Assembly: GCA_907163375.1 (NCBI GenBank)
Contig: CAJQUW010003387.1
Location: 363,166 to 427,165, forward strand
Reading direction: 5' to 3'
DNA length: 64,000 bases
Source of the DNA: Prostheceraeus crozeri
Lineage: Eukaryota > Platyhelminthes > Polycladida > Euryleptidae
A program made the translations under genes and the position numbers. Below the pieces are notes generated by a model, which did not search any database, was not told the origin of the DNA, and worked only from the letters and a program-made list of their open reading frames with translations. Position 1 is the first letter of the stretch, and the number at the start of each line of letters is the position of its first letter. Shown one piece after another: positions 1 through 64,000 of the stretch.

Positions 1-649
1 CCCAGGCCAATCCACAAAATATTGAAAACAGTGAAGCACCCAGACAAGCAATACTTAAGGGTGGTTCCTCTGGTGTTGGCGGGTGTGGAGGCTTACTGTG
101 TATTTTCTGAAGAAAAGAGTCATTATGACGGCTGATCACTACATCAACGTTTTAACACTAGAAAGACGGAGCGGTCAAAAATGACCGCTTTTGATTTTTG
201 AAGTTCAATAGAATGAGAACGATTTGCAGCAATAAACTGAAATTTTCTGACTTTTATTTATTTTTAGTGTTTAACAACACTATCACAAAATAAAAATGTT
301 ACTGCAGCCCACTTTCTTTGAATTGACATACCTACCTATAAAGACGAAGCGGTCAAAATTGACCGCTGAACAAATTAGTACAAAGGTATCTTCTCTCTTG
401 TCCTTTGCATGCCCTCTTTCTGCTTGTCTGTCTATCTGTACACACACGCACACCACAGTCGATTATTATTCATTTAGTGCTGCCATCACCGAATTAGACA
501 GGTCGTCTCTTCTTCCGTTTGACTAGGAGGGAAGTATTGGAACATGTAACGTAAATGAAATGGCACAATCTGATGACATAATACCATAGCAATCGAGCAA
601 TGACCAGCCAGTTCAACAATAAACACGCCAAATTGTGCAAAGTTTCGGT

Positions 650-925
650 GACTGTTACCAAACGGATCACACAGCAAGGCGACGCAGTCGATGTCAAGTT
701 CTACAGAGAAGTTTGTGAACTTTTTTCATGCGCCTGCTAACTTTTTTTAAAATGATCGGAGGGCCCAACATTATCGAGAAAACTTTTGCGCATTGATCTG
801 AATTCTTCAAATCTGAAGGAGTTGTGGCGATCGGAGCATTTTGAAGGAATTCAGAGCAATCCGCAAGCGACGCATGACTATTTTTCCTATCTCTGTAAGG
901 TAATAAAAATTTCTTTTTGCCCACT
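650..925 (-). repeat. dispersed repeat family A, copy 1
   Basis: About 270 bp that recurs inverted at 4028-4245 and 17908-18170. The shared landmarks are a segment reading ATTACCTTACAGAGATAGG on the repeat's forward strand, a pair of GAATTC sites around CTTCAGAT, and a tail containing TTCTCTGTAGAACTTGAC. It has no coding capacity, and I saw no terminal inverted repeats. It is probably a non-autonomous transposon or a fragment of a larger one. Confidence 0.7.
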
Positions 926-1213
926 CATTAAGTTCCTGCATGTGCCATCTGTTTGAATCAGTTTGCGCTTCTAGACAAGTGACACGATTAAGCAATCTAA
1001 TTCTGTGGCTGCCATACACACGCTCACGGCATTCATTCGTTATTTATTGACTGCTGCTGGCTGCCTTCTTATTTAGATCGATACACACACGCTCACCACA
1101 TTCATTTGTTATTCGGCTGTTGCCATAAACACACGCTCACCCAGTTATTCGATATTTGACTGCTGCTATTTCATATTGACTGGTGACTGTTATCTTTTCT
1201 CGACTGCATAACA

Positions 1214-2552
1214 ATGGCCCACGCCGACACTTCACAACGTCGATATACTGCTCAAGAAGCACTGCGCCGCTTTCAAGAAATATTTTCTGGTGAGTCTGGC
1301 AGCGATTCAGATGAAAATGATCCTGTAGAACTTATTGATGAACAATCAGATGAAGAATTTAGTGGAGATGAACCTACTCTTGATGTATCATCGTCGCATG
1401 ATGACGCAGTACAGGCTGACATCCCGGATCAACAACTGAGGGCACCTTCAGGCACTTTGTGGACAAATATTACAGGAGAACGCGGAGCAGGTCAGCTTCC
1501 TATTGCGCATGTTTTCCGAGCTCGAGCAGGACCCACACGCTATGCACTACGTTCTGCAACGACACCTATTGCTGCATTCAAACTGTTGATTGATCAACCG
1601 ATGCTCCAAACAATGCGACATCACACTGAAAATCATGGAAAATTAGATGACTCATCGTTTACCGTTTCTATCAATGAACTGGACTCCTTCATTGGTCTGC
1701 AGCTTGCTCGTGGAGTGCTTGTTGCCAAAAACACTTCTGTTTCGGATTGGTGGAATAAAATGTGGGGACCGCCTATATTTACAAAAACTATGTCGAGACA
1801 TATTCAAGTCAATTATGAAACATGTACGCTTTGACTCAAGGGCAACACGACACCGTGTACGACATGACAAATTTTGCCTCATTTCAGAAACATGGAATGC
1901 ATTCATCAGCAACTGTCAACGATGCTACGTTCCACACTGTTTTTGACATTTGATGAACAACTCCATCCATGTAAAACCGTAGTCCGTTTCTTCAATATAT
2001 ATGGCATCTAAGCCGGACAAGTTCGGGATAAAATTCTGGATAGTGGCAGACTCAGCTAGCAAATATATGTTCAATGCGATTCCTTATCTGGGGAAGGACC
2101 CCACCCGACCTCCTCATGTTGATGTGCCACATGACGTATGCATGAAGTTCCTAAGGCCTCTCTACAATCAAGGATACCATGTAACCACGGACAACTACTT
2201 CACTAGTGAAAAATAGGCCATCAGTCTCAAAAGCAAGCAAATTACCTTACTTGGTACTATACGCAAGCAGCGAAGAGAGATTCCAAAACAAAGTGAAATT
2301 CTACTGAGAGCATTCTACTGCATGCATAACTGTCGGTGGTTTTATCTCTCTTCCTCTCTCAGGGTCAGTCGCCGGAGTGTCTCCGAGATGGCAACGGTTG
2401 GCCAAAATCTAACACGAGCCACACATGATCAGCAATGGCTCGTTGATGTCATCGACAACTCAGCCAATCTATCAATGTGCAGTTCGCACGCGCCAGAACA
2501 GCTCGTCGCGGCCACTGCATGCAACCCACAGCGAAGCAATCCATCTCTGTGA
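1214..2552 (+). pseudogene. piggyBac transposase pseudogene (element 1)
   Basis: The start ATG at 1214 opens a 206-codon frame with the acidic, Ser/Asp-rich N-terminus typical of piggyBac transposases, then the conserved lead-in (ELDSFIGLQLARGVLV). The frame breaks near 1800 and the protein continues in a second frame (FKSIMKHVRFDSRA, about 1800-1945) and in later frames. First catalytic Asp region: TFDEQLHP (about 1950). Next comes KPDKFGIKFWIVADSA (about 2010), and the second catalytic Asp region VTTDNYFTS (about 2190-2210). An in-frame TAG at 2214-2216 follows, after which the frame still reads LLGTIRKQRREIP. The third catalytic Asp and the Cys-rich C-terminus are not recognisable. At least two frameshifts and one nonsense codon make it inactive. 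Confidence 0.88.
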
Positions 2553-2997
2553 TTCATCCCGGGCGAAGGCAAGGAAATCTTTACGAGTGACTGGCTAATC
2601 ACGGCGTGTCTGACAAACGCGTATTTGTTTACACATGCATACCTTCATTTCTTCATTATTTGAATTCTTTATCATTTTTATCAAAGTGACTCCTAGATTT
2701 GAACCCACCGGGTACTTTGCACATATGCTGCATACTATAAGGTACACCGATGCCAAGACTGATTTTTGCCCCGGAAACGGTTTGAAGCACACTACGCCAC
2801 TGCAGCCTACTAAGAATTTATTCGATTATGTGATTGATGAACGAAATTTACTTTTTTGATGCATGCGCGAACTTTGATGCTTGAACTTTTGATGAATACT
2901 CTATGATAATGACATCAAAGAATGATCAATTTCAATAAATTTTTAAAAACTTTATAGCCTTCCAGGTGTTTCAGTTATGTTTTATATTACGTTCATA
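2553..2997. other. gene-free stretch
   Basis: Remnant downstream of the piggyBac relic. It holds short open frames without family signatures and a poly(A) signal AATAAA near 2934. I see nothing else. Confidence 0.5.
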
Positions 2998-3660
2998 TTC
3001 TGACAATGACAACAACGATTACTTATAACAGTGCCACGAAAACAATAACTAAATATGCGAATTATCAAAAACAAATATGCGAATACTTTTAAGAAGAGAG
3101 ATCCAAAATTTAGCCTAGATTTTGATTTAATCTAAGAGTTTTATCATTTATTAATAAAGATTCTACTATACGAGCTTTACATTCGCTACGTCCGCGAATT
3201 TAACCGAAAGACAATTATTGATGACAGTAATGCATTTTTCACATATGTTCAGATGGCTGCTTATAAGCGGTACCGCTGAGTTACTTCGTGTAATGTATTC
3301 TTTTATTCTTTGATGTAATCTGAGTTTCGTTTGTCCCAAGTATCACGATGCCCACTACTTGAGAGAGACAAACGAAACGCAGATTACATTAAAGTATAAA
3401 AGAACACATACGAGGTAGCTGTTGTAAGCAGCCATCTGAGCATAGTGCAAATTGTAGTACTGACATCAATCATTGTTTTTCGGTTAAATACACAGAATTA
3501 TTGAATTTTGAAACTCATATAGTAAGACTTTGTTCATAAATGATAAAACTCCTAGATTCAATCAAACCCTGTCTTAGTGGTAAATCTCTTTTCCTATAAG
3601 TATTCGAATATTTATTTTTGATTATTGTCATATTTTATCGCTGTTGCCATCATCAGCCAT
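2998..3660. mobile_element. foldback (long inverted repeat) element
   Basis: The left arm (about 3052-3344) is the reverse complement of the right arm (about 3360-3655) with moderate divergence. Matching landmarks include TCAGATGGCTGCTTA near 3250 opposite its complement near 3430, and GAGTTTTATCATTTAT near 3136 opposite its complement near 3540. Only about 15 bp separate the arms. There is no open frame, so this is a non-autonomous foldback or MITE relic. Confidence 0.8.
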
Positions 3661-4027
3661 TGATAATGATGCTTATTCATTAGTTGCAGCTCTGAAAAAA
3701 CCATTTCAATTTTTTATTTCATAATGTGTTAAGAAAGGATGCGCCATGCTCTTTAAAACCCCAAAACAGATTCTGTGCATGCGCATGTGAAAGACATGCT
3801 CCAACCACTGGATGACTGTGCAAGCCTTGTTTACCGCTTATGATAGAATAATCCTCCAAAAGTTACGTTCTAGTCAACTAATGAATGAGGCAATGAATCA
3901 GATTGGTAGTGTGTCCAATTGCGAGGATTTGCGCCTTGCTGGTGAGTAGAAACCACAGAATTAAATATTTTGTTTATTAAATTGCATTACAATTCGAAAT
4001 CGACGCCACATCGAGGAACCTGTTAAG
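3661..4027. other. gene-free stretch
   Basis: AT-rich sequence between the foldback and repeat family A. No coding or repeat structure was seen. Confidence 0.5.
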
Positions 4028-4245
4028 TGGGCAAAAAGGAATTCCTATTACCTTACAGAGATAGGAAAAGAGGCTTGCGTCGCTTGCCTATTAATGTGAG
4101 TTCCAGCAAAGTGCTTCGATTGCCACAATTCCTTCAGATTTGAAGAATTCAGATCATTGCGCACAAGTTTTCTCCATAATGTTGGCCCTTCCGATCATTA
4201 TTAAAGAAAGTAGCAGGCGTACGAAAATTAGTTCACTTGATGATT
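4028..4245 (+). repeat. dispersed repeat family A, copy 2
   Basis: Same family as 650-925 and 17908-18170. This copy starts with the ATTACCTTACAGAGATAGG landmark and stops before the TTCTCTGTAGAACTTGAC tail seen in the other two, so it is 3'-truncated. Confidence 0.65.
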
Positions 4246-4637
4246 TCATCATCGTCTTCTCACCATTCCTTACTGCATAGTGCATGTACTGAATCGAATG
4301 TTAACTAGACGATGTGTGTTTTGGCGTGTACGAAGTGATATCACAGCACTAACGCATCTCTCACTGGCTCTTACTGACAGCTTATTGTTTGCCATTTCCA
4401 AAAGCAAGCGATACACGAATTATCCATTCGAGAAGGAGCAAGTTGTCTAATTCTGTAATGTGCCATTTCGATACTAAGGTTACATGCAAATCATCTTTCT
4501 AGGAAACCGAAGCGTGCGCAGATGAATCTAATTCTGTGGCAGAAACATTTTTCTGAAAGCATTTATGCTCACTTTTCTAATAATAATAATTTCACTTTTC
4601 ACATCAATTTGACATAAAATAGTTATTTACACAACAA

Positions 4638-4756
4638 GTGCAAAGTATCCAGCTTTATTACATTTTTTGAGATCAACATGTCTATGCACGAGCCCGAAGG
4701 GCGAGGGCATAGTTTGTTGATCGAGAAAAATGCAATTAAGCTGGATATCTTTGCAC
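4638..4756. repeat. short hairpin repeat
   Basis: An inverted repeat. The left arm (4638-4680, containing TATCCAGCTT and GATCAACA) pairs with 4708-4756. The loop carries a smaller palindrome-like motif, GAGCCCGAAGGGCGAGG. It is probably a small MITE. The rest of 4246-5142 shows nothing codable. Confidence 0.6.
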
Positions 4757-5142
4757 GAGTTCTGTAAGTAACTTTATATTTCACAGAACTACCAGAATCT
4801 ATGATCATGATCCTTAACATGATTTGAAAATCAAACCAAAGCAATTTTGAAATCAGATAGCCTGCTTCTCTGTCCATTGTTATCGTCATTTCCCTGTTGT
4901 GATCTATGTAAAAAGGTTCAATGATATCTGAAAATGCATTTAATATAACTCATAAAGTATCGAAACAATGAGAAAAAGTGTCCAGACAATGAAAAGTGTC
5001 CAGACAATATTAAAATCAAAAATTCACTGTACAGTTATTGAATATTTGGATCGTATTTCCTGTGGATTGCGCCACCATGTTCATCATCTGGTTTATTTGT
5101 TCCGTGTTTACTGTTCTCGTAATTGTTTCTTCGGGTTTATGT

Positions 5143-6426
5143 TCATGCTTTTTTCTGGTTATTTGGTTCATTATTTGACAAAACACTTGCTATGCGGCGC
5201 TTGCGGCTGTCTGACGGCCGGTCATATCCATCGATACTTGCTGCATCCTTATGTCCAGTTAGCAACGCTATTTCCTGATTTGTGAGACCCTTTTCTTTTC
5301 CTTTGGTAATGGTCGTGCATCTTATACAATGGTTGGTGTACATTTTTGACAATTCCAATTTCTTTGATAAAGTTTTCATAAAATGGCCCAACCAATGTTC
5401 CCCTCGAACTTGGCTTCGGCTGAAAATCAGTTTGTTATTTTTGTTGCTCAATGGTCGGGGGAAAAGATTGTCTGAATTTGGAGTTCCTTGGCTCAGCAGC
5501 TTCAAGTAAATTTCAATGGCTTCGATAGCTCGAGTATCATATATTCCGCCAATTCGTTTGGATTAATATTCTTTCAATTTCAAACTGGGTCTTGTGTTTT
5601 TTCTTATGTTGTCGCTGTCTTTTGATGATACTTCTACAAATTTTTGTCCTCAGAATCGGTACAAATAGAAACATCACTTCGGCGAAGTCGCCTAAATTCT
5701 TCTCTTCCTCTTGCACCAAGGAAATAGAGAAAAGAAAAAATGACTTTTTTCGTGTAAAATGGTTTTTCGTGTAAATGACTTGTTAATTTTTGTTAAATCA
5801 TTCTCTTTAATTGAAACATATTCAGTTGGTCTTCCTCCATTTGATAACCATAAGGCTGACATCGTTGTTAGCATTCGATTTGCCTGACTGAACTCTTCTC
5901 CGCTTATTATGTTGACATTTCGATTCAGTGCTATAGTGAGGTAACGATGAATGCCAGCTCGCATACATCGTAAACTTTGGGGACTATAATATTCGTTCTT
6001 TTTAGTCTTTAGCTCTCTATAAAACCATCTCAACAGGCCATTCAGTCTTTCTTCAGAAATGGTCTTTAAATCAACTTCGATCTGTTTTTCTATTAAAAAG
6101 TCCATAAATCTTTTGGAATGTTCTCTCTCTTGCTCCGATGATGATGCAGATTTCATTCTGATTTCTAACGCATCCATTTCCGCGATCGCATCCTCTGGAA
6201 TTTGACACTGTTGCTCATTTCTTTCTACTGGTTCGTTCAATATTTCCTTTATTTCATTCAATTCTAGATTTGTAATCATGCTATTTGGAAATAGACTGAA
6301 ATCAATTATAGGCATGTTATCCCAGTCGACGTCCATCGTATTGCCAGATATCGTTAATGTTGATAAATGATTACTTCTTATTTCTGTGCTTATCTCAATA
6401 ACATAGATACTGGATTTGAATTTCAT
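5143..6426 (-). pseudogene. Crypton-like tyrosine recombinase pseudogene
   Basis: Read from 6426 leftwards. A 244-codon N-terminal frame (6426-5692) contains the core-binding-type module of Crypton and KIAA1958-like recombinases (LLRWFYRELKTKKNEYYSP, then SLRCMRAGIHRYLTIALN). After a frame-broken middle (5692-5505), a C-terminal frame (5505-5143) carries the catalytic end: the H-x-x-R block in YTNHCIRCTTIT, the TGHKDAASIDGYDR block supplying the second His and the nucleophile Tyr. Family proteins cut and rejoin DNA through that tyrosine. The first catalytic Arg is not clear. The middle holds at least one frameshift and stops, so it is inactive. No termini were found, and Cryptons leave few. 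Confidence 0.8.
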
Positions 6427-6800
6427 TGTCTGGATACTTTCATCTTGATTATTCTGAACATAGAAATATCGATAACAATGATATGTTGGACTCTAAATTC
6501 ATCTAGCAATGTCGTCCGCTATTGCGGACTCCATTGTTGGACTCATTTATCGTCCAACATCTCTACATTGTACATGCAGATTCTATGCATGATTTTCGTT
6601 GTAGAGGATGAAAAACTTCTATGTGTTAATGTATTTCAATGAAGGAGTGCAATAAAGACTGTTTATTGCACTCTTTGAAATTTATGCACACTTTGGAAAG
6701 CATAAACTATATTATGGAAGCAATAACCATAGAGATTATAGCACTGTGAAATATAAATTATCTTATTTGCGATATTGGAATCATAGAGTAGGAATATTAA
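6427..6800. other. gene-free stretch
   Basis: AT-rich spacer upstream of the recombinase relic. A near-repeat of TCGTCCAACA/TTGGACTC occurs around 6485-6560. No gene was seen. Confidence 0.45.
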
Positions 6801-7598
6801 TTAGGTAGAGTAGCAACTCTGCATTTATTAAATCCCCAATGTGCATACAGTTTCGATTTCATTCAATGAACATGAGTCGAGACCTAGCACCACATGCAAG
6901 ATATGCAAATTTTTACATCTTTAGAGAAATGTACAAGAATTTGACTCATCATGATAGCAATACAGAATAAAGAAAAGTATTCCACAAATCCTTCATGTCA
7001 TGGCAACTTGGAGAGGTAAGACAGTTTGCTAAATTAGAAATTTGATGGGTTGTCATTAATAAAAGCTCAGCTTTGTTACAATGAGATTGTTTTCTTTAGC
7101 GTGATCATAGCACAAACTGCCATTGAAAGGGCAGCACAGTGAACTACAAAAGATGTAAATGGGTCCACATTACTATTCAGATTCAAGAAATGACGCCCTG
7201 TGAATCATAAGATCATGCCGCTGGAAATTGAACTAAAATGGTGACATCTCAGCCAAGAAGCTCTCAATAAGCTTGATCTCAACCTCTCCTTAAAGACTTG
7301 CAGGGACTTGCATTATGCAGTTCATGAAATTTCCTTGATCATCAGCTTAATTTCCACTTAATTAGGCTGCTTGTTAGCAAATATTCATTCCTTTTGATAT
7401 GACATCCAACTTGTTTCATACTACTTATAAAAGGGCTTCATGTCGGTAGCATGTAAATTTGCAAAAATTTAGCTTTTTGAAAACTGTCCATATCTTTTGG
7501 ACTACAGGAATGTGATCTCCGTAAAAAATGAATCTTTTCATACAAAACTTTCATTGTATACAGATACTTTTTTGAGTGAACACTCCTCTACCTATGTA
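6801..7598 (+). mobile_element. short-TIR element, left copy of an inverted pair
   Basis: This ~790 bp unit begins TAGGTAGAGTAGCAACTC and ends GAACACTCCTCTACCTA, so its own ends are imperfect inverted repeats (TAGGTAGAG). It has no coding capacity. It is the mirror image of 7640-8427: for example AAATCCCCAATGTGCATAC at its left end faces its complement near 8365, and the block around ATGTCGGTAGCATG (7440) faces its complement near 7790. Confidence 0.75.
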
Positions 7599-7639
7599 TA
7601 CTCACCTTGGAATAGTTGATTGCATATAGTAGGGATATA

Positions 7640-8427
7640 TAGGTAGAGTGTCGACTCAAAAAGTATCTGTATACAGAAAAAATCTTTATATCAAGCGATT
7701 CAGTTTTTTTTGAGATTACGCTCCCGTGGTCCAAAAAATTATTTGAGCAGTTTTATAAAAGTCAAAATTTTGCAAATTTGCCTGCTACCGACATGACGCC
7801 CTTATATAAGTAGTATGAAACAAATTGGACTTCAAAAGGAATGAATATTTGCTTAATAAGCATCCTACTAAACGGAAATTAAGCTGATTGTCGAGGGATT
7901 TTCATGATCCGTATAATAATGGAAGTCTTCATGAGAAAGTTGAGATATTATTCGTGCTTTCTCGGCCGAAATTTCAAGTTTTTAATTCAATTTTCGTCAA
8001 GATTTTCTGATTCAATAAATTCATGCTTCATTTCTTGAATCTGAATAGTCATGTGGACCCATTTACATCTGTCAAAGTTAATTGAAGTCATTGTCTTTGA
8101 TTGTGATTTTGCTCTGCCAATGGAAAATTGCCTCTGATATGATTACGCTTAAGAAAATACTATTCGCTAAGCAGTACCAATCGAATTGCTAATTTGACAA
8201 ACATCAACTCTCCAAGGCTGTCATCACACTGAGAATATGTAATACCATCATTCCTTCTGCATCACTATAATGATCAGCGTATTCAATTCCGTGGTCAAGT
8301 CCTCAAAGCTGCAAACATTTGCATACCTCACATTTCGAAACAATATCCCCCTCGAGTTCATTTAATAAAATCGAAAATGGATACACATTGGGGATTTGAT
8401 AAATGCGGAGTTACCACTCTACCTATA
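7640..8427 (-). mobile_element. short-TIR element, right copy of an inverted pair
   Basis: Inverted partner of 6801-7598, about 40 bp away. It starts TATAGGTAGAGTGTCGACTC at 7636 and ends in ACTCTACCTATAG. The pair forms a ~1.6 kb palindrome. The two copies differ by many substitutions, so they are old. Confidence 0.75.
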
Positions 8428-9229
8428 GTTGCTAGTGGTGGCAGACACTTGAAAATTCATCCTTAGTGCATCTTCATGATCAGATCATTTGAAGACATCA
8501 TCAGATGACCCGATGTGGCAGCTAGTCATGCAACGTCGTCTAAAATATTCGCGGAAATGGTGATTATTATTATCATCATTCATCTGATTTTTCCTCTTTA
8601 GGGAATCCGTAAAAACCACGCTCACATGCTTTTAGATTAAAATTATTAGAAGTTATTTGTTTGAAAGTTTCGCACCGTCGTGGACGACATTTATTTCTTG
8701 TGTCCTATTATCATGCCAAGTCACAATTATTATAACAGATTGAAAGCGGCAGATCAGATGATTATGAGAACAGAAGTATTCAATCATGGAGAATTCGAAT
8801 GCTTATCTGGAATGCAAAATCAGTTATTCCCGATGAAAACCGTGGAAATGAGTTTTCAAGATACAACTGCAAGCCAAATGGCGCCAAATACAGTTAATAG
8901 CGCAATCTATTGAGTCAGTTTTAAGAAAATTTAATGTTTGATTTGTGCGATTTATTTACTGTCTGTCTCCCAATTATTTCAATGCTTCAGTAACATCTAG
9001 ACATTATTAATTCACCGGAAAGATATTGAACCCGATGTCGACATGTGAAGCAAATGGAACAAATTTTTCCTCAAGGATATCATTCAAGTTTTGGGTCATT
9101 TCCCTGAGAGTATGATGAAGAGCAAGTGTAACTCGTAAAAGTTTCGACAATTTTCATCGATTGCCGAGTATTTGGAGTTTCCGCTCCTGTGATTATTGTG
9201 TTTAGCCCAGAAATCCGACTTTTCGCTTC
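8428..9229. other. gene-free stretch
   Basis: No convincing gene. A 77-codon open frame at 8680-8913 has no recognisable features. Confidence 0.4.
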
Positions 9230-9665
9230 GTTCTAGTTAGGCCGGAGACATACAGAATAAACCACAAGCCATAAGTTATAATTTCCAATTTTTTTTCCCT
9301 GACAGGTAATACAAGCAGGGGGAGGAAGAAAATAGATGATACTTTTCTAATATTTGCAAGAGCATAAACCATAGTAAAGCTGAGGCACAAAGAATTATAT
9401 CACAACTTCGATTCTATTGAAGATAATCGCCCTAGGATTCTCAAACAGGTGGCGGTTTATTGCTTATTGCTTATGATTTATGGCTTCTGGCTTGCGGTTT
9501 ATCGTGTGTGCCTCCGGCCTTTGTGAGACTAAGATGGACACTAGACTGGAAGCAGACATGATAAGCCGCAAGCCAGAAGCTGCAAATAGAGCTTCAACAC
9601 TAAAGTTCCAATGACAGCAGGCGTACAGAATAAGCTATAAGTCATAAGCAATATGCAAGTCACAA
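9230..9665. repeat. inverted-repeat rich segment built on GCTTATG/GCTTCTGGCTTGCGG motifs
   Basis: Segments at 9236-9290, 9458-9515, 9560-9590 and 9625-9660 are built from the same words: CATACAGAATAA, CCATAAG, GCTTATG, GCTTCTGGCTTGCGG and GCCTCCGGCC. The 9459-9500 and 9562-9590 pieces are inverted copies, as are 9459-9480 and 9635-9656. It looks like a nested relic of a palindromic MITE family. No gene was found. Confidence 0.55.
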
Positions 9666-11017
9666 AAGACAAGACATGAAATTCCATTACGTCGTCGCAA
9701 CCCAAGATGAACCAACAGGACGCCGAGTCGGTGATCTTCTGCGAATCCCTTCCTCAAGTCTATATTCGGATTTTAAAAACGACTGCTTTCTGCATTTTCC
9801 TTGTCTGAACGCGATCGTGCTGTGCGCTTCTGGAAGATCTTGGCGACAGAAAAATCTACCCCTCGTGAACCAGATTGTGTCACTCGCTGGAACTTGCAAT
9901 CGCGATTTTATTCACCGTGAAATTTTCCTTTGAATCCATCCGAGCTATCGTCGTTTCATCTAACACGAGTGACTTGTGTGATCTTGTTGCAGAAGCTGCT
10001 AGATATTTTTTTTCGTCTTGTTCTCCGATTGAAACGGCCGCTACTACCACATTTGTACCATCTACCGAACTCCAGGCCGCTAATCGTCGTCAACGACGTA
10101 CCCACATTCCTCCTCGATCAGCTCCATCTGCTAGATACTTGTGTTTCCACCCGAAATGTTTCTATTTTGTTGTCACTGATTTGTGATAACAATTTGTAGA
10201 TGTAAAGCATAATTATATATTTACTCCTTCCTGAAATTGCAATCGCTAATGCTTCATCGTAAAGTCAATCATTATTTGAGAAATTCATTGCCGAGCCGCA
10301 TTACTGCAACAACATTCGACTGGTAAATACCATCATACACATGTTGCCGTGACAGCTGTCTCAAGCAGACTTCATAATGGTTTCTTCCAATTCATTCAGA
10401 TTTTTGAATGATATTACAGGTCTGCTTTGGAAGAGTATGTCTGACGTCAACAATTGTATTTGTCATATATTGCATTGAAATTGTATTATATTGTCAATAT
10501 AATTTGAGCATTTATAGAATCCATTTCATTTTCATTTTATTCATTTATGGGAAATACTATTTCTGTAATTGATAAGTAGAAGGTAATAAGTTGGGAATTA
10601 GGCGACTTGTGACTGGAGAAAATGGGGTAGCTGAAGATATTTAAACGAGATGAGACCACTAAAAGTGCAGTATTACTCGCTTAAACCTCAGAGACCTGAG
10701 TTTTTTCACATCCTCTGAGACCTGAGGGGGAGGCCAGTGTGCCCTTTTTACAAATTCTTAGTTTAGCTGCTTAAATCGATATCAAATTATTAGGAGAGTT
10801 GATTTTAAGTAAAACAATAATGTTTGCGTGTACCAAGTCGATGTAATTAATCCTCTGAGTGTCTCACTTCTGAGTGTCTTCTGAGTCACTCTGTCTTCAC
10901 TCTGAGTGTCAGTCTTCTCGGTAAACACATGCGAAAATGTGTGTTTTTGTAATTCAACGATATTTAGCACGGTATCGGTTGTACTAAGAGTGGGTTTTAC
11001 TATGTTTGCTGTCGCCA
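9666..11017. other. gene-free stretch
   Basis: Several overlapping open frames of 70-103 codons (9676-10199) fall in a slightly more GC-rich patch, but none shows a family signature. At 10840-10920 there are short repeats of TCTGAGTGTC. Nothing else is supportable. Confidence 0.4.
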
Positions 11018-11496
11018 CACTAGGTGACATGCCACGCGTGATTCACGGGTACTTACGGAACACCCCAAACATCCGTGGTTAAGGACATTCTATTCTTCTA
11101 CCCGCGTACATACGCGCTGCACCAAGAGTCAGAAATCACTTGATCTGGTGCTGTTAAAACATGGAAAATGTTTATGAATACGCACGGGCGAGCGTTTATA
11201 GTTTGCGAGTCGTCTACGGTTGTCTGCGCTGCCGCTTGAACCACTAAGATGAACCGCTACGCATGCTCTGTCTTCCCTGAGCATGAAATTGAGGTCCTAT
11301 CACATTGCTTAGCCTCTGATGCATGCAGACACATGAGACGCAAAGTCTATATAACAGGACTGCCAACTATACTAACTTATATAACTTACGTATATTGCAG
11401 CAATATCCCGCATAGCCACGAATGTTTGGGTCATGTGTAATTACGCGTGGCTCACGCGTGAATTACGCGTGATTGAGCGTGGCATGTCACCTACTG
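11018..11496 (+). mobile_element. MITE family B, copy 1 (TIR TAGGTGACATGCCACGC)
   Basis: A 479 bp element with inverted termini. The left end is CACTAGGTGACATGCCACGC, and the right end is the complement of CAGTAGGTGACATGCC. Both ends carry several ACGCGTGAATTACGCGT-like sub-terminal repeats and a CCGTGG block. A second, inverted copy is at 34010-34473. It has no transposase and is therefore non-autonomous. Terminal CA and a MITE-like size fit hAT- or piggyBac-class elements, but I could not see a target duplication. Confidence 0.8.
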
Positions 11497-11498
11497 TA

Positions 11499-12231
11499 AT
11501 AGTCCGGCAACCACAACGAGGTTCTGCAGGGAACTAGGCCGAAAGTGAGACTTTCACAGAATAATGAACACCCTATTCCTACTTCGGATCGGCACGTTTG
11601 CAGAGCTCTAGTGAGTTCCTCTTCTTGTCAGACAAGATCAAAGAAAGCCACATGTAAATCCAATGGGATTGCAGTTTTTTGTTAAAATGAATTTTTCTGT
11701 GTTTTCTCCGATAAAGTACTAAGCCCAGAGTCATAATTTTTGACATGGAATGTCTTCAGGTCATCTCCTATGATATGCATGTGCTTTTATCATGCATCTA
11801 ATCGGCAATGTGTGAGAATGTGGTTGAATGTGGATAAAGTTGCTCAAAATGTTTGTGTTTGCCGACATTATCTGAGCCAAATGAGCCATTATAGCTCGCC
11901 AAATCTGAATGTGTTTAGCTTTACAAACAGGGATACATCAAAAAGAAAGGAAATGACCTGAAGACATTCCATGCAAAACACTATGACTCTGGGCTTAGTA
12001 CTTTTCGTTTAATCAGAGAAAACATACAAAATTTCATTTAAGCCAAAAAATGCAATCTGCGTCCTATTGGATTTACATGTGTTTTTCTTTGATCCTGTCT
12101 GACAAGAAGAGGCACTCACTAGAACTCGGCAGACGCGTAGATTCGTAATAAGCATAGGGTGTACATCATTCTGTGAAAGTCTCACTTTCGGCCTCGTTCC
12201 CTGCAGAAACTCGTTGTGGCTGCCGGACTAT
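11499..12231. mobile_element. foldback element with ~250 bp arms
   Basis: The ends read ATAGTCCGGCAACCACAACG on the left and its near-complement on the right (CCGGACTAT at 12231). The left arm (11499-11765) pairs with 11945-12231, and landmarks GTGAGACTTTCACAGAAT and ATGTCTTCAGGTCAT face their complements. The loop of ~180 bp has no homology I recognise. It abuts MITE B copy 1 with a 2 bp gap. Its TIR start resembles that of the 20684-21567 element (ATAGT-C-GGCAA). Confidence 0.8.
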
Positions 12232-15200
12232 AAGTTGGGGCATGGATCCCCGATGAAAAGCTTGCAATTGCACATGTGACTGCTTCTAACCCAATGATTT
12301 AGCCGTTGACAAGTGTATCTAGGTGAAAATGCGTGCGATTTGTGTGGTACTAATATGAACTGCATGAAACTTTACTTCCATTCTAGACGTTTTGTTGTTG
12401 CCAATTTCAATGTCCATGAGGCGCTTTTGTTTCAATATCCATGTCCGCTCTAATCCTTAATTAAAAACTGTCGGATTTTTATTGCTCTGACTACCTGAAA
12501 ACATGAACTTGTTCAAATTCGAGCATTTAACAGAGTCTAAGACATTAAATTCCAAAACTTTAAAAATTTTTGAGGCCGACCGGCAGACCGGTTGATTTAA
12601 TTAGACCCATGTCGACCGTTGCCGACATTAAGTCTAGAATAAATTGCCTAGTCAATCATTGCAACATTAAGAGCATTAAAATGTAAGATAATTTGAGAGT
12701 ATCTTGACGCATTTTTTGTGACATAAGCATTGCGAGCTGTGACAGTTAAAAAATGAATCCTGGCAACTTACACTGCATATGCATGCAGTTCAAACCCTAC
12801 TTTATCAGTGACATAGCTTCCAGAATCCCATATTCTGGTCTGTGTCAATTTTGAAAGCATCGTGAATTCCTGAGTCCATCTATTATGAAATTATTCCAGA
12901 TCTTGGATAATTACATGGGATAGTTTATATGACACGTAGAGCTTAGAGCTGCAATGAATTTTGGATTTCAATGCAACCTTGGGCCTACTACCAGAAAATT
13001 TGACATTGGATCGTGGATAATAAGATAAGTTAACGGTACGCGACAAATTTTAATTTACGTCACACACGGACATTCACTAAGATGAAAACGTGATAACAAG
13101 TGTGGCGAGCTCATTGTTCCAGACTCGTATGTCTGAGCTCGCGGTCATCAATAAACTCAAAAGATTTGAAATTAGACTGTCGTGGAGAGAGTTCTTAATT
13201 GACGTCGCAAATCACTAGAATTCCCTCACAAGTAAAGACCTGTGGAGGCGAGATATACGTGTAGATATAAGCATAGATTGTTATTGAATCAATGCCCCTG
13301 TAGGTCATTATTTTGATTGTCTGTGATCAATTTGCTTGTGTTTGATTGACTTTGAAAATACAGTTAACATTATCATAAATTGTAAAGTAGGCCTACAACT
13401 CATTAGACTAGTAAATAAGTCATTAAGCGTATTACTGCTTATCGCACAAAACATGTTATCAAAGTAAGAATAATTACATCACATAATAGTGTATTGTAAA
13501 AGGTAACTCTTGCTCATGCAGAGTTATGTACCAGTAGGCCTTGTATTCATGCATTTCATATATGCCATGTGGGTCTAATGGCTAATTGTGTCTAATGGCA
13601 TAAGTTAACCAAATAATGTGGGTCGATCAAAGCCTTAACCAACCGGTGCAGAGGCGCCAACCACCGTCCTATCCCCGACCAGCTGGTTTTTAATAGCCCC
13701 GCCACCGACGGGCACGTTTTGAATGGCGCCGGCCGCCAAAAACACGACCGGTTCCAACCCTGATAAATACCATAGAAATCCGACACTCAATGATATTAAA
13801 GCGCTACAACGGACATACGCATTGAAAACAATGCTTTTCGTCATAGACTTACAGTCCGCTTCCCAAATCGCTGCATACCACGGAAAGTTCTTTCATCTTT
13901 TGCGGATTGGAAAAAAATAAGATATTTTTCAAGTACACGTCCAAGGGTTATATTTTGCAGATGATGAAGCATTGCGCTCATGATTCTGCGTCAGCATGCT
14001 TGCTACAGAGGATACTTGTTTCCAGTAGAAGATTTTCTGAGCTAGACAAAGTAAGGGAACATTAGAGTACGAGTGAATTTCCACCTACTGACACAGTCGA
14101 CATCATTCATCGAATATGTCCTGATTTTTCATTGATATCTGACTCGCTTTCTTCCTACTTTGTTACTGATAGGTATGTAATCGCACGGTCAATTCAACTT
14201 GTGCATGATAAGGAAAATACATGAACAGATTATGTTTCAGGAGATGCTGTTTTTGTCTATTGATTGAGTTTTCGAGGAGAGTGACTTTTGACACATGGAC
14301 ATAATATCATTTACAATGACATGTTCAAAAAATCTTGGCAGCACCTTGAATCTAGATCTATGAAGATTTACTTGCATTTTCACATGAACATTCTCATACG
14401 ATGATGAAAATCATCCCAGAGGACATTTATAATAGAATATAATGCTTACTAATTTAAATTATGAATTGAAGTAGTCCTGATGAGGACTGATGGCGTTCTC
14501 CAATCCGCAAGTGTACAGATTCAATGCTACTGTAACCATTGGATTAATCAGTTCTTAAAAGAACTCAATGGAGCTTTCTCGTGGCAACGAATTAAAATTG
14601 ATCAGTTTTGGCCCAATATCTGGTAAAAATGGAAATCTTAAGACTTGTAACACTACTCATTCTTGCTGTTAATATACTAATTCCATAGATTCCAAACACT
14701 GCCGCATACATGTCCAAAACAGACATCTAATATACCTTACCGACTACAGATGCTGGTAGTGGAAATAGAATAAGACAATGGTCACCATAGGTTAAGGAAA
14801 TTAAAAATGGATATTATAAAACAACAGGAGATAGATGGATAAAAATTGGAAAAGTGGAGGTAAAACATGGAAATGCAATGATGCTACTATACCGATTACA
14901 AGTGAACTAATGCTACACTATATGTGACACTGCACATGGTGGATAATGGTAATAGTGGATAAGTGGAAAGTGGATAATGGCGGCAAACAATAGAACTAGA
15001 ATGACACTCTACTACACCGAAAGCAATGAAACTATACACACTATACCTAAGACTGCACATGGAAAATACTATTTCTTCACTTGAATTTGTTATCGCCAGT
15101 TTCTTAATCCGTCTATAATACTTTATGTAATCCCACATTTCTTCATTTGAAATACAATACATCGATCACTACTTGAGCTACCGATTAAGAGATATAAAAC

Positions 15201-16985
15201 ATTGCAGTCCGTCAGTCATCAGCAGATACTCGTCTAGTTGTGTTTCGACTCCTAACCTGAACACTCAAACCCAGACGAGCGGGGTCCCACAGATAGTGGC
15301 TGACATGAAATATTGCAAATATGTTTCTTTGAATATGTTATTGTTAATGAAGCTTCGCACATGTGCCAAAATCTAGCTCATTCTCAATAACTCAATCAGC
15401 AAATAGAGGCAGCATTTTCACAAGTAGAATAACTGCTCATGTGTTTTCATTATCCTACAAGTTGAATTTAGCCCCACATATCAAAGAGTGGCGATGTAAG
15501 AATACATGTAGAACAAGTCAGATATCACCGGAATATCAGAAATATACTTCAGATGAATGCGCGCTCAATCGAGTGCGAAATTTAATATAATCACGTTGTT
15601 TTGCGCTCGATAGAGTACGGAAATTGAAAGTCGCGCTCAGTCGCAGTAAATGCCAACGGGAAAATAGGTGCGATCGCGTGAGATCGCAGTTGAAGAAATT
15701 ATGCGTGAATAAACGCGAGCGAGCACGGACTGGTTGCTAGTGCATTCTCATTAAATTTAATCGTGAGCTCATGAATGATTGATTACTAAATTTATTCACT
15801 TGGCCTATCGAGACACTGGGATTAGAATACAGTGCGGCTTACCAGTGCTTCTATTATTCCCTCCCGCATATTCCAATTTTTCCAAATTCATTAAATTTCG
15901 TCAAACTTGATCATATTGGATTTAGAATAGACCTGATCCGTCACAGAGTGACAGGAAAAACCCACTGGGAAGTCCTACTTGAACCCGGGGATGAAGGATT
16001 GGTCCCTTCTGGATACTCATTTAGAATTCAAGCTACAGCTGTGATCATGAACATCGTAAGGGATTGTTGTCTACAGACAAACTAATGACGAGCAGTTCTC
16101 TAATTCTGATGCTGTAAATGCTCTACAAGTCAGAGGAATTTTGCACACTCTACACTTTTGCGACAGCAGTGAGGCTGTCGTTAGGAGCAAGAGAAGATCG
16201 TTGACGATGTACCACTCACGGGTGTCAACAAAAAAAGGTTGGTGGCGGGAATAGAAGTACCGCACCTGGCATGCCAAATTAAGTGAAGCAAATAGTGATT
16301 GGAAGTTTGCTGCTTCATAATTGATCTGATCATTCATGCCGGCACTCGACTGTCCTCCTGTCATCATTGATTGAATTGTAAAAATTTTGTCGATCCCCAT
16401 ATCGGACGCAAGCGTCAGCAATTACGGCGTGAAGAACTGCTATTGTTTGCGAGCAGGTGCAGACAGGCAGCTTAGTCTGCAGATCAGAGATTCGAAATTT
16501 TCTGACATCTACCGAGGGAAATGATGACTGACCAAATAAGTGTGGGAATAAGACAAATTTGAAGTTTGCCAGTGAACGGATGGGACGATCTTGATAAAAC
16601 TTACATATTCTTGGAGCTGATAACGCTAAAATTCTTTTGAACCCAAACTGGAAAACGCCAGATTAATTCTATAAAAGCTATTAAAGTGTGTGTATTTGAC
16701 CGCTAGAAGCATTGCTAATGCGATAGTAAGCGCAAAATCAAGTAAAATGCTGTTCTAAATGCTGTCGAAATTTGAAAAAAAATGTCATCTGGAAGCTTGA
16801 CACGAGCCTAATTCAATGGTGACAATCATAATTTTCTGCATTCCGTGGTTTCGTCTGTAGGCATCGGTGAATGAATTGACCAAAAATTCATACTTTTAAG
16901 TCTGCTGACCACAACTGACCAGACACAGCCTAAATGCTCTGTCAATTAAAAGTACTGAAATTGATTTAGATGATATATTTTCGAA
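12232..16985. other. long gene-free stretch
   Basis: About 4.7 kb without a supportable gene. Open frames are short and featureless. 13620-13770 is a GC-rich island in AT-rich DNA (CGGCCGCC, GGCGCCGG) with overlapping open frames on both strands but no signature. 16071-16421 (minus) is a 116-codon frame without features. No introns or exons can be assigned with confidence. Confidence 0.4.
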
Positions 16986-16994
16986 AACATCTAC

Positions 16995-17215
16995 AGTCTC
17001 CGTTGCACAGTAGCTTAGTGCTTGGCTTAGCGATCTTCCGATTCAGTTGTCGAGCCCAGAAAGTGTTATTGGACGTCTGTAGGAAGGGCGTTCGGGCTAA
17101 TGGACCACAACTCTTCTGATAGAAGTCTCACTATATTAGTACTGTCCAAGCCTCCAGCTTGTGTGAGCAATAAAATCATCATCAAGTCATCATTTAGTTC
17201 AGCTTTCAAACATAG
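16995..17215 (+). mobile_element. tRNA-derived SINE candidate
   Basis: A stretch with a pol III-like A box (TAGCTTAGTGC near 17013) and a degenerate B box (GTTGTCGAGCCC near 17045) about 35 bp later. It is followed by an unrelated body and an A/T-rich tail ending in AATAAAATCATCATCA. This layout (tRNA-like head, body, simple tail) is that of a SINE. The B box is imperfect and I could not define target-site duplications. Confidence 0.5.
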
Positions 17216-17907
17216 GAAAATATTAATACGCATATGTATAAGTAATTAAGCACTTAAATTACTATGCAGAATTTTGAAATACATTGCAGTTTATGTTTCG
17301 CCAAAACCTGCTTCTAAACAAACTCTGATTGGTTTAGAATCTCCTTACTTCGTGCTCATTTCTTTGTGTAGCTCCACATACCACATCGTTGAATGTACAT
17401 GCATTTCAGTTTTTTTAAATGTATTGAAATCAAGACCAGCGTCTAATTAGGCATTTGAATGGCTCAAATTTCAAATTGCATGGTGTCAGGAATCAATTGC
17501 GCAGCAAAGGCCCTTGGTCTGGAAGCACGCCTATAGCCACTGTTCATGCCTATATTAAAATGCGATTGATCTTTCAATTGAAACATATATTTTTCAAATT
17601 TATGTCGCATGTTGTAATTATATTATATACAACACAAATGTCAAAGCAATGTTTCACAATGTTTGCATTTATTCAACTTTCCGATGTTTCACTCATACAC
17701 CTGATGAGCTCAGTATTAAAAATCGTTCATCCTAGGGCTTATTCCCATTTTTACTGGATAAAAGTTAGCCATGTTTAATACACATTGAAATATTATCAAA
17801 CATCTTTCATCTCTGGAAATATTCTGCATTTGCATCCTTTCCAATTAAATGAGCGCATCATGAATATAATATCAACAAGCAAATGTCTATTACATGATAC
17901 ATTCTGT
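17216..17907. other. gene-free stretch
   Basis: AT-rich, with short open frames only (the longest 107 codons at 17455, featureless). Confidence 0.4.
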
Positions 17908-18170
17908 CATTATTACCTTACGGAGATAGGAAAAATAGTCGTGCGTCGTTTGCGGATTGCTCTGAATTCCTTCAAAATGCTCCGATCGTCACGATTCCTT
18001 CAGATTCAAAGAATTCAGATCATTGCGCAAAAGTTCTCTCGATGATGTTGGTCGCTCCGATCATTATTAAAAAAGTTAGTAGGCTCACGAAAAAACGTTC
18101 ACAAACTTCTCTGTAGAACTTGACATCGACTGTGTCTCTTTGCTGTGTGATCCGGTTGATAACAAATTTC
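17908..18170 (+). repeat. dispersed repeat family A, copy 3
   Basis: The longest copy along with 650-925. It carries the ATTACCTTACGGAGATAGG start, the GAATTC pair, and the TTCTCTGTAGAACTTGACATCG tail that copy 2 lacks. Confidence 0.7.
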
Positions 18171-18334
18171 CTGCTTTTAATGTATGCGCGAAGAGAAATT
18201 ACTCTAAAGACAAATTCACTACTTACTGTTTCGCAAAATGCTATTGGAAAGAGATGTGCAACCTTAATAATTTAATAGATCTTATTTTTATGCTAAATGT
18301 TATTATATATAACTACTGATGTTACTAAATCAAA

Positions 18335-19345
18335 TAAATTGAATGATAATAATAATACTATGAGAACATGAGAACCGAAGCCTTACAGAGCATATATGTA
18401 CAAGGCAGCAACAACGACCCACTGCTGGCGGTGGCAAGAGCTGGTGACTTGTATAGGCAACGACAAGAGACCCTCGAAGACTGGAAGAAGAAGACAGTAG
18501 AAGATCGATATCAAGGTTGGAAAAACAAAGCACTATATGGGCAATATACAAGACAGATGGATGAAATTACATCAAAGAAGGTATGTTACAGCTGGCTAAG
18601 AACGGTGAATCTCAAGATTGAGACAGAAGCGTTGCTCACTGCTGCTCAAGATCAAGTACTGAACACCAAAGCCCATGCAACATATATCCTGAAAACAAGT
18701 GTAGATCCAAAGTGCTGAATGTGCAAGTCCTCAGATGAAACAGTCTCTCACATCCTCACGGGATGTTCAAAACTTGCAGGGAGTGAATACCTGAAGCGGC
18801 ACAATGAGGTGGCAAGAATCATTCACAGAGACATCAGCATGTGCTATGATCTAAGCGTACCACGAGAGCCATGGCAGCATATGCCCTTGCCAGTAACAGA
18901 AAATAATTCGGTTAAGATCTTGTGGGACTTTGAAATTCGAACGGACAAGAAAATCACAGCACGAAGACCTGACATCGTAATAATAGATAAGGTGAAGAAA
19001 AGAGGATGCATAATTGACATCTCGATACCAGAAGACAGAAATATAACGAACAAAGAAAGAGAGAAGATCGCAAAGTACCTAGACCTGAAACTGGAAATCC
19101 AAAAGTTGTGGAAGATCAAGGTGAAAGTGATCCCTGTTGTCATTGCGGCATTGGGTGCTCACACTCAGAATCTCGTAAAATTCTTGAGAGAAGTACCCGG
19201 ACTTCATCATGTACCTCAGTTACAGAAAGCTGCTCTGTTGGGCAGTGCCTATATCCTCAGACGCATTCTCGATCTCCCTGAATCCTGGTAGGATTCCGAG
19301 ATCCTGGGTTGTAGACCGACCGATGTAGAGGTCGTCTACCAAAAA
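18335..19345 (+). mobile_element. 5'-truncated non-LTR retrotransposon with restriction-like endonuclease
   Basis: The 3' portion of a retrotransposon of the REL-endonuclease group (R2/NeSL/Hero-type layout: zinc knuckle, then PD-(D/E)xK-like nuclease at the C-terminus). The coding part ends at 19291. A short 3' UTR is followed by A(9)TA(10)TAATG, a target-primed-style tail. The 5' end is cut in an AATAATAATA tract near 18345, as expected of incomplete reverse transcription. Confidence 0.85.
18368..19291 (+). pseudogene. C-terminal region of a REL-endonuclease retrotransposon protein
   Basis: Two frames in the same phase are separated only by a TGA at 18716-18718. The first (117 codons) is Lys/Gln-rich and ends within the zinc-knuckle start. 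The second continues with MCKSSDETVSHILTGC (remaining knuckle residues C, H, C), EYLKRHNEVARIIH, then the endonuclease core RRPDIVIIDKVKKRGCIIDI and the conserved KYLDLKLEIQKLW helix. In this family the domain nicks the target for priming. The TGA falls exactly between two knuckle cysteines. No reverse-transcriptase domain remains, so it is dead by truncation. Confidence 0.85.
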
Positions 19346-19715
19346 AAAATAAAAAAAAAATAATGAGGTGTGTATGTTCATAAATTATGAATCGAAGTTA
19401 CAAGTAATTTGGCTCAAGTGAATGTAATTACAAGCTACGTGTAGCTCTGGTCAAACGACATGAATAAGGAAAAAATATTCGGTAACGTCTTTGTGTTGAT
19501 GACTGCGGAAGACAAACGTGACCAGAGTTTGCTAGACGATGGGGTACAAAACGATTCAGAGGATGGTCACGGAGCTGACATTTGCAAAAAAAGTTGCAAA
19601 TAAGAAAATTGCGTCGTTCACGTAGTGGGGGCATGATTGAACACAAACAACCAACGTGGCAAATTATGCGATGAGCGCAATAAACTCCCTCAAGTTTATT
19701 TATAATAGTAGGGGA
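19346..19715. other. gene-free stretch
   Basis: A spacer between two retroelement relics; no signature was seen. Confidence 0.4.
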
Positions 19716-20225
19716 TTAATCACCGAATACAGGGGCTGCGTACATCAACACATACATTACGATGCCATTCAATACAACAATAAGGTCTTTCTTTGAAATA
19801 AATGGTCTGACAACCCTCAAAATGTGGAGTCTCTTATTGACAGAACGTGTGACGATGCAGAAATGACTTTTCCACGAGAGTGTGTCATCCAAAAGTGCGC
19901 CAAGGATTGTTATTGATGAAACCAGTTCTAAGTCCTCATAAGTGGGTTGAATTTCAGTCGTTGCTCTTCCCCTGTTGAAAATCAGCCGTTTGCACTTGGA
20001 CCGATTTGGGTGCATTTTATTCTCTTTGATCGATCTTTCAACGATAGCCAAGTTCTTAGGCACATCGCAATCGCAGCTGATTGACTCTATCAAAGATAGA
20101 TCATCAGCAAACTTACGTAATTCGGCATTAGGAACATCAAAGAAAGGGGATGACATAAATGAGCTGAATCAATACAGTCCCAACACGGAGCCCTGTGGGA
20201 CTCCATATATACTGAATATGCAACA
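19716..20225 (-). pseudogene. reverse-transcriptase fragment 1 (non-LTR type)
   Basis: Read leftwards from about 20215. GVPQGSVLG (20200-20175) is followed by an in-frame stop, then from ATG 20156 a 146-codon frame with the catalytic motif as KFADDLSLIE (YADD/FADD box), then KRLIFNRGRATTE and the thumb-like LSWKSHFCIVTRSVNKRLHILRVVRPFI. This is typical of jockey/CR1-type reverse transcriptases. It is truncated on both sides and nonsense-interrupted. Confidence 0.8.
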
Positions 20226-20237
20226 TTCATTTTAATT

Positions 20238-20640
20238 TCGGTTTTAGAGCAAGTTCGTGCGCGGCATCAGCTGCACGAGTCGCTCTGTATTCGATACATG
20301 CGGGAGCGAAGGGTTCCTTTGTAGGCCCAGGACGCTCACCCAAGACTGAGCCTTGGGGGACGCCGGGAGCAGTAGACTCCTGACCGCAGATGGCCACGGA
20401 TGGCTGCAAGTTGCGAGGAGTCCTTCGTGCCAGACACGGCCACTATCTAGGGCATTCGACCAGCGCTGGGTGACGTTCACGGCCATATCTAAAGTAAGCC
20501 GAACTGGTGGTCCAAGTGTAGCAGTCGTTGATGATCGTTTGTTGTTCTTTGCACCTCCCTTGAGACATGCAGTGATCCCGCGGTGAGTGACAGGCGGAAC
20601 AGCCGCGAGAGGGGGGACACGACGGAGAACCCTGGCGCTG
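20238..20640 (-). pseudogene. reverse-transcriptase fragment 2 (GC-rich)
   Basis: A GC-rich block. On the minus strand it holds a second GVPQGSVLG motif (about 20370-20345) preceded by a degenerate palm region spread over several frames. It directly abuts fragment 1 but differs sharply in base composition, so it came from a different element. It stops before the catalytic Asp pair. Confidence 0.6.
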
Positions 20641-20683
20641 ATGTCGTCAGAAGGAGAAAACTCAAACAACTTAACAATAACTA

Positions 20684-21567
20684 ATAGTCCAGGCAATATA
20701 TATTATAGCACACCACAAATTGCAATAGCTTCAAGAATGGGTTTATCTTGTAGAGAAAAAATCCCTTATCAACATATCAAAAATCTAGGGAAAATCTAGT
20801 TAGTGGAACATTTTGAACTTTCCACTTGAAGTCACGAGTCTTTTCGAGGTATAAATACACGCCTACTCCAATGAAATCGCAGATGTAGATCTGCAGCATC
20901 TGTAACAGCCAATCAGAATGAAAATGCAGCTTTGTCTCACTATTTGCATTTGACTTCCGCATGGCTCTCACCAATGGCAACTATGTTTTCTGAATTATGT
21001 CCTTTCCAAGCGGTTAGATTTCTCAGTTACCACTTCAATAATGCTTGTAACTATCTGCAAATGCAAACGATGCAGATTTCCACAAATCTGCGAGTTTTAC
21101 TATGAATAAACCATTACTTTCTGCAACTACGGTCTTGTGAAAACGCATAGCTGTTCAAGCTGCTAGGTCAAAAATGCGCTTATGCACCCATATCTTGTAG
21201 AATACTTTCCTAGGTATCTGTAGGGTGCAAATTGATAAAGATTTGTATACATGTAAGTTAGGTCACAGATTTTCATCTTTTTCATCAATAAGGGAAGCAT
21301 TTTTGTAAATACTCTCATGTGAATATGCATAGAAATTCAAGCATCTCTATCAAAAGCACGCTTCCTCACACTTATAACCTAATACACATTCTGACGTACC
21401 TGTTGATGTAGACTGATGCAAATTTGTATTTGTTCAAGGTGTTCCACTGACTAGATTTTCCTAGATTTTTGATATTTTAAAAAGGGATTTTTCCCTACAA
21501 GATAAACCCACTGTTATTGCAATTTGTGGCAGGTTGCAGTGTAATTCGCTGTAGATTGCCTGAACTA
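20684..21567. mobile_element. element with ~120 bp terminal inverted repeats
   Basis: Left end TAGTCCAGGCAATATA, right end ATTGCCTGAACTA. Inverted arms span about 20684-20812 and 21428-21567, with landmarks CACAAATTGCAATA, GGGTTTATCTTGTAG and AAATCTAG facing their complements. The ~600 bp interior has no coding signature. Non-autonomous. Confidence 0.75.
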
Positions 21568-22393
21568 TGACGACAAAAGACAACTCATGACACCCAAATG
21601 ACATATATGATTCGATATGCTCATTTGTAAGCCCTAGAACCGATGGCGCGAATAGAAATTGCGCTATTGACAAAATCAGTACTTACTGTTGCGCAAATTG
21701 TAATTGAACAGAGATGTGTAAACCTGGCATCGTGAATTTTTAATTGACTTTCTAATATAGTGATGTAGAAAGCTGAAGTAATCACAATGAGCCCAAGCGG
21801 AATACTTGCGTGCAGATAAGTTACATAATGCAGCATTGAGAAGAAAGTTAGAAATTTTTGTGGGCAAGATCTGTTTTACACAAAGAAAATCACCGGGAAA
21901 TTATTGCGGAGTGTTATTTTCGAAGTATTATTACGCTTGACTGGATCGGCTTAAAATTCAATTCTATTCGTCCTGATGATCTCTCCGCTTTCCTCCGACC
22001 TTGGGTCACCGCCCGTCTGCTGGTTGGGCGTTTATCATCGCTGCCCTGAATTCTTCAAGTTGTTAGCTTCAACACTATCTGCTAAATTCAGGATTATATG
22101 CTTTATTTCTGAATTAGCAAATCCTAAATTCATCATTTCTATAGCCTCGACCCTACGCGATTGTTTATCCTTTCTCCCTTACAAATTTCTATCAGGAAAT
22201 TCAAAGCACCAATGTTTAGAGATTCCAATTATTGTTGAAATGAAATGTAAATATAACAGAGGTCAACATGATGATCACCGGAGATGCCACGAGAGAGACG
22301 GAATGATTATGCAACAATATTTAAATTCTGCAATGTCTTGTTGGATGCAATTGTCTGAATGGACGGAAATACCTAATGGAAGTGCAGAAACCT
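21568..22393. other. gene-free stretch downstream of the GPCR
   Basis: A 158-codon plus-strand frame (21976-22452) overlaps the receptor 3' end in antisense and shows no domain. I see no other feature. Confidence 0.4.
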
Positions 22394-23815
22394 TCAAAGA
22401 TTTGTTTCTGCTAGGTTTGTCGTTTCAATATTGTTTCCTCGAGAATCTTTAAGTTTGGCAATGACAGGATGAATCGGTTGACTGGCAATACAAAGTCGTG
22501 ATGCCGATCCACACGAGGAGGGAGAATGTCCTCCTTGATGCTCACTTCTTCGTCTGTTCTCAAAGCGCTTTCTGTCACAGTTCGAATACAACATTAGCTT
22601 CAGTTCATGTCGAAATCGACGACCGTATAAAAGATATAGCAGAAAGTTAATACAATGGCTAATATAAAGAAGAGTGACAGTTGATTGAAAGATGAGCGCA
22701 AACAGGAAATATTTATGCGGCTGCTGTCTCGTAAAGCTGACAATGAAAAAGTGGAATATTCCGTCAGAGGCCATGAAGATAGCGTAAGGTGCGTAGCATA
22801 CCAGGAAGGTAACATTAATGGCAACAATAAGCGGAAATAACCGACGATTTTCACGGCGACCACACGCTACGTTTAGTACTTGAATATTTTGTTGCTGAAC
22901 TGTATCAGATGAAGTTGAATTCAATCTAATGGAATGTTTTCCGCACATCATTTGCGGGGCTGTCATCACTCTTCGATACATGAAAACGTTCAGGATAAGG
23001 AGAGATGGGTAAGGAATACCGACGCGAAAAAGGAGATCTAACCAACTAAAGACGGTCCAGAAACGGCGATTGTATATAAGTGCACAGAGTTGACCAGAGG
23101 GCATTTTGAATAACTCAGCCCGCCATAGAATAACCGAATTCTTAACCAGACAAGCGAGTCCGCATGATACCACTGCTATCAGGGTACGTGAGTTGCTACA
23201 CAGTTTCGGAGAGCAGAAAGGAGAATTGATTATTATCAGACATCGATTGACATTAGCCAAGACTAGAAGCCAGACGGCAAAATCGGCAGTGAAATACTCC
23301 AAACATAGCAATAGTTTACACAGCACTGGGCCCCCGATAGTCTGGAGATCCACAGAAAATGTAAACTTGATCCAGTAACGCAGAGCACTGAGAAGAAGAA
23401 CGCCGCTGTCAGCTACTGATAAAACAGCCAAACAAAGATAGGTTGAATTTCGCCGACTCATTCTCTGACGTAAAATGGTGACCAGAGCACAACCATTACA
23501 CAAAAGCCCGGCGATTATGAGCACGGGATACAAGTACACGCATTGATAAGTCCTCCAGCGATGGGCTGGGATATCTATTTTCTCAAAGCTGGATTGAATG
23601 TCCGTGGCATTTGAGGTAGAGATCGAAGAAGAAATCGCTGATCTAGGGGATAAGAAAAAGAAATAAGCAGCCAAAAAATGGATCACTTGGATGAAAATCC
23701 CCAAACCGAGGACGCAAGCGCCGAAGCGAAGCATCATCCAGATCGGCCGGCAAATTGAATGGGAACTGCCGGAGATTTCTTCCCATATAGCAGCCTGACG
23801 AAGCGTAGTCGACAA
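22394..23815 (-). CDS. rhodopsin-class (class A) G-protein-coupled receptor, single exon
   Basis: 473 codons with no intron. Seven hydrophobic segments follow an ~90-residue N-terminus that includes an extra hydrophobic stretch (LRFGACVLGLGIFIQVIHF) and an Asn-Ala-Thr glycosylation site. TM1 YPVLIIAGLLCNGCALVTIL has the conserved Asn; TM2 LAVLSVADSGVLLL has the L-xxx-AD motif; TM3 ends in NRCLIIINS, an altered DRY; TM6 has CYAPYA for CWxP; TM7 has CINFLLYLLYGRRFRHEL, a NPxxY variant followed by basic helix 8. The pattern resembles invertebrate peptide receptors, but the ligand cannot be told. The tail is Ser- and Arg-rich. The start is the first ATG; an internal Met near residue 27 is possible. 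The only intact conventional host gene seen. Confidence 0.9.
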   Translation of the reverse strand: MSTTLRQAAIWEEISGSSHSICRPIWMMLRFGACVLGLGIFIQVIHFLAAYFFFLSPRSAISSSISTSNATDIQSSFEKIDIPAHRWRTYQCVYLYPVLIIAGLLCNGCALVTILRQRMSRRNSTYLCLAVLSVADSGVLLLSALRYWIKFTFSVDLQTIGGPVLCKLLLCLEYFTADFAVWLLVLANVNRCLIIINSPFCSPKLCSNSRTLIAVVSCGLACLVKNSVILWRAELFKMPSGQLCALIYNRRFWTVFSWLDLLFRVGIPYPSLLILNVFMYRRVMTAPQMMCGKHSIRLNSTSSDTVQQQNIQVLNVACGRRENRRLFPLIVAINVTFLVCYAPYAIFMASDGIFHFFIVSFTRQQPHKYFLFALIFQSTVTLLYISHCINFLLYLLYGRRFRHELKLMLYSNCDRKRFENRRRSEHQGGHSPSSCGSASRLCIASQPIHPVIAKLKDSRGNNIETTNLAETNL

Positions 23816-24710
23816 ATGACAATTGGCGATGCAGAATGAAGTTCAACGCGGGCATACGTGTGGGAGAAGCGTTCAACGCTTTGCATTTTAATTACATATC
23901 CTGAATGGTAGCCTTGTCACGGCATTTTAATAATTAATTTAAGTTCAGGAAAACCCTTCCCAAGGCAACAGATCCTAAATTCTATCTGAATTCAATCGGA
24001 GAGAGCAAATAGTTTGGAACATATTTTTATCTGCTATTAGATATTTATAGACGGATTGACGCACAAGATGATATTATTAATTTCACAGAAATGTGATTGT
24101 CCTCCATTGAACACCGCCTACTTTTGAGTCTTTAGTTCAATTTTTGATGGAATACTTTTAATATATTGTTAATGCAGTTATGATAGCTGATCCTGTAAAT
24201 AGCTTAGTCATCGGCTGCTCTAAATGTCATAAACAATAGGCATTGTGCTTCAATTCTTGAACTTTGTTCTACAATAATGTGATATCAACACAATATAAAT
24301 TGGACAGCAACGCCTTGCTCGACTGCACAAACTTTACTTGCATACCACTTTCATCTCGTGGAAGACTGAAACTGATGATAGAACACTGAAATGTCAATCC
24401 AGTTTGCACTTACATCTCTGCTAATATTCCAATTGAAGATTGAATGACAGTGCAAGATAAACAAGCTTGAAACATTAATAACGGCTGCCGAGCAAAAGGT
24501 TAGAAGCATACATAGAAAGCAAAAGTCAAGAAAGTAGGATCAAATTATCTCCTTAATTGTCTTTTTTACCTGGACGATGCTAGACCTTCATTGACATGAA
24601 GTTTAGCAGCAAAGGAGAAATGAAATTTGTTCAAAGCACTTCAAGTTGATCTCCTGTGAAGTTTCACCCTTTCACAGACAATGCAACCGATAATTGATTC
24701 AGTGCTTTGG
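23816..24710. other. gene-free stretch upstream of the GPCR
   Basis: Presumed 5' flank of the receptor. AT-rich; no clear TATA or initiator could be chosen, and no other gene was seen. Confidence 0.4.
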
Positions 24711-25460
24711 CGGGAGCTACTGACACTTTCTTCCTAAATTCGCGTACAAAGGTCTTGATAGCATGGATTTGTAGATCTTGAAACGCTGAATACAAAAATC
24801 AGATTCTTAAGTGTCACAGACAGTCGCTTTCGGTTATAAGTAAGGTTAAAGGATTCCTATTGGAATACAATGGTAAAATTCAAGAAATATCTATGGATTG
24901 TGAAACACTTGGAAACTTTTGTACATTTTCTTTTGTAGAAAAGAAACTATCTATCAGAAAACCATGAAATTTGAAACATTATTGAGTTCAGAACATCAAC
25001 TTCGATATAAAAGTTGAAGTGAGTCACATGACTCAGTATTTGATGTTTGAGTCTCAACAAAATGAGTAAAATCACCAAAATTAAGTCAAAACATGAAATT
25101 TACTCATTTTGTAGAGACTCTCAGACATCAAATACTGAATCATGCTCACTTCAACTTTTATATCGAAGTTGATGCTCTGAACTCAATCATGTTTCAAATT
25201 TCATGGCATTCTGATAAATAGTTTCTTTTATGCAAAAGAAAATGTACGAAAATTGCCAAGTGCTTCACAGTCCATAGATATTTCCTGAATTTTACCATTA
25301 GATTCCAATGGGAATTCTTTAACCCTACCTATAACCGAAAGCGACTGTCTGTGACACTCAAGACTCTGGCATTTCTGTATTCAGCGTTTCAAGATCTACA
25401 AATCCATGCTATTAAGCCTTTTGTGCGCGAATTTTGGAATAAAGTGTCAGTAGCTCCCGA
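24711..25460. mobile_element. foldback element with ~360 bp arms
   Basis: Arms at 24711-25072 and 25097-25460 are reverse complements with only ~25 bp between. The outer ends read GGGAGCTACTGACACTTT and its complement. Internal landmarks TTGAAACGCTGAATAC, AGACAGTCGCTTTCGGTTAT and CTTCGATATAAAAGTTGAAG each face their complements. No coding content. Confidence 0.85.
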
Positions 25461-26276
25461 ACTAATAGAGAAATCGATGAAGAGAATTTTTGGTTAACAT
25501 TTGGTCAGGAGGTCGTGTATTGCAGCGGAGAAACTAACAATGATCTACTTTCAGTTGTCATTGATTACAAGCAATTATGTACATTGTCATTAAAGTCCCA
25601 AATGCCCACTAGAAGGAATACTGAACCTCAACACTAACTATGAATAAAAAATGAGTCCCAAAATCTAACAGACTTTGGGTTCGGAAGCACACTGTAAATC
25701 GCTGGATACGAAAATTACATAGAAGCATATACCAAAATCACATACAATTTGAAACTGACATCTGATACGAGATTCTCGTATGCCTACAGAGATCTGGTAT
25801 GTTTTTCATACGACATCTCACTGACTTTCGTATGTGATTGGTATGTAGCGATATGAACTATTCTATCTGTGATTGGCTGTTTTACACTGAAATACAAGTT
25901 GTTGGTATGTTTTATATACGAGACCCGATGCAAATTCATCCTCATTCGTATGCCTCTGGTATCCACTTCGTATGTAGAGCTTTATGTCACATAGCAAAAA
26001 AATATGTATTTCATACCTCTGTCTAATAACTTTTTTCGGTAATACTAGTCGTGAATATTTTTTGCTTGATAGAGTGATATTTAACTAGATTAGATTTATT
26101 ATGAATTTTATGCTCCCCATCAACAAAAAGACGACTTATCACGACTAAAGACGTCTCAAATAGCACGTCTCAACTCGTGTAAAAATGTCCGTTAGTGAGT
26201 CGTCTCAAGACGTGACTTTTGAGACAAGTTGGGACGAGTTTATGCGACCAGTTAGGACGAGTGAAGACTAGATTAA
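25461..26276. other. gene-free stretch with partial MITE ends
   Basis: At 25688 a CACTGTAAATCGCT end is followed by TATG-rich sequence (GTATGTGATTGGTATGTAGCGAT near 25830). The inverted end AGCGATTTACAGTGCAC occurs at 31248-31265, again after GTATGTGATTGATATTGAGCGA. These look like halves of one MITE family. At 26120-26270 there are short direct and inverted repeats of CGTCTCAA/GACGAGT. No gene was seen. Confidence 0.45.
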
Positions 26277-28910
26277 CCCCTTAACTACCGGGCGAAAAAA
26301 CACTGAATGTCCACCTATTCCCAAAAACAAATATATCGTCATTCTTCATTTTGACATCCAGTACCGCAGTTAAATTTGTTGATGTGTCTTTCAATGTCAA
26401 TACCGAAATGTTCGTCAACTGAAGACGCGTTCTTCAATACCGCGTGAAATATGAGTGGTGTGCTTCTCATTACCATCGACGAATATATCGTCGGGACTGA
26501 AAATGCTTTCTAATACCAACGTCGAATATATCGTTATTGGCTTCATTTTTCCGCTATTTTTGTCTGAAATGCTTGACAGACTCACATTAGCCGAATGTGA
26601 TCATCATCCCGTCGTTCGCAGCGAAAAGAGCTTCCGACTGATACCAAACACGTCATGTCTATTATTAGATCCTACCCAGACATCAATAATAAAGCACATG
26701 ACTTCATTTGAACTGTCAGTTTGCTCATTCGTGTGAAACTGTGCTTGCGACCAAGAATTTGAAGATAAATTGTAGAAATGTCTTCGGATAACTTTTCTAA
26801 TACATCAGATTCTTCGTGTGAATCGGAAGAGGACTTGTATATGTACTCTGATACTTCTGACATTGTTGATCCCGCTAATTCCACTTGGTCTAATGATATT
26901 CAGTTACATCCTCCATTCACGTTTTCTGCTACTTCTGGTTTACAAGGACAGTTTGACTCTGAGTTAGAATGCTTCAAATATTTCCTTACGGATGATATAA
27001 TTGACATTATCATTCGAGAAACCAACCGATATGCAAGAAGCTTACAATCACGCACAGCTAAATGGGAAGACATTATAAAAGAGGAATTCAATTCATTCAT
27101 TGGACTGTGCCTGATAATGGGGTCTGCTAAGAGGAATTCTTTTGCTGATTACTGGACGGACGACCCTCTATCTTCCAAACACCATTTTTTTCACGTGTTA
27201 TGTCACGGAACAGATTTCAAAATATGATGAGCAATTTGCATTTCAACGACAACGCCACTTCTGATACGACTGACCGACTCTACAAGATACGTCCCATTAT
27301 AGACCGTCTTATACAACGTTTCCAAACATACAAACCCGAAAGTATCCTTTCAATAGATGAGCTACTGCAAAAATTTAAAGGCAGACTACATTGGCGACAG
27401 TACATTCCTTCCAAGAGAGCCAGATATGGTATCAAGATCTATGTGGTGTGTGAGTCATCATCGAGTTATATTTGCAATTTTATCATCTACACTGGCAAAG
27501 GAACTCTTGATCAATTCTCGCCATCAGAAATAAATGGCCGTGATTATATGGACCATCATCTACGATACTTCTCCACAAGAATGGTCCTTTCATTGACAGA
27601 ATCTTTAAAGGGAAAAGGATATACATTGGTTCTTGACAATTTTTTTATTCCATTTGAACTTTGTAAGCGATGTGTTAAATTATAATTTGACTTGTATGGA
27701 ACTATCAACAAAAATCAAAAAGATTTGCCACGAGACTTTATCACGAAGAATATCGACCGAGGAGAATTTCAGTCGTGCTCAAAAGTGATTGACAATCATT
27801 CGGTAAGCATTTTCAAGTATTGTGATCCGACAAAAAAACAGAAAAGGTTGTACATTTGATCTCTACAATTCATGATGACTCTTTTATCACGAAGCTTGAT
27901 AAGCGTAAGCACTTGAAAGATATTCCGCAAGTGATTTATGATTATAATTTCACAATGGGAGGGGTAGACAAATTGTCTCAAATAATTGATCCCATTTCTG
28001 TTGTTCGAAAGTCCACGAAGTGGTATAAAAAGGTCTTCTTTATGCTGATCGACTTTGTGGTAAATAATTCATTTGTTGTATTTTCACTGAATAATCAATG
28101 TACAAGAAAACAATTTTTCTGTAACCTGACTCACAAACTATTAGCTGAGGGTGTCGTTTTGAAAAAAATACTACGATCAGTTGATGGCAACACACCACTG
28201 CGACTTTTGTGTCAAAATTCTCATTTTCTAAAAATTTCAAGTTCTGATAGCAATGTCCGTCCTTGTTATCAAAGATGCCATGTATGTTCATCAAACAAAA
28301 TAAGGAAAGATACGAAATACGTATGCGGTACTTGTGGAAATGTACCACTTTGTGCCCCTCCATGTTTTGAAGTACTTCACACTAAAGCAAGATTCTGATG
28401 ATACGCCTAACCGACAGGCTACTACAGTAGGTATATTGTGTTTTTCTGATTGTATGTCCATGAGATCAATTGTCATTCGATTTTTATTAGTAAATTGTGT
28501 TTTGCAAAGAATGTTTTCTTCTGTAATCATAAATTATCGGAAGTGTGAAGACAATAGATCCTATAATAATACTCAATTATGTGGAAATCATTGAAAGTCT
28601 TATTCAGCAAAAGAGCTAAAGTTTATAAAGTAACAAAAATAGTCTGAAATTGAGAATGAAAGAAATTGCTCGGTACTGAAAGACAATCCAGTGAAATTAG
28701 GGCTGTGTACTCAGTGACAATTCCGTCGATGCCGAAATATTGTCATTGGTAATAAAAATGATGAACATTAAATATCAAGCGGTTCTCATTGACAACGATA
28801 GTTTCACGATATATTCGTCATTGGTACTGAGTGAATAGCCTAGAGTTTTCTCAACTCCGAAAAATGTAGGGGAATATTTTGCGAATATTTCGTGATTGGT
28901 AGCGAAAGGG
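26277..28910 (+). mobile_element. piggyBac-like element 2 with TTAA target duplication
   Basis: TTAA at 26273-26276 and at 28911-28914 flank the element. Inside, the left end CCCCTTAACTACC matches the complement of the right end (CCCTTTCGCTACC). Sub-terminal copies of GACGAATATATCGTC-like words occur at about 26330, 26470 and 26525 on the left and, inverted, at about 28740, 28808 and 28885 on the right. It encloses a piggyBac transposase relic, so this is a complete but inactivated element of 2.63 kb. Confidence 0.88.
26778..28398 (+). pseudogene. piggyBac transposase pseudogene (element 2)
   Basis: The most complete piggyBac relic here. Frame 1 (26778-27227) has the acidic N-terminus and EEFNSFIGLCLIMGSAK. 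A frameshift near 27200-27227 leads into frame 2 (to 27685) with the three landmarks around the first two catalytic Asp residues: SILSIDELLQKFKGR, RARYGIKIYVVCESSS, and YTLVLDNFFIPFELC. A TAA at 27683-27685 is followed in frame by YGTINKNQKDLPRDF, then another shift near 27856 into frame 3 with the third Asp (NFTMGGVDKLSQ) and a C-terminal zinc-binding domain (CHVCSSNK, CGTCGN, CAPPCFEVLH). Two frameshifts and one nonsense codon abolish the full product. Confidence 0.9.
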
Positions 28911-28914
28911 TTAA

Positions 28915-29314
28915 TAAGGCTATTATGCATCCGAGTACCATTCTTACCAAGTTCTGTCAAATCGCAGCTTTGGAGGCCGAGAGAATGAAGGAATCGAACC
29001 ATCAAATGCACACTCAGACGCAATCGCCATCTATATACATGAATACTACAATATTCAGGATATCATAGTAAATTATAACAAAGCTCATATCTAAATTTAG
29101 AAAAAAATAAATTTCATGGAAATTTTCAAATACAGTAGTGTTCGGATTTAGTAACAATTCGGATTTACTAACATATTTTTGGTAGCACGGCGAAGTTTCC
29201 TATGTATTATACAGAAATGTTAATTTTATAGTTATGAATCGTTGAATGTACAAATGACACAGTCCTAACAAGTTTTACGGAAAATAGTTGCTTTAAGTTA
29301 TGACTATTTTACCA
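28915..29314. other. gene-free stretch
   Basis: Contains GGTTCGATTCC on the minus strand (28987-28997), which resembles a pol III B box, but no A box precedes it. Otherwise AT-rich. Confidence 0.4.
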
Positions 29315-29617
29315 CTATTTTATCTCTACTGGTTGGAGATCTGAGCGTATTTCTTCAACACTCAAGTGCTTGGCTCTCATTGTGGTAAAAAACGTCTGCG
29401 AGTTCTTCAAAAGGTCCTCGTTTTCTGCTATTTGTACGATCGCCACCATACGCCCTGTCGTGATATCTTTTCTTTCAGCGAAAATCCTTTCACCATCTCG
29501 CAGTGATTCGAATAACTCATATGTCCAATTAACCAGGGTTCCGACATCGTCAATTTCAAAACTCTTGTTATCGAGGTAATAGGTCAGGGCAAATGTGTTC
29601 TTTTTAAATACGTCCAT
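29315..29617 (-). CDS. hypothetical protein, possible exon
   Basis: 100 codons from ATG 29617. The same frame stays open upstream to a TGA near 29690 without an ATG. Composition is protein-like: VNWTYELFESLRDGERIF, TGRMVAIVQIAENEDLL, amphipathic helices, balanced charge. I do not recognise the family. CTTTCAG, a possible splice acceptor, ends five bases before the ATG codon on the coding strand, so this may be a last exon of a longer gene. No transposon signature was seen. It may also be a fortuitous frame. Confidence 0.35.
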   Translation of the reverse strand: MDVFKKNTFALTYYLDNKSFEIDDVGTLVNWTYELFESLRDGERIFAERKDITTGRMVAIVQIAENEDLLKNSQTFFTTMRAKHLSVEEIRSDLQPVEIK

Positions 29618-29639
29618 AGTCTGAAAGTTTCTGAGATAG

Positions 29640-32206
29640 TTAGAGATATTAACAAGATTTTGTTCATGTTTTGCGACTATGTAAACAACTCATATAGGCT
29701 GTTGATTAGCATATACTCCGTAAAATTTCAATAGGCACAGGAAACAAAATTCAGTTAAAATTATTGACTTAAGGCATCTCTAAAAAATGAAAAAAAAGCA
29801 GGGGAGAAGGCAATTGCTTCTCGTTTACGTCTTTAGATAGCATCGTAGATGATGAAGTTGTGGTGATGCTCCACAAGTATGATGTAGATGCGCTCTCTCA
29901 ACACGAGGCTGTACAGGCCTATTCAAGATACACAAATCTAGCATGGACCTAATGCGTGGCTCTAGCATGGGTTGGGCTCTATTGAGTGTCAGATAATATA
30001 ATAGGTTGGCTCAGATTGTATAATAGGATAAAACTTTATCGCCGGTTTAGCAACAGGACGCCAATAATTAAGATGCATGTACTAGTAGTGCTTTTTTAAA
30101 ACGTTTTTTACCGGTATATAAGGTAAACCTCATTTCCATTTCTGGTAAAAAAACGAAGTGCACTATAAACTTATGTCATACATGCCGAATGTGTGTCATA
30201 ATTATGCTTCAATCTGTTTATTTCAGATTTTTAATACAAAGCAAAAATTCGGGTAGAGGATGGGTACCATACCCATCACCCCATGTGCCAAATCACCCCA
30301 TTCTCCCCTATTACATATAACGTGCTAAGAAAACCTTTACATGCTAATAGAAGAAAAAAGTTCTGGTGATTATACATAAGGTCTTTATTAACTACCCATC
30401 TGCATACGTGTGCAAAATCGGAATGAATGTGTCTCTCACTTTAAATAACTTGCATTTGACATCATGCAAAATTATGGATGACACATTTCTGTTAAATTTA
30501 CTACCACAGAATAACAGAATATGTCCAGTTTGTTTGAAGGCAAGGGATTGAAGAATGCATTCGACATGGCGCTGAGACATTGGCCATTTAAGGTAACCCG
30601 ACCTTCCTCGTAAATAATATCAAATATTTTGAATACATGCTGATACGTCTCAGAGACGTGTTTTTGCTGCTGGGGCTCCACGAGTATGTCGTCCTAGATA
30701 CTTGTCTAGCAACATTAACAGGACGTTTGGTTGCTCTATTTTACGAACTAAGTTGATTAACATCATTACATTCAACCAGTATCTTTCATGCAATCATGTT
30801 GAGTTATATATCTCAAACATAACTATTTTTGCGTTCATGAATTATAATGTGTTTTTATTTCGGATTGATAATATGCTTAATTTCAAAATTACATAATGCA
30901 TAATTGTTGATGGTTGAATATTTATTGATTATTCATGAAATGCCTTAGACTTACGTGCATTAAAATCGAATTCAGTATTGGAAGTGTGATTCTTGAATGT
31001 CATTATCTCACTACTTGCAGAACAGTAGTAACATTAGTGTGATCTTTATTGACAAAAAGGTCTTAGATCAACATACTTCGGACATAATTAATGCTTTCTT
31101 ATAACATTGTGCTGGTATGGCTTTAGTATGTAAAGCATACCACATTTGAAATAACATACGAAAAGCATACAAATATTATACCAAGAGAATACAGAAATAT
31201 ACCAAAAAAATATTTTGGTATGCATCCTTCGTATGTGATTGATATTGAGCGATTTACAGTGCACAGCACTTCACACTTATTTCAGTACTCGTTTAAATAC
31301 TCACTCTGGGCAGCTGCATAGGTTTAGCAGTACCTTCATTCGATAAATGTCAGAGGCATATCTACCTCACAGTCCAACATGTCCATCAATCTAGGAGCTG
31401 TTGAGGCGATGAAGCAGATATATATAATATTGTATTCATATTGAAACAATCATCGAAAACTAAATACATTGAACTACTGTTATGATCAAGCAAGGTTAGC
31501 ATCCATGTATATTCTTAGGAAGAGAATATTATGTAGGCCTTGACCAGGGTTTCTGTACAACATAATAAGCCAATAAGGAATAAAATATGCAGATGCTGGT
31601 AAGTGTGTCAACACTGAAAACTAAAGTAATTAACGTAAAATTTATAGAATTCGTGATATGTCACATGTCTTATAAAATATTGCGATTGTTATTAAATTTG
31701 CAACCCACTATTTGTGGATATAGAAATGACAATTCACATGCTTTAGGTATAGTCATAACATGTCCACGCGCAGAATGTGCAAACGCATTTAACATTATTC
31801 AGAAGGCCAGACTATCATATCAATCATTGAAATCAAATGAAAATGCTTTTAATTGTTTGAATAGCTACAGAATTAAAACGAAAAAACACGGTTTTCTGGA
31901 GTTTTTTAAATGCGTTTTCAAGTCCATATTTCGATTTTTCAAGTTATTGCGTTGACATTAGTATATGCTTTAACATTTCTCGAATCAAGATTGACTGGAT
32001 AATCATTCATCTTGACAATTCACTAGATTGGCACTCAATTCGTACTTGACAAGTAAGCATTTTAGTAGTGGTTCGGTGAGTTCAAGTTTGGTAATTTTGG
32101 TACTCCTTCATGTAGGAGTCAGATGGGAGCCTATGAAACTTCGTGATTTACAGTGTGTAAAATATCTCTGATACACTTGTCAATAATAAATTCTTCAAGT
32201 AGAAAC
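29640..32206. other. long gene-free stretch
   Basis: No supportable gene in 2.5 kb. 31100-31265 is rich in GTATG/CATAC words and ends in AGCGATTTACAGTGCAC, the putative MITE end also seen inverted at 25688. The 122-codon frame at 31587-31955 is low-complexity and featureless. Confidence 0.4.
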
Positions 32207-32759
32207 CAGGGATGCGGAGTCCTATTATTTTGATAGGACTCCGACTCCGGGTGCCAAGTATATAAAGCCTAGTTTTTTTGAAAAATTAACTGGTAACCTA
32301 CATCATATATCATTATAGGCTTACCTGAACCTATCTTTAGTGATCATTGCTGTATCAATTATCAATCATTTTCGATGAAAGTTGATCAAATGTCACTTTA
32401 TGTGTGATACACACGACTCGACTCCTCCCATCTTGTTGATGTGTGCTTCACACGTTATTTCTCCAGTCTCTACCAGGCACGAAAATCCCCATCTTTCTCC
32501 AAAAATTATGAGTGCACCTTCGATTTTGACATGCGCTTTAGAGGAGCCAGCTATGCACTGCTGTCGCTGTACTTTTGTTTGAAGGAGAAAGTTGACATCA
32601 AGACAATGACAGCTATGCACAAGAATAAATGATTTGCTTGTAATTATATTATTTCGGGTCTAGTTGTAGGCCGGAGTCCGGAGTCCTATCATTTGAAGGA
32701 CTCCGACTCCGATTCCACCAAAAATGATAGGACTCCGGGACTCCGACTCCGCATCCCTG
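32207..32759. mobile_element. hAT-type MITE with 8 bp target duplication
   Basis: The termini are CAGGGATGCGGAGTC on the left and its exact complement on the right (GACTCCGCATCCCTG). Both are followed inward by repeated GGACTCCGACTCC words. It is flanked by 8 bp GTAGAAAC (32199-32206) and ATAGAAAC (32760-32767), a 7/8 match. CAGGG termini with 8 bp duplications are the hallmark of hAT elements. The 553 bp body holds no transposase. Confidence 0.88.
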
Positions 32760-32767
32760 ATAGAAAC

Positions 32768-34009
32768 ATCATTCACACGGGTCGACTCCCCACTCTAGCA
32801 TCCGCTCTAGTTTGAGGTGGTGGTGAAAATGCTTTGGCACGTCAGAATTCTCGATGGAATTGGAAAATGCTTATGTTGCCACTCCATAGTAGTTTTGGTA
32901 GTAAACCAAAATACAAAATATATAGATGCGTGCGAAGTGTATTTTCCTTTATCAATTGAAATACAGTCTATAATATACACAACTATAAATTTGATCGGAA
33001 GGGAGTTATCTTGCATGATACATTCTTTATAATTGGGATAAAACAGCCAGTGAAATTTTCGGGCTTCGTGCGCACTCATGAGTAAATTTGCCGTCGGTTG
33101 CCGTCGAAGCAGATCTGAGTGCACTTGCTTGAATGAAGGTGATTAACGAAGGAAGCGATGGCGACAACTGCTTGATGAGCGGCTGTTTGGCTGATAATGG
33201 GATGCTTTCAGCTAAGGTTCCTTTTGAAGTCATTAAAAACGTTTAAAGTGGAGTTGAAGCAGTTTCACTACATTTTCGTGTGGCAGTTTTGAGCAATTAG
33301 AATCTGTTCCTCTATCACGAGACATCAAAATTTATGCGACATAAAACAGAGATGAAAATTCTTGTTCTTCTACATAGCTCACCATCTAATATGATGATGG
33401 CGGCAGTAGTTGGAGATATAAATGATAGAAGATCCATATTTTTTGACCGATTATTGAAAACAATGACGAGAAATATCAAATAAATACCCATATTTCAGGC
33501 CATAATTAATTTGATACATTTTTAATTTTCAATTTGTGTCCATTTCATCCGACCAATTCATGCTTGAATGGAAACTTTTCTTCCTCGTCAATCCTTCTCC
33601 CGGTCAATAGCGCAGAAACTATTGAAATCCGGATAATGTCCACTTTCGTGCGCATGCATGGAGATCGCAGATCTCAAATTTAGTCCTTTCTAACATGCGT
33701 TTCATGAGGATGGTCCAACCTCGGTCTGCTCAGCATATTTTCCACAATCTATCGTTTGAACCTTGTTCGCAGAACCGCTTCTTTCGCCATCTTGATGCGC
33801 TCTCTTCCACCAGGTAGGCACACCTGACTCAAATTTCCGGTGTTATTGATCCTGTTCTCTTCCTTTTTTACCTTTCCATAAACCGAAATTAACAGGGTGA
33901 TTGCAATTTCCTTCGATGTGATTTCGAGATTCGTGACTATGTGTGAGGAGATTTTATTTTGATTGCATAGCTATAAATAGTTTAATCACTGAAAAATTAA
34001 ACTTCGACA
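32768..34009. other. gene-free stretch
   Basis: Short frames only (105 codons at 32807-33124 minus, featureless). No repeat structure was noticed. Confidence 0.4.
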
Positions 34010-34473
34010 CATTAGGTGATATGCCACGCTCAATTACGCGAATTTCCCCCGTGGAATATTCTACGCGTAATTACACATGACCCTAAACATCCGTGGCCAT
34101 GCGTGATATTGCTGCAACATCTGTCGGCAGTCCTGTTATAAAGACTTTGCGTCTCATCTGTCTGCATGTATCAGAGGCTAAACAATGTGATAGGACCTCA
34201 ATTTCATGCTCAGGGAAGAAAGAACATGCTTAACGGTTCATCTTAGTGGTTCAAGCGGCAACGCACACAACCGTAGACGACGCGCAAACTATAAACGGTC
34301 GCCCGCGCGCATTCATAAACATTTCCCATGTTTTAACAGCATCAGATCAAGTGATTTCTGACTCCTGGTGCAGCGCGTATGTACGCGCATAGAAGGATAG
34401 AATGTCTTTTAACCACGGATGTTTGGGGTGTTCCGTAATTACGCGTGAATTACGCGTGGCATGTCACCTAGTG
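34010..34473 (-). mobile_element. MITE family B, copy 2
   Basis: 464 bp, the inverted counterpart of 11018-11496. The ends are CATTAGGTGATATGCCACGC and the complement of CACTAGGTGACATGCC. Internal landmarks shared with copy 1 include GATCAAGTGATTTCTGACTC and CAGGACTG. The two copies differ at many sites and by small indels. Confidence 0.8.
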
Positions 34474-35014
34474 CATTAACCGTTGTCCCATGTTTGGGGT
34501 GCTTTTGGCACCCAAAGCACTTTTTCAAAAGCTCTAACTTTTATTGTATTTCATTTCAGCATTAGATATTTGATGACTTTACTACAAATTTGACTTAAAT
34601 TATCTGGGTAAAGTACTAGAAAAAATAAATTCATAATGTAGGAGATTGATCTAAAAACATGGTAGTCTATGTTTGGGGTGCTTTAGGCACCCCACCAGCA
34701 ATCATCACGGCAACGTACGATCTTCAGTTCTACTGATGTCAACCACAGACCAATTGAGCGTCTCCTCTTCACGATTTCAAGACACCCGTTCTCAATGACA
34801 ACAACAGACGTTATTGAGACAGCATTGACGTTGTTTCTATTATTAGATCTATATGTATCTAATAATTTTAGATAAATTAGATCTATTGCATCTGTTATTA
34901 GATGCTGCTGCAAAATGTTTCACTCATTGGTTCGAGATGAAAAAAATCGACGAACCACATCTGCATTTGTATTCATTATGTGTGTTGTATGCACAGTAGT
35001 TCATCACAATTGAT

Positions 35015-36540
35015 TTGGCATCTAGACCTAGACGCGCTGCTGCGATCGAAGCAACTAGAAGTTTGTTTTCTTATAGCGAAGACCATGAGATTGATGTACA
35101 AGAGATTATAGCAAACGAAGATTGTGTTGATGACGTGGATTCCGAAGTTACAGATGAAGATGATCAGTTGGACATTGTCGAACAGGAGGAAGATGATACG
35201 AGTATCTTAGATGAAGATTATTTACATCGCTTATTCGAGGATTCAGAGGGAGAGTCTGAATCAGAACCGGTATGTACGAATGCCTTTAGATTCTGATTTT
35301 ACCATATATTATGATATACATGTACACTAAAACGAATACCGAATACGGTAATGAATGTCGCACTTTGTATTGTCTGCAATATGAAAGTGCGACATTCTAT
35401 ATTTAGTTTAATGTATGTAAAGGAATATACTAGGCATATACAATTGTAAGAATAATTTCGATAGATCTGATAGTTATGTTTTTTCATACGTATGGATAGC
35501 CTACACACAGTCTAATTCACGGTAGTTATGTATAATGAAACTGTACATAGAAAGACTACTACATCTTAGAATATTTTTTTCTAAGGTCACATGGCACACC
35601 GGAGCGCATGACTTTCTATCCAACGATAATAATCTATAAGACGTCAAACCAGGGAAGTACGGGATAAAGATCCAGTGGTCCTGTGAAGCTGATACATGTA
35701 ATTTTTGAAAGGTATCATATTGGAGAAAAGAGTCTTTCTGTTGAAGAGAAAGAAGGTATGCCAGTTACTGAAGCGTTTACAATGGCCCTCGTCAAACCAT
35801 TCCTCGACAAAGGCTACGATGTGAGTGCGACAACTGGTTTACTAGTTGCGAGGTCGCTGAAAAGTTGAATGAGAGAGATACAACATTAGTTGGAACAATG
35901 CGTTCGAATCGACGCGGCATTCCGCCAAAAGCCAAAGACCTGAGCAATCGTCAAAAGAAATCGGCCTCTTACTTCAAATCTGGAGATCTTCTAATGGTAT
36001 CTTACTGGGATAAAGGCAGATCTCCCGTGATCCTTATTTCTGCAATGCACACCTACGCATACAACAATGAAGATGGACTCCCTGAGATAATACCTTCATA
36101 CAATGCCACAAAATCCGGTGTGGATACTGCAGACCACATGGTGAGAATATCCACATGTAAGGGAAAATGCAGGAGGTGGACGTATTCGTTTTTCTGCAAT
36201 ATGATTGATGTGGCCCTTCTAAACGCATATATTATTTTTCGTGCACTCCAACCGCCAGAAAATGCAGCGTCATTTCGAACAGAATTCCTTCTCCAATGTG
36301 GATATGAACTTGTGGACGCAAGTATTCGATGGAGGTACACACAGATTGAATCCACAAACTCGAATGGCTATGAAACTGCTAGGATATAGCACAGTTGTTG
36401 CAGGTATGAACTTATTTGCAACTTGAACTTGGGCAATATTTGCCCAAGGAGTGTCGATCACAAAACAACACGAACATGTGATATTTGCGCTGTTCCTATC
36501 TGCAAAACACATTCAGATGATGTGGTAAAGTGTAATGATT
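35015..36540 (+). pseudogene. piggyBac transposase pseudogene (element 3), internally deleted
   Basis: 35015-35296 gives the acidic N-terminus (Asp/Glu-rich). 35297-35640 is non-coding and includes a 46 bp hairpin. The protein resumes at about 35645 (KPGKYGIKIQWSCEADT), then FLDKGYDV, LVGTMRSNRRGIPPKAK, and the third catalytic Asp block ATKSGVDTADHM (about 36110-36145). After a shift near 36390 the C-terminal Cys-rich domain is still visible (TCDICAVPICKTHSDDVV). The segment with the first catalytic Asp is deleted and the second is lost. Inactive. Confidence 0.85.
35353..35399. repeat. hairpin inside piggyBac relic
   Basis: GAATGTCGCACTTTGTATTG pairs with the complement segment ending at 35399 around a 4 bp loop. 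It lies where the middle of the transposase is missing. Confidence 0.6.
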
Positions 36541-37067
36541 GCATGTAGCTTTCTTGAGAGATATACGAGTATACTCTTCCTTGAGCAGCTTGCTTTACGT
36601 ACATATACGGTGAGATCATTTCTGATTGATTTATTTGTAATTGTCTTGTCAATAGGCCTATATACACACAATCTGCTGTAGCCGATATCCAATTTGAAAT
36701 AAAATGTTCGAGGGATATTTGTGTATCATGTAATCAATTATTAGCCTAATTTTTCTATTCTTGTGATACGAGTTGAGATTCTGAAATATCTGAAATACAG
36801 TCCTTTACACATGCATTTTTCCTAATATGTCTCATGGAATTATCGCAAAAATTAGGTATAATAATGCGCCCAATCTCACTTAATTCAGTATAATTTCGTA
36901 GAATGTTGCAAATTTTTATAAAACTATCACGTTGTGATTGTAGGCACAAAAGAAAAGTGGTCAAGTTTATCTAAATCAACGTAACATTAAATTTGCTGTA
37001 GTGGGGTGCCTGAGACACCCCAAACATAGACTAGCGATGTTCAAAATTGGCATAGGACAACGGTTAA

Positions 37068-38980
37068 CCTATTATCGGGTATAATACATGTATATAGATG
37101 TACTCGCTCTGTGAAGTAGATAAAATCTACCTACATGTATATCTAACTAATGAATTATAGAGGAAGAAATGTCCATTGTCTTTAAAAATGATTGCCTTCA
37201 GAAGTATGTATGTCCAGCTGTCCACGATTACATTTCTTACTGAGTTACCTATCATTCTGTTTCAGAACGGTCTCTAAAAGTCGCTGCCCCGGCGTCCCCG
37301 TTGTCATTCCTGCTTCCACTCTGTCTTTGATTATGGCTGCGACAATAGAAATAGAGGGGAAGACCGCTTAGTGGCAAATTGTTCGTATCACATGAAAAGT
37401 ATGATATATTGTTGTCACCTCTGACAACAGTCTGAATCGTACAGACTAAGGGAAGGAAGGAAGCAACCTGCGATGATTGAAATATAGTGTATAGTGAGCC
37501 TTCTCTAGCATGTCTACCTGCATCCGCCATCCAACACCTAAAGGGACTACGAAGACGAACTCATCGAACATTGGAAGGATCTCGAGCATGGGATTTTGGA
37601 ATCCCAATGTGCTTGTGCAGTGTATTGAGGATATGGCTGTGATTCTGATTATCTTGTCATTCTATTTGCATAAAGCTACAGCTGGTATGCTTATATTTTG
37701 TCAATCTCGATCCCGGTTCAGAGCGTGCAACCCCGAATCCCGGGATCAAGAAAAGTCGGGATTTTGTAGGCAGGCTCTGATACCCGGTATTCAGTCTGCC
37801 AAATCCGACGGAAAGTGCAAAAATCAGGAATTCGCAATTATGTTCCCTGCTACCGGTACTCTCAACGTTGTCGTTGTCAATCTGTGCATCAAGCGGAGTA
37901 AACTTTAAGTCGAACTGTCAATTGTGATATTGTAAGTCAACCGACTTCTGGGAATTCCGACTCTGCTATTCCACATCCCGGTATCCTATATTATTAGCAT
38001 ACACATGTGTTTTGTCATAGCATATGACAATATATTTACTAATCTACGCAATCCCGGAATCCCGTGACCGAGATATTACGGCATTGTGGAATCTCAACCC
38101 TGTACATATGATCAGAAAGCATGAAGGGCGTAAATATGCAATCACACATACAAGAATATGCTGACACAACTGTAATATATAGGCTACAATGTTGAATTAG
38201 TAGTTCAAGCAATATTGAATTATTAATTCAAAGAAAGATCTATTCGGCTTCCAGCGAAGCAGTAAACCATCTGTAAAATACTACCAAAAGTAGATTGACA
38301 GTGTCGATAGTGCAGCAGAGAAGGCTTAGTAACTAAATTGATAAATTAATCCCGGGTTTTCGGAATTTGCACTTGTCGACGGAATCCCGGGATTGCAATC
38401 CATACCGGTATCCCATGCTATTAACATAATATCTATGCTTTGTAATGGGATATTTACCATTCTACTCAATCCCGGGATTTTGGATTCCCTAGTCTCAACT
38501 CCTTTTTCCCCTATGTTTGTTTGTCAACGAACAATAATAATTACGCTGTCAATATTAACAAATTAACCCCTTAACAAACAATTGAATTCTTACAACAATG
38601 TCAATTGAATTCTTACTTGAACTGTATTTTTCGGCTTTACCCTGTGATTTACATTTCGAAGAATAAACGCCTTATTATTATTATTATGTCGATACTTAAG
38701 CCAGAAAATGCTAATTTGATAATTTCACATTATAAAACATACTTGCTCACAGCATAGTATTTGCACTTACTTATTCACGGTATGAAATAATTGTATATTC
38801 TTACTATACATTTGCATTTTTTATGAATTTGGAAGAAAAAATATCACAAATGGAGTTTCTGACTGGTTATTTCTCAGATTTTTTTATTTGTAATTTTTCT
38901 TTATCAAATATGTTGCAGCCTTCTCCACACTGTAAACCAATTTGTGCCCAATATGTGACCGATTATGTGCCCGACGCATT
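37068..38980. other. gene-free stretch with diverged duplications
   Basis: No gene. Between 37700 and 38510 the word AATCCCGGGATT and its variants recur at least eight times. A ~130 bp unit at 37970-38100 (CCCGGTATCC ... AATCCCGGAATCCC) recurs diverged at 38385-38515. It appears to be an old tandem or MITE-like repeat. Confidence 0.5.
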
Positions 38981-39446
38981 TTCGTCACATCGGTCACATT
39001 TGGTCACATACGTGACTTCCATGTGACCGATGATGAATCATCATAAGTCATGCACATAGGGCGAGTACTTGATGAGAATAATTCAAATTGATTTTACGAA
39101 TACTTTATGTTATGTTCAAGAATATCATTGGTAAGAAGATAATATCACATGAACTTGGTTTGATTAAAAAATGTTTTAATGACGATAATGATTGTGTAGT
39201 TTAAAAATTGTGACACATTCTTCGTCACATATCGGTCACATTTGGTCACATATGTGACCGATGATGAATCACTATAGATCATGCATATGCGGCGATTGCT
39301 CGATGAGAATAATTCAAATTGATTTTCCACATACTTTGCCGTGTGTTTTGTTCAAGGACATCACTGGCAAGAAGATGTTATCATATTGAAAACTGTTTTA
39401 ATCAGGATAATGATTGTGTGATTGAAAAATGTGACACATGTCTTCG
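38981..39446 (+). repeat. tandem duplication, 240 bp unit x 2
   Basis: Unit 1 (38981-39220) and unit 2 (39221-39446) both begin TTCGTCACAT, then CGGTCACATTTGGTCACATA, and share GATGAGAATAATTCAAATTG and GATAATGATTGTGT. The start of each unit is dense in GTGACC/GGTCAC pairs, which can form hairpins. Confidence 0.8.
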
Positions 39447-39802
39447 TTTAATCTGCTTGATCTCGCCGGGAAGTTCTATCATCGTGTTGTAAGTGAAGTT
39501 GTATTATCTTGCCTAGACAGCGTGAAACAAATGAGCTTCATGTCAATGGTCTGCTTGTTTATTACATTGAGAATGACAAACTGGGAGAAATTACATAATG
39601 ACGTCCTATTCCCAAATAGAATCTTCAATCGCAATGTCCTGAGAAGTGAGTCTATGCAAAATTGAATCAATGTATAGATGGTTCAATCAAACAATTTTAT
39701 CGGTAAAAACAGCAATAGATGCTGCCACAGCCATCGATTGTTTCATTGGTGTATAGATAAAGTGTTTACTACATCAGCTTATCTATACCTTTTCAACATT
39801 AA

Positions 39803-39960
39803 ATTGAGAATAGTCAAGATTGAATTGAGAACAGCCAAAATTGAAATGGGAATAGTCCAGATTGAAATGAGAATAGTCAACATTGAAATGAGAATAGTCA
39901 ATATCAAAATGGGAATTGTCAATGTCAAAATGAGAATAGTCAAAATTAAAATGAGAATTT
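39803..39960 (+). repeat. 21 bp minisatellite, ~7.5 units
   Basis: Repeats of ATTGAAATGAGAATAGTCAA and variants, period 21. Because 21 is a multiple of three, one frame stays open through the array and reads as a seven-residue repeat (IEMRIVN). There is no sign it is translated. Confidence 0.85.
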
Positions 39961-40579
39961 ATTTTTAATGATTTTTCCCTACTTTTGACAGTTTATCCTT
40001 ACTAAAATCATACACCTGACATGCCAAGACGGTAGAGGAGGATGCCTGGATGTTGATAATGACTGCAGTTCATACATAGTTTTTAACATAAGTACGTTTA
40101 TGAAACTCACTATCTTAATTTCAAAGCATGATGTACAATTGTACATATACTATATAAAGTATATCGACACAAGGTGTTTATGCGTTTACCTTCCGTATAT
40201 AATGCTTCGGTTTTTTTAACGATAGGTTTCCCTACTAAATGATCTAAATGAAAATTAAGCCTACTTGCAATTGAGGGTATTTAAAACGTTCATCAGATTC
40301 ATAAAAGAACAATCCTTCTTGCTTTTGATCAATTAACCTTTCCTCACACTGCAATGACAGCACAGTGACTAGTGTTCCCCTGGTGTTCCCCAGGCATCAT
40401 CTTTCAAGATTATACAAAAAGGATTGGTGATATGATAGATAATTCTTTGCGTGAGAATTCTGTCTGATGCGCATTTCAAGCATAGATATCTATAAAACTC
40501 GACATATATAAGAATGACATGGTAGGCAATTCGAACTGAATCACGGAACCATCTACTTCGCGGAGAGAACCTAAGCAGA

Positions 40580-41641
40580 ATGTCAGAGTCCCAGTACATG
40601 AAGAAGGTGGATGCATTGGAGAAAAAGTCTCAGATTTTGGCCTCTGTCAATAACGGTGGTGAATGGAGACAATTGGCTACAAGTTTAGATGTGAAAACGT
40701 CGACTGCATATCGATGGATTTGCGAAGGCGAAAAGTCTGACCGACGAGGAGGAAACCGTCGTCGCAAACTGAACGATGATGATCGTCAGTTTCTGATCAC
40801 GAGAATTGAGGATAATCCAAGGGTAACTCTGAATGATTTGAAGAATCAATTGAATTCAACATACAGTATCGTAGTTTCAAAGGAATGCATTCGACAGAAT
40901 TTAGATACTTCTCTATATACGTTGAAAGCTATACGTTTTGAACCAGAGAGGGCCAATATGCAAGTTTACAAAGAAATGCGGAAACAATTTGCAACCGATC
41001 TTTTACATTATCAATCGATGAATTTGCCTGTCCTATATATGGATGAAACAAACTTCAGTCTCCATATCACAAGGAAAGAGGGTCGGTCACTTCGAGGAAC
41101 TCGATGTACAACAGTGGCTGCTGGAAGTCGAGGAGCCAACGCACATCTCATTGGATGTATCAGCAGTATCTGTTTGATACACCATGAGGTTCGACTAGGA
41201 TCCTTCAAGAAAGAAGATGCCACAGAATGGGTCCGTGAATGCATGAGACGTGCCAATGAAATCTACAACTCTATTGTTGTGTTGGTCTTGGACAATGCCC
41301 TATGCCATGCTGGTATTGATGAAGTTATTCAGGATGAAGAGTTTCGGATGCATTTCATTTTGCGGCTAGCACCATACAGCCCGATGCTAAATCCAATCGA
41401 GCGAGCATGGTCATGTTTAAAAGCCGGTGAAAAGCAGACTTGCAGAGCAGATGCAGAGTATACCTTGTTACCTTCCAACGATCATGCAGGCATCAGTCAA
41501 ACTGAAGCGAGATTACGACAGCTTGAGAGTGCGATAGTCAACTCAATACCAGAAATAACACCAAGCAAATGTGCGAATTTCGTGGCGTCCATCCAGAACC
41601 TACTACTTAGTGTGTTGAACCTCGAAGACGTTCATTTCTAA
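40580..41641 (+). CDS. Tc1/IS630-type DD35E transposase, intact
   Basis: 353 uninterrupted codons. The N-terminus is helix-turn-helix (LATSLDVKTSTAYRWICEGE), then a second DNA-binding helical region (LKNQLNSTYSIVVSKECIR). DDE catalytic domain: first Asp in VLYMDETNFSL (about residue 153), second in VLVLDNALCHAG (about 237), Glu in PMLNPIERAWSCLK, 35 residues after the second Asp. The family cuts and pastes DNA at TA sites. A TATATAAG box sits at 40504-40511. I found no terminal inverted repeats on either side, so it is either an element with diverged ends or a captured, host- or Maverick-associated gene. It is the only transposase in the window with an unbroken frame, and so the youngest or under selection. 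Confidence 0.85.
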   Translation: MSESQYMKKVDALEKKSQILASVNNGGEWRQLATSLDVKTSTAYRWICEGEKSDRRGGNRRRKLNDDDRQFLITRIEDNPRVTLNDLKNQLNSTYSIVVSKECIRQNLDTSLYTLKAIRFEPERANMQVYKEMRKQFATDLLHYQSMNLPVLYMDETNFSLHITRKEGRSLRGTRCTTVAAGSRGANAHLIGCISSICLIHHEVRLGSFKKEDATEWVRECMRRANEIYNSIVVLVLDNALCHAGIDEVIQDEEFRMHFILRLAPYSPMLNPIERAWSCLKAGEKQTCRADAEYTLLPSNDHAGISQTEARLRQLESAIVNSIPEITPSKCANFVASIQNLLLSVLNLEDVHF

Positions 41642-41718
41642 ATTATTCAATTATGTAATTTACGTGTGCATGATTACAAACGAAAGTAGTAAGTAAAACT
41701 CCACTTCTGGATAGCGCA

Positions 41719-41972
41719 AGATGGCCGCCGTCGCTGACGTCCCCCCTCTGGAACGGCAGAGTGTCGTGGTCAGCCGCCGTGGTGCTTTGAGTCTGACTCC
41801 CCCCCTCTGGAACGACAGAGTGTCGTGGTGTGCCGGCCAAGTGAGTCCGAAAGGTTCGCTGACGTCCCCCCCCTCTGGCCGGCCGTCGTATAGCGCGCGG
41901 TGATGTGCTGTCCAGGTTGGCGTGGTGTGCCGGCCAGGTTGGCGTGGTGTGCCGGCCAGGTTGGGAGGGTGG
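41719..41972 (+). repeat. GC-rich direct repeats at left end of Maverick
   Basis: CCCCTCTGGAACG-CAGAGTGTCGTGGT occurs at about 41744 and 41802. GGCCAGGTTGGCGTGGTGTGCC-type 23 bp units run in tandem at 41905-41968. The G+C content is far above the surroundings. Maverick and adintovirus termini often contain such repeats, but I could not confirm it as a terminal inverted repeat. Confidence 0.6.
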
Positions 41973-41980
41973 ACTGTTGT

Positions 41981-42552
41981 AGCTCACCTGAAAAAATCCT
42001 AAGTGTCAGAGTGGCTTTGTATGGGTAAAATTTTGAAAATTTTCCAAAGTGTGTCATTTCGACCTGGGACCCTCACCAAAGTTTGTTTCATCAAATTTCA
42101 CGGACCCCCCCCCGACAGCAATCTTCTAACTTTGGTTCTAGTGGACGGATTTTGTCTTACAGCTACTCGTTTGAAAGAGGAGAAAAAACTGCTCGACGCC
42201 ATTTTTGCCGCGAGTCAATCGGACCAGCTGTTCAAAAGTTAGAGCTGTTACAAGATTTTAGGTCGGAGCTCACCTGAAAAAATCCTAAGTGTCAGAGTGG
42301 CTTTGTATGGGTAAAATTTTGAAAATTTTCCAAAGTGTGTCATTTCGACCTGGGACCTTCACCAAAACATTTTTCATCAAATTTCACTGACCTCCCCCCC
42401 CCTCGGGAGAGCTAGCTTCGATCTTGGCTTCTAGTGGACGGATTTTGTCGTGCAATAGCTCGTTTGAAAGCTAAGAGTGAGACAAATTCAGTGAAAGAAA
42501 CGGCTTGTTTTTATCTGTCTTCGTTTAGATGTGAGACGCCATTTAAGATTTT
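41981..42552 (+). repeat. tandem repeat, 286 bp x 2
   Basis: AGCTCACCTGAAAAAATCC starts units at 41981 and 42267, and about 130 bp are almost identical. The second halves share TCTAGTGGACGGATTTTGTC and GCTCGTTTGAAAG but are more diverged. Non-coding. It lies between the DD35E gene and the first Maverick promoter and is a candidate part of the left terminal region. Confidence 0.8.
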
Positions 42553-42667
42553 GGGAGATTGACGAAAAACGACAGAGTTAGAATTTCCCAAGAAACAGCT
42601 CCAGCGGGCGAATGAAGGCTCCGATTGGTAAACGGAGGCCAGATTTGGAATCAGCTTGATGTTATTG

Positions 42668-42745
42668 TCCAATGAGGATCATCATCTAATGAGAATCAAG
42701 CATTTCTATATAAATAGCAAGCCTTCAACAGTGAGAATCATTCCA
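42668..42745 (+). promoter_or_regulatory. CCAAT/TATA/Inr promoter of the left Maverick genes
   Basis: CCAAT at about 42669, TATATAAATAG at 42707-42717 and TCATTC at 42738-42743 (initiator, A at 42740, 33 bp after the TATA start). This is a near-textbook pol II core promoter, with a second inverted CCAAT (ATTGG) near 42623. It would drive the leader exon and the plus-strand gene cluster that follows. Confidence 0.75.
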
Positions 42746-42819
42746 TCGTTGAATCACACGAGTGACGGACGCACATTTTCTCTCTCTCTAGTTCCCTATT
42801 CTATTATCCAACTAAAATG

Positions 42820-42886
42820 GTAAGTCGCTACTATCCTCCCTCTCCTCCCTTGAACGTAAACTTAATACAATCTTTTTCATTTTCAG
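42820..42886 (+). other. predicted intron directly after a leader ATG
   Basis: The leader ends AAAATG at 42817-42819 and is followed immediately by the donor GTAAGT. A pyrimidine-rich tract (TCTTTTTCATTTTCAG) ends at 42886. The splice signals are strong. Joining to this acceptor places the ATG out of frame with the main downstream frame, giving a ~43-codon upstream ORF. The leader could use other acceptors (see findings). Confidence 0.6.
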
Positions 42887-42920
42887 GCATCTACTCCATC
42901 TGCTGCACTAGTAGGACAAA

Positions 42921-43583
42921 ATGGCGGTCAAACGTTACATGGTTCGCTACGATCAGATCATCTACAACTGAGGCCAGTGGAAGAAACAACCAAGGCACAT
43001 AATCCTACAGCGTAAATTTAAACAAGTCTTGCGTTATGACGATCATGGCGTAGTACTCCAAACGGGAATGCTCCCTTCCACGGATGTCAAGATAATGCAC
43101 AATCAGTATGGGGACTACATACTGATCCCCGTGAGTCCGTACATTCGCCACCAACTTGATATTATTGAGGAGTACGTGACATTAAATATGGACATTCCTA
43201 CTCCTCTTGCTCAAGAGTGGAAGGCGAGAGATGATAAGGATACTCCCTATAGAAAGATTTGGGATGGTAATCAAATTTGCCTACCGGTATCACATTGGTG
43301 CACTTACTATAAGAAGGAGGGAGATCATTCAACACCCATCACATGCGACGAGCTCGGAGAAGGTACTTGGGATATCCTTTTCAAAGTGAATGGGTTATAT
43401 TATGGTCGTCACAAGGATAATAAAATAGCCTCTCTCTCCATGCATATGGAATCCATCCTATATATTCCAAAACCACCCAACGCGGACGACATAATTGATC
43501 AAATCCTTAACAGCAGTGGTACGAAGCGCAAGTCGGACAAGAATGCTGCATCAAAACGCAAATCAAAGAAGGAGAATTACTAG
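42921..43583 (+). pseudogene. first Maverick gene, hypothetical, with one in-frame stop
   Basis: The ATG at 42921 opens MAVKRYMVRYDQIIYN, then TGA at 42969-42971. The same frame runs on without break to 43583 (220 codons in all). The body looks like a compact mixed fold (YILIPVSPYIRHQLDII, CDELGEGTWDILFKVNGLYY) and ends in a Lys/Ser-rich tail (KRKSDKNAASKRKSKK) resembling a nuclear-localisation or nucleic-acid-binding tail. I do not recognise the family; its first position behind the promoter suggests an early or DNA-binding function. A downstream ATG at 43029 would give an intact 184-codon shorter product. Confidence 0.6.
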
Positions 43584-43617
43584 TCCTTTCCTAACTCTAC
43601 CCTATGACAATTCGCTT

Positions 43618-43743
43618 ATGTGCTTTGAGTGTCGTAGACGTGGTCTTATTAGATACATTTTACTTCTTCGTTGCCATCATATCATTTGTGTATTTTGTCG
43701 TGAAAAGCATCGATGTAATTCTTCATTTTGTAATATGTTATAG
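43618..43743 (+). CDS. small RING-type zinc-finger ORF
   Basis: 41 codons. Cys/His spacing C-x2-C, C-x-H-x2-C-x2-C, then C-x4-C (MCFECRRRG, RCHHIICVFC, CNSSFCNM) matches a minimal C3HC4 RING. The frame is open upstream of the ATG to 43495, so it could be the second exon of a longer protein. RING proteins usually act in ubiquitin transfer. A second RING-type ORF lies 1.2 kb downstream. Confidence 0.5.
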   Translation: MCFECRRRGLIRYILLLRCHHIICVFCREKHRCNSSFCNML

Positions 43744-43795
43744 AACGTTTCCTTAGATGTGTAAATTTCCGTTTTAGGCTTCTATCATCATTTTT

Positions 43796-44326
43796 ATGGA
43801 TTGTGAGGGTGAACCTGTACAGGAGCTCAGTGCTATTGCTATGAACAATTGGACATATCAGATTGTCAGTGTCTATCATCAACATGCCAACTGCAATCCC
43901 AATGTTGATCAATGGGCGAGAAAACACATTCATGGACTTAATCTGAAATATTTGCAAGACTATGGCTTTTCTTGTGAGAGTGCTCTTCTTATTGACTTTA
44001 AACGATGGTTAGCTGCTTTCAATGTTATACGCATCTTTTGTAATAATCCTGGTAAGAAGAGGAAAGTATTTCCCAATCTAATCATTGATGATATTTTGCT
44101 CCCACCTTGGGATAGTAGAGTGAATCAACATTATCATGAAGTCACGAAACGTTTTAAGGATTTGTCTGTTCCTATTTTGTCTGTTCGTTGTAGTAGCTAC
44201 GTTCATAACCAATGCTTCTTTCCTCCTTACCTCAGCACTGCCAAAGTCCTGTATGGTTATCATTGCTCGCTGTATGATAGTTACCAGCTGTATCTATTTT
44301 ATCTGTTTCAAACCATTGATTTATAA
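43796..44326 (+). CDS. DEDDh-like 3'-5' exonuclease candidate
   Basis: 176 codons. The acidic D-x-E motif I is at the very start (FMDCEGEPVQELSAI), followed by VDQWARKHIHGLNLKYLQDYG, a hydrophobic strand with Asn (VIRIFCNNPGKKRK) suiting motif II, and a C-terminal H-x4-D as HCSLYDSYQLYL (motif III). This is the DnaQ/ribonuclease-H-like exonuclease layout. The ATG lies inside the first beta strand. In the same frame upstream come seven further codons, then TTTTAG, a splice-acceptor-like site ending at 43777, so the true product may begin in an upstream leader exon. A role in replication or repair of the element is an inference. Confidence 0.6.
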   Translation: MDCEGEPVQELSAIAMNNWTYQIVSVYHQHANCNPNVDQWARKHIHGLNLKYLQDYGFSCESALLIDFKRWLAAFNVIRIFCNNPGKKRKVFPNLIIDDILLPPWDSRVNQHYHEVTKRFKDLSVPILSVRCSSYVHNQCFFPPYLSTAKVLYGYHCSLYDSYQLYLFYLFQTIDL

Positions 44327-44413
44327 TGCATGCTTGTTACTATTATTCAATAAATGTTACTATGAGAAGAGTTGTTGTTTTCATGCAATGGATGGGTTAG
44401 ATAAAGGGCGATC

Positions 44414-44824
44414 ATGTCTTTCTCAAACGACTGCGGAACATTACATTTTCATAGGCAAAGTTTAAAAGGAGCTGTTCAAGATTATGTGATAAATTTTCAT
44501 AAAGATGAGACCGACATCGAAGCAGTGGTCGATGATGCTAGCACTCTATTTCTAGAGTTAATGAATACATTCTCTGATAGCATTGTCATGGCGCGATTAA
44601 TTGCGAAAATTAAGTTTAGTCATTTTGGAAAGGAAGAGGTGGAAAGTCGCTCTTTCCATTTTGCTTCTTATTCAATGGAAGTGGTAGATCACCCCGAAGA
44701 ATTTTTTAAAAGACATATGATAAAAATTGCTGAACGTCTTAACGCATTTAACCATCATGGTAGCAGTCTAGGGATTGAAGCGATTTCAGATATTCACATT
44801 CAACTTTCCATAAAGAAAAATTGA
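44414..44824 (+). CDS. free copy of the Maverick DNA polymerase N-terminal domain
   Basis: 136 codons. From about residue 40 the sequence aligns with the N-terminal part of the element's own polymerase (around 58250-57990, minus). Shared positions: a MA/MKA-L-I-K-K start, E-V-ER/ESR-FHF, EVVDHPE against EVVDCES, and a helix ending FNHHGSS against FNQRNSA followed by an ISDIHIQLS / AIFKISLLE strand. The function of this domain in the polymerase is not known to me. A separate copy might bind DNA or the polymerase complex. The stop is two bases from the next ATG. Confidence 0.6.
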   Translation: MSFSNDCGTLHFHRQSLKGAVQDYVINFHKDETDIEAVVDDASTLFLELMNTFSDSIVMARLIAKIKFSHFGKEEVESRSFHFASYSMEVVDHPEEFFKRHMIKIAERLNAFNHHGSSLGIEAISDIHIQLSIKKN

Positions 44825-44826
44825 AA

Positions 44827-45150
44827 ATGCAGTGGTACTTGATTGTAGCACAACTGGTTTTCGAGCTATGTCTGCTCACTCTCGAAGTATATTCCTTCTG
44901 TACATGCGTCTATTATTTAGAAAAGGCTAGCAAATTCATATCTTCAAAAAGACTTGCTATAGACATCAGTAACGGTGAAACTATGTGTTGTGATGTATGT
45001 AAGCGAAAGGATGGAAATGAAAAGCGCATCTTCAAGAGATGTAAGCACGCTTTTTGTCAACGCTGTTTCATACGTAATTGCATTCAACTTTGCAAATGTA
45101 ACCACTGTGATATTGCTCATTTCGAGTGTCACTTATGTCGCAATAGTTAG
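44827..45150 (+). CDS. membrane-anchored RING-type protein candidate
   Basis: 107 codons. The N-terminus is hydrophobic (WYLIVAQLVFELCLLTLEVY) and suits a signal anchor. It is followed by a cytosol-type region and a C-terminal Cys/His cluster: CCDVC, then CKHAFCQRC (C-x-H-x2-C-x2-C), then CKCNHC and CHLC. The first eight ligands fit a C3HC4 RING; the extra Cys pairs extend it. Viral membrane RING proteins often redirect host proteins to degradation, but this is only an analogy. The ATG is two bases after the stop of the previous gene. Confidence 0.55.
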   Translation: MQWYLIVAQLVFELCLLTLEVYSFCTCVYYLEKASKFISSKRLAIDISNGETMCCDVCKRKDGNEKRIFKRCKHAFCQRCFIRNCIQLCKCNHCDIAHFECHLCRNS

Positions 45151-45201
45151 TACCTATTCAAATGTGGTAAAGATAGGTTTTAGCAAAGACTAACACGGAA
45201 A

Positions 45202-45567
45202 ATGGAGAAACGTAAAATGGCGAAACGTAAAAGTCAAAAGTCTTCAAAGTTTTCTTCAGCCATTCAAGCTCTCCGACGAATGAAAGCAAATCAGCGATAC
45301 AATGCTATACGACATGCCAACGATAAATTCATTCGTGAAATTATTTCTCATGTCAGAAAGTTGAGGACGAAGAAATTAGCGCCAAAACAACGAAAGTTAC
45401 TTAAGCGATATGCCACAAAATTGCGTTTCATCTCCAATCCTAAAGTCACCCTTCAAAGAAAGAGGAAAACTCTAACACAAAAGGGCGGTTTCCTTTCAGC
45501 AATACTTCCAAAGTTAGCTCCTGTCGTGGGCAACCTATTGGGTAATATCTTTGGCTCTAAGCGTTAA
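45202..45567 (+). CDS. basic Maverick core/pVI-like protein
   Basis: 121 codons, about one third Lys/Arg. The first 90 residues form basic helices (IQALRRMKANQRYNAIRH, LRTKKLAPKQRKLLKR). The C-terminus is QKGGFLSAILPKLAPVVGN plus a short glycine-rich end, an amphipathic stretch directly after a Gly-Gly. In adenovirus and adintovirus virions the adenain protease cuts after Gly-Gly-type sites and releases membrane-active amphipathic peptides. The layout fits that class, but it is an inference. The ATG at 45217 is an alternative start. Intact. It is followed by the ATPase gene 32 bases on. Confidence 0.6.
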   Translation: MEKRKMAKRKSQKSSKFSSAIQALRRMKANQRYNAIRHANDKFIREIISHVRKLRTKKLAPKQRKLLKRYATKLRFISNPKVTLQRKRKTLTQKGGFLSAILPKLAPVVGNLLGNIFGSKR

Positions 45568-45598
45568 TTATGCAAATGTTGAATCTCAAAGTATTAAA

Positions 45599-46220
45599 AT
45601 GGATTTCGGACTTCAATGTGATAAAGTTCTGACTGTATCAGGTCCATCTCATGCAGGTAAAACTGTTTTCACGCTGAATTTATTGGATAAAAGAAGGGAG
45701 TTGTTTAAGGAACCTATCAATCGAGTGATTTGGTGTTATGGTATTTATCAACCGTCGCTGTTTCAGGAATTGCAAAGTCGCAACTTTATTCGACATGAAG
45801 GAATTATTCCAGTGGATAAACTTCAGTCTAATGATGTTGTTGTATTGGATGATTTATTAAAAGAAAGTAAGAATTCAAAAGATGTTGCAGATAATTATGT
45901 TCACTCGTGCAGCACATCATAAAAGGTGTTTTATCATCTATATCACACAAAATTTGTTTCCTGATGGAAAAGAAGCTCGTACACGAAACCTGAATACACA
46001 CTATTATGCTATTTTCAAGAATCCGCGAGATAAAAGTCAATTTGAAATTTTAGCGCGACAAGTTGCACCCAGAGGATCAAAAGCCTTAATTGAAATTTTT
46101 CAAGCAGCTACTGAAAAACCATACGGTTACTTATTCATTGACTTTACGCAAGAATGTCCGGAAGAATTTAGATTTCGAAGTGATATTTTGAAAACTCCCA
46201 TGATTATCTACAAACTATGA
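45599..46220 (+). pseudogene. Maverick DNA-packaging ATPase, frameshifted
   Basis: FtsK/HerA-type P-loop ATPase that in this virus-like group drives genome packaging. Walker A is GPSHAGKT (residues 15-22), and Walker B is NDVVVLDDLL (about 83-92). The frame shifts by +1 within 45882-45922; the second frame continues with HHKRCFIIYITQNLF (sensor-type strand) and runs to TGA 46218-46220. Total length about 205 codons, near family size, so only the shift breaks it. The start is the ATG at 45599. The last codon overlaps the next gene's ATG (CTATGA). Confidence 0.85.
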
Positions 46221-46909
46221 GTTCTTATTCTCGCATGATTGTTATTCCTCAGGATGAATATGTACAATTGACTGCCATGCAGCAAGTAAAGCAACCTCTT
46301 GCAAATCAAATGTATAGGAAAGAAATAGATTATCAGCAAAATGTTCACATCAAAGATCCACATCGTGCTGTATTAATACAATCGGAAACTGTTGAGCAAT
46401 TGAAAAACTTGAAGAATAAGATGCGTGACTCTGTATCGACTGCTACACCTTTAGCATCTCGCGCACATGCCATATCTCTTTTCAACAGTATTGAACCCCA
46501 TCTCAATGTAAATGATAGAGGAGAAATCATTACAGATGAAAATAAAGTGATTGATGCTTCACGTTATGAAGACTTGATTCAGTATGCGACACGTAGAAAG
46601 CGCCGTCAGGGCTATGTTCCACCTGGTTGGTCATACTTTCTTAAACTATTGAAAAAGCATAATGTACCAAAATTTGCTTTGAATAATGAGACATTGAAAG
46701 AACTTGATTCAACAGTGACTACTGCTCCAATGCTTCAGACGATGAAAATGCCAACAAATTGGTTTAAGACGTCACCTGCTACATCCCCTCCCACACTCAC
46801 TAAGCAAACAAGAGGAAGAGCTCGACGTAGATCTACATCGCCACTAAAACTATTAAAAGGAAAACGTAAAACAGCTCCTCCCAGGAAATACATGTTCTCA
46901 GACTATTAA
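46217..46909 (+). CDS. Maverick hypothetical protein with basic C-terminus
   Basis: 230 codons, uninterrupted. The N-terminus MIVIPQDEYVQLTAMQQV is followed by a Gln-rich and then helical stretch (QSETVEQLKNLKNKMRD), a conserved-looking GYVPPGWSYFLKLLKKHN block, and a basic Ser/Thr/Pro-rich end (RGRARRRSTSPLKLLKGKRK). It sits between ATPase and integrase. No enzymatic motif. The basic tail suggests a nucleic-acid-associated virion protein. The start overlaps the ATPase stop by four bases, which argues for the ATG at 46217. Confidence 0.65.
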   Translation: MSSYSRMIVIPQDEYVQLTAMQQVKQPLANQMYRKEIDYQQNVHIKDPHRAVLIQSETVEQLKNLKNKMRDSVSTATPLASRAHAISLFNSIEPHLNVNDRGEIITDENKVIDASRYEDLIQYATRRKRRQGYVPPGWSYFLKLLKKHNVPKFALNNETLKELDSTVTTAPMLQTMKMPTNWFKTSPATSPPTLTKQTRGRARRRSTSPLKLLKGKRKTAPPRKYMFSDY

Positions 46910-46910
46910 T

Positions 46911-47126
46911 ATGAAGCAGATGTGTTGCTTGCCATGTAATGAGCCGCCAGAGGTGAATGTCGTTGTCACTTGCACTTGCTGCGCCAGCTCTCACAATGAA
47001 ACCCCTAAGCAATGTGAACACGATCGCAAAACCGCTAAAGCTAAATGCTGCAGTTGTTGTAAATGTAGAAAGGCAAGAAAACAAAAAGATGAGAAGGAGA
47101 AAAAAGAGTCAGTCGTCATCGACTGA
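46911..47126 (+). CDS. small cysteine-rich protein overlapping the integrase gene
   Basis: 71 codons with 12 Cys: CCLPC, CTCC, then CCSCCKC, and a Lys/Glu-rich charged tail. The clusters suggest metal binding. The ATG is one base after the previous stop. The last 38 bases overlap the likely integrase start (47089) in another frame. I do not recognise the family. The regular placement in a packed gene row supports it being real; the alternative is that the region encodes only an N-terminal extension of the integrase. Confidence 0.5.
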   Translation: MKQMCCLPCNEPPEVNVVVTCTCCASSHNETPKQCEHDRKTAKAKCCSCCKCRKARKQKDEKEKKESVVID

Positions 47127-48177
47127 ACGTTTGAAGTCAATCTATTATGATGTAAAACATCCGGCAGGATTTGCATCTATCAAGAAATTATCAAAAGCGA
47201 GTGGTCTTCCACAATCACAAGTGAAACGATGGTTAAAGGGTCAGGCTACCTATACACTCCACAAACAAGCGAAAAAGAAGTACCGCACCCGCCATTATAT
47301 TGTTCATGACATCGATGAACAGTGGCAAGCAGATTTGTGTGATGTTGCCTCCATTTCAAAACATAACTCGGGCAATAATTTTATTTTAACCGTCATTGAT
47401 ATTTTCTCGCGTTATGCGTGGGCTCAACCTTTAAAAACTAAAGAAGGGAAAGGAGTAGCAAAAGCATTCCAAACAATTTTTCGAGAAGGTCGCATTCCAA
47501 AAAGAATTCAGAGTGATCAAGGAAAAGAGTTTGAAAATCAGCATGTGAGAAGATTATTTGAGAGGCATGACATTGAGTTGTTTAGTGTAAAGAGTGCTTA
47601 TAAAGCTGCACTCGTTGAACGTTTTAATCGCACATTAAAAAATCGCTTGTGGCGACATTTTACTGCCAACTTGACACAAAATTGGACAAAGGTTCTACAA
47701 GATACACTCCATGCCTACAATCACTCTATCCATCGTTCTATTGGACTCAGACCAGGAGATGTAAATGCTGACAATGTAGATAAAGTGCGCGAATCATTCC
47801 AACGTAAACGCACTCATGTGAAAAGTGATGTGAAAATTGGTGATAAAGTTCGTATCTCAAAAGTGAAAAGTGTTTTTGCTAAAGGGTACCTTCCGAATTG
47901 GACAGAGGAGGTATTTACAGTATCAAGGATTAATCAAAAAGACTCTCCGACCACCTACAAGTTGAAAGATTACGATAATGAAGAAATTGAGGGTAGCTTT
48001 TACCGCGATGAGATTGAGGTAGTCACTGAAAGTGAAACATATTTGGTAGAGAAAATCATTCGATGTAAAAAACGGCAAGGTGAAGAATAGTGTCTTGTTA
48101 AATGGACTGGTTATCCTTCAAGTATGAACTCTTGGATGCGTCGTGCCGACATCTTTCATCTAGGTGATCGACAGTGA
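47089..48177 (+). pseudogene. int: Maverick retroviral-type integrase with chromodomain, one in-frame stop
   Basis: DDE integrase that inserts the element. The ATG at 47089 follows the Cys-rich ORF. N-terminal helix-turn-helix-like region KKLSKASGLPQSQVKRWLKG. Catalytic core: first Asp in WQADLCDVAS, second in RIQSDQGKEF, Glu in KAALVERFNRTLKNR, then the C-terminal beta-barrel (VKIGDKVRISKVKSVF). The frame ends at TAG 48088-48090 inside a chromodomain whose start is YLVEKIIRCKK. The same frame then continues with LVKWTGYPSSMNSWM, the second half of the chromodomain, to TGA 48175-48177. Chromodomains steer insertion into marked chromatin. The catalytic part is intact. Confidence 0.93.
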
Positions 48178-48218
48178 TTCATGCAAAGTTGTAACTAACA
48201 ATGTTTAGGGTTTGAGCT

Positions 48219-48674
48219 ATGAATCCAACTGCCTCATTTTATTCACGACCCTCCTATATAAGTGGTGGAGGACAAATTTACATCGGCGCTCGCCGCCAAC
48301 GTGGAGGTAACATACTTGGTGCACTGAAATCTGTTGTAGCACCTCTAATATCCAATGTCGGTAGATCTTTAAAACGAAATGTTTTAAGTAATGCCGTTGG
48401 CTTTGCTGATGATGTTGCTAGTGATCTTTCCAGAGGTAGAAGTTTTAAGAGCAGTTTGTTGAATCGTGGGAAGGAACGCGGTTTAAAAACATTGAAGCAG
48501 ACCTTTGCTGGTGTTACTCAAGGAAAGAAATCACCTAAACGAATGAAAAAAGGAAGGAGGAAACATCGCGGAGCTGGTAAGGTGCGATCTTCAGTCAAAA
48601 GGCATTCACGCAAACGTCGCAGAGGCTCTAATCATTCATCAGGCGCTAAACGACGACGCTGCCATAACTTCTAA
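48219..48674 (+). CDS. basic virion-type protein with Gly-Gly site (pVI/core-like)
   Basis: 151 codons. The N-terminus contains SGGGQIYIGARRQRGG followed by an amphipathic helix NILGALKSVVAPLISNVG, then a helical middle, and a C-terminal half that is nearly all Lys/Arg (KRMKKGRRKHRG, SVKRHSRKRRRG). The Gly-Gly followed by an amphipathic segment resembles adenain-processed membrane-active peptides; the basic tail resembles DNA-condensing core proteins. This is a structural analogy and was not tested by alignment. It sits between integrase and capsid gene. Intact. Confidence 0.55.
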   Translation: MNPTASFYSRPSYISGGGQIYIGARRQRGGNILGALKSVVAPLISNVGRSLKRNVLSNAVGFADDVASDLSRGRSFKSSLLNRGKERGLKTLKQTFAGVTQGKKSPKRMKKGRRKHRGAGKVRSSVKRHSRKRRRGSNHSSGAKRRRCHNF

Positions 48675-48676
48675 TC

Positions 48677-49954
48677 ATGGAGTGTAAAACTTCCGGTTTT
48701 TGTTTGTTTGATCAACAAGCCATACAGACAGATATTCTTAGTTGAAGTATTGTAGATTATCATCCTCGAACAGCTGAGAATGCTGGCCCCATTGAATTTG
48801 TTATTCCTGGTGGTAGTGATGACTACATAGATTTCAGTTATGCGATGGCTGATTTGAGGTTTAGAATTCAGCAAGCAGATGGAACTGCTATTGACGATAC
48901 ACATAAAGTTGGACTGAACAATTTACCATTGACTACATTACTTCGTGATGTTTCTCTAACGATTGGAGAGCAGCAGGTGGAAGGTGGTCAAAGCGATTAT
49001 CCCTATAAATCATATTTCAATCATGTATCACAGTTTCATCCAGCAGCACAAAAAAGTCATATGGAAGCCATGGGATGGTACAGAGATGAAGCAGGAAAAT
49101 TTGATGTTGAAACAAACAGTGGCTTTGTAAAGCGATCTGCTATGATTAAAGATAGTAGAGTATGTCAGCTATATGGTCCGCTGAATTTAGACTTCTTTAG
49201 ACAGTCAAAGTTTTTACTCTGTAATACCAGCATGCGACTCAAGCTGACATTGAATAAGCCTGAATTTGCGCTGAATGCATTTGCTAAAGTTGACAATTTT
49301 AGAATTCATGTGGAAGATATTGCACTTTACATTCGTCGAGTAGTACCGAATCCAAGTGTCATTAGAGGACATGCTGAAGGTCTTAACCGCCAAAATGCCA
49401 TTTACCCCGTTCAGAATACAAAGCTTCTCACCTTTGCAATTCCTAAAGATCAAAAGAGTTTCATGAAAGATGGCCTCTTTCCATCGGAAGCACCGAAGCT
49501 CCTCATGGTGGCAATGGTTGAAAATGATGCATTTAATGGTAATATAAAGAAGAATCCTTTCAATTTTAAACACAATCAGTTAAGTGAAATTGCTTTACGT
49601 GTAAATGGTGTGAGTCATCCTGGTCCACCCTACAAACCAGATTTTGCTGCGGATCAATTTATGCGCAGTTATGTTGATTTTATGGATGTCTTTGGCTTTT
49701 ACAATACGGATGACACCAACGGACTCACTATGAAAGAGTTTAAGAGTGGATATACTATTTATGCATTTGATTTGACTGCTGACAGCGATATTAGTGCCCC
49801 CTATCGTCAAGCGAACGTGCCTCATAATATTCGTTTGGATTTGACGTTCAAAAGAACACTACCTGAGACGATCAATGTATTAATTTATGCAGTCTTCGAT
49901 TCAAATATTGAAATTACAAAGTATCGTGACGTGATTCTTCAGTATAATCGTTAA
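48677..49954 (+). pseudogene. Maverick major-capsid-protein candidate, one in-frame stop
   Basis: The ATG at 48677 is three bases after the previous stop. The frame runs 22 codons to TGA at 48743-48745, then on without break to 49954 (425 codons in all). It contains AENAGPIEFVIPGGSDDYID, LRDVSLTIGEQQVEGG and QSDYPYKSYFNHVSQF (a strongly conserved DYPY-type block), and beta-rich repeats to the end. It belongs to the family often labelled F54H12.2-like in invertebrate genomes, which travels with Mavericks and is the likely capsid (hexon-type jelly-roll) protein. That identification is from gene context and recalled annotation. An internal ATG at 48845 would skip the first 56 residues. Confidence 0.75.
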
Positions 49955-50415
49955 TGAGTTGGTTGACTGCTGACGATATTAAGACTAAAGTGCAGCGTAA
50001 TGCAGACGAAGCGACGTTGAAAGCTTTCGATAATGTCTATTCACTCGATACCTTACCACCTGCAGTAAATCACTATCCCATCTTTATTGTGCTAAACACT
50101 CATTCGCAGAATTTAGGCGGTGAGCATTGGAAAGCGATCTTTATTGGAGAAGACCGACGTGGTGAACTATTTGACTCTCTTGCTCAACCTCCAAATATAC
50201 CAACACAACAGTGGTTGAGAAAACATACGCGTCAATATCAGCGAAATTAACGCATACTACAACATCCACTTTCATCAACGTGTGGTGATTTTGTACTGTA
50301 CTTCATCTTAAAACGTTTACATGTATCTCGATTTGTATCTGTTATTCAAAACTTTTCATGTAATCCATCCTCTAATGAAAAAATGATTTGTAAGTTCTAT
50401 CATGATTTGAAATAA
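49954..50415 (+). pseudogene. adenain-type cysteine protease, one in-frame stop
   Basis: Matures virion proteins in Mavericks and adenoviruses. 153 codons. The catalytic His is His58 in LGGEHWKAIFI; the acidic partner Asp74 in GELFDSLAQ. The frame stops at TAA 50248-50250 (codon 99), then continues in phase with the oxyanion Gln and the nucleophile Cys (codons 103 and 110, block LSSTCGDFVLYF). The stop therefore removes the active-site Cys. The ATG overlaps the capsid stop (TAATG). The final stop overlaps the poly(A) signal at 50411-50416. Confidence 0.87.
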
Positions 50416-50446
50416 AAACATCATGTTGGAAAAATTGTTTTTTATT
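50411..50446. terminator. facing poly(A) signals of convergent genes
   Basis: AATAAA at 50411-50416 (plus) ends the protease side. TTTATT at 50441-50446 is AATAAA on the minus strand and ends the TBP-like side. Only about 30 bp separate two opposing transcription units. Confidence 0.7.
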
Positions 50447-50987
50447 TTACAATCCGCTGGGTACGTACATACTCGATGAGATAGTCTAGGATCACATTTG
50501 CTTGTACATGAGATTTTAATCCAGTAATGATCACTTTACTATTATGAAGGATTGCCACATGCACAGGTAACCAACAACTAATGAGAGCTGCAGGAAAAAG
50601 TTCGGGTTCATAACACAAATTGTAACTGCTGGTACGAATCTTCAAAAATGATACACTTTCACTCAATTGAGTAGAGATCACCATATTGTCCACAGTCAGA
50701 TTTGACATCACACACCTCTCCCTCTTCCATATCCGACGTAGTAGTCTTTGTAGCTCTAAGCGCATTGACTGCGCCGATGAATGAGAAAGGGCGCCGAGAA
50801 TCTGTACAGTCCCATTTGGGAAGAGTTGAAGATTCCGTGAATTGTTCACCTTCACCACTAACATTTGAGGTCGGCCTGGGTAATACTTGCTGTTTGGAAA
50901 GTGTTGGTGTAATGTTGTAAGATCGATTTTGGTGTAGAGTCTGAAGCGACGGAGAATGTTGACGATGGTGTAGCGATGCCGCTTCAT
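50442..50987 (-). CDS. TATA-binding-protein-like protein
   Basis: 181 codons from ATG 50987 (the frame is open upstream to 51131). Two half-repeats show the TBP pattern. In the first, VNILRRFRLYTKIDLTTLHQ, then a Y-x-P turn (KYYPGRPQMLVV) and LFPNGTVQILGALSHSSA. In the second, CYEPELFPAALISC, then AILHNSKVIITGLKSHVQAN and VILDYLIEYV. In true TBP the same order reads YEPELFPGLI followed by a SGK-VLTGAK strand. Length (about 180 residues) equals the TBP core. DNA-contact phenylalanines are mostly not conserved, so specificity may differ. It may direct transcription of the element's own TATA promoters. No break was seen. Confidence 0.6.
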   Translation of the reverse strand: MKRHRYTIVNILRRFRLYTKIDLTTLHQHFPNSKYYPGRPQMLVVKVNNSRNLQLFPNGTVQILGALSHSSAQSMRLELQRLLRRIWKRERCVMSNLTVDNMVISTQLSESVSFLKIRTSSYNLCYEPELFPAALISCWLPVHVAILHNSKVIITGLKSHVQANVILDYLIEYVRTQRIVK

Positions 50988-51309
50988 GATGAAAGAATGA
51001 GTAAATTGAGCGATGTACCTTCCTTTTATACTTCTCCCAACTACCTTGATGAAATGTGAAGTTAGTATGAAGTTGGGAATGATAGAGTTGAATTCGCCGA
51101 TTGTTGACGCGCAGCCAGATGCGATTTCCAATACGTGAATGTCTTTTCATATAGAAGTATTTCAAATCCTTCATGATATGATGTAGAGATTGAAAATGAC
51201 GATAAGATAAAGCAAACTCTCTTCTCACATTTCCAGTTGAATCTTTGAAATAGACGTTTCGATCATGATCCGTTTCAATACGTTGTAGGGAATCTAATTT
51301 CCAACTCAT
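50960..51309 (-). CDS. possible PC4-like protein, paralogue 2
   Basis: Frame opens at ATG 51309 with SWKLDSLQRIETDHDRNVYF, then ALSYRHFQSLHHIMKDLKYF, RIWLRVNNRRIQLYHSQL, and SWEKYKRKVHRSIYSFFHH. It parallels the neighbour at 51332-51700 block for block. The homologous part ends near 50960; the frame itself stays open to 50659, overlapping the TBP-like gene in another phase, and that tail has no counterpart in the paralogue. The strand-turn-helix order with a dGn-v/GItLt-like block recalls the PC4/p15 single-strand-DNA-binding fold, but the match is weak. It may be a new family. Confidence 0.45.
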
Positions 51310-51331
51310 GGTGCGTGGTAGTCATGTCTGA

Positions 51332-51700
51332 TTAAGATTTGCATAGTAGGGCGATGAACTCACGACGAATAAATGTCATGATGGAGCGATGTATGTATCT
51401 TCTATACTTCTCCCAATTGTATTTGCGAAATGAGAAACAGTTTGCGGAATGAGAATGGCAGATTTGAATTTCATTTCTGTAATGTTGAAGCCAAACTTGA
51501 TCACCCAAGGAGATGAATCTTAATGTTTCAAAATATTCCAAATCCCTCATGATATCATTGAGGTTGACAAATTGTCGCCATGTTAATGTAATACCTCTTG
51601 ATGAATGACCATGAGAATTTTTGAAATGTACGTTTCCATCACGATCAACTCTGATATATTGTAGAGAGTCCAAAATCCAAGTCTTCATGATGTTATGCAA
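51332..51700 (-). CDS. possible PC4-like protein, paralogue 1
   Basis: 122 codons, intact. ILDSLQYIRVDRDGNVHFKN, then SRGITLTWRQFVNLNDIMRD, LGDQVWLQHYRNEIQICHSH, NWEKYRRYIHRSIMTFIRRE. The blocks match paralogue 2 in order and spacing, so the pair arose by tandem duplication. The gap to paralogue 2 is 22 bp. The start lies 23 bp from the divergent structural gene at 51724. PC4-like is tentative. An internal ATG 12 bases in is an alternative start. Confidence 0.5.
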   Translation of the reverse strand: MHNIMKTWILDSLQYIRVDRDGNVHFKNSHGHSSRGITLTWRQFVNLNDIMRDLEYFETLRFISLGDQVWLQHYRNEIQICHSHSANCFSFRKYNWEKYRRYIHRSIMTFIRREFIALLCKS

Positions 51701-51723
51701 AGTCGCAGATCAGCAATATAAAA

Positions 51724-53121
51724 ATGTCGTTTTATCATATTTTGCTTAGCAATGCGGCTACAAAGAGATTTGCTAGTAATCGAGCCGCACTCTTTTCTAC
51801 TCCCATTGATCATACACAACAGCTAAATGGAAATTGGGAAGTGGGTGTCACTCAACTTGTTTATAGCAACTGTGTCTATACTTTTGATCATGAGGTGATG
51901 ACTATTAATATGAGACGCACAGCTGCTTACCAATGTGAAAAGGGCTGCCGAGTATACATTCCACAGTGGCCAAAGAAAGATCTCTTATCATGTAAAAAGT
52001 TTATATATGATTTCTTGAATAAAGCGTGTAAACATATTGTCCAATTTACTCCGCACAATGATGATTATAATTATGTACATCATGTAGTTGAGAAAGATTG
52101 GATTGTTGGTTTAAGTCCAAGTTTAAGAAATCATTTAGGTTACCTCGCTAGCGCCTTAACAAGCTATGATAATTTTAATGTTAATTACCACATAAGTGGT
52201 CATAAACAGTTAATATATCGAGAGGAAGCTTATTATGTAGATCTTATTCCAAGAAATGAGAAGACGTTGGTGAAGAAGATTGTGATTAAGCCAAGAAAGA
52301 CAAACATGACTCCTGAAACATTATTGAAGAAATTTAATTATCTCCTTCGAGTTGATGGTAAACAAGTGGCAACATTGACTTATATCAAATCATCTAATCA
52401 TATTGCAATAAGTAAATTAAATGATGATGATCTAGTATTAGTTTGTTCAAAAGATTTTCATCAGTTCTTACGACATCATTCTGCAGCTGTTCATGGAAAA
52501 TTTGATATGCAACATTCACCATGTGAAAGGTCAAATCAATTTGATACAGAATGGACCGTATCTTTATACAGAAAGTGTGTAGAGCCTTTCGGTGGTATCT
52601 TACATGAAACAAGAGTGTTGATGCCTCGCATTATTACTTCGGTTAAATTGGTTGTAGATTATTTAAATGAAGTGATTAATGAGCAACATATTTCATTTTC
52701 TGAAAAAGAAGGTGTTTTGTCTCTCACTATAAGTGGAAAAGGTATTGAACTAATTATGGATAAAACTCTAATGGACATTTTGGGTTTTGATCAAAATATC
52801 TTTAAAAGTGGTACTGTAACCAAAGCTAGCGCAGACATGTCGCTATCGCGTCGTATTAACTATTTTCAGATATATTCCAATATTGGTGAAGATGTACGTG
52901 TGGGAGATGTTGAAGCTCCATTGCTAGCAATGATACCATACCAGCCAAAAAGCTGCAGTATTTTATCTGAGCATACTTTCAAGAAAGTGCATTATACAAA
53001 GCTGAAATCAAACTACATCCCACAAATTGATATTGCAATTTATGACGATGCTGGTGCGTTGATTCCTTTTCATAAAGATGCTGTGACAAGTATCACACTC
53101 CATTTCCGAATGAAGAGTTAA
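51724..53121 (+). CDS. Maverick structural protein, three-module paralogue 1
   Basis: 465 codons, intact. N-terminal strand block LNGNWEVGVTQLVYSN. It is followed by three repeats of the same module, each with a helix carrying Leu-Asn (KKFIYDFLNKAC; ETLLKKFNYLLR; KLVVDYLNEVIN), a strand pair, and a closing helix with Leu/Gly-Phe (LRNHLGYLA; FHQFLRHHS; LMDILGFDQ). The end (IAIYDDAGALIPFH, SITLHFRMK) is beta-rich. I infer a virion surface or penton/fibre-type protein, common next to the capsid gene in invertebrate Mavericks. No enzyme motif. Paralogue of the next gene. Confidence 0.65.
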   Translation: MSFYHILLSNAATKRFASNRAALFSTPIDHTQQLNGNWEVGVTQLVYSNCVYTFDHEVMTINMRRTAAYQCEKGCRVYIPQWPKKDLLSCKKFIYDFLNKACKHIVQFTPHNDDYNYVHHVVEKDWIVGLSPSLRNHLGYLASALTSYDNFNVNYHISGHKQLIYREEAYYVDLIPRNEKTLVKKIVIKPRKTNMTPETLLKKFNYLLRVDGKQVATLTYIKSSNHIAISKLNDDDLVLVCSKDFHQFLRHHSAAVHGKFDMQHSPCERSNQFDTEWTVSLYRKCVEPFGGILHETRVLMPRIITSVKLVVDYLNEVINEQHISFSEKEGVLSLTISGKGIELIMDKTLMDILGFDQNIFKSGTVTKASADMSLSRRINYFQIYSNIGEDVRVGDVEAPLLAMIPYQPKSCSILSEHTFKKVHYTKLKSNYIPQIDIAIYDDAGALIPFHKDAVTSITLHFRMKS

Positions 53122-53160
53122 TGCAAAAGTATGCTAATATATTTTTCCAATGTGAATAAT

Positions 53161-54681
53161 ATGGAAAGTGAAAATAAGGACTCGTTTCTAATCTACTTAC
53201 CCAGTAATGCTTCTATGAATAAATTTCCCAAAAATAAACCATCAGACTATCGAGTAGAATTAAATCGCCCACTACATTTAGAAGGTGAATGGGAGGTTGG
53301 CGTTTCTAGTATTTGCTATGATAGCAATATTCAGAATGTGAATGATTTGGAAGAAATGATATTGACTCCTCGCACCCATGATGGAATAACGATGAATAAT
53401 GCATTCCAGTTCCCATACAATTTAACATCAGATGGAAAGTGGAACTATGAATGGATTCAGATAAAATCAGATTATTATGGTCTATTTGGGAATGAGAAAT
53501 TTATTAAGGCGTTCAATAGTGGTAATACTTCCATCATGAAGAATAAAAATCAGAAAGCTTATGAGTTTACTATCTATCATTGGAGTGGGAGACAGTTCCT
53601 TCGCTTTCATTCTTTTACTAAAGGTCTTACACTGAGGTTGGATAATGAATTCTATCCACATCTCGGTTTTGGTCATGGACTACATCTAACGTCAATTGCT
53701 ACTGCAAATGTTAAAAAAGTTTATTCAAATCGAATCAACAAATTTCATTATAAATTTAAAATATTTGATGAAGATGTTGTAGAATGCGAAGAACGCATCA
53801 TTTTGAAAAAGCGTGGTGTTCAACCTTTATCACTTATTGAGTTAGTAAAACGATGGAATGAGACTGTGGGTAAGAAGTATGGAGAGAAAATTATGGCGGA
53901 CAAAAATAAGTTGGTTATTCAGAAATATAATGACAAACTTACAGTTTATTTCTCTCCAACCTTGCGTCATTTTGTAAGACATTATACACCTATTATTGGA
54001 AGCGGTCTGGTGTATGCTTCTCATGAATATCACACTAAAGCTGATTCAGTTAATGATGAATGGTGGGTTGACATCTATGGTGATCGCATCAAGAAAATTT
54101 ACCAGTCTTATGAAGAATCTAAAGTTGCTATCAATATAATGCCGCGTCTATATCATACAGTTGAAAGCTTCATTCATGTAGTAAATCCTTATATACAACA
54201 GAAGTTGAAGCATGTGATGAAAAGTAAATATGATGTAAAGACACACCACATTTCGTTTTCAATTGAAAATCAACGCGTTGTTCTGAAACTGGGTGATGAC
54301 ATTCAATGTCAATTGAGTAAAAATTTGAAAAAACTCTTTGGTTTTTCAATGCTACAAACTGTGTTTACTGCTGCGCATACGATTGGTATAGAAACACCAA
54401 TGACACTTGATAAACATGAACAGCACCTTTACATTCAAAGTGATTTGATTCTACCTATTTCTGTTGGTGAGAAAAAAGAATACATTTTACGCGATTTCAT
54501 TCATGATAAAGACGCTTCATATGGAATAGTCGAGAAGATGTTTGAATCTATTTTCTATCATCCCGTCGTCAAACAAACTATACCCTCTATTGCTATCAAA
54601 ATTACCAATGGTTTACAAGAGTGCATCCATGTGAAAGATACTAAATCCCTCGTAACTTTAGTGTTTCGGAAAACAAAGTGA
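53161..54681 (+). CDS. Maverick structural protein, three-module paralogue 2
   Basis: 506 codons, intact. Start taken at ATG 53161 because SFLIYLPSNASMNKF aligns with the start of paralogue 1; an upstream ATG at 53131 adds ten codons. N-terminal block LEGEWEVGVSSICYDSN. Three modules as in paralogue 1 (helix EKFIKAFNSG, closing YPHLGFG; helix IELVKRWNET, closing LRHFVRHYT; helix ESFIHVVNPY, closing LKKLFGFSM). The conserved RH-Y/H-S/T and LGF closings tie the two proteins together. It ends 40 bp after a similar gap to its neighbour, and poly(A) signals follow directly. Confidence 0.65.
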   Translation: MESENKDSFLIYLPSNASMNKFPKNKPSDYRVELNRPLHLEGEWEVGVSSICYDSNIQNVNDLEEMILTPRTHDGITMNNAFQFPYNLTSDGKWNYEWIQIKSDYYGLFGNEKFIKAFNSGNTSIMKNKNQKAYEFTIYHWSGRQFLRFHSFTKGLTLRLDNEFYPHLGFGHGLHLTSIATANVKKVYSNRINKFHYKFKIFDEDVVECEERIILKKRGVQPLSLIELVKRWNETVGKKYGEKIMADKNKLVIQKYNDKLTVYFSPTLRHFVRHYTPIIGSGLVYASHEYHTKADSVNDEWWVDIYGDRIKKIYQSYEESKVAINIMPRLYHTVESFIHVVNPYIQQKLKHVMKSKYDVKTHHISFSIENQRVVLKLGDDIQCQLSKNLKKLFGFSMLQTVFTAAHTIGIETPMTLDKHEQHLYIQSDLILPISVGEKKEYILRDFIHDKDASYGIVEKMFESIFYHPVVKQTIPSIAIKITNGLQECIHVKDTKSLVTLVFRKTK

Positions 54682-54696
54682 AGTCATTGTGATATG

Positions 54697-54710
54697 TTTA
54701 TTGAAATAAA
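54697..54710. terminator. overlapping poly(A) signals of convergent genes
   Basis: TTTATT (54697-54702, AATAAA on minus) and AATAAA (54705-54710, plus) lie two bases apart, between the end of structural paralogue 2 and the end of the polymerase gene. Second of three such pairs. Confidence 0.65.
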
Positions 54711-54860
54711 AATATGTATATGAAAAAGTCTTTTCACAGATATAGGGGGAATGAGCTGACTGTAGGCATATATTCACAAGGAAGAAACGATCTCATGCGA
54801 TACATAAAACAACCATGTATATCTACAAAAAGCAACATCAAAATACTGAGTTAAAGTTGA

Positions 54861-57800
54861 TTATGTCAATACATCTCCTGAATGTGGTAGCGTGAGTTTT
54901 ATTCTTTTGGGTGGAGGTATGTTTGTGTCAGGATGTCCATGTGGAAGAGATGTGTTATGTCCTATCCAACACCTCTTATCTTCCCATGCTGAAAGTGCTC
55001 GTTTCTTGAACGTGTGCGTTTTCACAGTATGAACTTGAGATTTTAAGATTGTCATATTGACAAACGTTATAGTTTTATTTTTATAGGCCTTCTTATAGGA
55101 CCGATGTTTCATTTTGTGAACAATGGATTTTGATATACCTTTAGCACGCTTAATACTATCTGCACATTCTTTTAATTTCATGGAATACATTTTAGGACGG
55201 AGGAGAATCATTTCATCTATTTCCTTTCCTGCTGTTTCATCCTTAAAACAACCAAGTTTGGCTTTATTCTGTATGGAATAGAGTGGATGAGTGGGGATTG
55301 TAGTTAGATGTGTCGAAATATTTTTCTAATGACTTGCCTACTTCATTAAAATTTAAATCTTTTTGAGTGGTAATTCCTAAAAAGAAACTATCTGTATCAC
55401 CACCCAGCAAGCGAACCTCTTTTACGAGAGGGCATGGTTTTAATATTTTGTAGAAGAGTTGATACATTTCAAGCTTGGAATAATCTAAAACGGCTTGCCC
55501 AATATAGATGGGTTTGCACAACTCAACTTCTGATTTTATCATTTTAACACCTACAAGATCCTCATCGATGATGTCTCTATCAATGAAAAGAGGTGATGAG
55601 GTCAATTTGTGATATTTTTGTTCATCAACGACTAGTTTGTAGTTCATACGTTTTCTAACATCCTCCATGGTCTTTCCGAAAAGACTGTTATTCTTATATT
55701 TATAAAAATCCTTTTCAAAATTATTTTGGGCGAGTGCACGTTTTTGACTGTTACTATCTATGTAGGGTTTGAGGAAGGCTTTCTGTCTAAATTTGATAAT
55801 GCGGTGAACTGACTTTAGAAGCATGCCCATTTCTAAATAGAATTTTAGTATGCAGAAGTGTACGAGATAATTTTTCTTATCATATTGGGTGAGTAAAAGT
55901 TTGCGGCATGGTTTGTACCTTGGCTGTCCACACTCTGTTAAGTTATTATGAAATTGTGACATGAATGGTGAAAACATATCTTCAGTCACTTCACCAGATT
56001 CAGGTGCGAGTGGGAAATCAGCAGTTTTATTTTTAATGCTATTTGGATAAATCAAATCCACTTCAAAATAATATCCCCAATCACCTTCATCTGGAATCTT
56101 CAGTATGTTTGAAGGGTTGGAGTAATACTCAAGCTCATCTTGATTTAACCAACTAAACTCGGAATGAGGTAGTGGTTTAGACAGTGAACTGCCATATAAA
56201 ATTAATTTGGTCATAGTACTTTAGGTGGATATGATCATCACCTACTGTTTCAGATTTTATATGATGTTTATTTTACAAATGTGAGACCACCGCGTATTCC
56301 GCGCTCAAATATATTATACATCTCCGGGTCTTGTAAGAGATGAATGGTCTCACCAGTCATTTTAAAGGCTGATTTAAAGGACATGGCTGGTAGACTGACA
56401 AAGTGGACAGGATCTAATTTGTCTTCTTCTAATGCCACTCGTCGAAATTCCTGAAAGACATCAGCCAGCAAAATGACATCTAATTCTAAGTAAGCGATCA
56501 TAATAATCGCCAAACGTTTTACAATCAAATTTTAACCATGCCTCTTGAGCATGTTCATAATCTTCTACTGGACAATCTTCACCCGTCAAATCGTTTTGGA
56601 ATTTGTCAATGGAAGGAAGGGTTGTTTCATTTAGTTTAGACATTGAGCTAAAATACGCATAAGGAAAGACTCCTTTGCGAGTGATTATTTCATCCGTTAA
56701 GTTTGGATAGTGTTTCTTCAAAGTTTGACTATGGGGAAGAAACTTGAGATTACGAACGAGAGAAGCTAGTGACGCTGACATGAATTGGAATGAATCTAAA
56801 AATTTTATTTCGAAGAAGACTGTCTTATTTTCTTTAGTTTTATCTACTGGTACTTTTGCTGTCATTGCCATGAATTTTTCTCTCGTTTGCGCTATTACAT
56901 TAAACTGCCACGATTTCATCTGGCTCAACCCTCCTTTTATGAGCATATGACTGTCATAGCCCTTAAAGTTATGAAAAATGACGGGTAGTACACGACGTCT
57001 CAACCTAAGTGAAAAGTTACATTTGGAGCAGAGTGCGTTTCTAAATTTACCAGTGATGTGATCATGATCACGCACTTTCTTAATTTTATCGTCATCAAAC
57101 GTTTTATGACATTTAGGACAGGATGTGCAACTTTCAAATTTTTGTTTGTCTTCATCTGACATATGTAGTGACTTACGCTGCAATTGGGAATCATATGATT
57201 GTTGAAATTTAGCAGCTTTATCGAGAAATTCTAGAAATTTTGAAATGCAATCTTCACCTTGCCAAGTATGCATTTTGTTTTGTCTATTCCTAAAGTGGTC
57301 ATGCCATACTTCATAGCAGGATATGGCTGCTGGCTTGTGGATGATATCATCAATGTAGCATTCTATGTCTGCGTAAATGACACGCAGGGGACTTAATTCG
57401 TCACCATTATCCCTATGTGAAAATATTTTATCTTTGGGCATGCGTTCCATTTGTTAATTTACCTCGCTTGCACCATTCATAGTGAGTTTCAAATTTATCT
57501 TTACTCCAAAAGGGCGGATGCAGCGGTCGCATACAAAATGTTCACCTCTTTTAGAGTGCCCCAAGTGAGTGTACAAGCGAGAGATTTTGGGAATACCACA
57601 GTAGTGCCATTCCTCGCTATCATCTTGTTTTACTAATAAGAGGTTGACTACACGTTCATAACAAGTTGAACGTGAATTATAGCGGGCACCCTTCAACCCC
57701 TTCTCCCACACGTGAACTACAATTTTAATCTTATTATGTTTTTCGAACGTTTCTACATCTTTGATTTTTCATGTTGTTACTATCACAACCTTCAAAGTCT

Positions 57801-58729
57801 AGTTCATCCTCCCACTGTCTATAGCTATAGGTATAGATTTCGATTTGCGCGTTGATATCATTATAGTGAAGGATGGATAGGACTGCATATTTGAAACACT
57901 GTGATTTACAATCGACATTGATGACAGCTTTCTTATTATACAACGTTTTTGGTAGTTTAAATGTGCCTCGAGCTGCATGACTTTCTAATAGGGAAATTTT
58001 GAATATGGCTGAGTCCACACCATCAAAAATGAGAGCGCTGTTGCGTTGATTGAATTTATCTACATTTGATTTTAAACATTGAATGTGAAAATTTAGCCAA
58101 GACTCGCAGTCTACAACTTCAGTTGCGGAAGAGGAAGGAACATGAAACTGTATTCTCTCCGTCACTTGACCCGTTTGAAAATCTATCTTAATATACTTTA
58201 GTTTAAGGTAGATGAGCGCCTTCATTCTAAAATTGTCTAAATTGTTGAAGAGCGCTTCGATAATGTTAGAATTTTGAAGGAGCCACTCAGGAAAATCTAC
58301 TGTTTGAGTATTGGACTCCATGCAGTAGTCGCGTACTAAATTATTATGTGAAACATTAATGAGGGAGATGGTAGAGGTACCGTTGGTGTAGTGATCATTT
58401 GCATGCGTGTGTTGAAGTTTGTGCGAAGATCGCTGAAAGTGACTATCAAAAGAAAGAGGGCAGAAATCGCAAGGAAAGGAGATGTCATCGTCAGGATCAA
58501 CTTCACCTCCGGAGATTGACGCCGCTTTGCTTTGACACACACGTTGTTTGATGTGTCGAAGGAGACTGTGCTTCCTTGTAAACATATGTCCGCAGTCGGC
58601 ACATTCCCACTCGTTGCCTTGTCGCGAGAGTCCTGAGCTGGAACTCACATCACCTGAAAGAGAAATCATTCTATCATCTCTGTTCAAGTCTCTAGTGTAT
58701 TGTTTACAAACCATACTTCGACTCAACAA
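54861..58729 (-). pseudogene. polB: Maverick family B DNA polymerase with zinc fingers, multiply broken
   Basis: Read from 58729 leftwards, about 1,280 codons. Two C2H2 fingers (ECADCGHMFTRKHSLLRH; FPCDFCPLSFDSH), an N-terminal domain also present alone at 44414, exonuclease motif I VIYADIECYID, an endonuclease-VII-like Cys/His insert (SCPKCHK, RDHDHITGKFRNALCSKC), exonuclease motif II FHNFKGYDSHML, motif III YLELDVILLADVF, polymerase motif B KNNSLFGKT, motif C GGDTDSFF, and end RPKMYSMKLKE. Breaks: shift near 57770, TAA at 57454-57456, shift near 56490-56530, shift near 56270, shift near 56215 inside motif A, shift near 55290. It would have been protein-primed. All catalytic blocks survive in pieces. 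Confidence 0.95.
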
Positions 58730-58861
58730 ACTCTAAACTTTCCTCGAGAAGGTGAGGGCGTGTGGTGATGAAAGTTTGCTGATGCCTGAAATTGAGGAAG
58801 ATGGCTATTATCCCACACGTTTGGAGGGAGATGAGTGAAGAAATTTTAAAACTTAACCATT

Positions 58862-58967
58862 TCAAAAAACAAAACCCAACAAATTAAAAAACAAAAAAAA
58901 AAAAAGAAAGACAAGTAATGAAAAAAAAAAACAAGCAAAGTATGAAACGAGAAAAGACAAAAAAAAA
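58862..58967 (+). repeat. A-rich tract leading into poly(C)
   Basis: Runs of 10-14 A separated by short GAAAG/ACAAG words. Together with the following C tract it looks like a low-quality join rather than natural sequence. Confidence 0.6.
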
Positions 58968-60556
<1,589 letters not shown>

Positions 60557-60571
60557 CCACACGAAGGGGAA

Positions 60572-60928
60572 ATAAGGCTAACGATTGACACCGACAATTC
60601 AAAATGCAGAAAGTTGTCATTACCAGCGGACAACGAAGAGAGTGTATGTGAGAAGGAGTGTCCCGACTTAACAGGCGTGAGGTGGAAGTATCTCCAGTAC
60701 GATACTGACGATGTGATGGAGATCACCAGCACCAAATTCCTCCACCAATTATCGGAGTGGTACACCCCTAACTCCCAGCCACGAACTATGGCGGAGTGGG
60801 AGTATATCGACAAAGTGAGGCTCGCAGTGGAAGAACGATTAAAGCAAGTGAACTGTTTTTGTTATCTATGTGAAGCCAGACTCTGGGACGATATTGACGA
60901 TGAAGACCTTTTGAAATACATGCCATAA
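60572..60928 (+). CDS. hypothetical protein, 5' end lost in the C tract
   Basis: About 118 codons with no ATG before the C tract, so the start is missing. CPDLTGVRWKYLQYDTDD, FLHQLSEWYTPNSQPRTM, YIDKVRLAVEERLKQVN, then FCYLCEARLWDDIDDEDLL. Two Cys as C-x-C-x2-C near the end and an acidic tail. Composition is clearly protein-like. No family recognised. The stop overlaps an AATAAA. It is preceded by junk and followed by convergent minus-strand genes, in the compact style of the Maverick to the left. Confidence 0.5.
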   Translation: MRLTIDTDNSKCRKLSLPADNEESVCEKECPDLTGVRWKYLQYDTDDVMEITSTKFLHQLSEWYTPNSQPRTMAEWEYIDKVRLAVEERLKQVNCFCYLCEARLWDDIDDEDLLKYMP

Positions 60929-60940
60929 TAAATTTTTATT
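60927..60940. terminator. paired poly(A) signals of convergent genes
   Basis: AATAAA at 60927-60932 (plus) and TTTATT at 60935-60940 (AATAAA on minus), two bases apart. Third pair of this kind, now right of the poly(C) block. Confidence 0.6.
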
Positions 60941-60980
60941 TCGTATTATCTTTGCTTTCATACTGACTTACTTGAACGGG

Positions 60981-61590
60981 GCTTCAGTGGATGATTTAAC
61001 CATGTATACTTTTTCATTTGGAAATAGTAGCACGCTTAGTCTAACTTGTAAATCTTATAACATTTCATATGGGCGATGATGATAGATGAAATAGTGTCAA
61101 ATAAAATTAAGATAGCTTACACTTCTGATACAGGGATAGCAATCGACTGCGATCCATGTGTAAAGAGCTTGTTAGACTACGGATGGGCTTAAGTGGATGA
61201 TTTAACCATGTATACTTTTTCATTTGGAAATAGTAGCACGCTTAGTCTAACTTGTAAATCTTAAAACATTTCATATGGGCGATGATGATAGATGAAATAG
61301 TGTCAAATAAAATTAAGATAGCTTACACTTCTGATACAGGGATAGCAATCGACTGCGATCCATGTGTAAAGAGCTTGTTAGACTACGGATGGGCTTAAGT
61401 GGATGATTTAACCATGTATACTTTTTCATTTGGAAATAGTAGCACGCTTAGTCTAACTTGTAAATCTTAAAACATTTCATATGGGCGATGATGGATAGTT
61501 GAAATAGTGTTATAAATTAGATGGCATACACTTTGATCAGGATAGCATCGACTGCTATCCATTGTGTATAGAGCTTGTTAGACTTCGGAA
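60981..61590 (+). repeat. 206 bp tandem repeat, ~3 units
   Basis: Units start GCTTCAGTGGATGATTTAAC at 60981 and GCTTAAGTGGATGATTTAAC at 61187 and 61393. Units 1 and 2 are nearly identical. Unit 3 is good for ~110 bp, then carries many small deletions. No coding content. Confidence 0.9.
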
Positions 61591-61687
61591 GGAGAAGTGT
61601 GTTATGTTGCGTGTGGGCGTGATTGTCCTCCCATATCATTCATTCATCAATTCGTCTCATTGATAGAGACAGGTGAAATCATGGTTC

Positions 61688-62005
61688 TCATAAAAACGTA
61701 TGGCAATGGAAAGTTTTAGGAACTTTCGACAGTTGGGCTAAAATGTCGCCCTGACGGAATGCATACTTACGTTGAGACAGAGGCATCACTTGCCAAACAT
61801 GACGCAGAGAGGTTTTAAACAAGATTGGACCATTGCCGAATGGTCCCTTGCGGGTTATACATAGCTCGGGTTTCACGGCCGCTATACAGGAAACGCCCCG
61901 TCGAAAGGGAAGTATTACACGAACTTCATTTGCAACGTTCAAGTTGACTGATAGCAGATTCAACTTAATGATAGTATTCGCCAGTCCGAAGACTGCCCAG
62001 GGCAA
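61688..62005 (-). CDS. hypothetical protein
   Basis: 105-codon frame from ATG 62005. The first ~25 codons lie in upstream repeat R copy 1, so the true start may be further in. The rest reads ANEVRVILPFRRGVSCIAAV, PELCITRKGPFGNGPILF, LRHVWQVMPLSQRKYAFRQG: beta-rich and basic. No family recognised. Confidence 0.35.
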   Translation of the reverse strand: MPWAVFGLANTIIKLNLLSVNLNVANEVRVILPFRRGVSCIAAVKPELCITRKGPFGNGPILFKTSLRHVWQVMPLSQRKYAFRQGDILAQLSKVPKTFHCHTFL

Positions 62006-62084
62006 ACCGCGTGGAGGTTCTATCTTGTCTTGCCCTTGGTGGCCCTTAAGAGAAGCAGATGGTTCATTTTCGGGGTGTGAATTT
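61931..62084 (-). repeat. upstream repeat R, copy 1
   Basis: About 150 bp: AAGTTGACTGATAGCAGATTC, ATGATAGTATTCGCC, GTCCGAAGACTGCCCAGGGC, AACCGCGTGGAGGTTCTATC, then GGTGGCCCTTAAGAGA. Recurs at 62471 and 62953 in the same orientation. Confidence 0.85.
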
Positions 62085-62397
62085 AAGTTGATAATTGGCT
62101 GGAATAGTCAATGGGTATGACGTTAGGGTTGTCATAGAACCCTATACCGCCTAGCTCGTGTATGGTGCATCTGGCACCTTTCGGATGCGAGTGGTATTTG
62201 GAAGTCCACACCCAATCCCGTTCCAACGGATCTTCTCGATTCTTTCCTTCTTATCTTTCTCTCATCCCACTCGTCGAGGATGACGAACTCTGGGAATGGC
62301 TGTTTGTCTCATCGAATGAAGACGGGGAATGCTGTTGGCAGGAGACGTTGCTTTTCCATCGTGGCTTGAAATTGAATGAGAAGCGCTACTATCTCTG

Positions 62398-62410
62398 GCT
62401 TATATAGGGT
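62398..62410 (-). promoter_or_regulatory. TATA box (unit 2)
   Basis: CCCTATATAAGCC on the minus strand, about 45 bp before an ATG at 62359 that opens only 16 codons before a stop. It lies between repeat R copy 2 and that ATG, as in unit 3, so it may belong to a decayed gene (62160-62360). Confidence 0.45.
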
Positions 62411-62470
62411 TTTCAAACAATGAATTGACTCAACAGCGAATCAGGAATGCTTCAGGGATAGCATCAACTG

Positions 62471-62624
62471 CTAACGATCAAGTTGACTGATAGCAGATTC
62501 ATCTGTAATGATAGTTATTCGCCTGTCCGAAGACTGCCAGGGCAGAACCGCGAGGTGATTCTATTTTTCAAATCTTGTCCCATGGTGGCCCTTAGAGAAG
62601 CGGTGGTTCGTTCTGGGAGTAACG
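62471..62624 (-). repeat. upstream repeat R, copy 2
   Basis: A more diverged copy of R with small indels (for example GCCTGTCCGAAGACTGCCAG and CCGCGAGGTGATTC). Confidence 0.8.
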
Positions 62625-62715
62625 TCATTCTTACACCCTACCAATTCTGCTGAGAGGAGTCTTTGACTCTCTCTTTGGTAGCACTGTCGAACTTCCCTCA
62701 CTAACTGGCACATGG

Positions 62716-62898
62716 CTAAAAGTGGAATGTAGCGCATTCCGTTGGATTGACAACAGTGCTGTTCATCGGATTGCCAATCCGAGCAAGATTATTGTGGACT
62801 CTGTCTTGCTCCTCTAGCCTGACAAACTCCTCAAATAAATTTCGCGGCTTTAACTGCGGTCCGCGACGAGAGCTGACTTGACTGTTCGGCGTCTGCAT
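62716..62898 (-). CDS. small hypothetical protein behind a TATA box
   Basis: 60 codons from ATG 62898. MQTPNSQVSSRRGPQLKPRN, then FEEFVRLEEQDRVHNNLARI. A basic start and an amphipathic, charged helix. The open frame continues upstream to 63126 but that part lies in repeat R and the TATA region, so the internal ATG is preferred. No family recognised. Confidence 0.45.
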   Translation of the reverse strand: MQTPNSQVSSRRGPQLKPRNLFEEFVRLEEQDRVHNNLARIGNPMNSTVVNPTECATFHF

Positions 62899-62930
62899 GA
62901 TTGAAATGAAATGAAATGAGAGGCAGTGGT

Positions 62931-62941
62931 TTATATACCCC
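62931..62941 (-). promoter_or_regulatory. TATA box (unit 3)
   Basis: GGGTATATAA on the minus strand, 33-42 bp upstream of the ATG at 62898. It is flanked downstream by a TCATT repeat and upstream by repeat R copy 3. Confidence 0.5.
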
Positions 62942-62952
62942 TCTAACGCGAC

Positions 62953-63107
62953 GCAACGTTCAAGTTGACTGATAGCAGATTCAACTAAATGATAGTATTC
63001 GCCAGTCCGACGACTGCCCAGGGCAAACCGCGTGGAGGTTCTATCATGTGTTGCCCCTAGGTGGCCCTTAAGAGAGCCGATGGTTCGTTCTCGGGAGTGA
63101 ATTGATG
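62953..63107 (-). repeat. upstream repeat R, copy 3
   Basis: Close to copy 1 over ~150 bp (a few substitutions), placed directly upstream of the unit 3 TATA box. Its position before small minus-strand genes suggests a shared enhancer or promoter block. Confidence 0.85.
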
Positions 63108-63194
63108 GGGTGGTGAAGGCGGGCAAAGATCTGCAATGAAAATGATATGTATTAGAATAGGATATACTATCTTATTTACTTTTCACTTACCAAG

Positions 63195-64000
63195 TTAGCC
63201 ATCCTTTGGCAGTCTCGCGCGCTTCCGAATAGAGAATTTGTGGAGATGGCCGCGCATTCTCAGGCTGGCATGTAGGCATTTTTTCGTCGGATGGCCGTTA
63301 TAGCAAATTATTGACTCGTCCAGATTTTGATTGACGAGTACTTCGCCGTCCAAATGATTATCCCGAATAGGGATGTGAAACTCAAACAACCTATCCTCAT
63401 TCACACGATTCCACTCATCCCTCATGCGCTCCAACTTCTCAAACGCCTGCCTCTCATCACCCCGCCGAGCCACAGTCCTCTCCAACTCAACATTCCTCGC
63501 TCTCAACACACTCATCTCCTTCATCATCTCCTCAAACTTCGATTCTGCATCTCTCATTCTTCTCTCCGCAGCACTCGCCCTCTTCTCACAGTCATCATTA
63601 TTCTCTTCCAACTCTCGCGTCTTATTCTTCAAATCAGTCACACTACGCCTCATTCGAATATTCTCATCCGCTACCTCCTTCGACTTCAGTTCCTTCTTTT
63701 TCAACTCATCCAACTCCTTCACAACTTCATCCTTCACCTTCTTCAAACTCTCATACTTATTTACCAACAAATCATGCGCCATCTGCTGCGACACATGCTT
63801 TTTCTCTTCATCCTTCAACCACCTCGCCGACTGCATACGAATCCCACCACTCTTCACTTTTGGGGAAGATGAGCTCTTCGGGGGGTCGGTGATGACAATG
63901 TTTGACACCTCCGACGACGAAGAGCTCAACTTCCTCACACGCTTCCTCACACGCTCCCTATCTAAATCCACATCATCCTCATCATCACTCTCAAGCACTC
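63195..64000 (-). CDS. coiled-coil protein, 5' end outside the window
   Basis: Open from the right edge to the stop at 63195-63197 (267 codons visible; no ATG seen before the edge). It opens with an acidic run (ESDDEDDVDLD), then Ser-rich and basic stretches, then about 120 residues of heptad-like coiled coil (LVNKYESLKKVKDEVVKELD, RMRDAESKFEEMMKEMSVLR, LERTVARRGDERQAFEKLER). The C-terminus is non-coil with a possible Cys/His pair (CYNGHPTKKCLHASLRMRGH) and a basic end. No family recognised. The plus-strand frame at 63327-63872 is its antisense shadow. Confidence 0.6.
   Translation of the reverse strand, partial: VLESDDEDDVDLDRERVRKRVRKLSSSSSEVSNIVITDPPKSSSSPKVKSGGIRMQSARWLKDEEKKHVSQQMAHDLLVNKYESLKKVKDEVVKELDELKKKELKSKEVADENIRMRRSVTDLKNKTRELEENNDDCEKRASAAERRMRDAESKFEEMMKEMSVLRARNVELERTVARRGDERQAFEKLERMRDEWNRVNEDRLFEFHIPIRDNHLDGEVLVNQNLDESIICYNGHPTKKCLHASLRMRGHLHKFSIRKRARLPKDG

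What the first reader, a model, noticed from the sequence alone, without database searches (positions are those of the whole stretch)
50442..50987. A TATA-binding-protein-like gene inside a Maverick
A ~180-residue frame shows two half-repeats in TBP order, including YEPELFP and a K-V-IITG-K strand. I am not aware of TBP homologues among standard Maverick genes. With the TATA boxes at 42707 and on the minus strand near 62400 and 62935 it suggests the element carries its own promoter-recognition factor.
Basis: partly seen in the sequence, partly recalled or inferred. Interest (0 to 1): 0.85.

Follow-up and report, generated by a model that had tools for sequence, protein, structure and literature searches.

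The report
Maverick virus-transposon carrying a TATA-binding protein
A decayed virus-like transposon (Maverick), in what looks like an animal genome, carries an intact gene for its own version of the TATA-binding protein that helps start gene transcription, which suggests that such elements use their own factor to steer the host's RNA polymerase to viral genes.

The parts
50442..50987 (-). Intact TBP-like gene, 181 aa, ATG to stop
51023..51030 (-). TATAAAAG box; a CA (TCATTC) initiator-like site lies 32 nt downstream, itself 11 nt before the TBP ATG. The box lies inside the overlapping PUR2 coding frame
   Evidence: Only TATAAAAG in the element region (9 in the whole window, 4.0 expected); Ile-Lys, which implies TATAAAR there, recurs at the same place in 9 of 12 relatives with >=15 upstream residues. 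Spacing counted by eye; promoter function inferred
50971..51309 (-). PUR2: gene for a PUR/PC4-type protein (homologous part, about 113 aa), directly upstream of TBP; its frame stays open into the TBP gene, to 50659 (216 aa in all)
   Evidence: 43% identical to P0062 over the aligned part; upstream residues compatible with this frame in 10 of 12 testable TBP relatives
51332..51688 (-). PUR1: tandem paralogue of PUR2, 118 aa, predicted double PUR/PC4-type fold (bbbba twice)
48845..49954 (+). Major capsid protein candidate (open part; the same frame upstream, from ATG 48677, carries an in-frame stop)
   Evidence: 306 homologues at E<=0.001, about 425 aa in most of the 120 listed; DJR-like domain PF21738 in 2 of 40 scanned, best E 5e-4; stop seen
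46957..48090 (+). Retroviral-type integrase (rve), 377 aa
   Evidence: PF00665 E=5.4e-11
45551..46220 (+). Packaging ATPase candidate in two overlapping ORFs (broken), Walker-A-like GPSHAGKT
   Evidence: ORFs; no significant Pfam hit; assignment by motif and gene order, recalled
49954..50250 (+). Adenain-like protease candidate (short, 98 aa)
   Evidence: ORF; no Pfam hit; assignment by position and an HW motif, recalled
55264..58729 (-). Family B DNA polymerase candidate, broken into several ORFs, with endonuclease VII and C2H2 zinc-finger domains
   Evidence: PF02945 E=5.9e-7; DNA_pol_B_2 E=0.011, below its cut-off, on 56271-56528; zf-C2H2 E=7.7e-5, just below its cut-off; DTDS and DIE motifs by eye
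51724..54681 (+). Two consecutive large ORFs (465 and 516 aa) whose N-termini look related by eye; possible virion or accessory proteins of the element
   Evidence: no Pfam match at E<=1
42709..42887 (+). Left-end promoter and split 5' exon: TATAAATA at 42709, TCATTC about 31 nt later, ATG 42817 followed at once by a GTAAGT donor, TTTTCAG acceptor ending at 42886
   Evidence: splice sites by eye; a similar acceptor region (83% over 30 nt, E 0.095) precedes the PolB candidate at 58781-58810 minus

Best explanation
The gene is a diverged TBP carried as a regular gene of a Maverick/Polinton (adintovirus-like) lineage. The host's own machinery transcribes it first, from a TATA/initiator promoter. 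The protein then bends TATA-like DNA at the element's promoters. Its C-lobe is close to canonical and its N-lobe has an altered, more polar groove face. It recruits host TFIIB through the preserved Glu-x-Glu-Leu stirrup and so brings host RNA polymerase II to the viral genes. Because the N-lobe basic patch is largely lost, it should largely escape TFIIA, TAF1 and Mot1 control. The neighbouring PUR/PC4-like proteins probably bind single-stranded DNA at melted promoters or at replicating viral DNA. Shown here: TBP homology and predicted fold, a family of relatives, an upstream neighbourhood compatible with conservation, residue conservation. Inferred: DNA binding, TFIIB and Pol II recruitment, selectivity for viral promoters, timing.
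For: TBP identity. Family of 60 homologues. Residue counts over 57 aligned sequences, yeast numbering: N69 N in 49 of 49 without a gap, N159 N 57/57, V161 V 57/57, F116 F 57/57, F190 F 56/57, P191 P 57/57, F207 F 56/57, T215 T 57/57, TFIIB glutamates E186 56/57 and E188 57/57. N-lobe changes: F99 to P 56/57, L114 to Q 54/57, V122 to Q 57/57, T124 to L 51/57, V71 to M 37/57. Regulator patch: K97 to G 56/57, K138 to E or D 45/57. KSHV ORF24, which binds viral late promoters and recruits host Pol II, has S and N at L114 and V122 (PMC12529657 Table 1). No TFIIB or RNA polymerase match among the 24 window ORFs scanned against Pfam, so a host TFIIB would be needed. The left-end gene looks spliced, which would imply nuclear Pol II transcription (by eye).
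Against: No binding or expression data. TATA-like motifs are not enriched in the 100 nt upstream of 11 element genes (TATAWA 2 of 11, control mean 0.7, P = 0.17; TATTWA 2 of 11, P = 0.24; TATWWAA 2 of 11, P = 0.08; one start, PUR1, was taken 3 nt off). The window's own copy has Leu at the F207 wedge position, Phe in the other 56, so this copy may be weakened. The C-lobe is not wholly canonical: L205 is Ala in 43/57, V213 is Ile in 43/57. The likeness to ORF24 fails at T124 (Asn there, Leu here). The patch is not gone everywhere: K145 is Arg or Lys in 24/57. The L114 match rests on where one gap is placed (MAFFT; HMMER places it one residue off). The element copy is decayed (capsid stop, split ATPase and PolB candidates). 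Contig linkage of TBP to the capsid gene in relatives is not significant (one shared contig length, P = 0.42). The two contigs that by length seem to hold close capsid and PUR relatives (12,876 and 11,119 nt) gave no TBP row; an overlapping gene call may hide it, but this was not verified.
Confidence: 0.6

Rival explanations
1. Host shut-off decoy: the viral TBP occupies host TATA promoters or titrates TFIIB without productive initiation, reducing host transcription.
For: TFIIB-contact residues kept while the patch used by TFIIA and TAF1 is largely lost, which could give a non-productive complex.
Against: Strong conservation of both DNA-contact Asn and of most wedge Phe over a divergent family fits specific promoter use as well or better; an element without a recognised RNA polymerase gene needs host Pol II for its own genes.
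Confidence: 0.13
2. Architectural DNA-bending factor for replication, packaging or integration, acting with the PUR-like proteins rather than in transcription.
For: Neighbour genes with a predicted single-strand-binding type fold; no enrichment of TATA-like motifs upstream of the element's genes.
Against: Retention of the TFIIB Glu pair at 56/57 and 57/57 is unexplained if TFIIB is not bound.
Confidence: 0.15
3. Recent capture of a host TBP or TBP paralogue, or a host gene lying by chance in the region.
For: Eukaryotic genomes carry TBP paralogues (general knowledge).
Against: Only 18-26% identity to eukaryotic and archaeal TBPs in structural alignments, a separate family with its own invariant residues, an uninterrupted frame, and a position among element genes with a neighbour that seems conserved.
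Confidence: 0.04

Closest known systems
Cellular TBP (PF00352; yeast, human, archaeal)
   Same: Two-lobe saddle fold, both DNA-contact Asn, three of four wedge Phe in most relatives, TFIIB Glu pair
   Different: 18-26% identity; no N-terminal extension; N-lobe wedge F99 is Pro, L114 and V122 are Gln; basic regulator patch on the N-lobe largely lost
Herpesvirus late TBP mimic (KSHV ORF24 and relatives)
   Same: Virus-encoded TBP fold in a virus that uses host Pol II; N-lobe groove face polar at L114 and V122
   Different: ORF24 runs to residue 752, with a Pol II-binding N-terminal domain and a DNA-binding C-terminal domain, lacks the TFIIB glutamates and keeps both N-lobe Phe; this protein is a bare 181-aa TBP that keeps the glutamates and has lost F99
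TBPs of large DNA viruses (for example Heterosigma akashiwo virus, Mimiviridae, abalone asfa-like B263R homologue)
   Same: Virus-encoded TBP fold (BFVD matches)
   Different: For almost all viruses with a TBP a TFIIB-like protein was detected, and C.L3.2 is conserved in only ~40% of viral TBPs (PMC7221094); here the Glu pair is kept and no TFIIB was found. Four of BFVD's seven best rows, the first included (A0A5P9U4S6, 20% identity), carry no name, so their viruses are unknown to me
Mavericks/Polintons and adintoviruses
   Same: Integrase, DJR-type capsid candidate, PolB candidate with fused domains, about 16 kb gene block in a host genome
   Different: A TBP gene and a PUR/PC4-like pair are not mentioned in the passages and term searches seen

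Membership tests
TATA-binding protein family (PF00352) | Two TBP half-repeats above the Pfam cut-off | tested here: met
   66.1 bits against 22.9, two stretches
TATA-binding protein family (PF00352) | Saddle fold | tested here: met
TATA-binding protein family (PF00352) | Conserved DNA-contact Asn (N69, N159) and wedge Phe pairs (F99/F116, F190/F207) | tested here: inconclusive
   Both Asn kept; F116 and F190 kept; F99 is Pro in 56/57; F207 kept in 56/57 but Leu in the window copy
TATA-binding protein family (PF00352) | TFIIB-contact glutamates in the C-lobe stirrup | tested here: met
   E127 (56/57) and E129 (57/57); role from PMC7221094 section 11; equating them with yeast E186/E188 is my mapping, partly recalled (PMC12529657 writes E184 and E188)
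TATA-binding protein family (PF00352) | Binds and bends TATA DNA, supports Pol II initiation | not testable with these tools
   Needs biochemistry
Maverick/Polinton element | Retroviral-type integrase | tested here: met
   PF00665 E=5.4e-11
[quoted passage not shown]
   Broken gene; DNA_pol_B_2 E=0.011, below cut-off; endonuclease VII domain E=5.9e-7
Maverick/Polinton element | Double jelly-roll major capsid protein | tested here: inconclusive
   306 homologues; PF21738 in 2 of 40 relatives scanned, best E=5e-4; no PDB sequence match; not folded here
Maverick/Polinton element | Packaging ATPase and adenain-like protease | tested here: inconclusive
   No significant Pfam hit; motifs by eye only
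Maverick/Polinton element | Terminal inverted repeats and 6-bp target duplication | tested here: inconclusive
   Only a 30-nt 83% match at 42863-42891 / 58781-58810; the right flank is low-complexity sequence; the duplication was not sought
PUR/PC4/Whirly fold proteins (neighbour genes) | Repeated bbbba ssDNA-binding fold | tested here: inconclusive
Herpesvirus-type viral pre-initiation factor | N-terminal Pol II CTD-binding domain | tested here: not met
   The protein is the TBP core alone, 181 aa

The most novel reading that the evidence does not exclude
A lineage of Mavericks runs a dedicated promoter-selection system: a TBP with a re-engineered N-lobe reads non-canonical viral promoters, couples to host TFIIB and Pol II while ignoring host TBP regulators, and works with PUR/PC4-like partners. 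That would be a minimal viral initiation module in a small integrating virus without its own polymerase, built independently of the herpesvirus solution but with polar changes at the same two groove positions.
Probability: 0.4. Interest if true: 0.85.

Novelty: new variant of a known kind. Interest (0 to 1): 0.72.

Why it matters
Virus-encoded TBPs have been reported from large DNA viruses and from herpesviruses (PMC11410667, PMC7498053). A TBP in a small Maverick that must use host Pol II makes it directly testable how little is needed to redirect Pol II to viral promoters. Keeping the TFIIB contact while losing most of the regulator patch separates two functions of TBP that are hard to separate in cells. 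It may also bear on where the TBPs of large DNA viruses came from, since Mavericks are often placed near the root of those viruses (general knowledge).

Tried and rejected
Relatives of the TBP, capsid and integrase in IMG/VR viral contigs (5 of 8 scans) and of the TBP and capsid in GTDB genome contigs: none confirmed, so no DNA of relatives could be read. Enrichment of TATA-like or TATT-like motifs upstream of 11 element genes: not significant. Shared contig lengths as a sign of linkage: significant for PUR with capsid (2 of 4 PUR relatives, P = 0.0006), marginal for PUR with TBP (1 of 4, P = 0.046), not significant for TBP with capsid (P = 0.42); only the 120 listed of 306 capsid homologues could be used, and equal length is not proof of one contig. 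The contigs of 12,876 and 11,119 nt showed no TBP row.

Literature: ten searches of the open-access library. Eight bear on a Maverick, Polinton or adintovirus TBP, one on PC4 (65), one on herpesviruses (75). None listed such a paper, but searches listed only 20 of 139, 20 of 44, 20 of 64 and 25 of 1,729 papers; some searches were listed in full. PMC7786948 and PMC12085832 (polinton with TBP), PMC11640650 (adintovirus with TATA) and the five papers were not opened. Most subscription papers and all supplements are outside what was searched.

Full report

Context. The gene lies between a capsid/protease block on the plus strand and two large plus-strand ORFs. The same block holds an rve integrase (E = 5.4e-11), a capsid candidate with 306 homologues (a double jelly-roll Pfam domain in 2 of 40 relatives scanned), an ATPase candidate in two overlapping ORFs, and a minus-strand PolB candidate broken into several ORFs with an endonuclease VII domain (E = 5.9e-7) and a sub-threshold DNA_pol_B_2 hit (E = 0.011). 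The capsid frame carries an in-frame stop upstream of 48845, while most listed relatives are about 425 residues long. So this looks like a decayed copy of a Maverick/Polinton-type element in which the TBP gene is intact. Neither end was proven: only a 30-nt 83% inverted match was found, and the right side runs into low-complexity sequence. At the left end, TATAAATA at 42709 is followed by an initiator-like TCATTC, an ATG with an immediate GTAAGT donor, and a TTTTCAG acceptor; a similar acceptor precedes the PolB candidate. If this reading by eye is right, the element uses splicing and so nuclear Pol II transcription.

Relatives. One search of 5.8 billion proteins gave 60 homologues at E <= 0.001, 34-81% identical, every one carrying PF00352. 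Aligned, 57 of the 61 sequences form a family with its own invariant residues (R39, M42, R51, F56, Q62, N101, V103, E129, P132, T155, G156 among others). Two clades are visible by eye. IMG/VR and GTDB scans confirmed no relatives, so no DNA context could be read. Indirect evidence of a conserved context: in the window the TBP start overlaps, in another frame, the end of the gene upstream (PUR2). In 10 of the 12 relatives with at least 15 residues upstream of the start, those residues are compatible with the PUR2 frame well beyond shuffles (P <= 0.016), and the excess is larger than for the third frame in all 10, though the third frame exceeds its shuffles in 9 of the 10 too. The 2 failures (P0048, P0056) belong to the second clade. 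In 9 of the 12, the residues Ile-Lys that imply TATAAAR lie exactly where the window has TATAAAAG. Since PUR2 coding also uses these bases, this supports but does not prove a conserved TATA box. Contig lengths link PUR with capsid in 2 of 4 PUR relatives (P = 0.0006) and PUR with TBP in 1 of 4 (P = 0.046), but TBP with capsid not significantly (P = 0.42).

Residues. I mapped the family onto a eukaryotic TBP (E. cuniculi, letters) and counted over 57 sequences. The list of DNA-contact positions is that of PMC12529657 Table 1. In the C-lobe N159, V161, P191 and T215 are kept in 57 of 57, F190 and F207 in 56 of 57; the window's copy is the exception at F207 (Leu). L205 (Ala in 43) and V213 (Ile in 43) differ. 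In the N-lobe N69 and F116 are kept wherever present (49 of 49 and 57 of 57), but F99 is Pro in 56, L114 is Gln in 54, V122 is Gln in 57, T124 is Leu in 51 and V71 is Met in 37. The L114 match depends on the placing of one gap. The glutamates that touch TFIIB (C.L3.2 and C.L3.4 of PMC7221094; yeast 186 and 188 by my mapping) are kept in 56 and 57. The positive N-lobe patch used by TFIIA, TAF1, Mot1 and Brf is largely lost: K97 is Gly in 56, K138 is Glu or Asp in 45, R141 is mixed; K145 is Arg or Lys in 24. The match of that paper's patch positions to these residues is my inference.

Mechanism. Of the window's ORFs, 24 were scanned against Pfam (one of them a Tc1-type transposase outside the element) and none matched TFIIB or an RNA polymerase. 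A strongly diverged TFIIB could be missed. A TBP that keeps the TFIIB contact in an element without TFIIB most simply uses host TFIIB and Pol II. This differs from most viral TBPs studied in PMC7221094, where C.L3.2 is conserved in only ~40% and almost all such viruses carry a TFIIB-like protein. It also differs from KSHV ORF24, which lacks the glutamates and binds Pol II through an added domain. Yet ORF24 has Ser and Asn at L114 and V122, where this family has Gln, and its late promoters carry a TATT motif. At T124 the two differ (Asn there, Leu here), and ORF24 keeps F99. The parallel suggests a changed reading of part of the box. I could not find the target motif: TATAWA, TATTWA and TATWWAA are not enriched upstream of 11 element genes (P = 0.17, 0.24, 0.08).

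Known or new. [quoted passage not shown] Polinton, adinto and Maverick do not occur), PMC11071308, PMC11071296 and PMC10120064 (term searches of the main text: no TBP, TATA or TFIIB), PMC8363768, PMC11464507 and PMC12220804 (passages). None of what I saw describes a TBP in a Maverick, Polinton or adintovirus, and the eight relevant library searches listed no such paper, four of them with capped lists. The library lacks most subscription papers, and four of the seven best viral structure matches are unnamed, so this is weak evidence of absence. I file it as a new variant of a known kind: a viral TBP, in a kind of element where I found none reported, with a distinctive pattern of kept and lost surfaces.

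On going back through the calls I narrowed the literature claim, added the C-lobe changes, the T124 difference, the gap caveat and the third-frame control, and moved the PUR fold from met to inconclusive.

Noticed in passing
51332-51688 and 50971-51309, minus: Two tandem paralogous genes with a predicted PUR/PC4/Whirly-type fold and no sequence-level family, next to the TBP gene.
   Followed up: yes
42709-42887: TATA box, initiator-like site and an ATG split from its gene by an apparent 67-nt GT-AG intron at the element's left end; a similar acceptor precedes the PolB candidate at 58781-58810.
   Followed up: partly
61000-63200: Repeated units with TATATAAA/G boxes (62937, 62406, minus) and short frames beyond the low-complexity tract; no Rfam match; link to the Maverick not shown.
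   Followed up: partly
58900-60590: Long G/C-skewed low-complexity tract giving meaningless poly-Pro and poly-Gly frames; possibly a satellite or assembly artefact at the element's right end.
   Followed up: no
40580-41641, plus: Uninterrupted 353-aa IS630/Tc1-type DDE transposase ORF (DDE_3 E=5.4e-17) just left of the element.
   Followed up: no
22394-23815, minus: GPCR-like seven-helix ORF judged by eye, suggesting an animal host genome.
   Followed up: no
57737-58729 and 56464-57450, minus: C2H2 zinc-finger match (just below its cut-off) at the start of the PolB region and an endonuclease VII domain in the next ORF.
   Followed up: partly
relative of the capsid gene at 48845-49954 (P0067): A capsid relative, 85% identical on an 11,119-nt contig, is filed in a genome bin named Pseudomonadota bacterium, so eukaryotic virus-like sequence may sit in that bin.
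   Followed up: no
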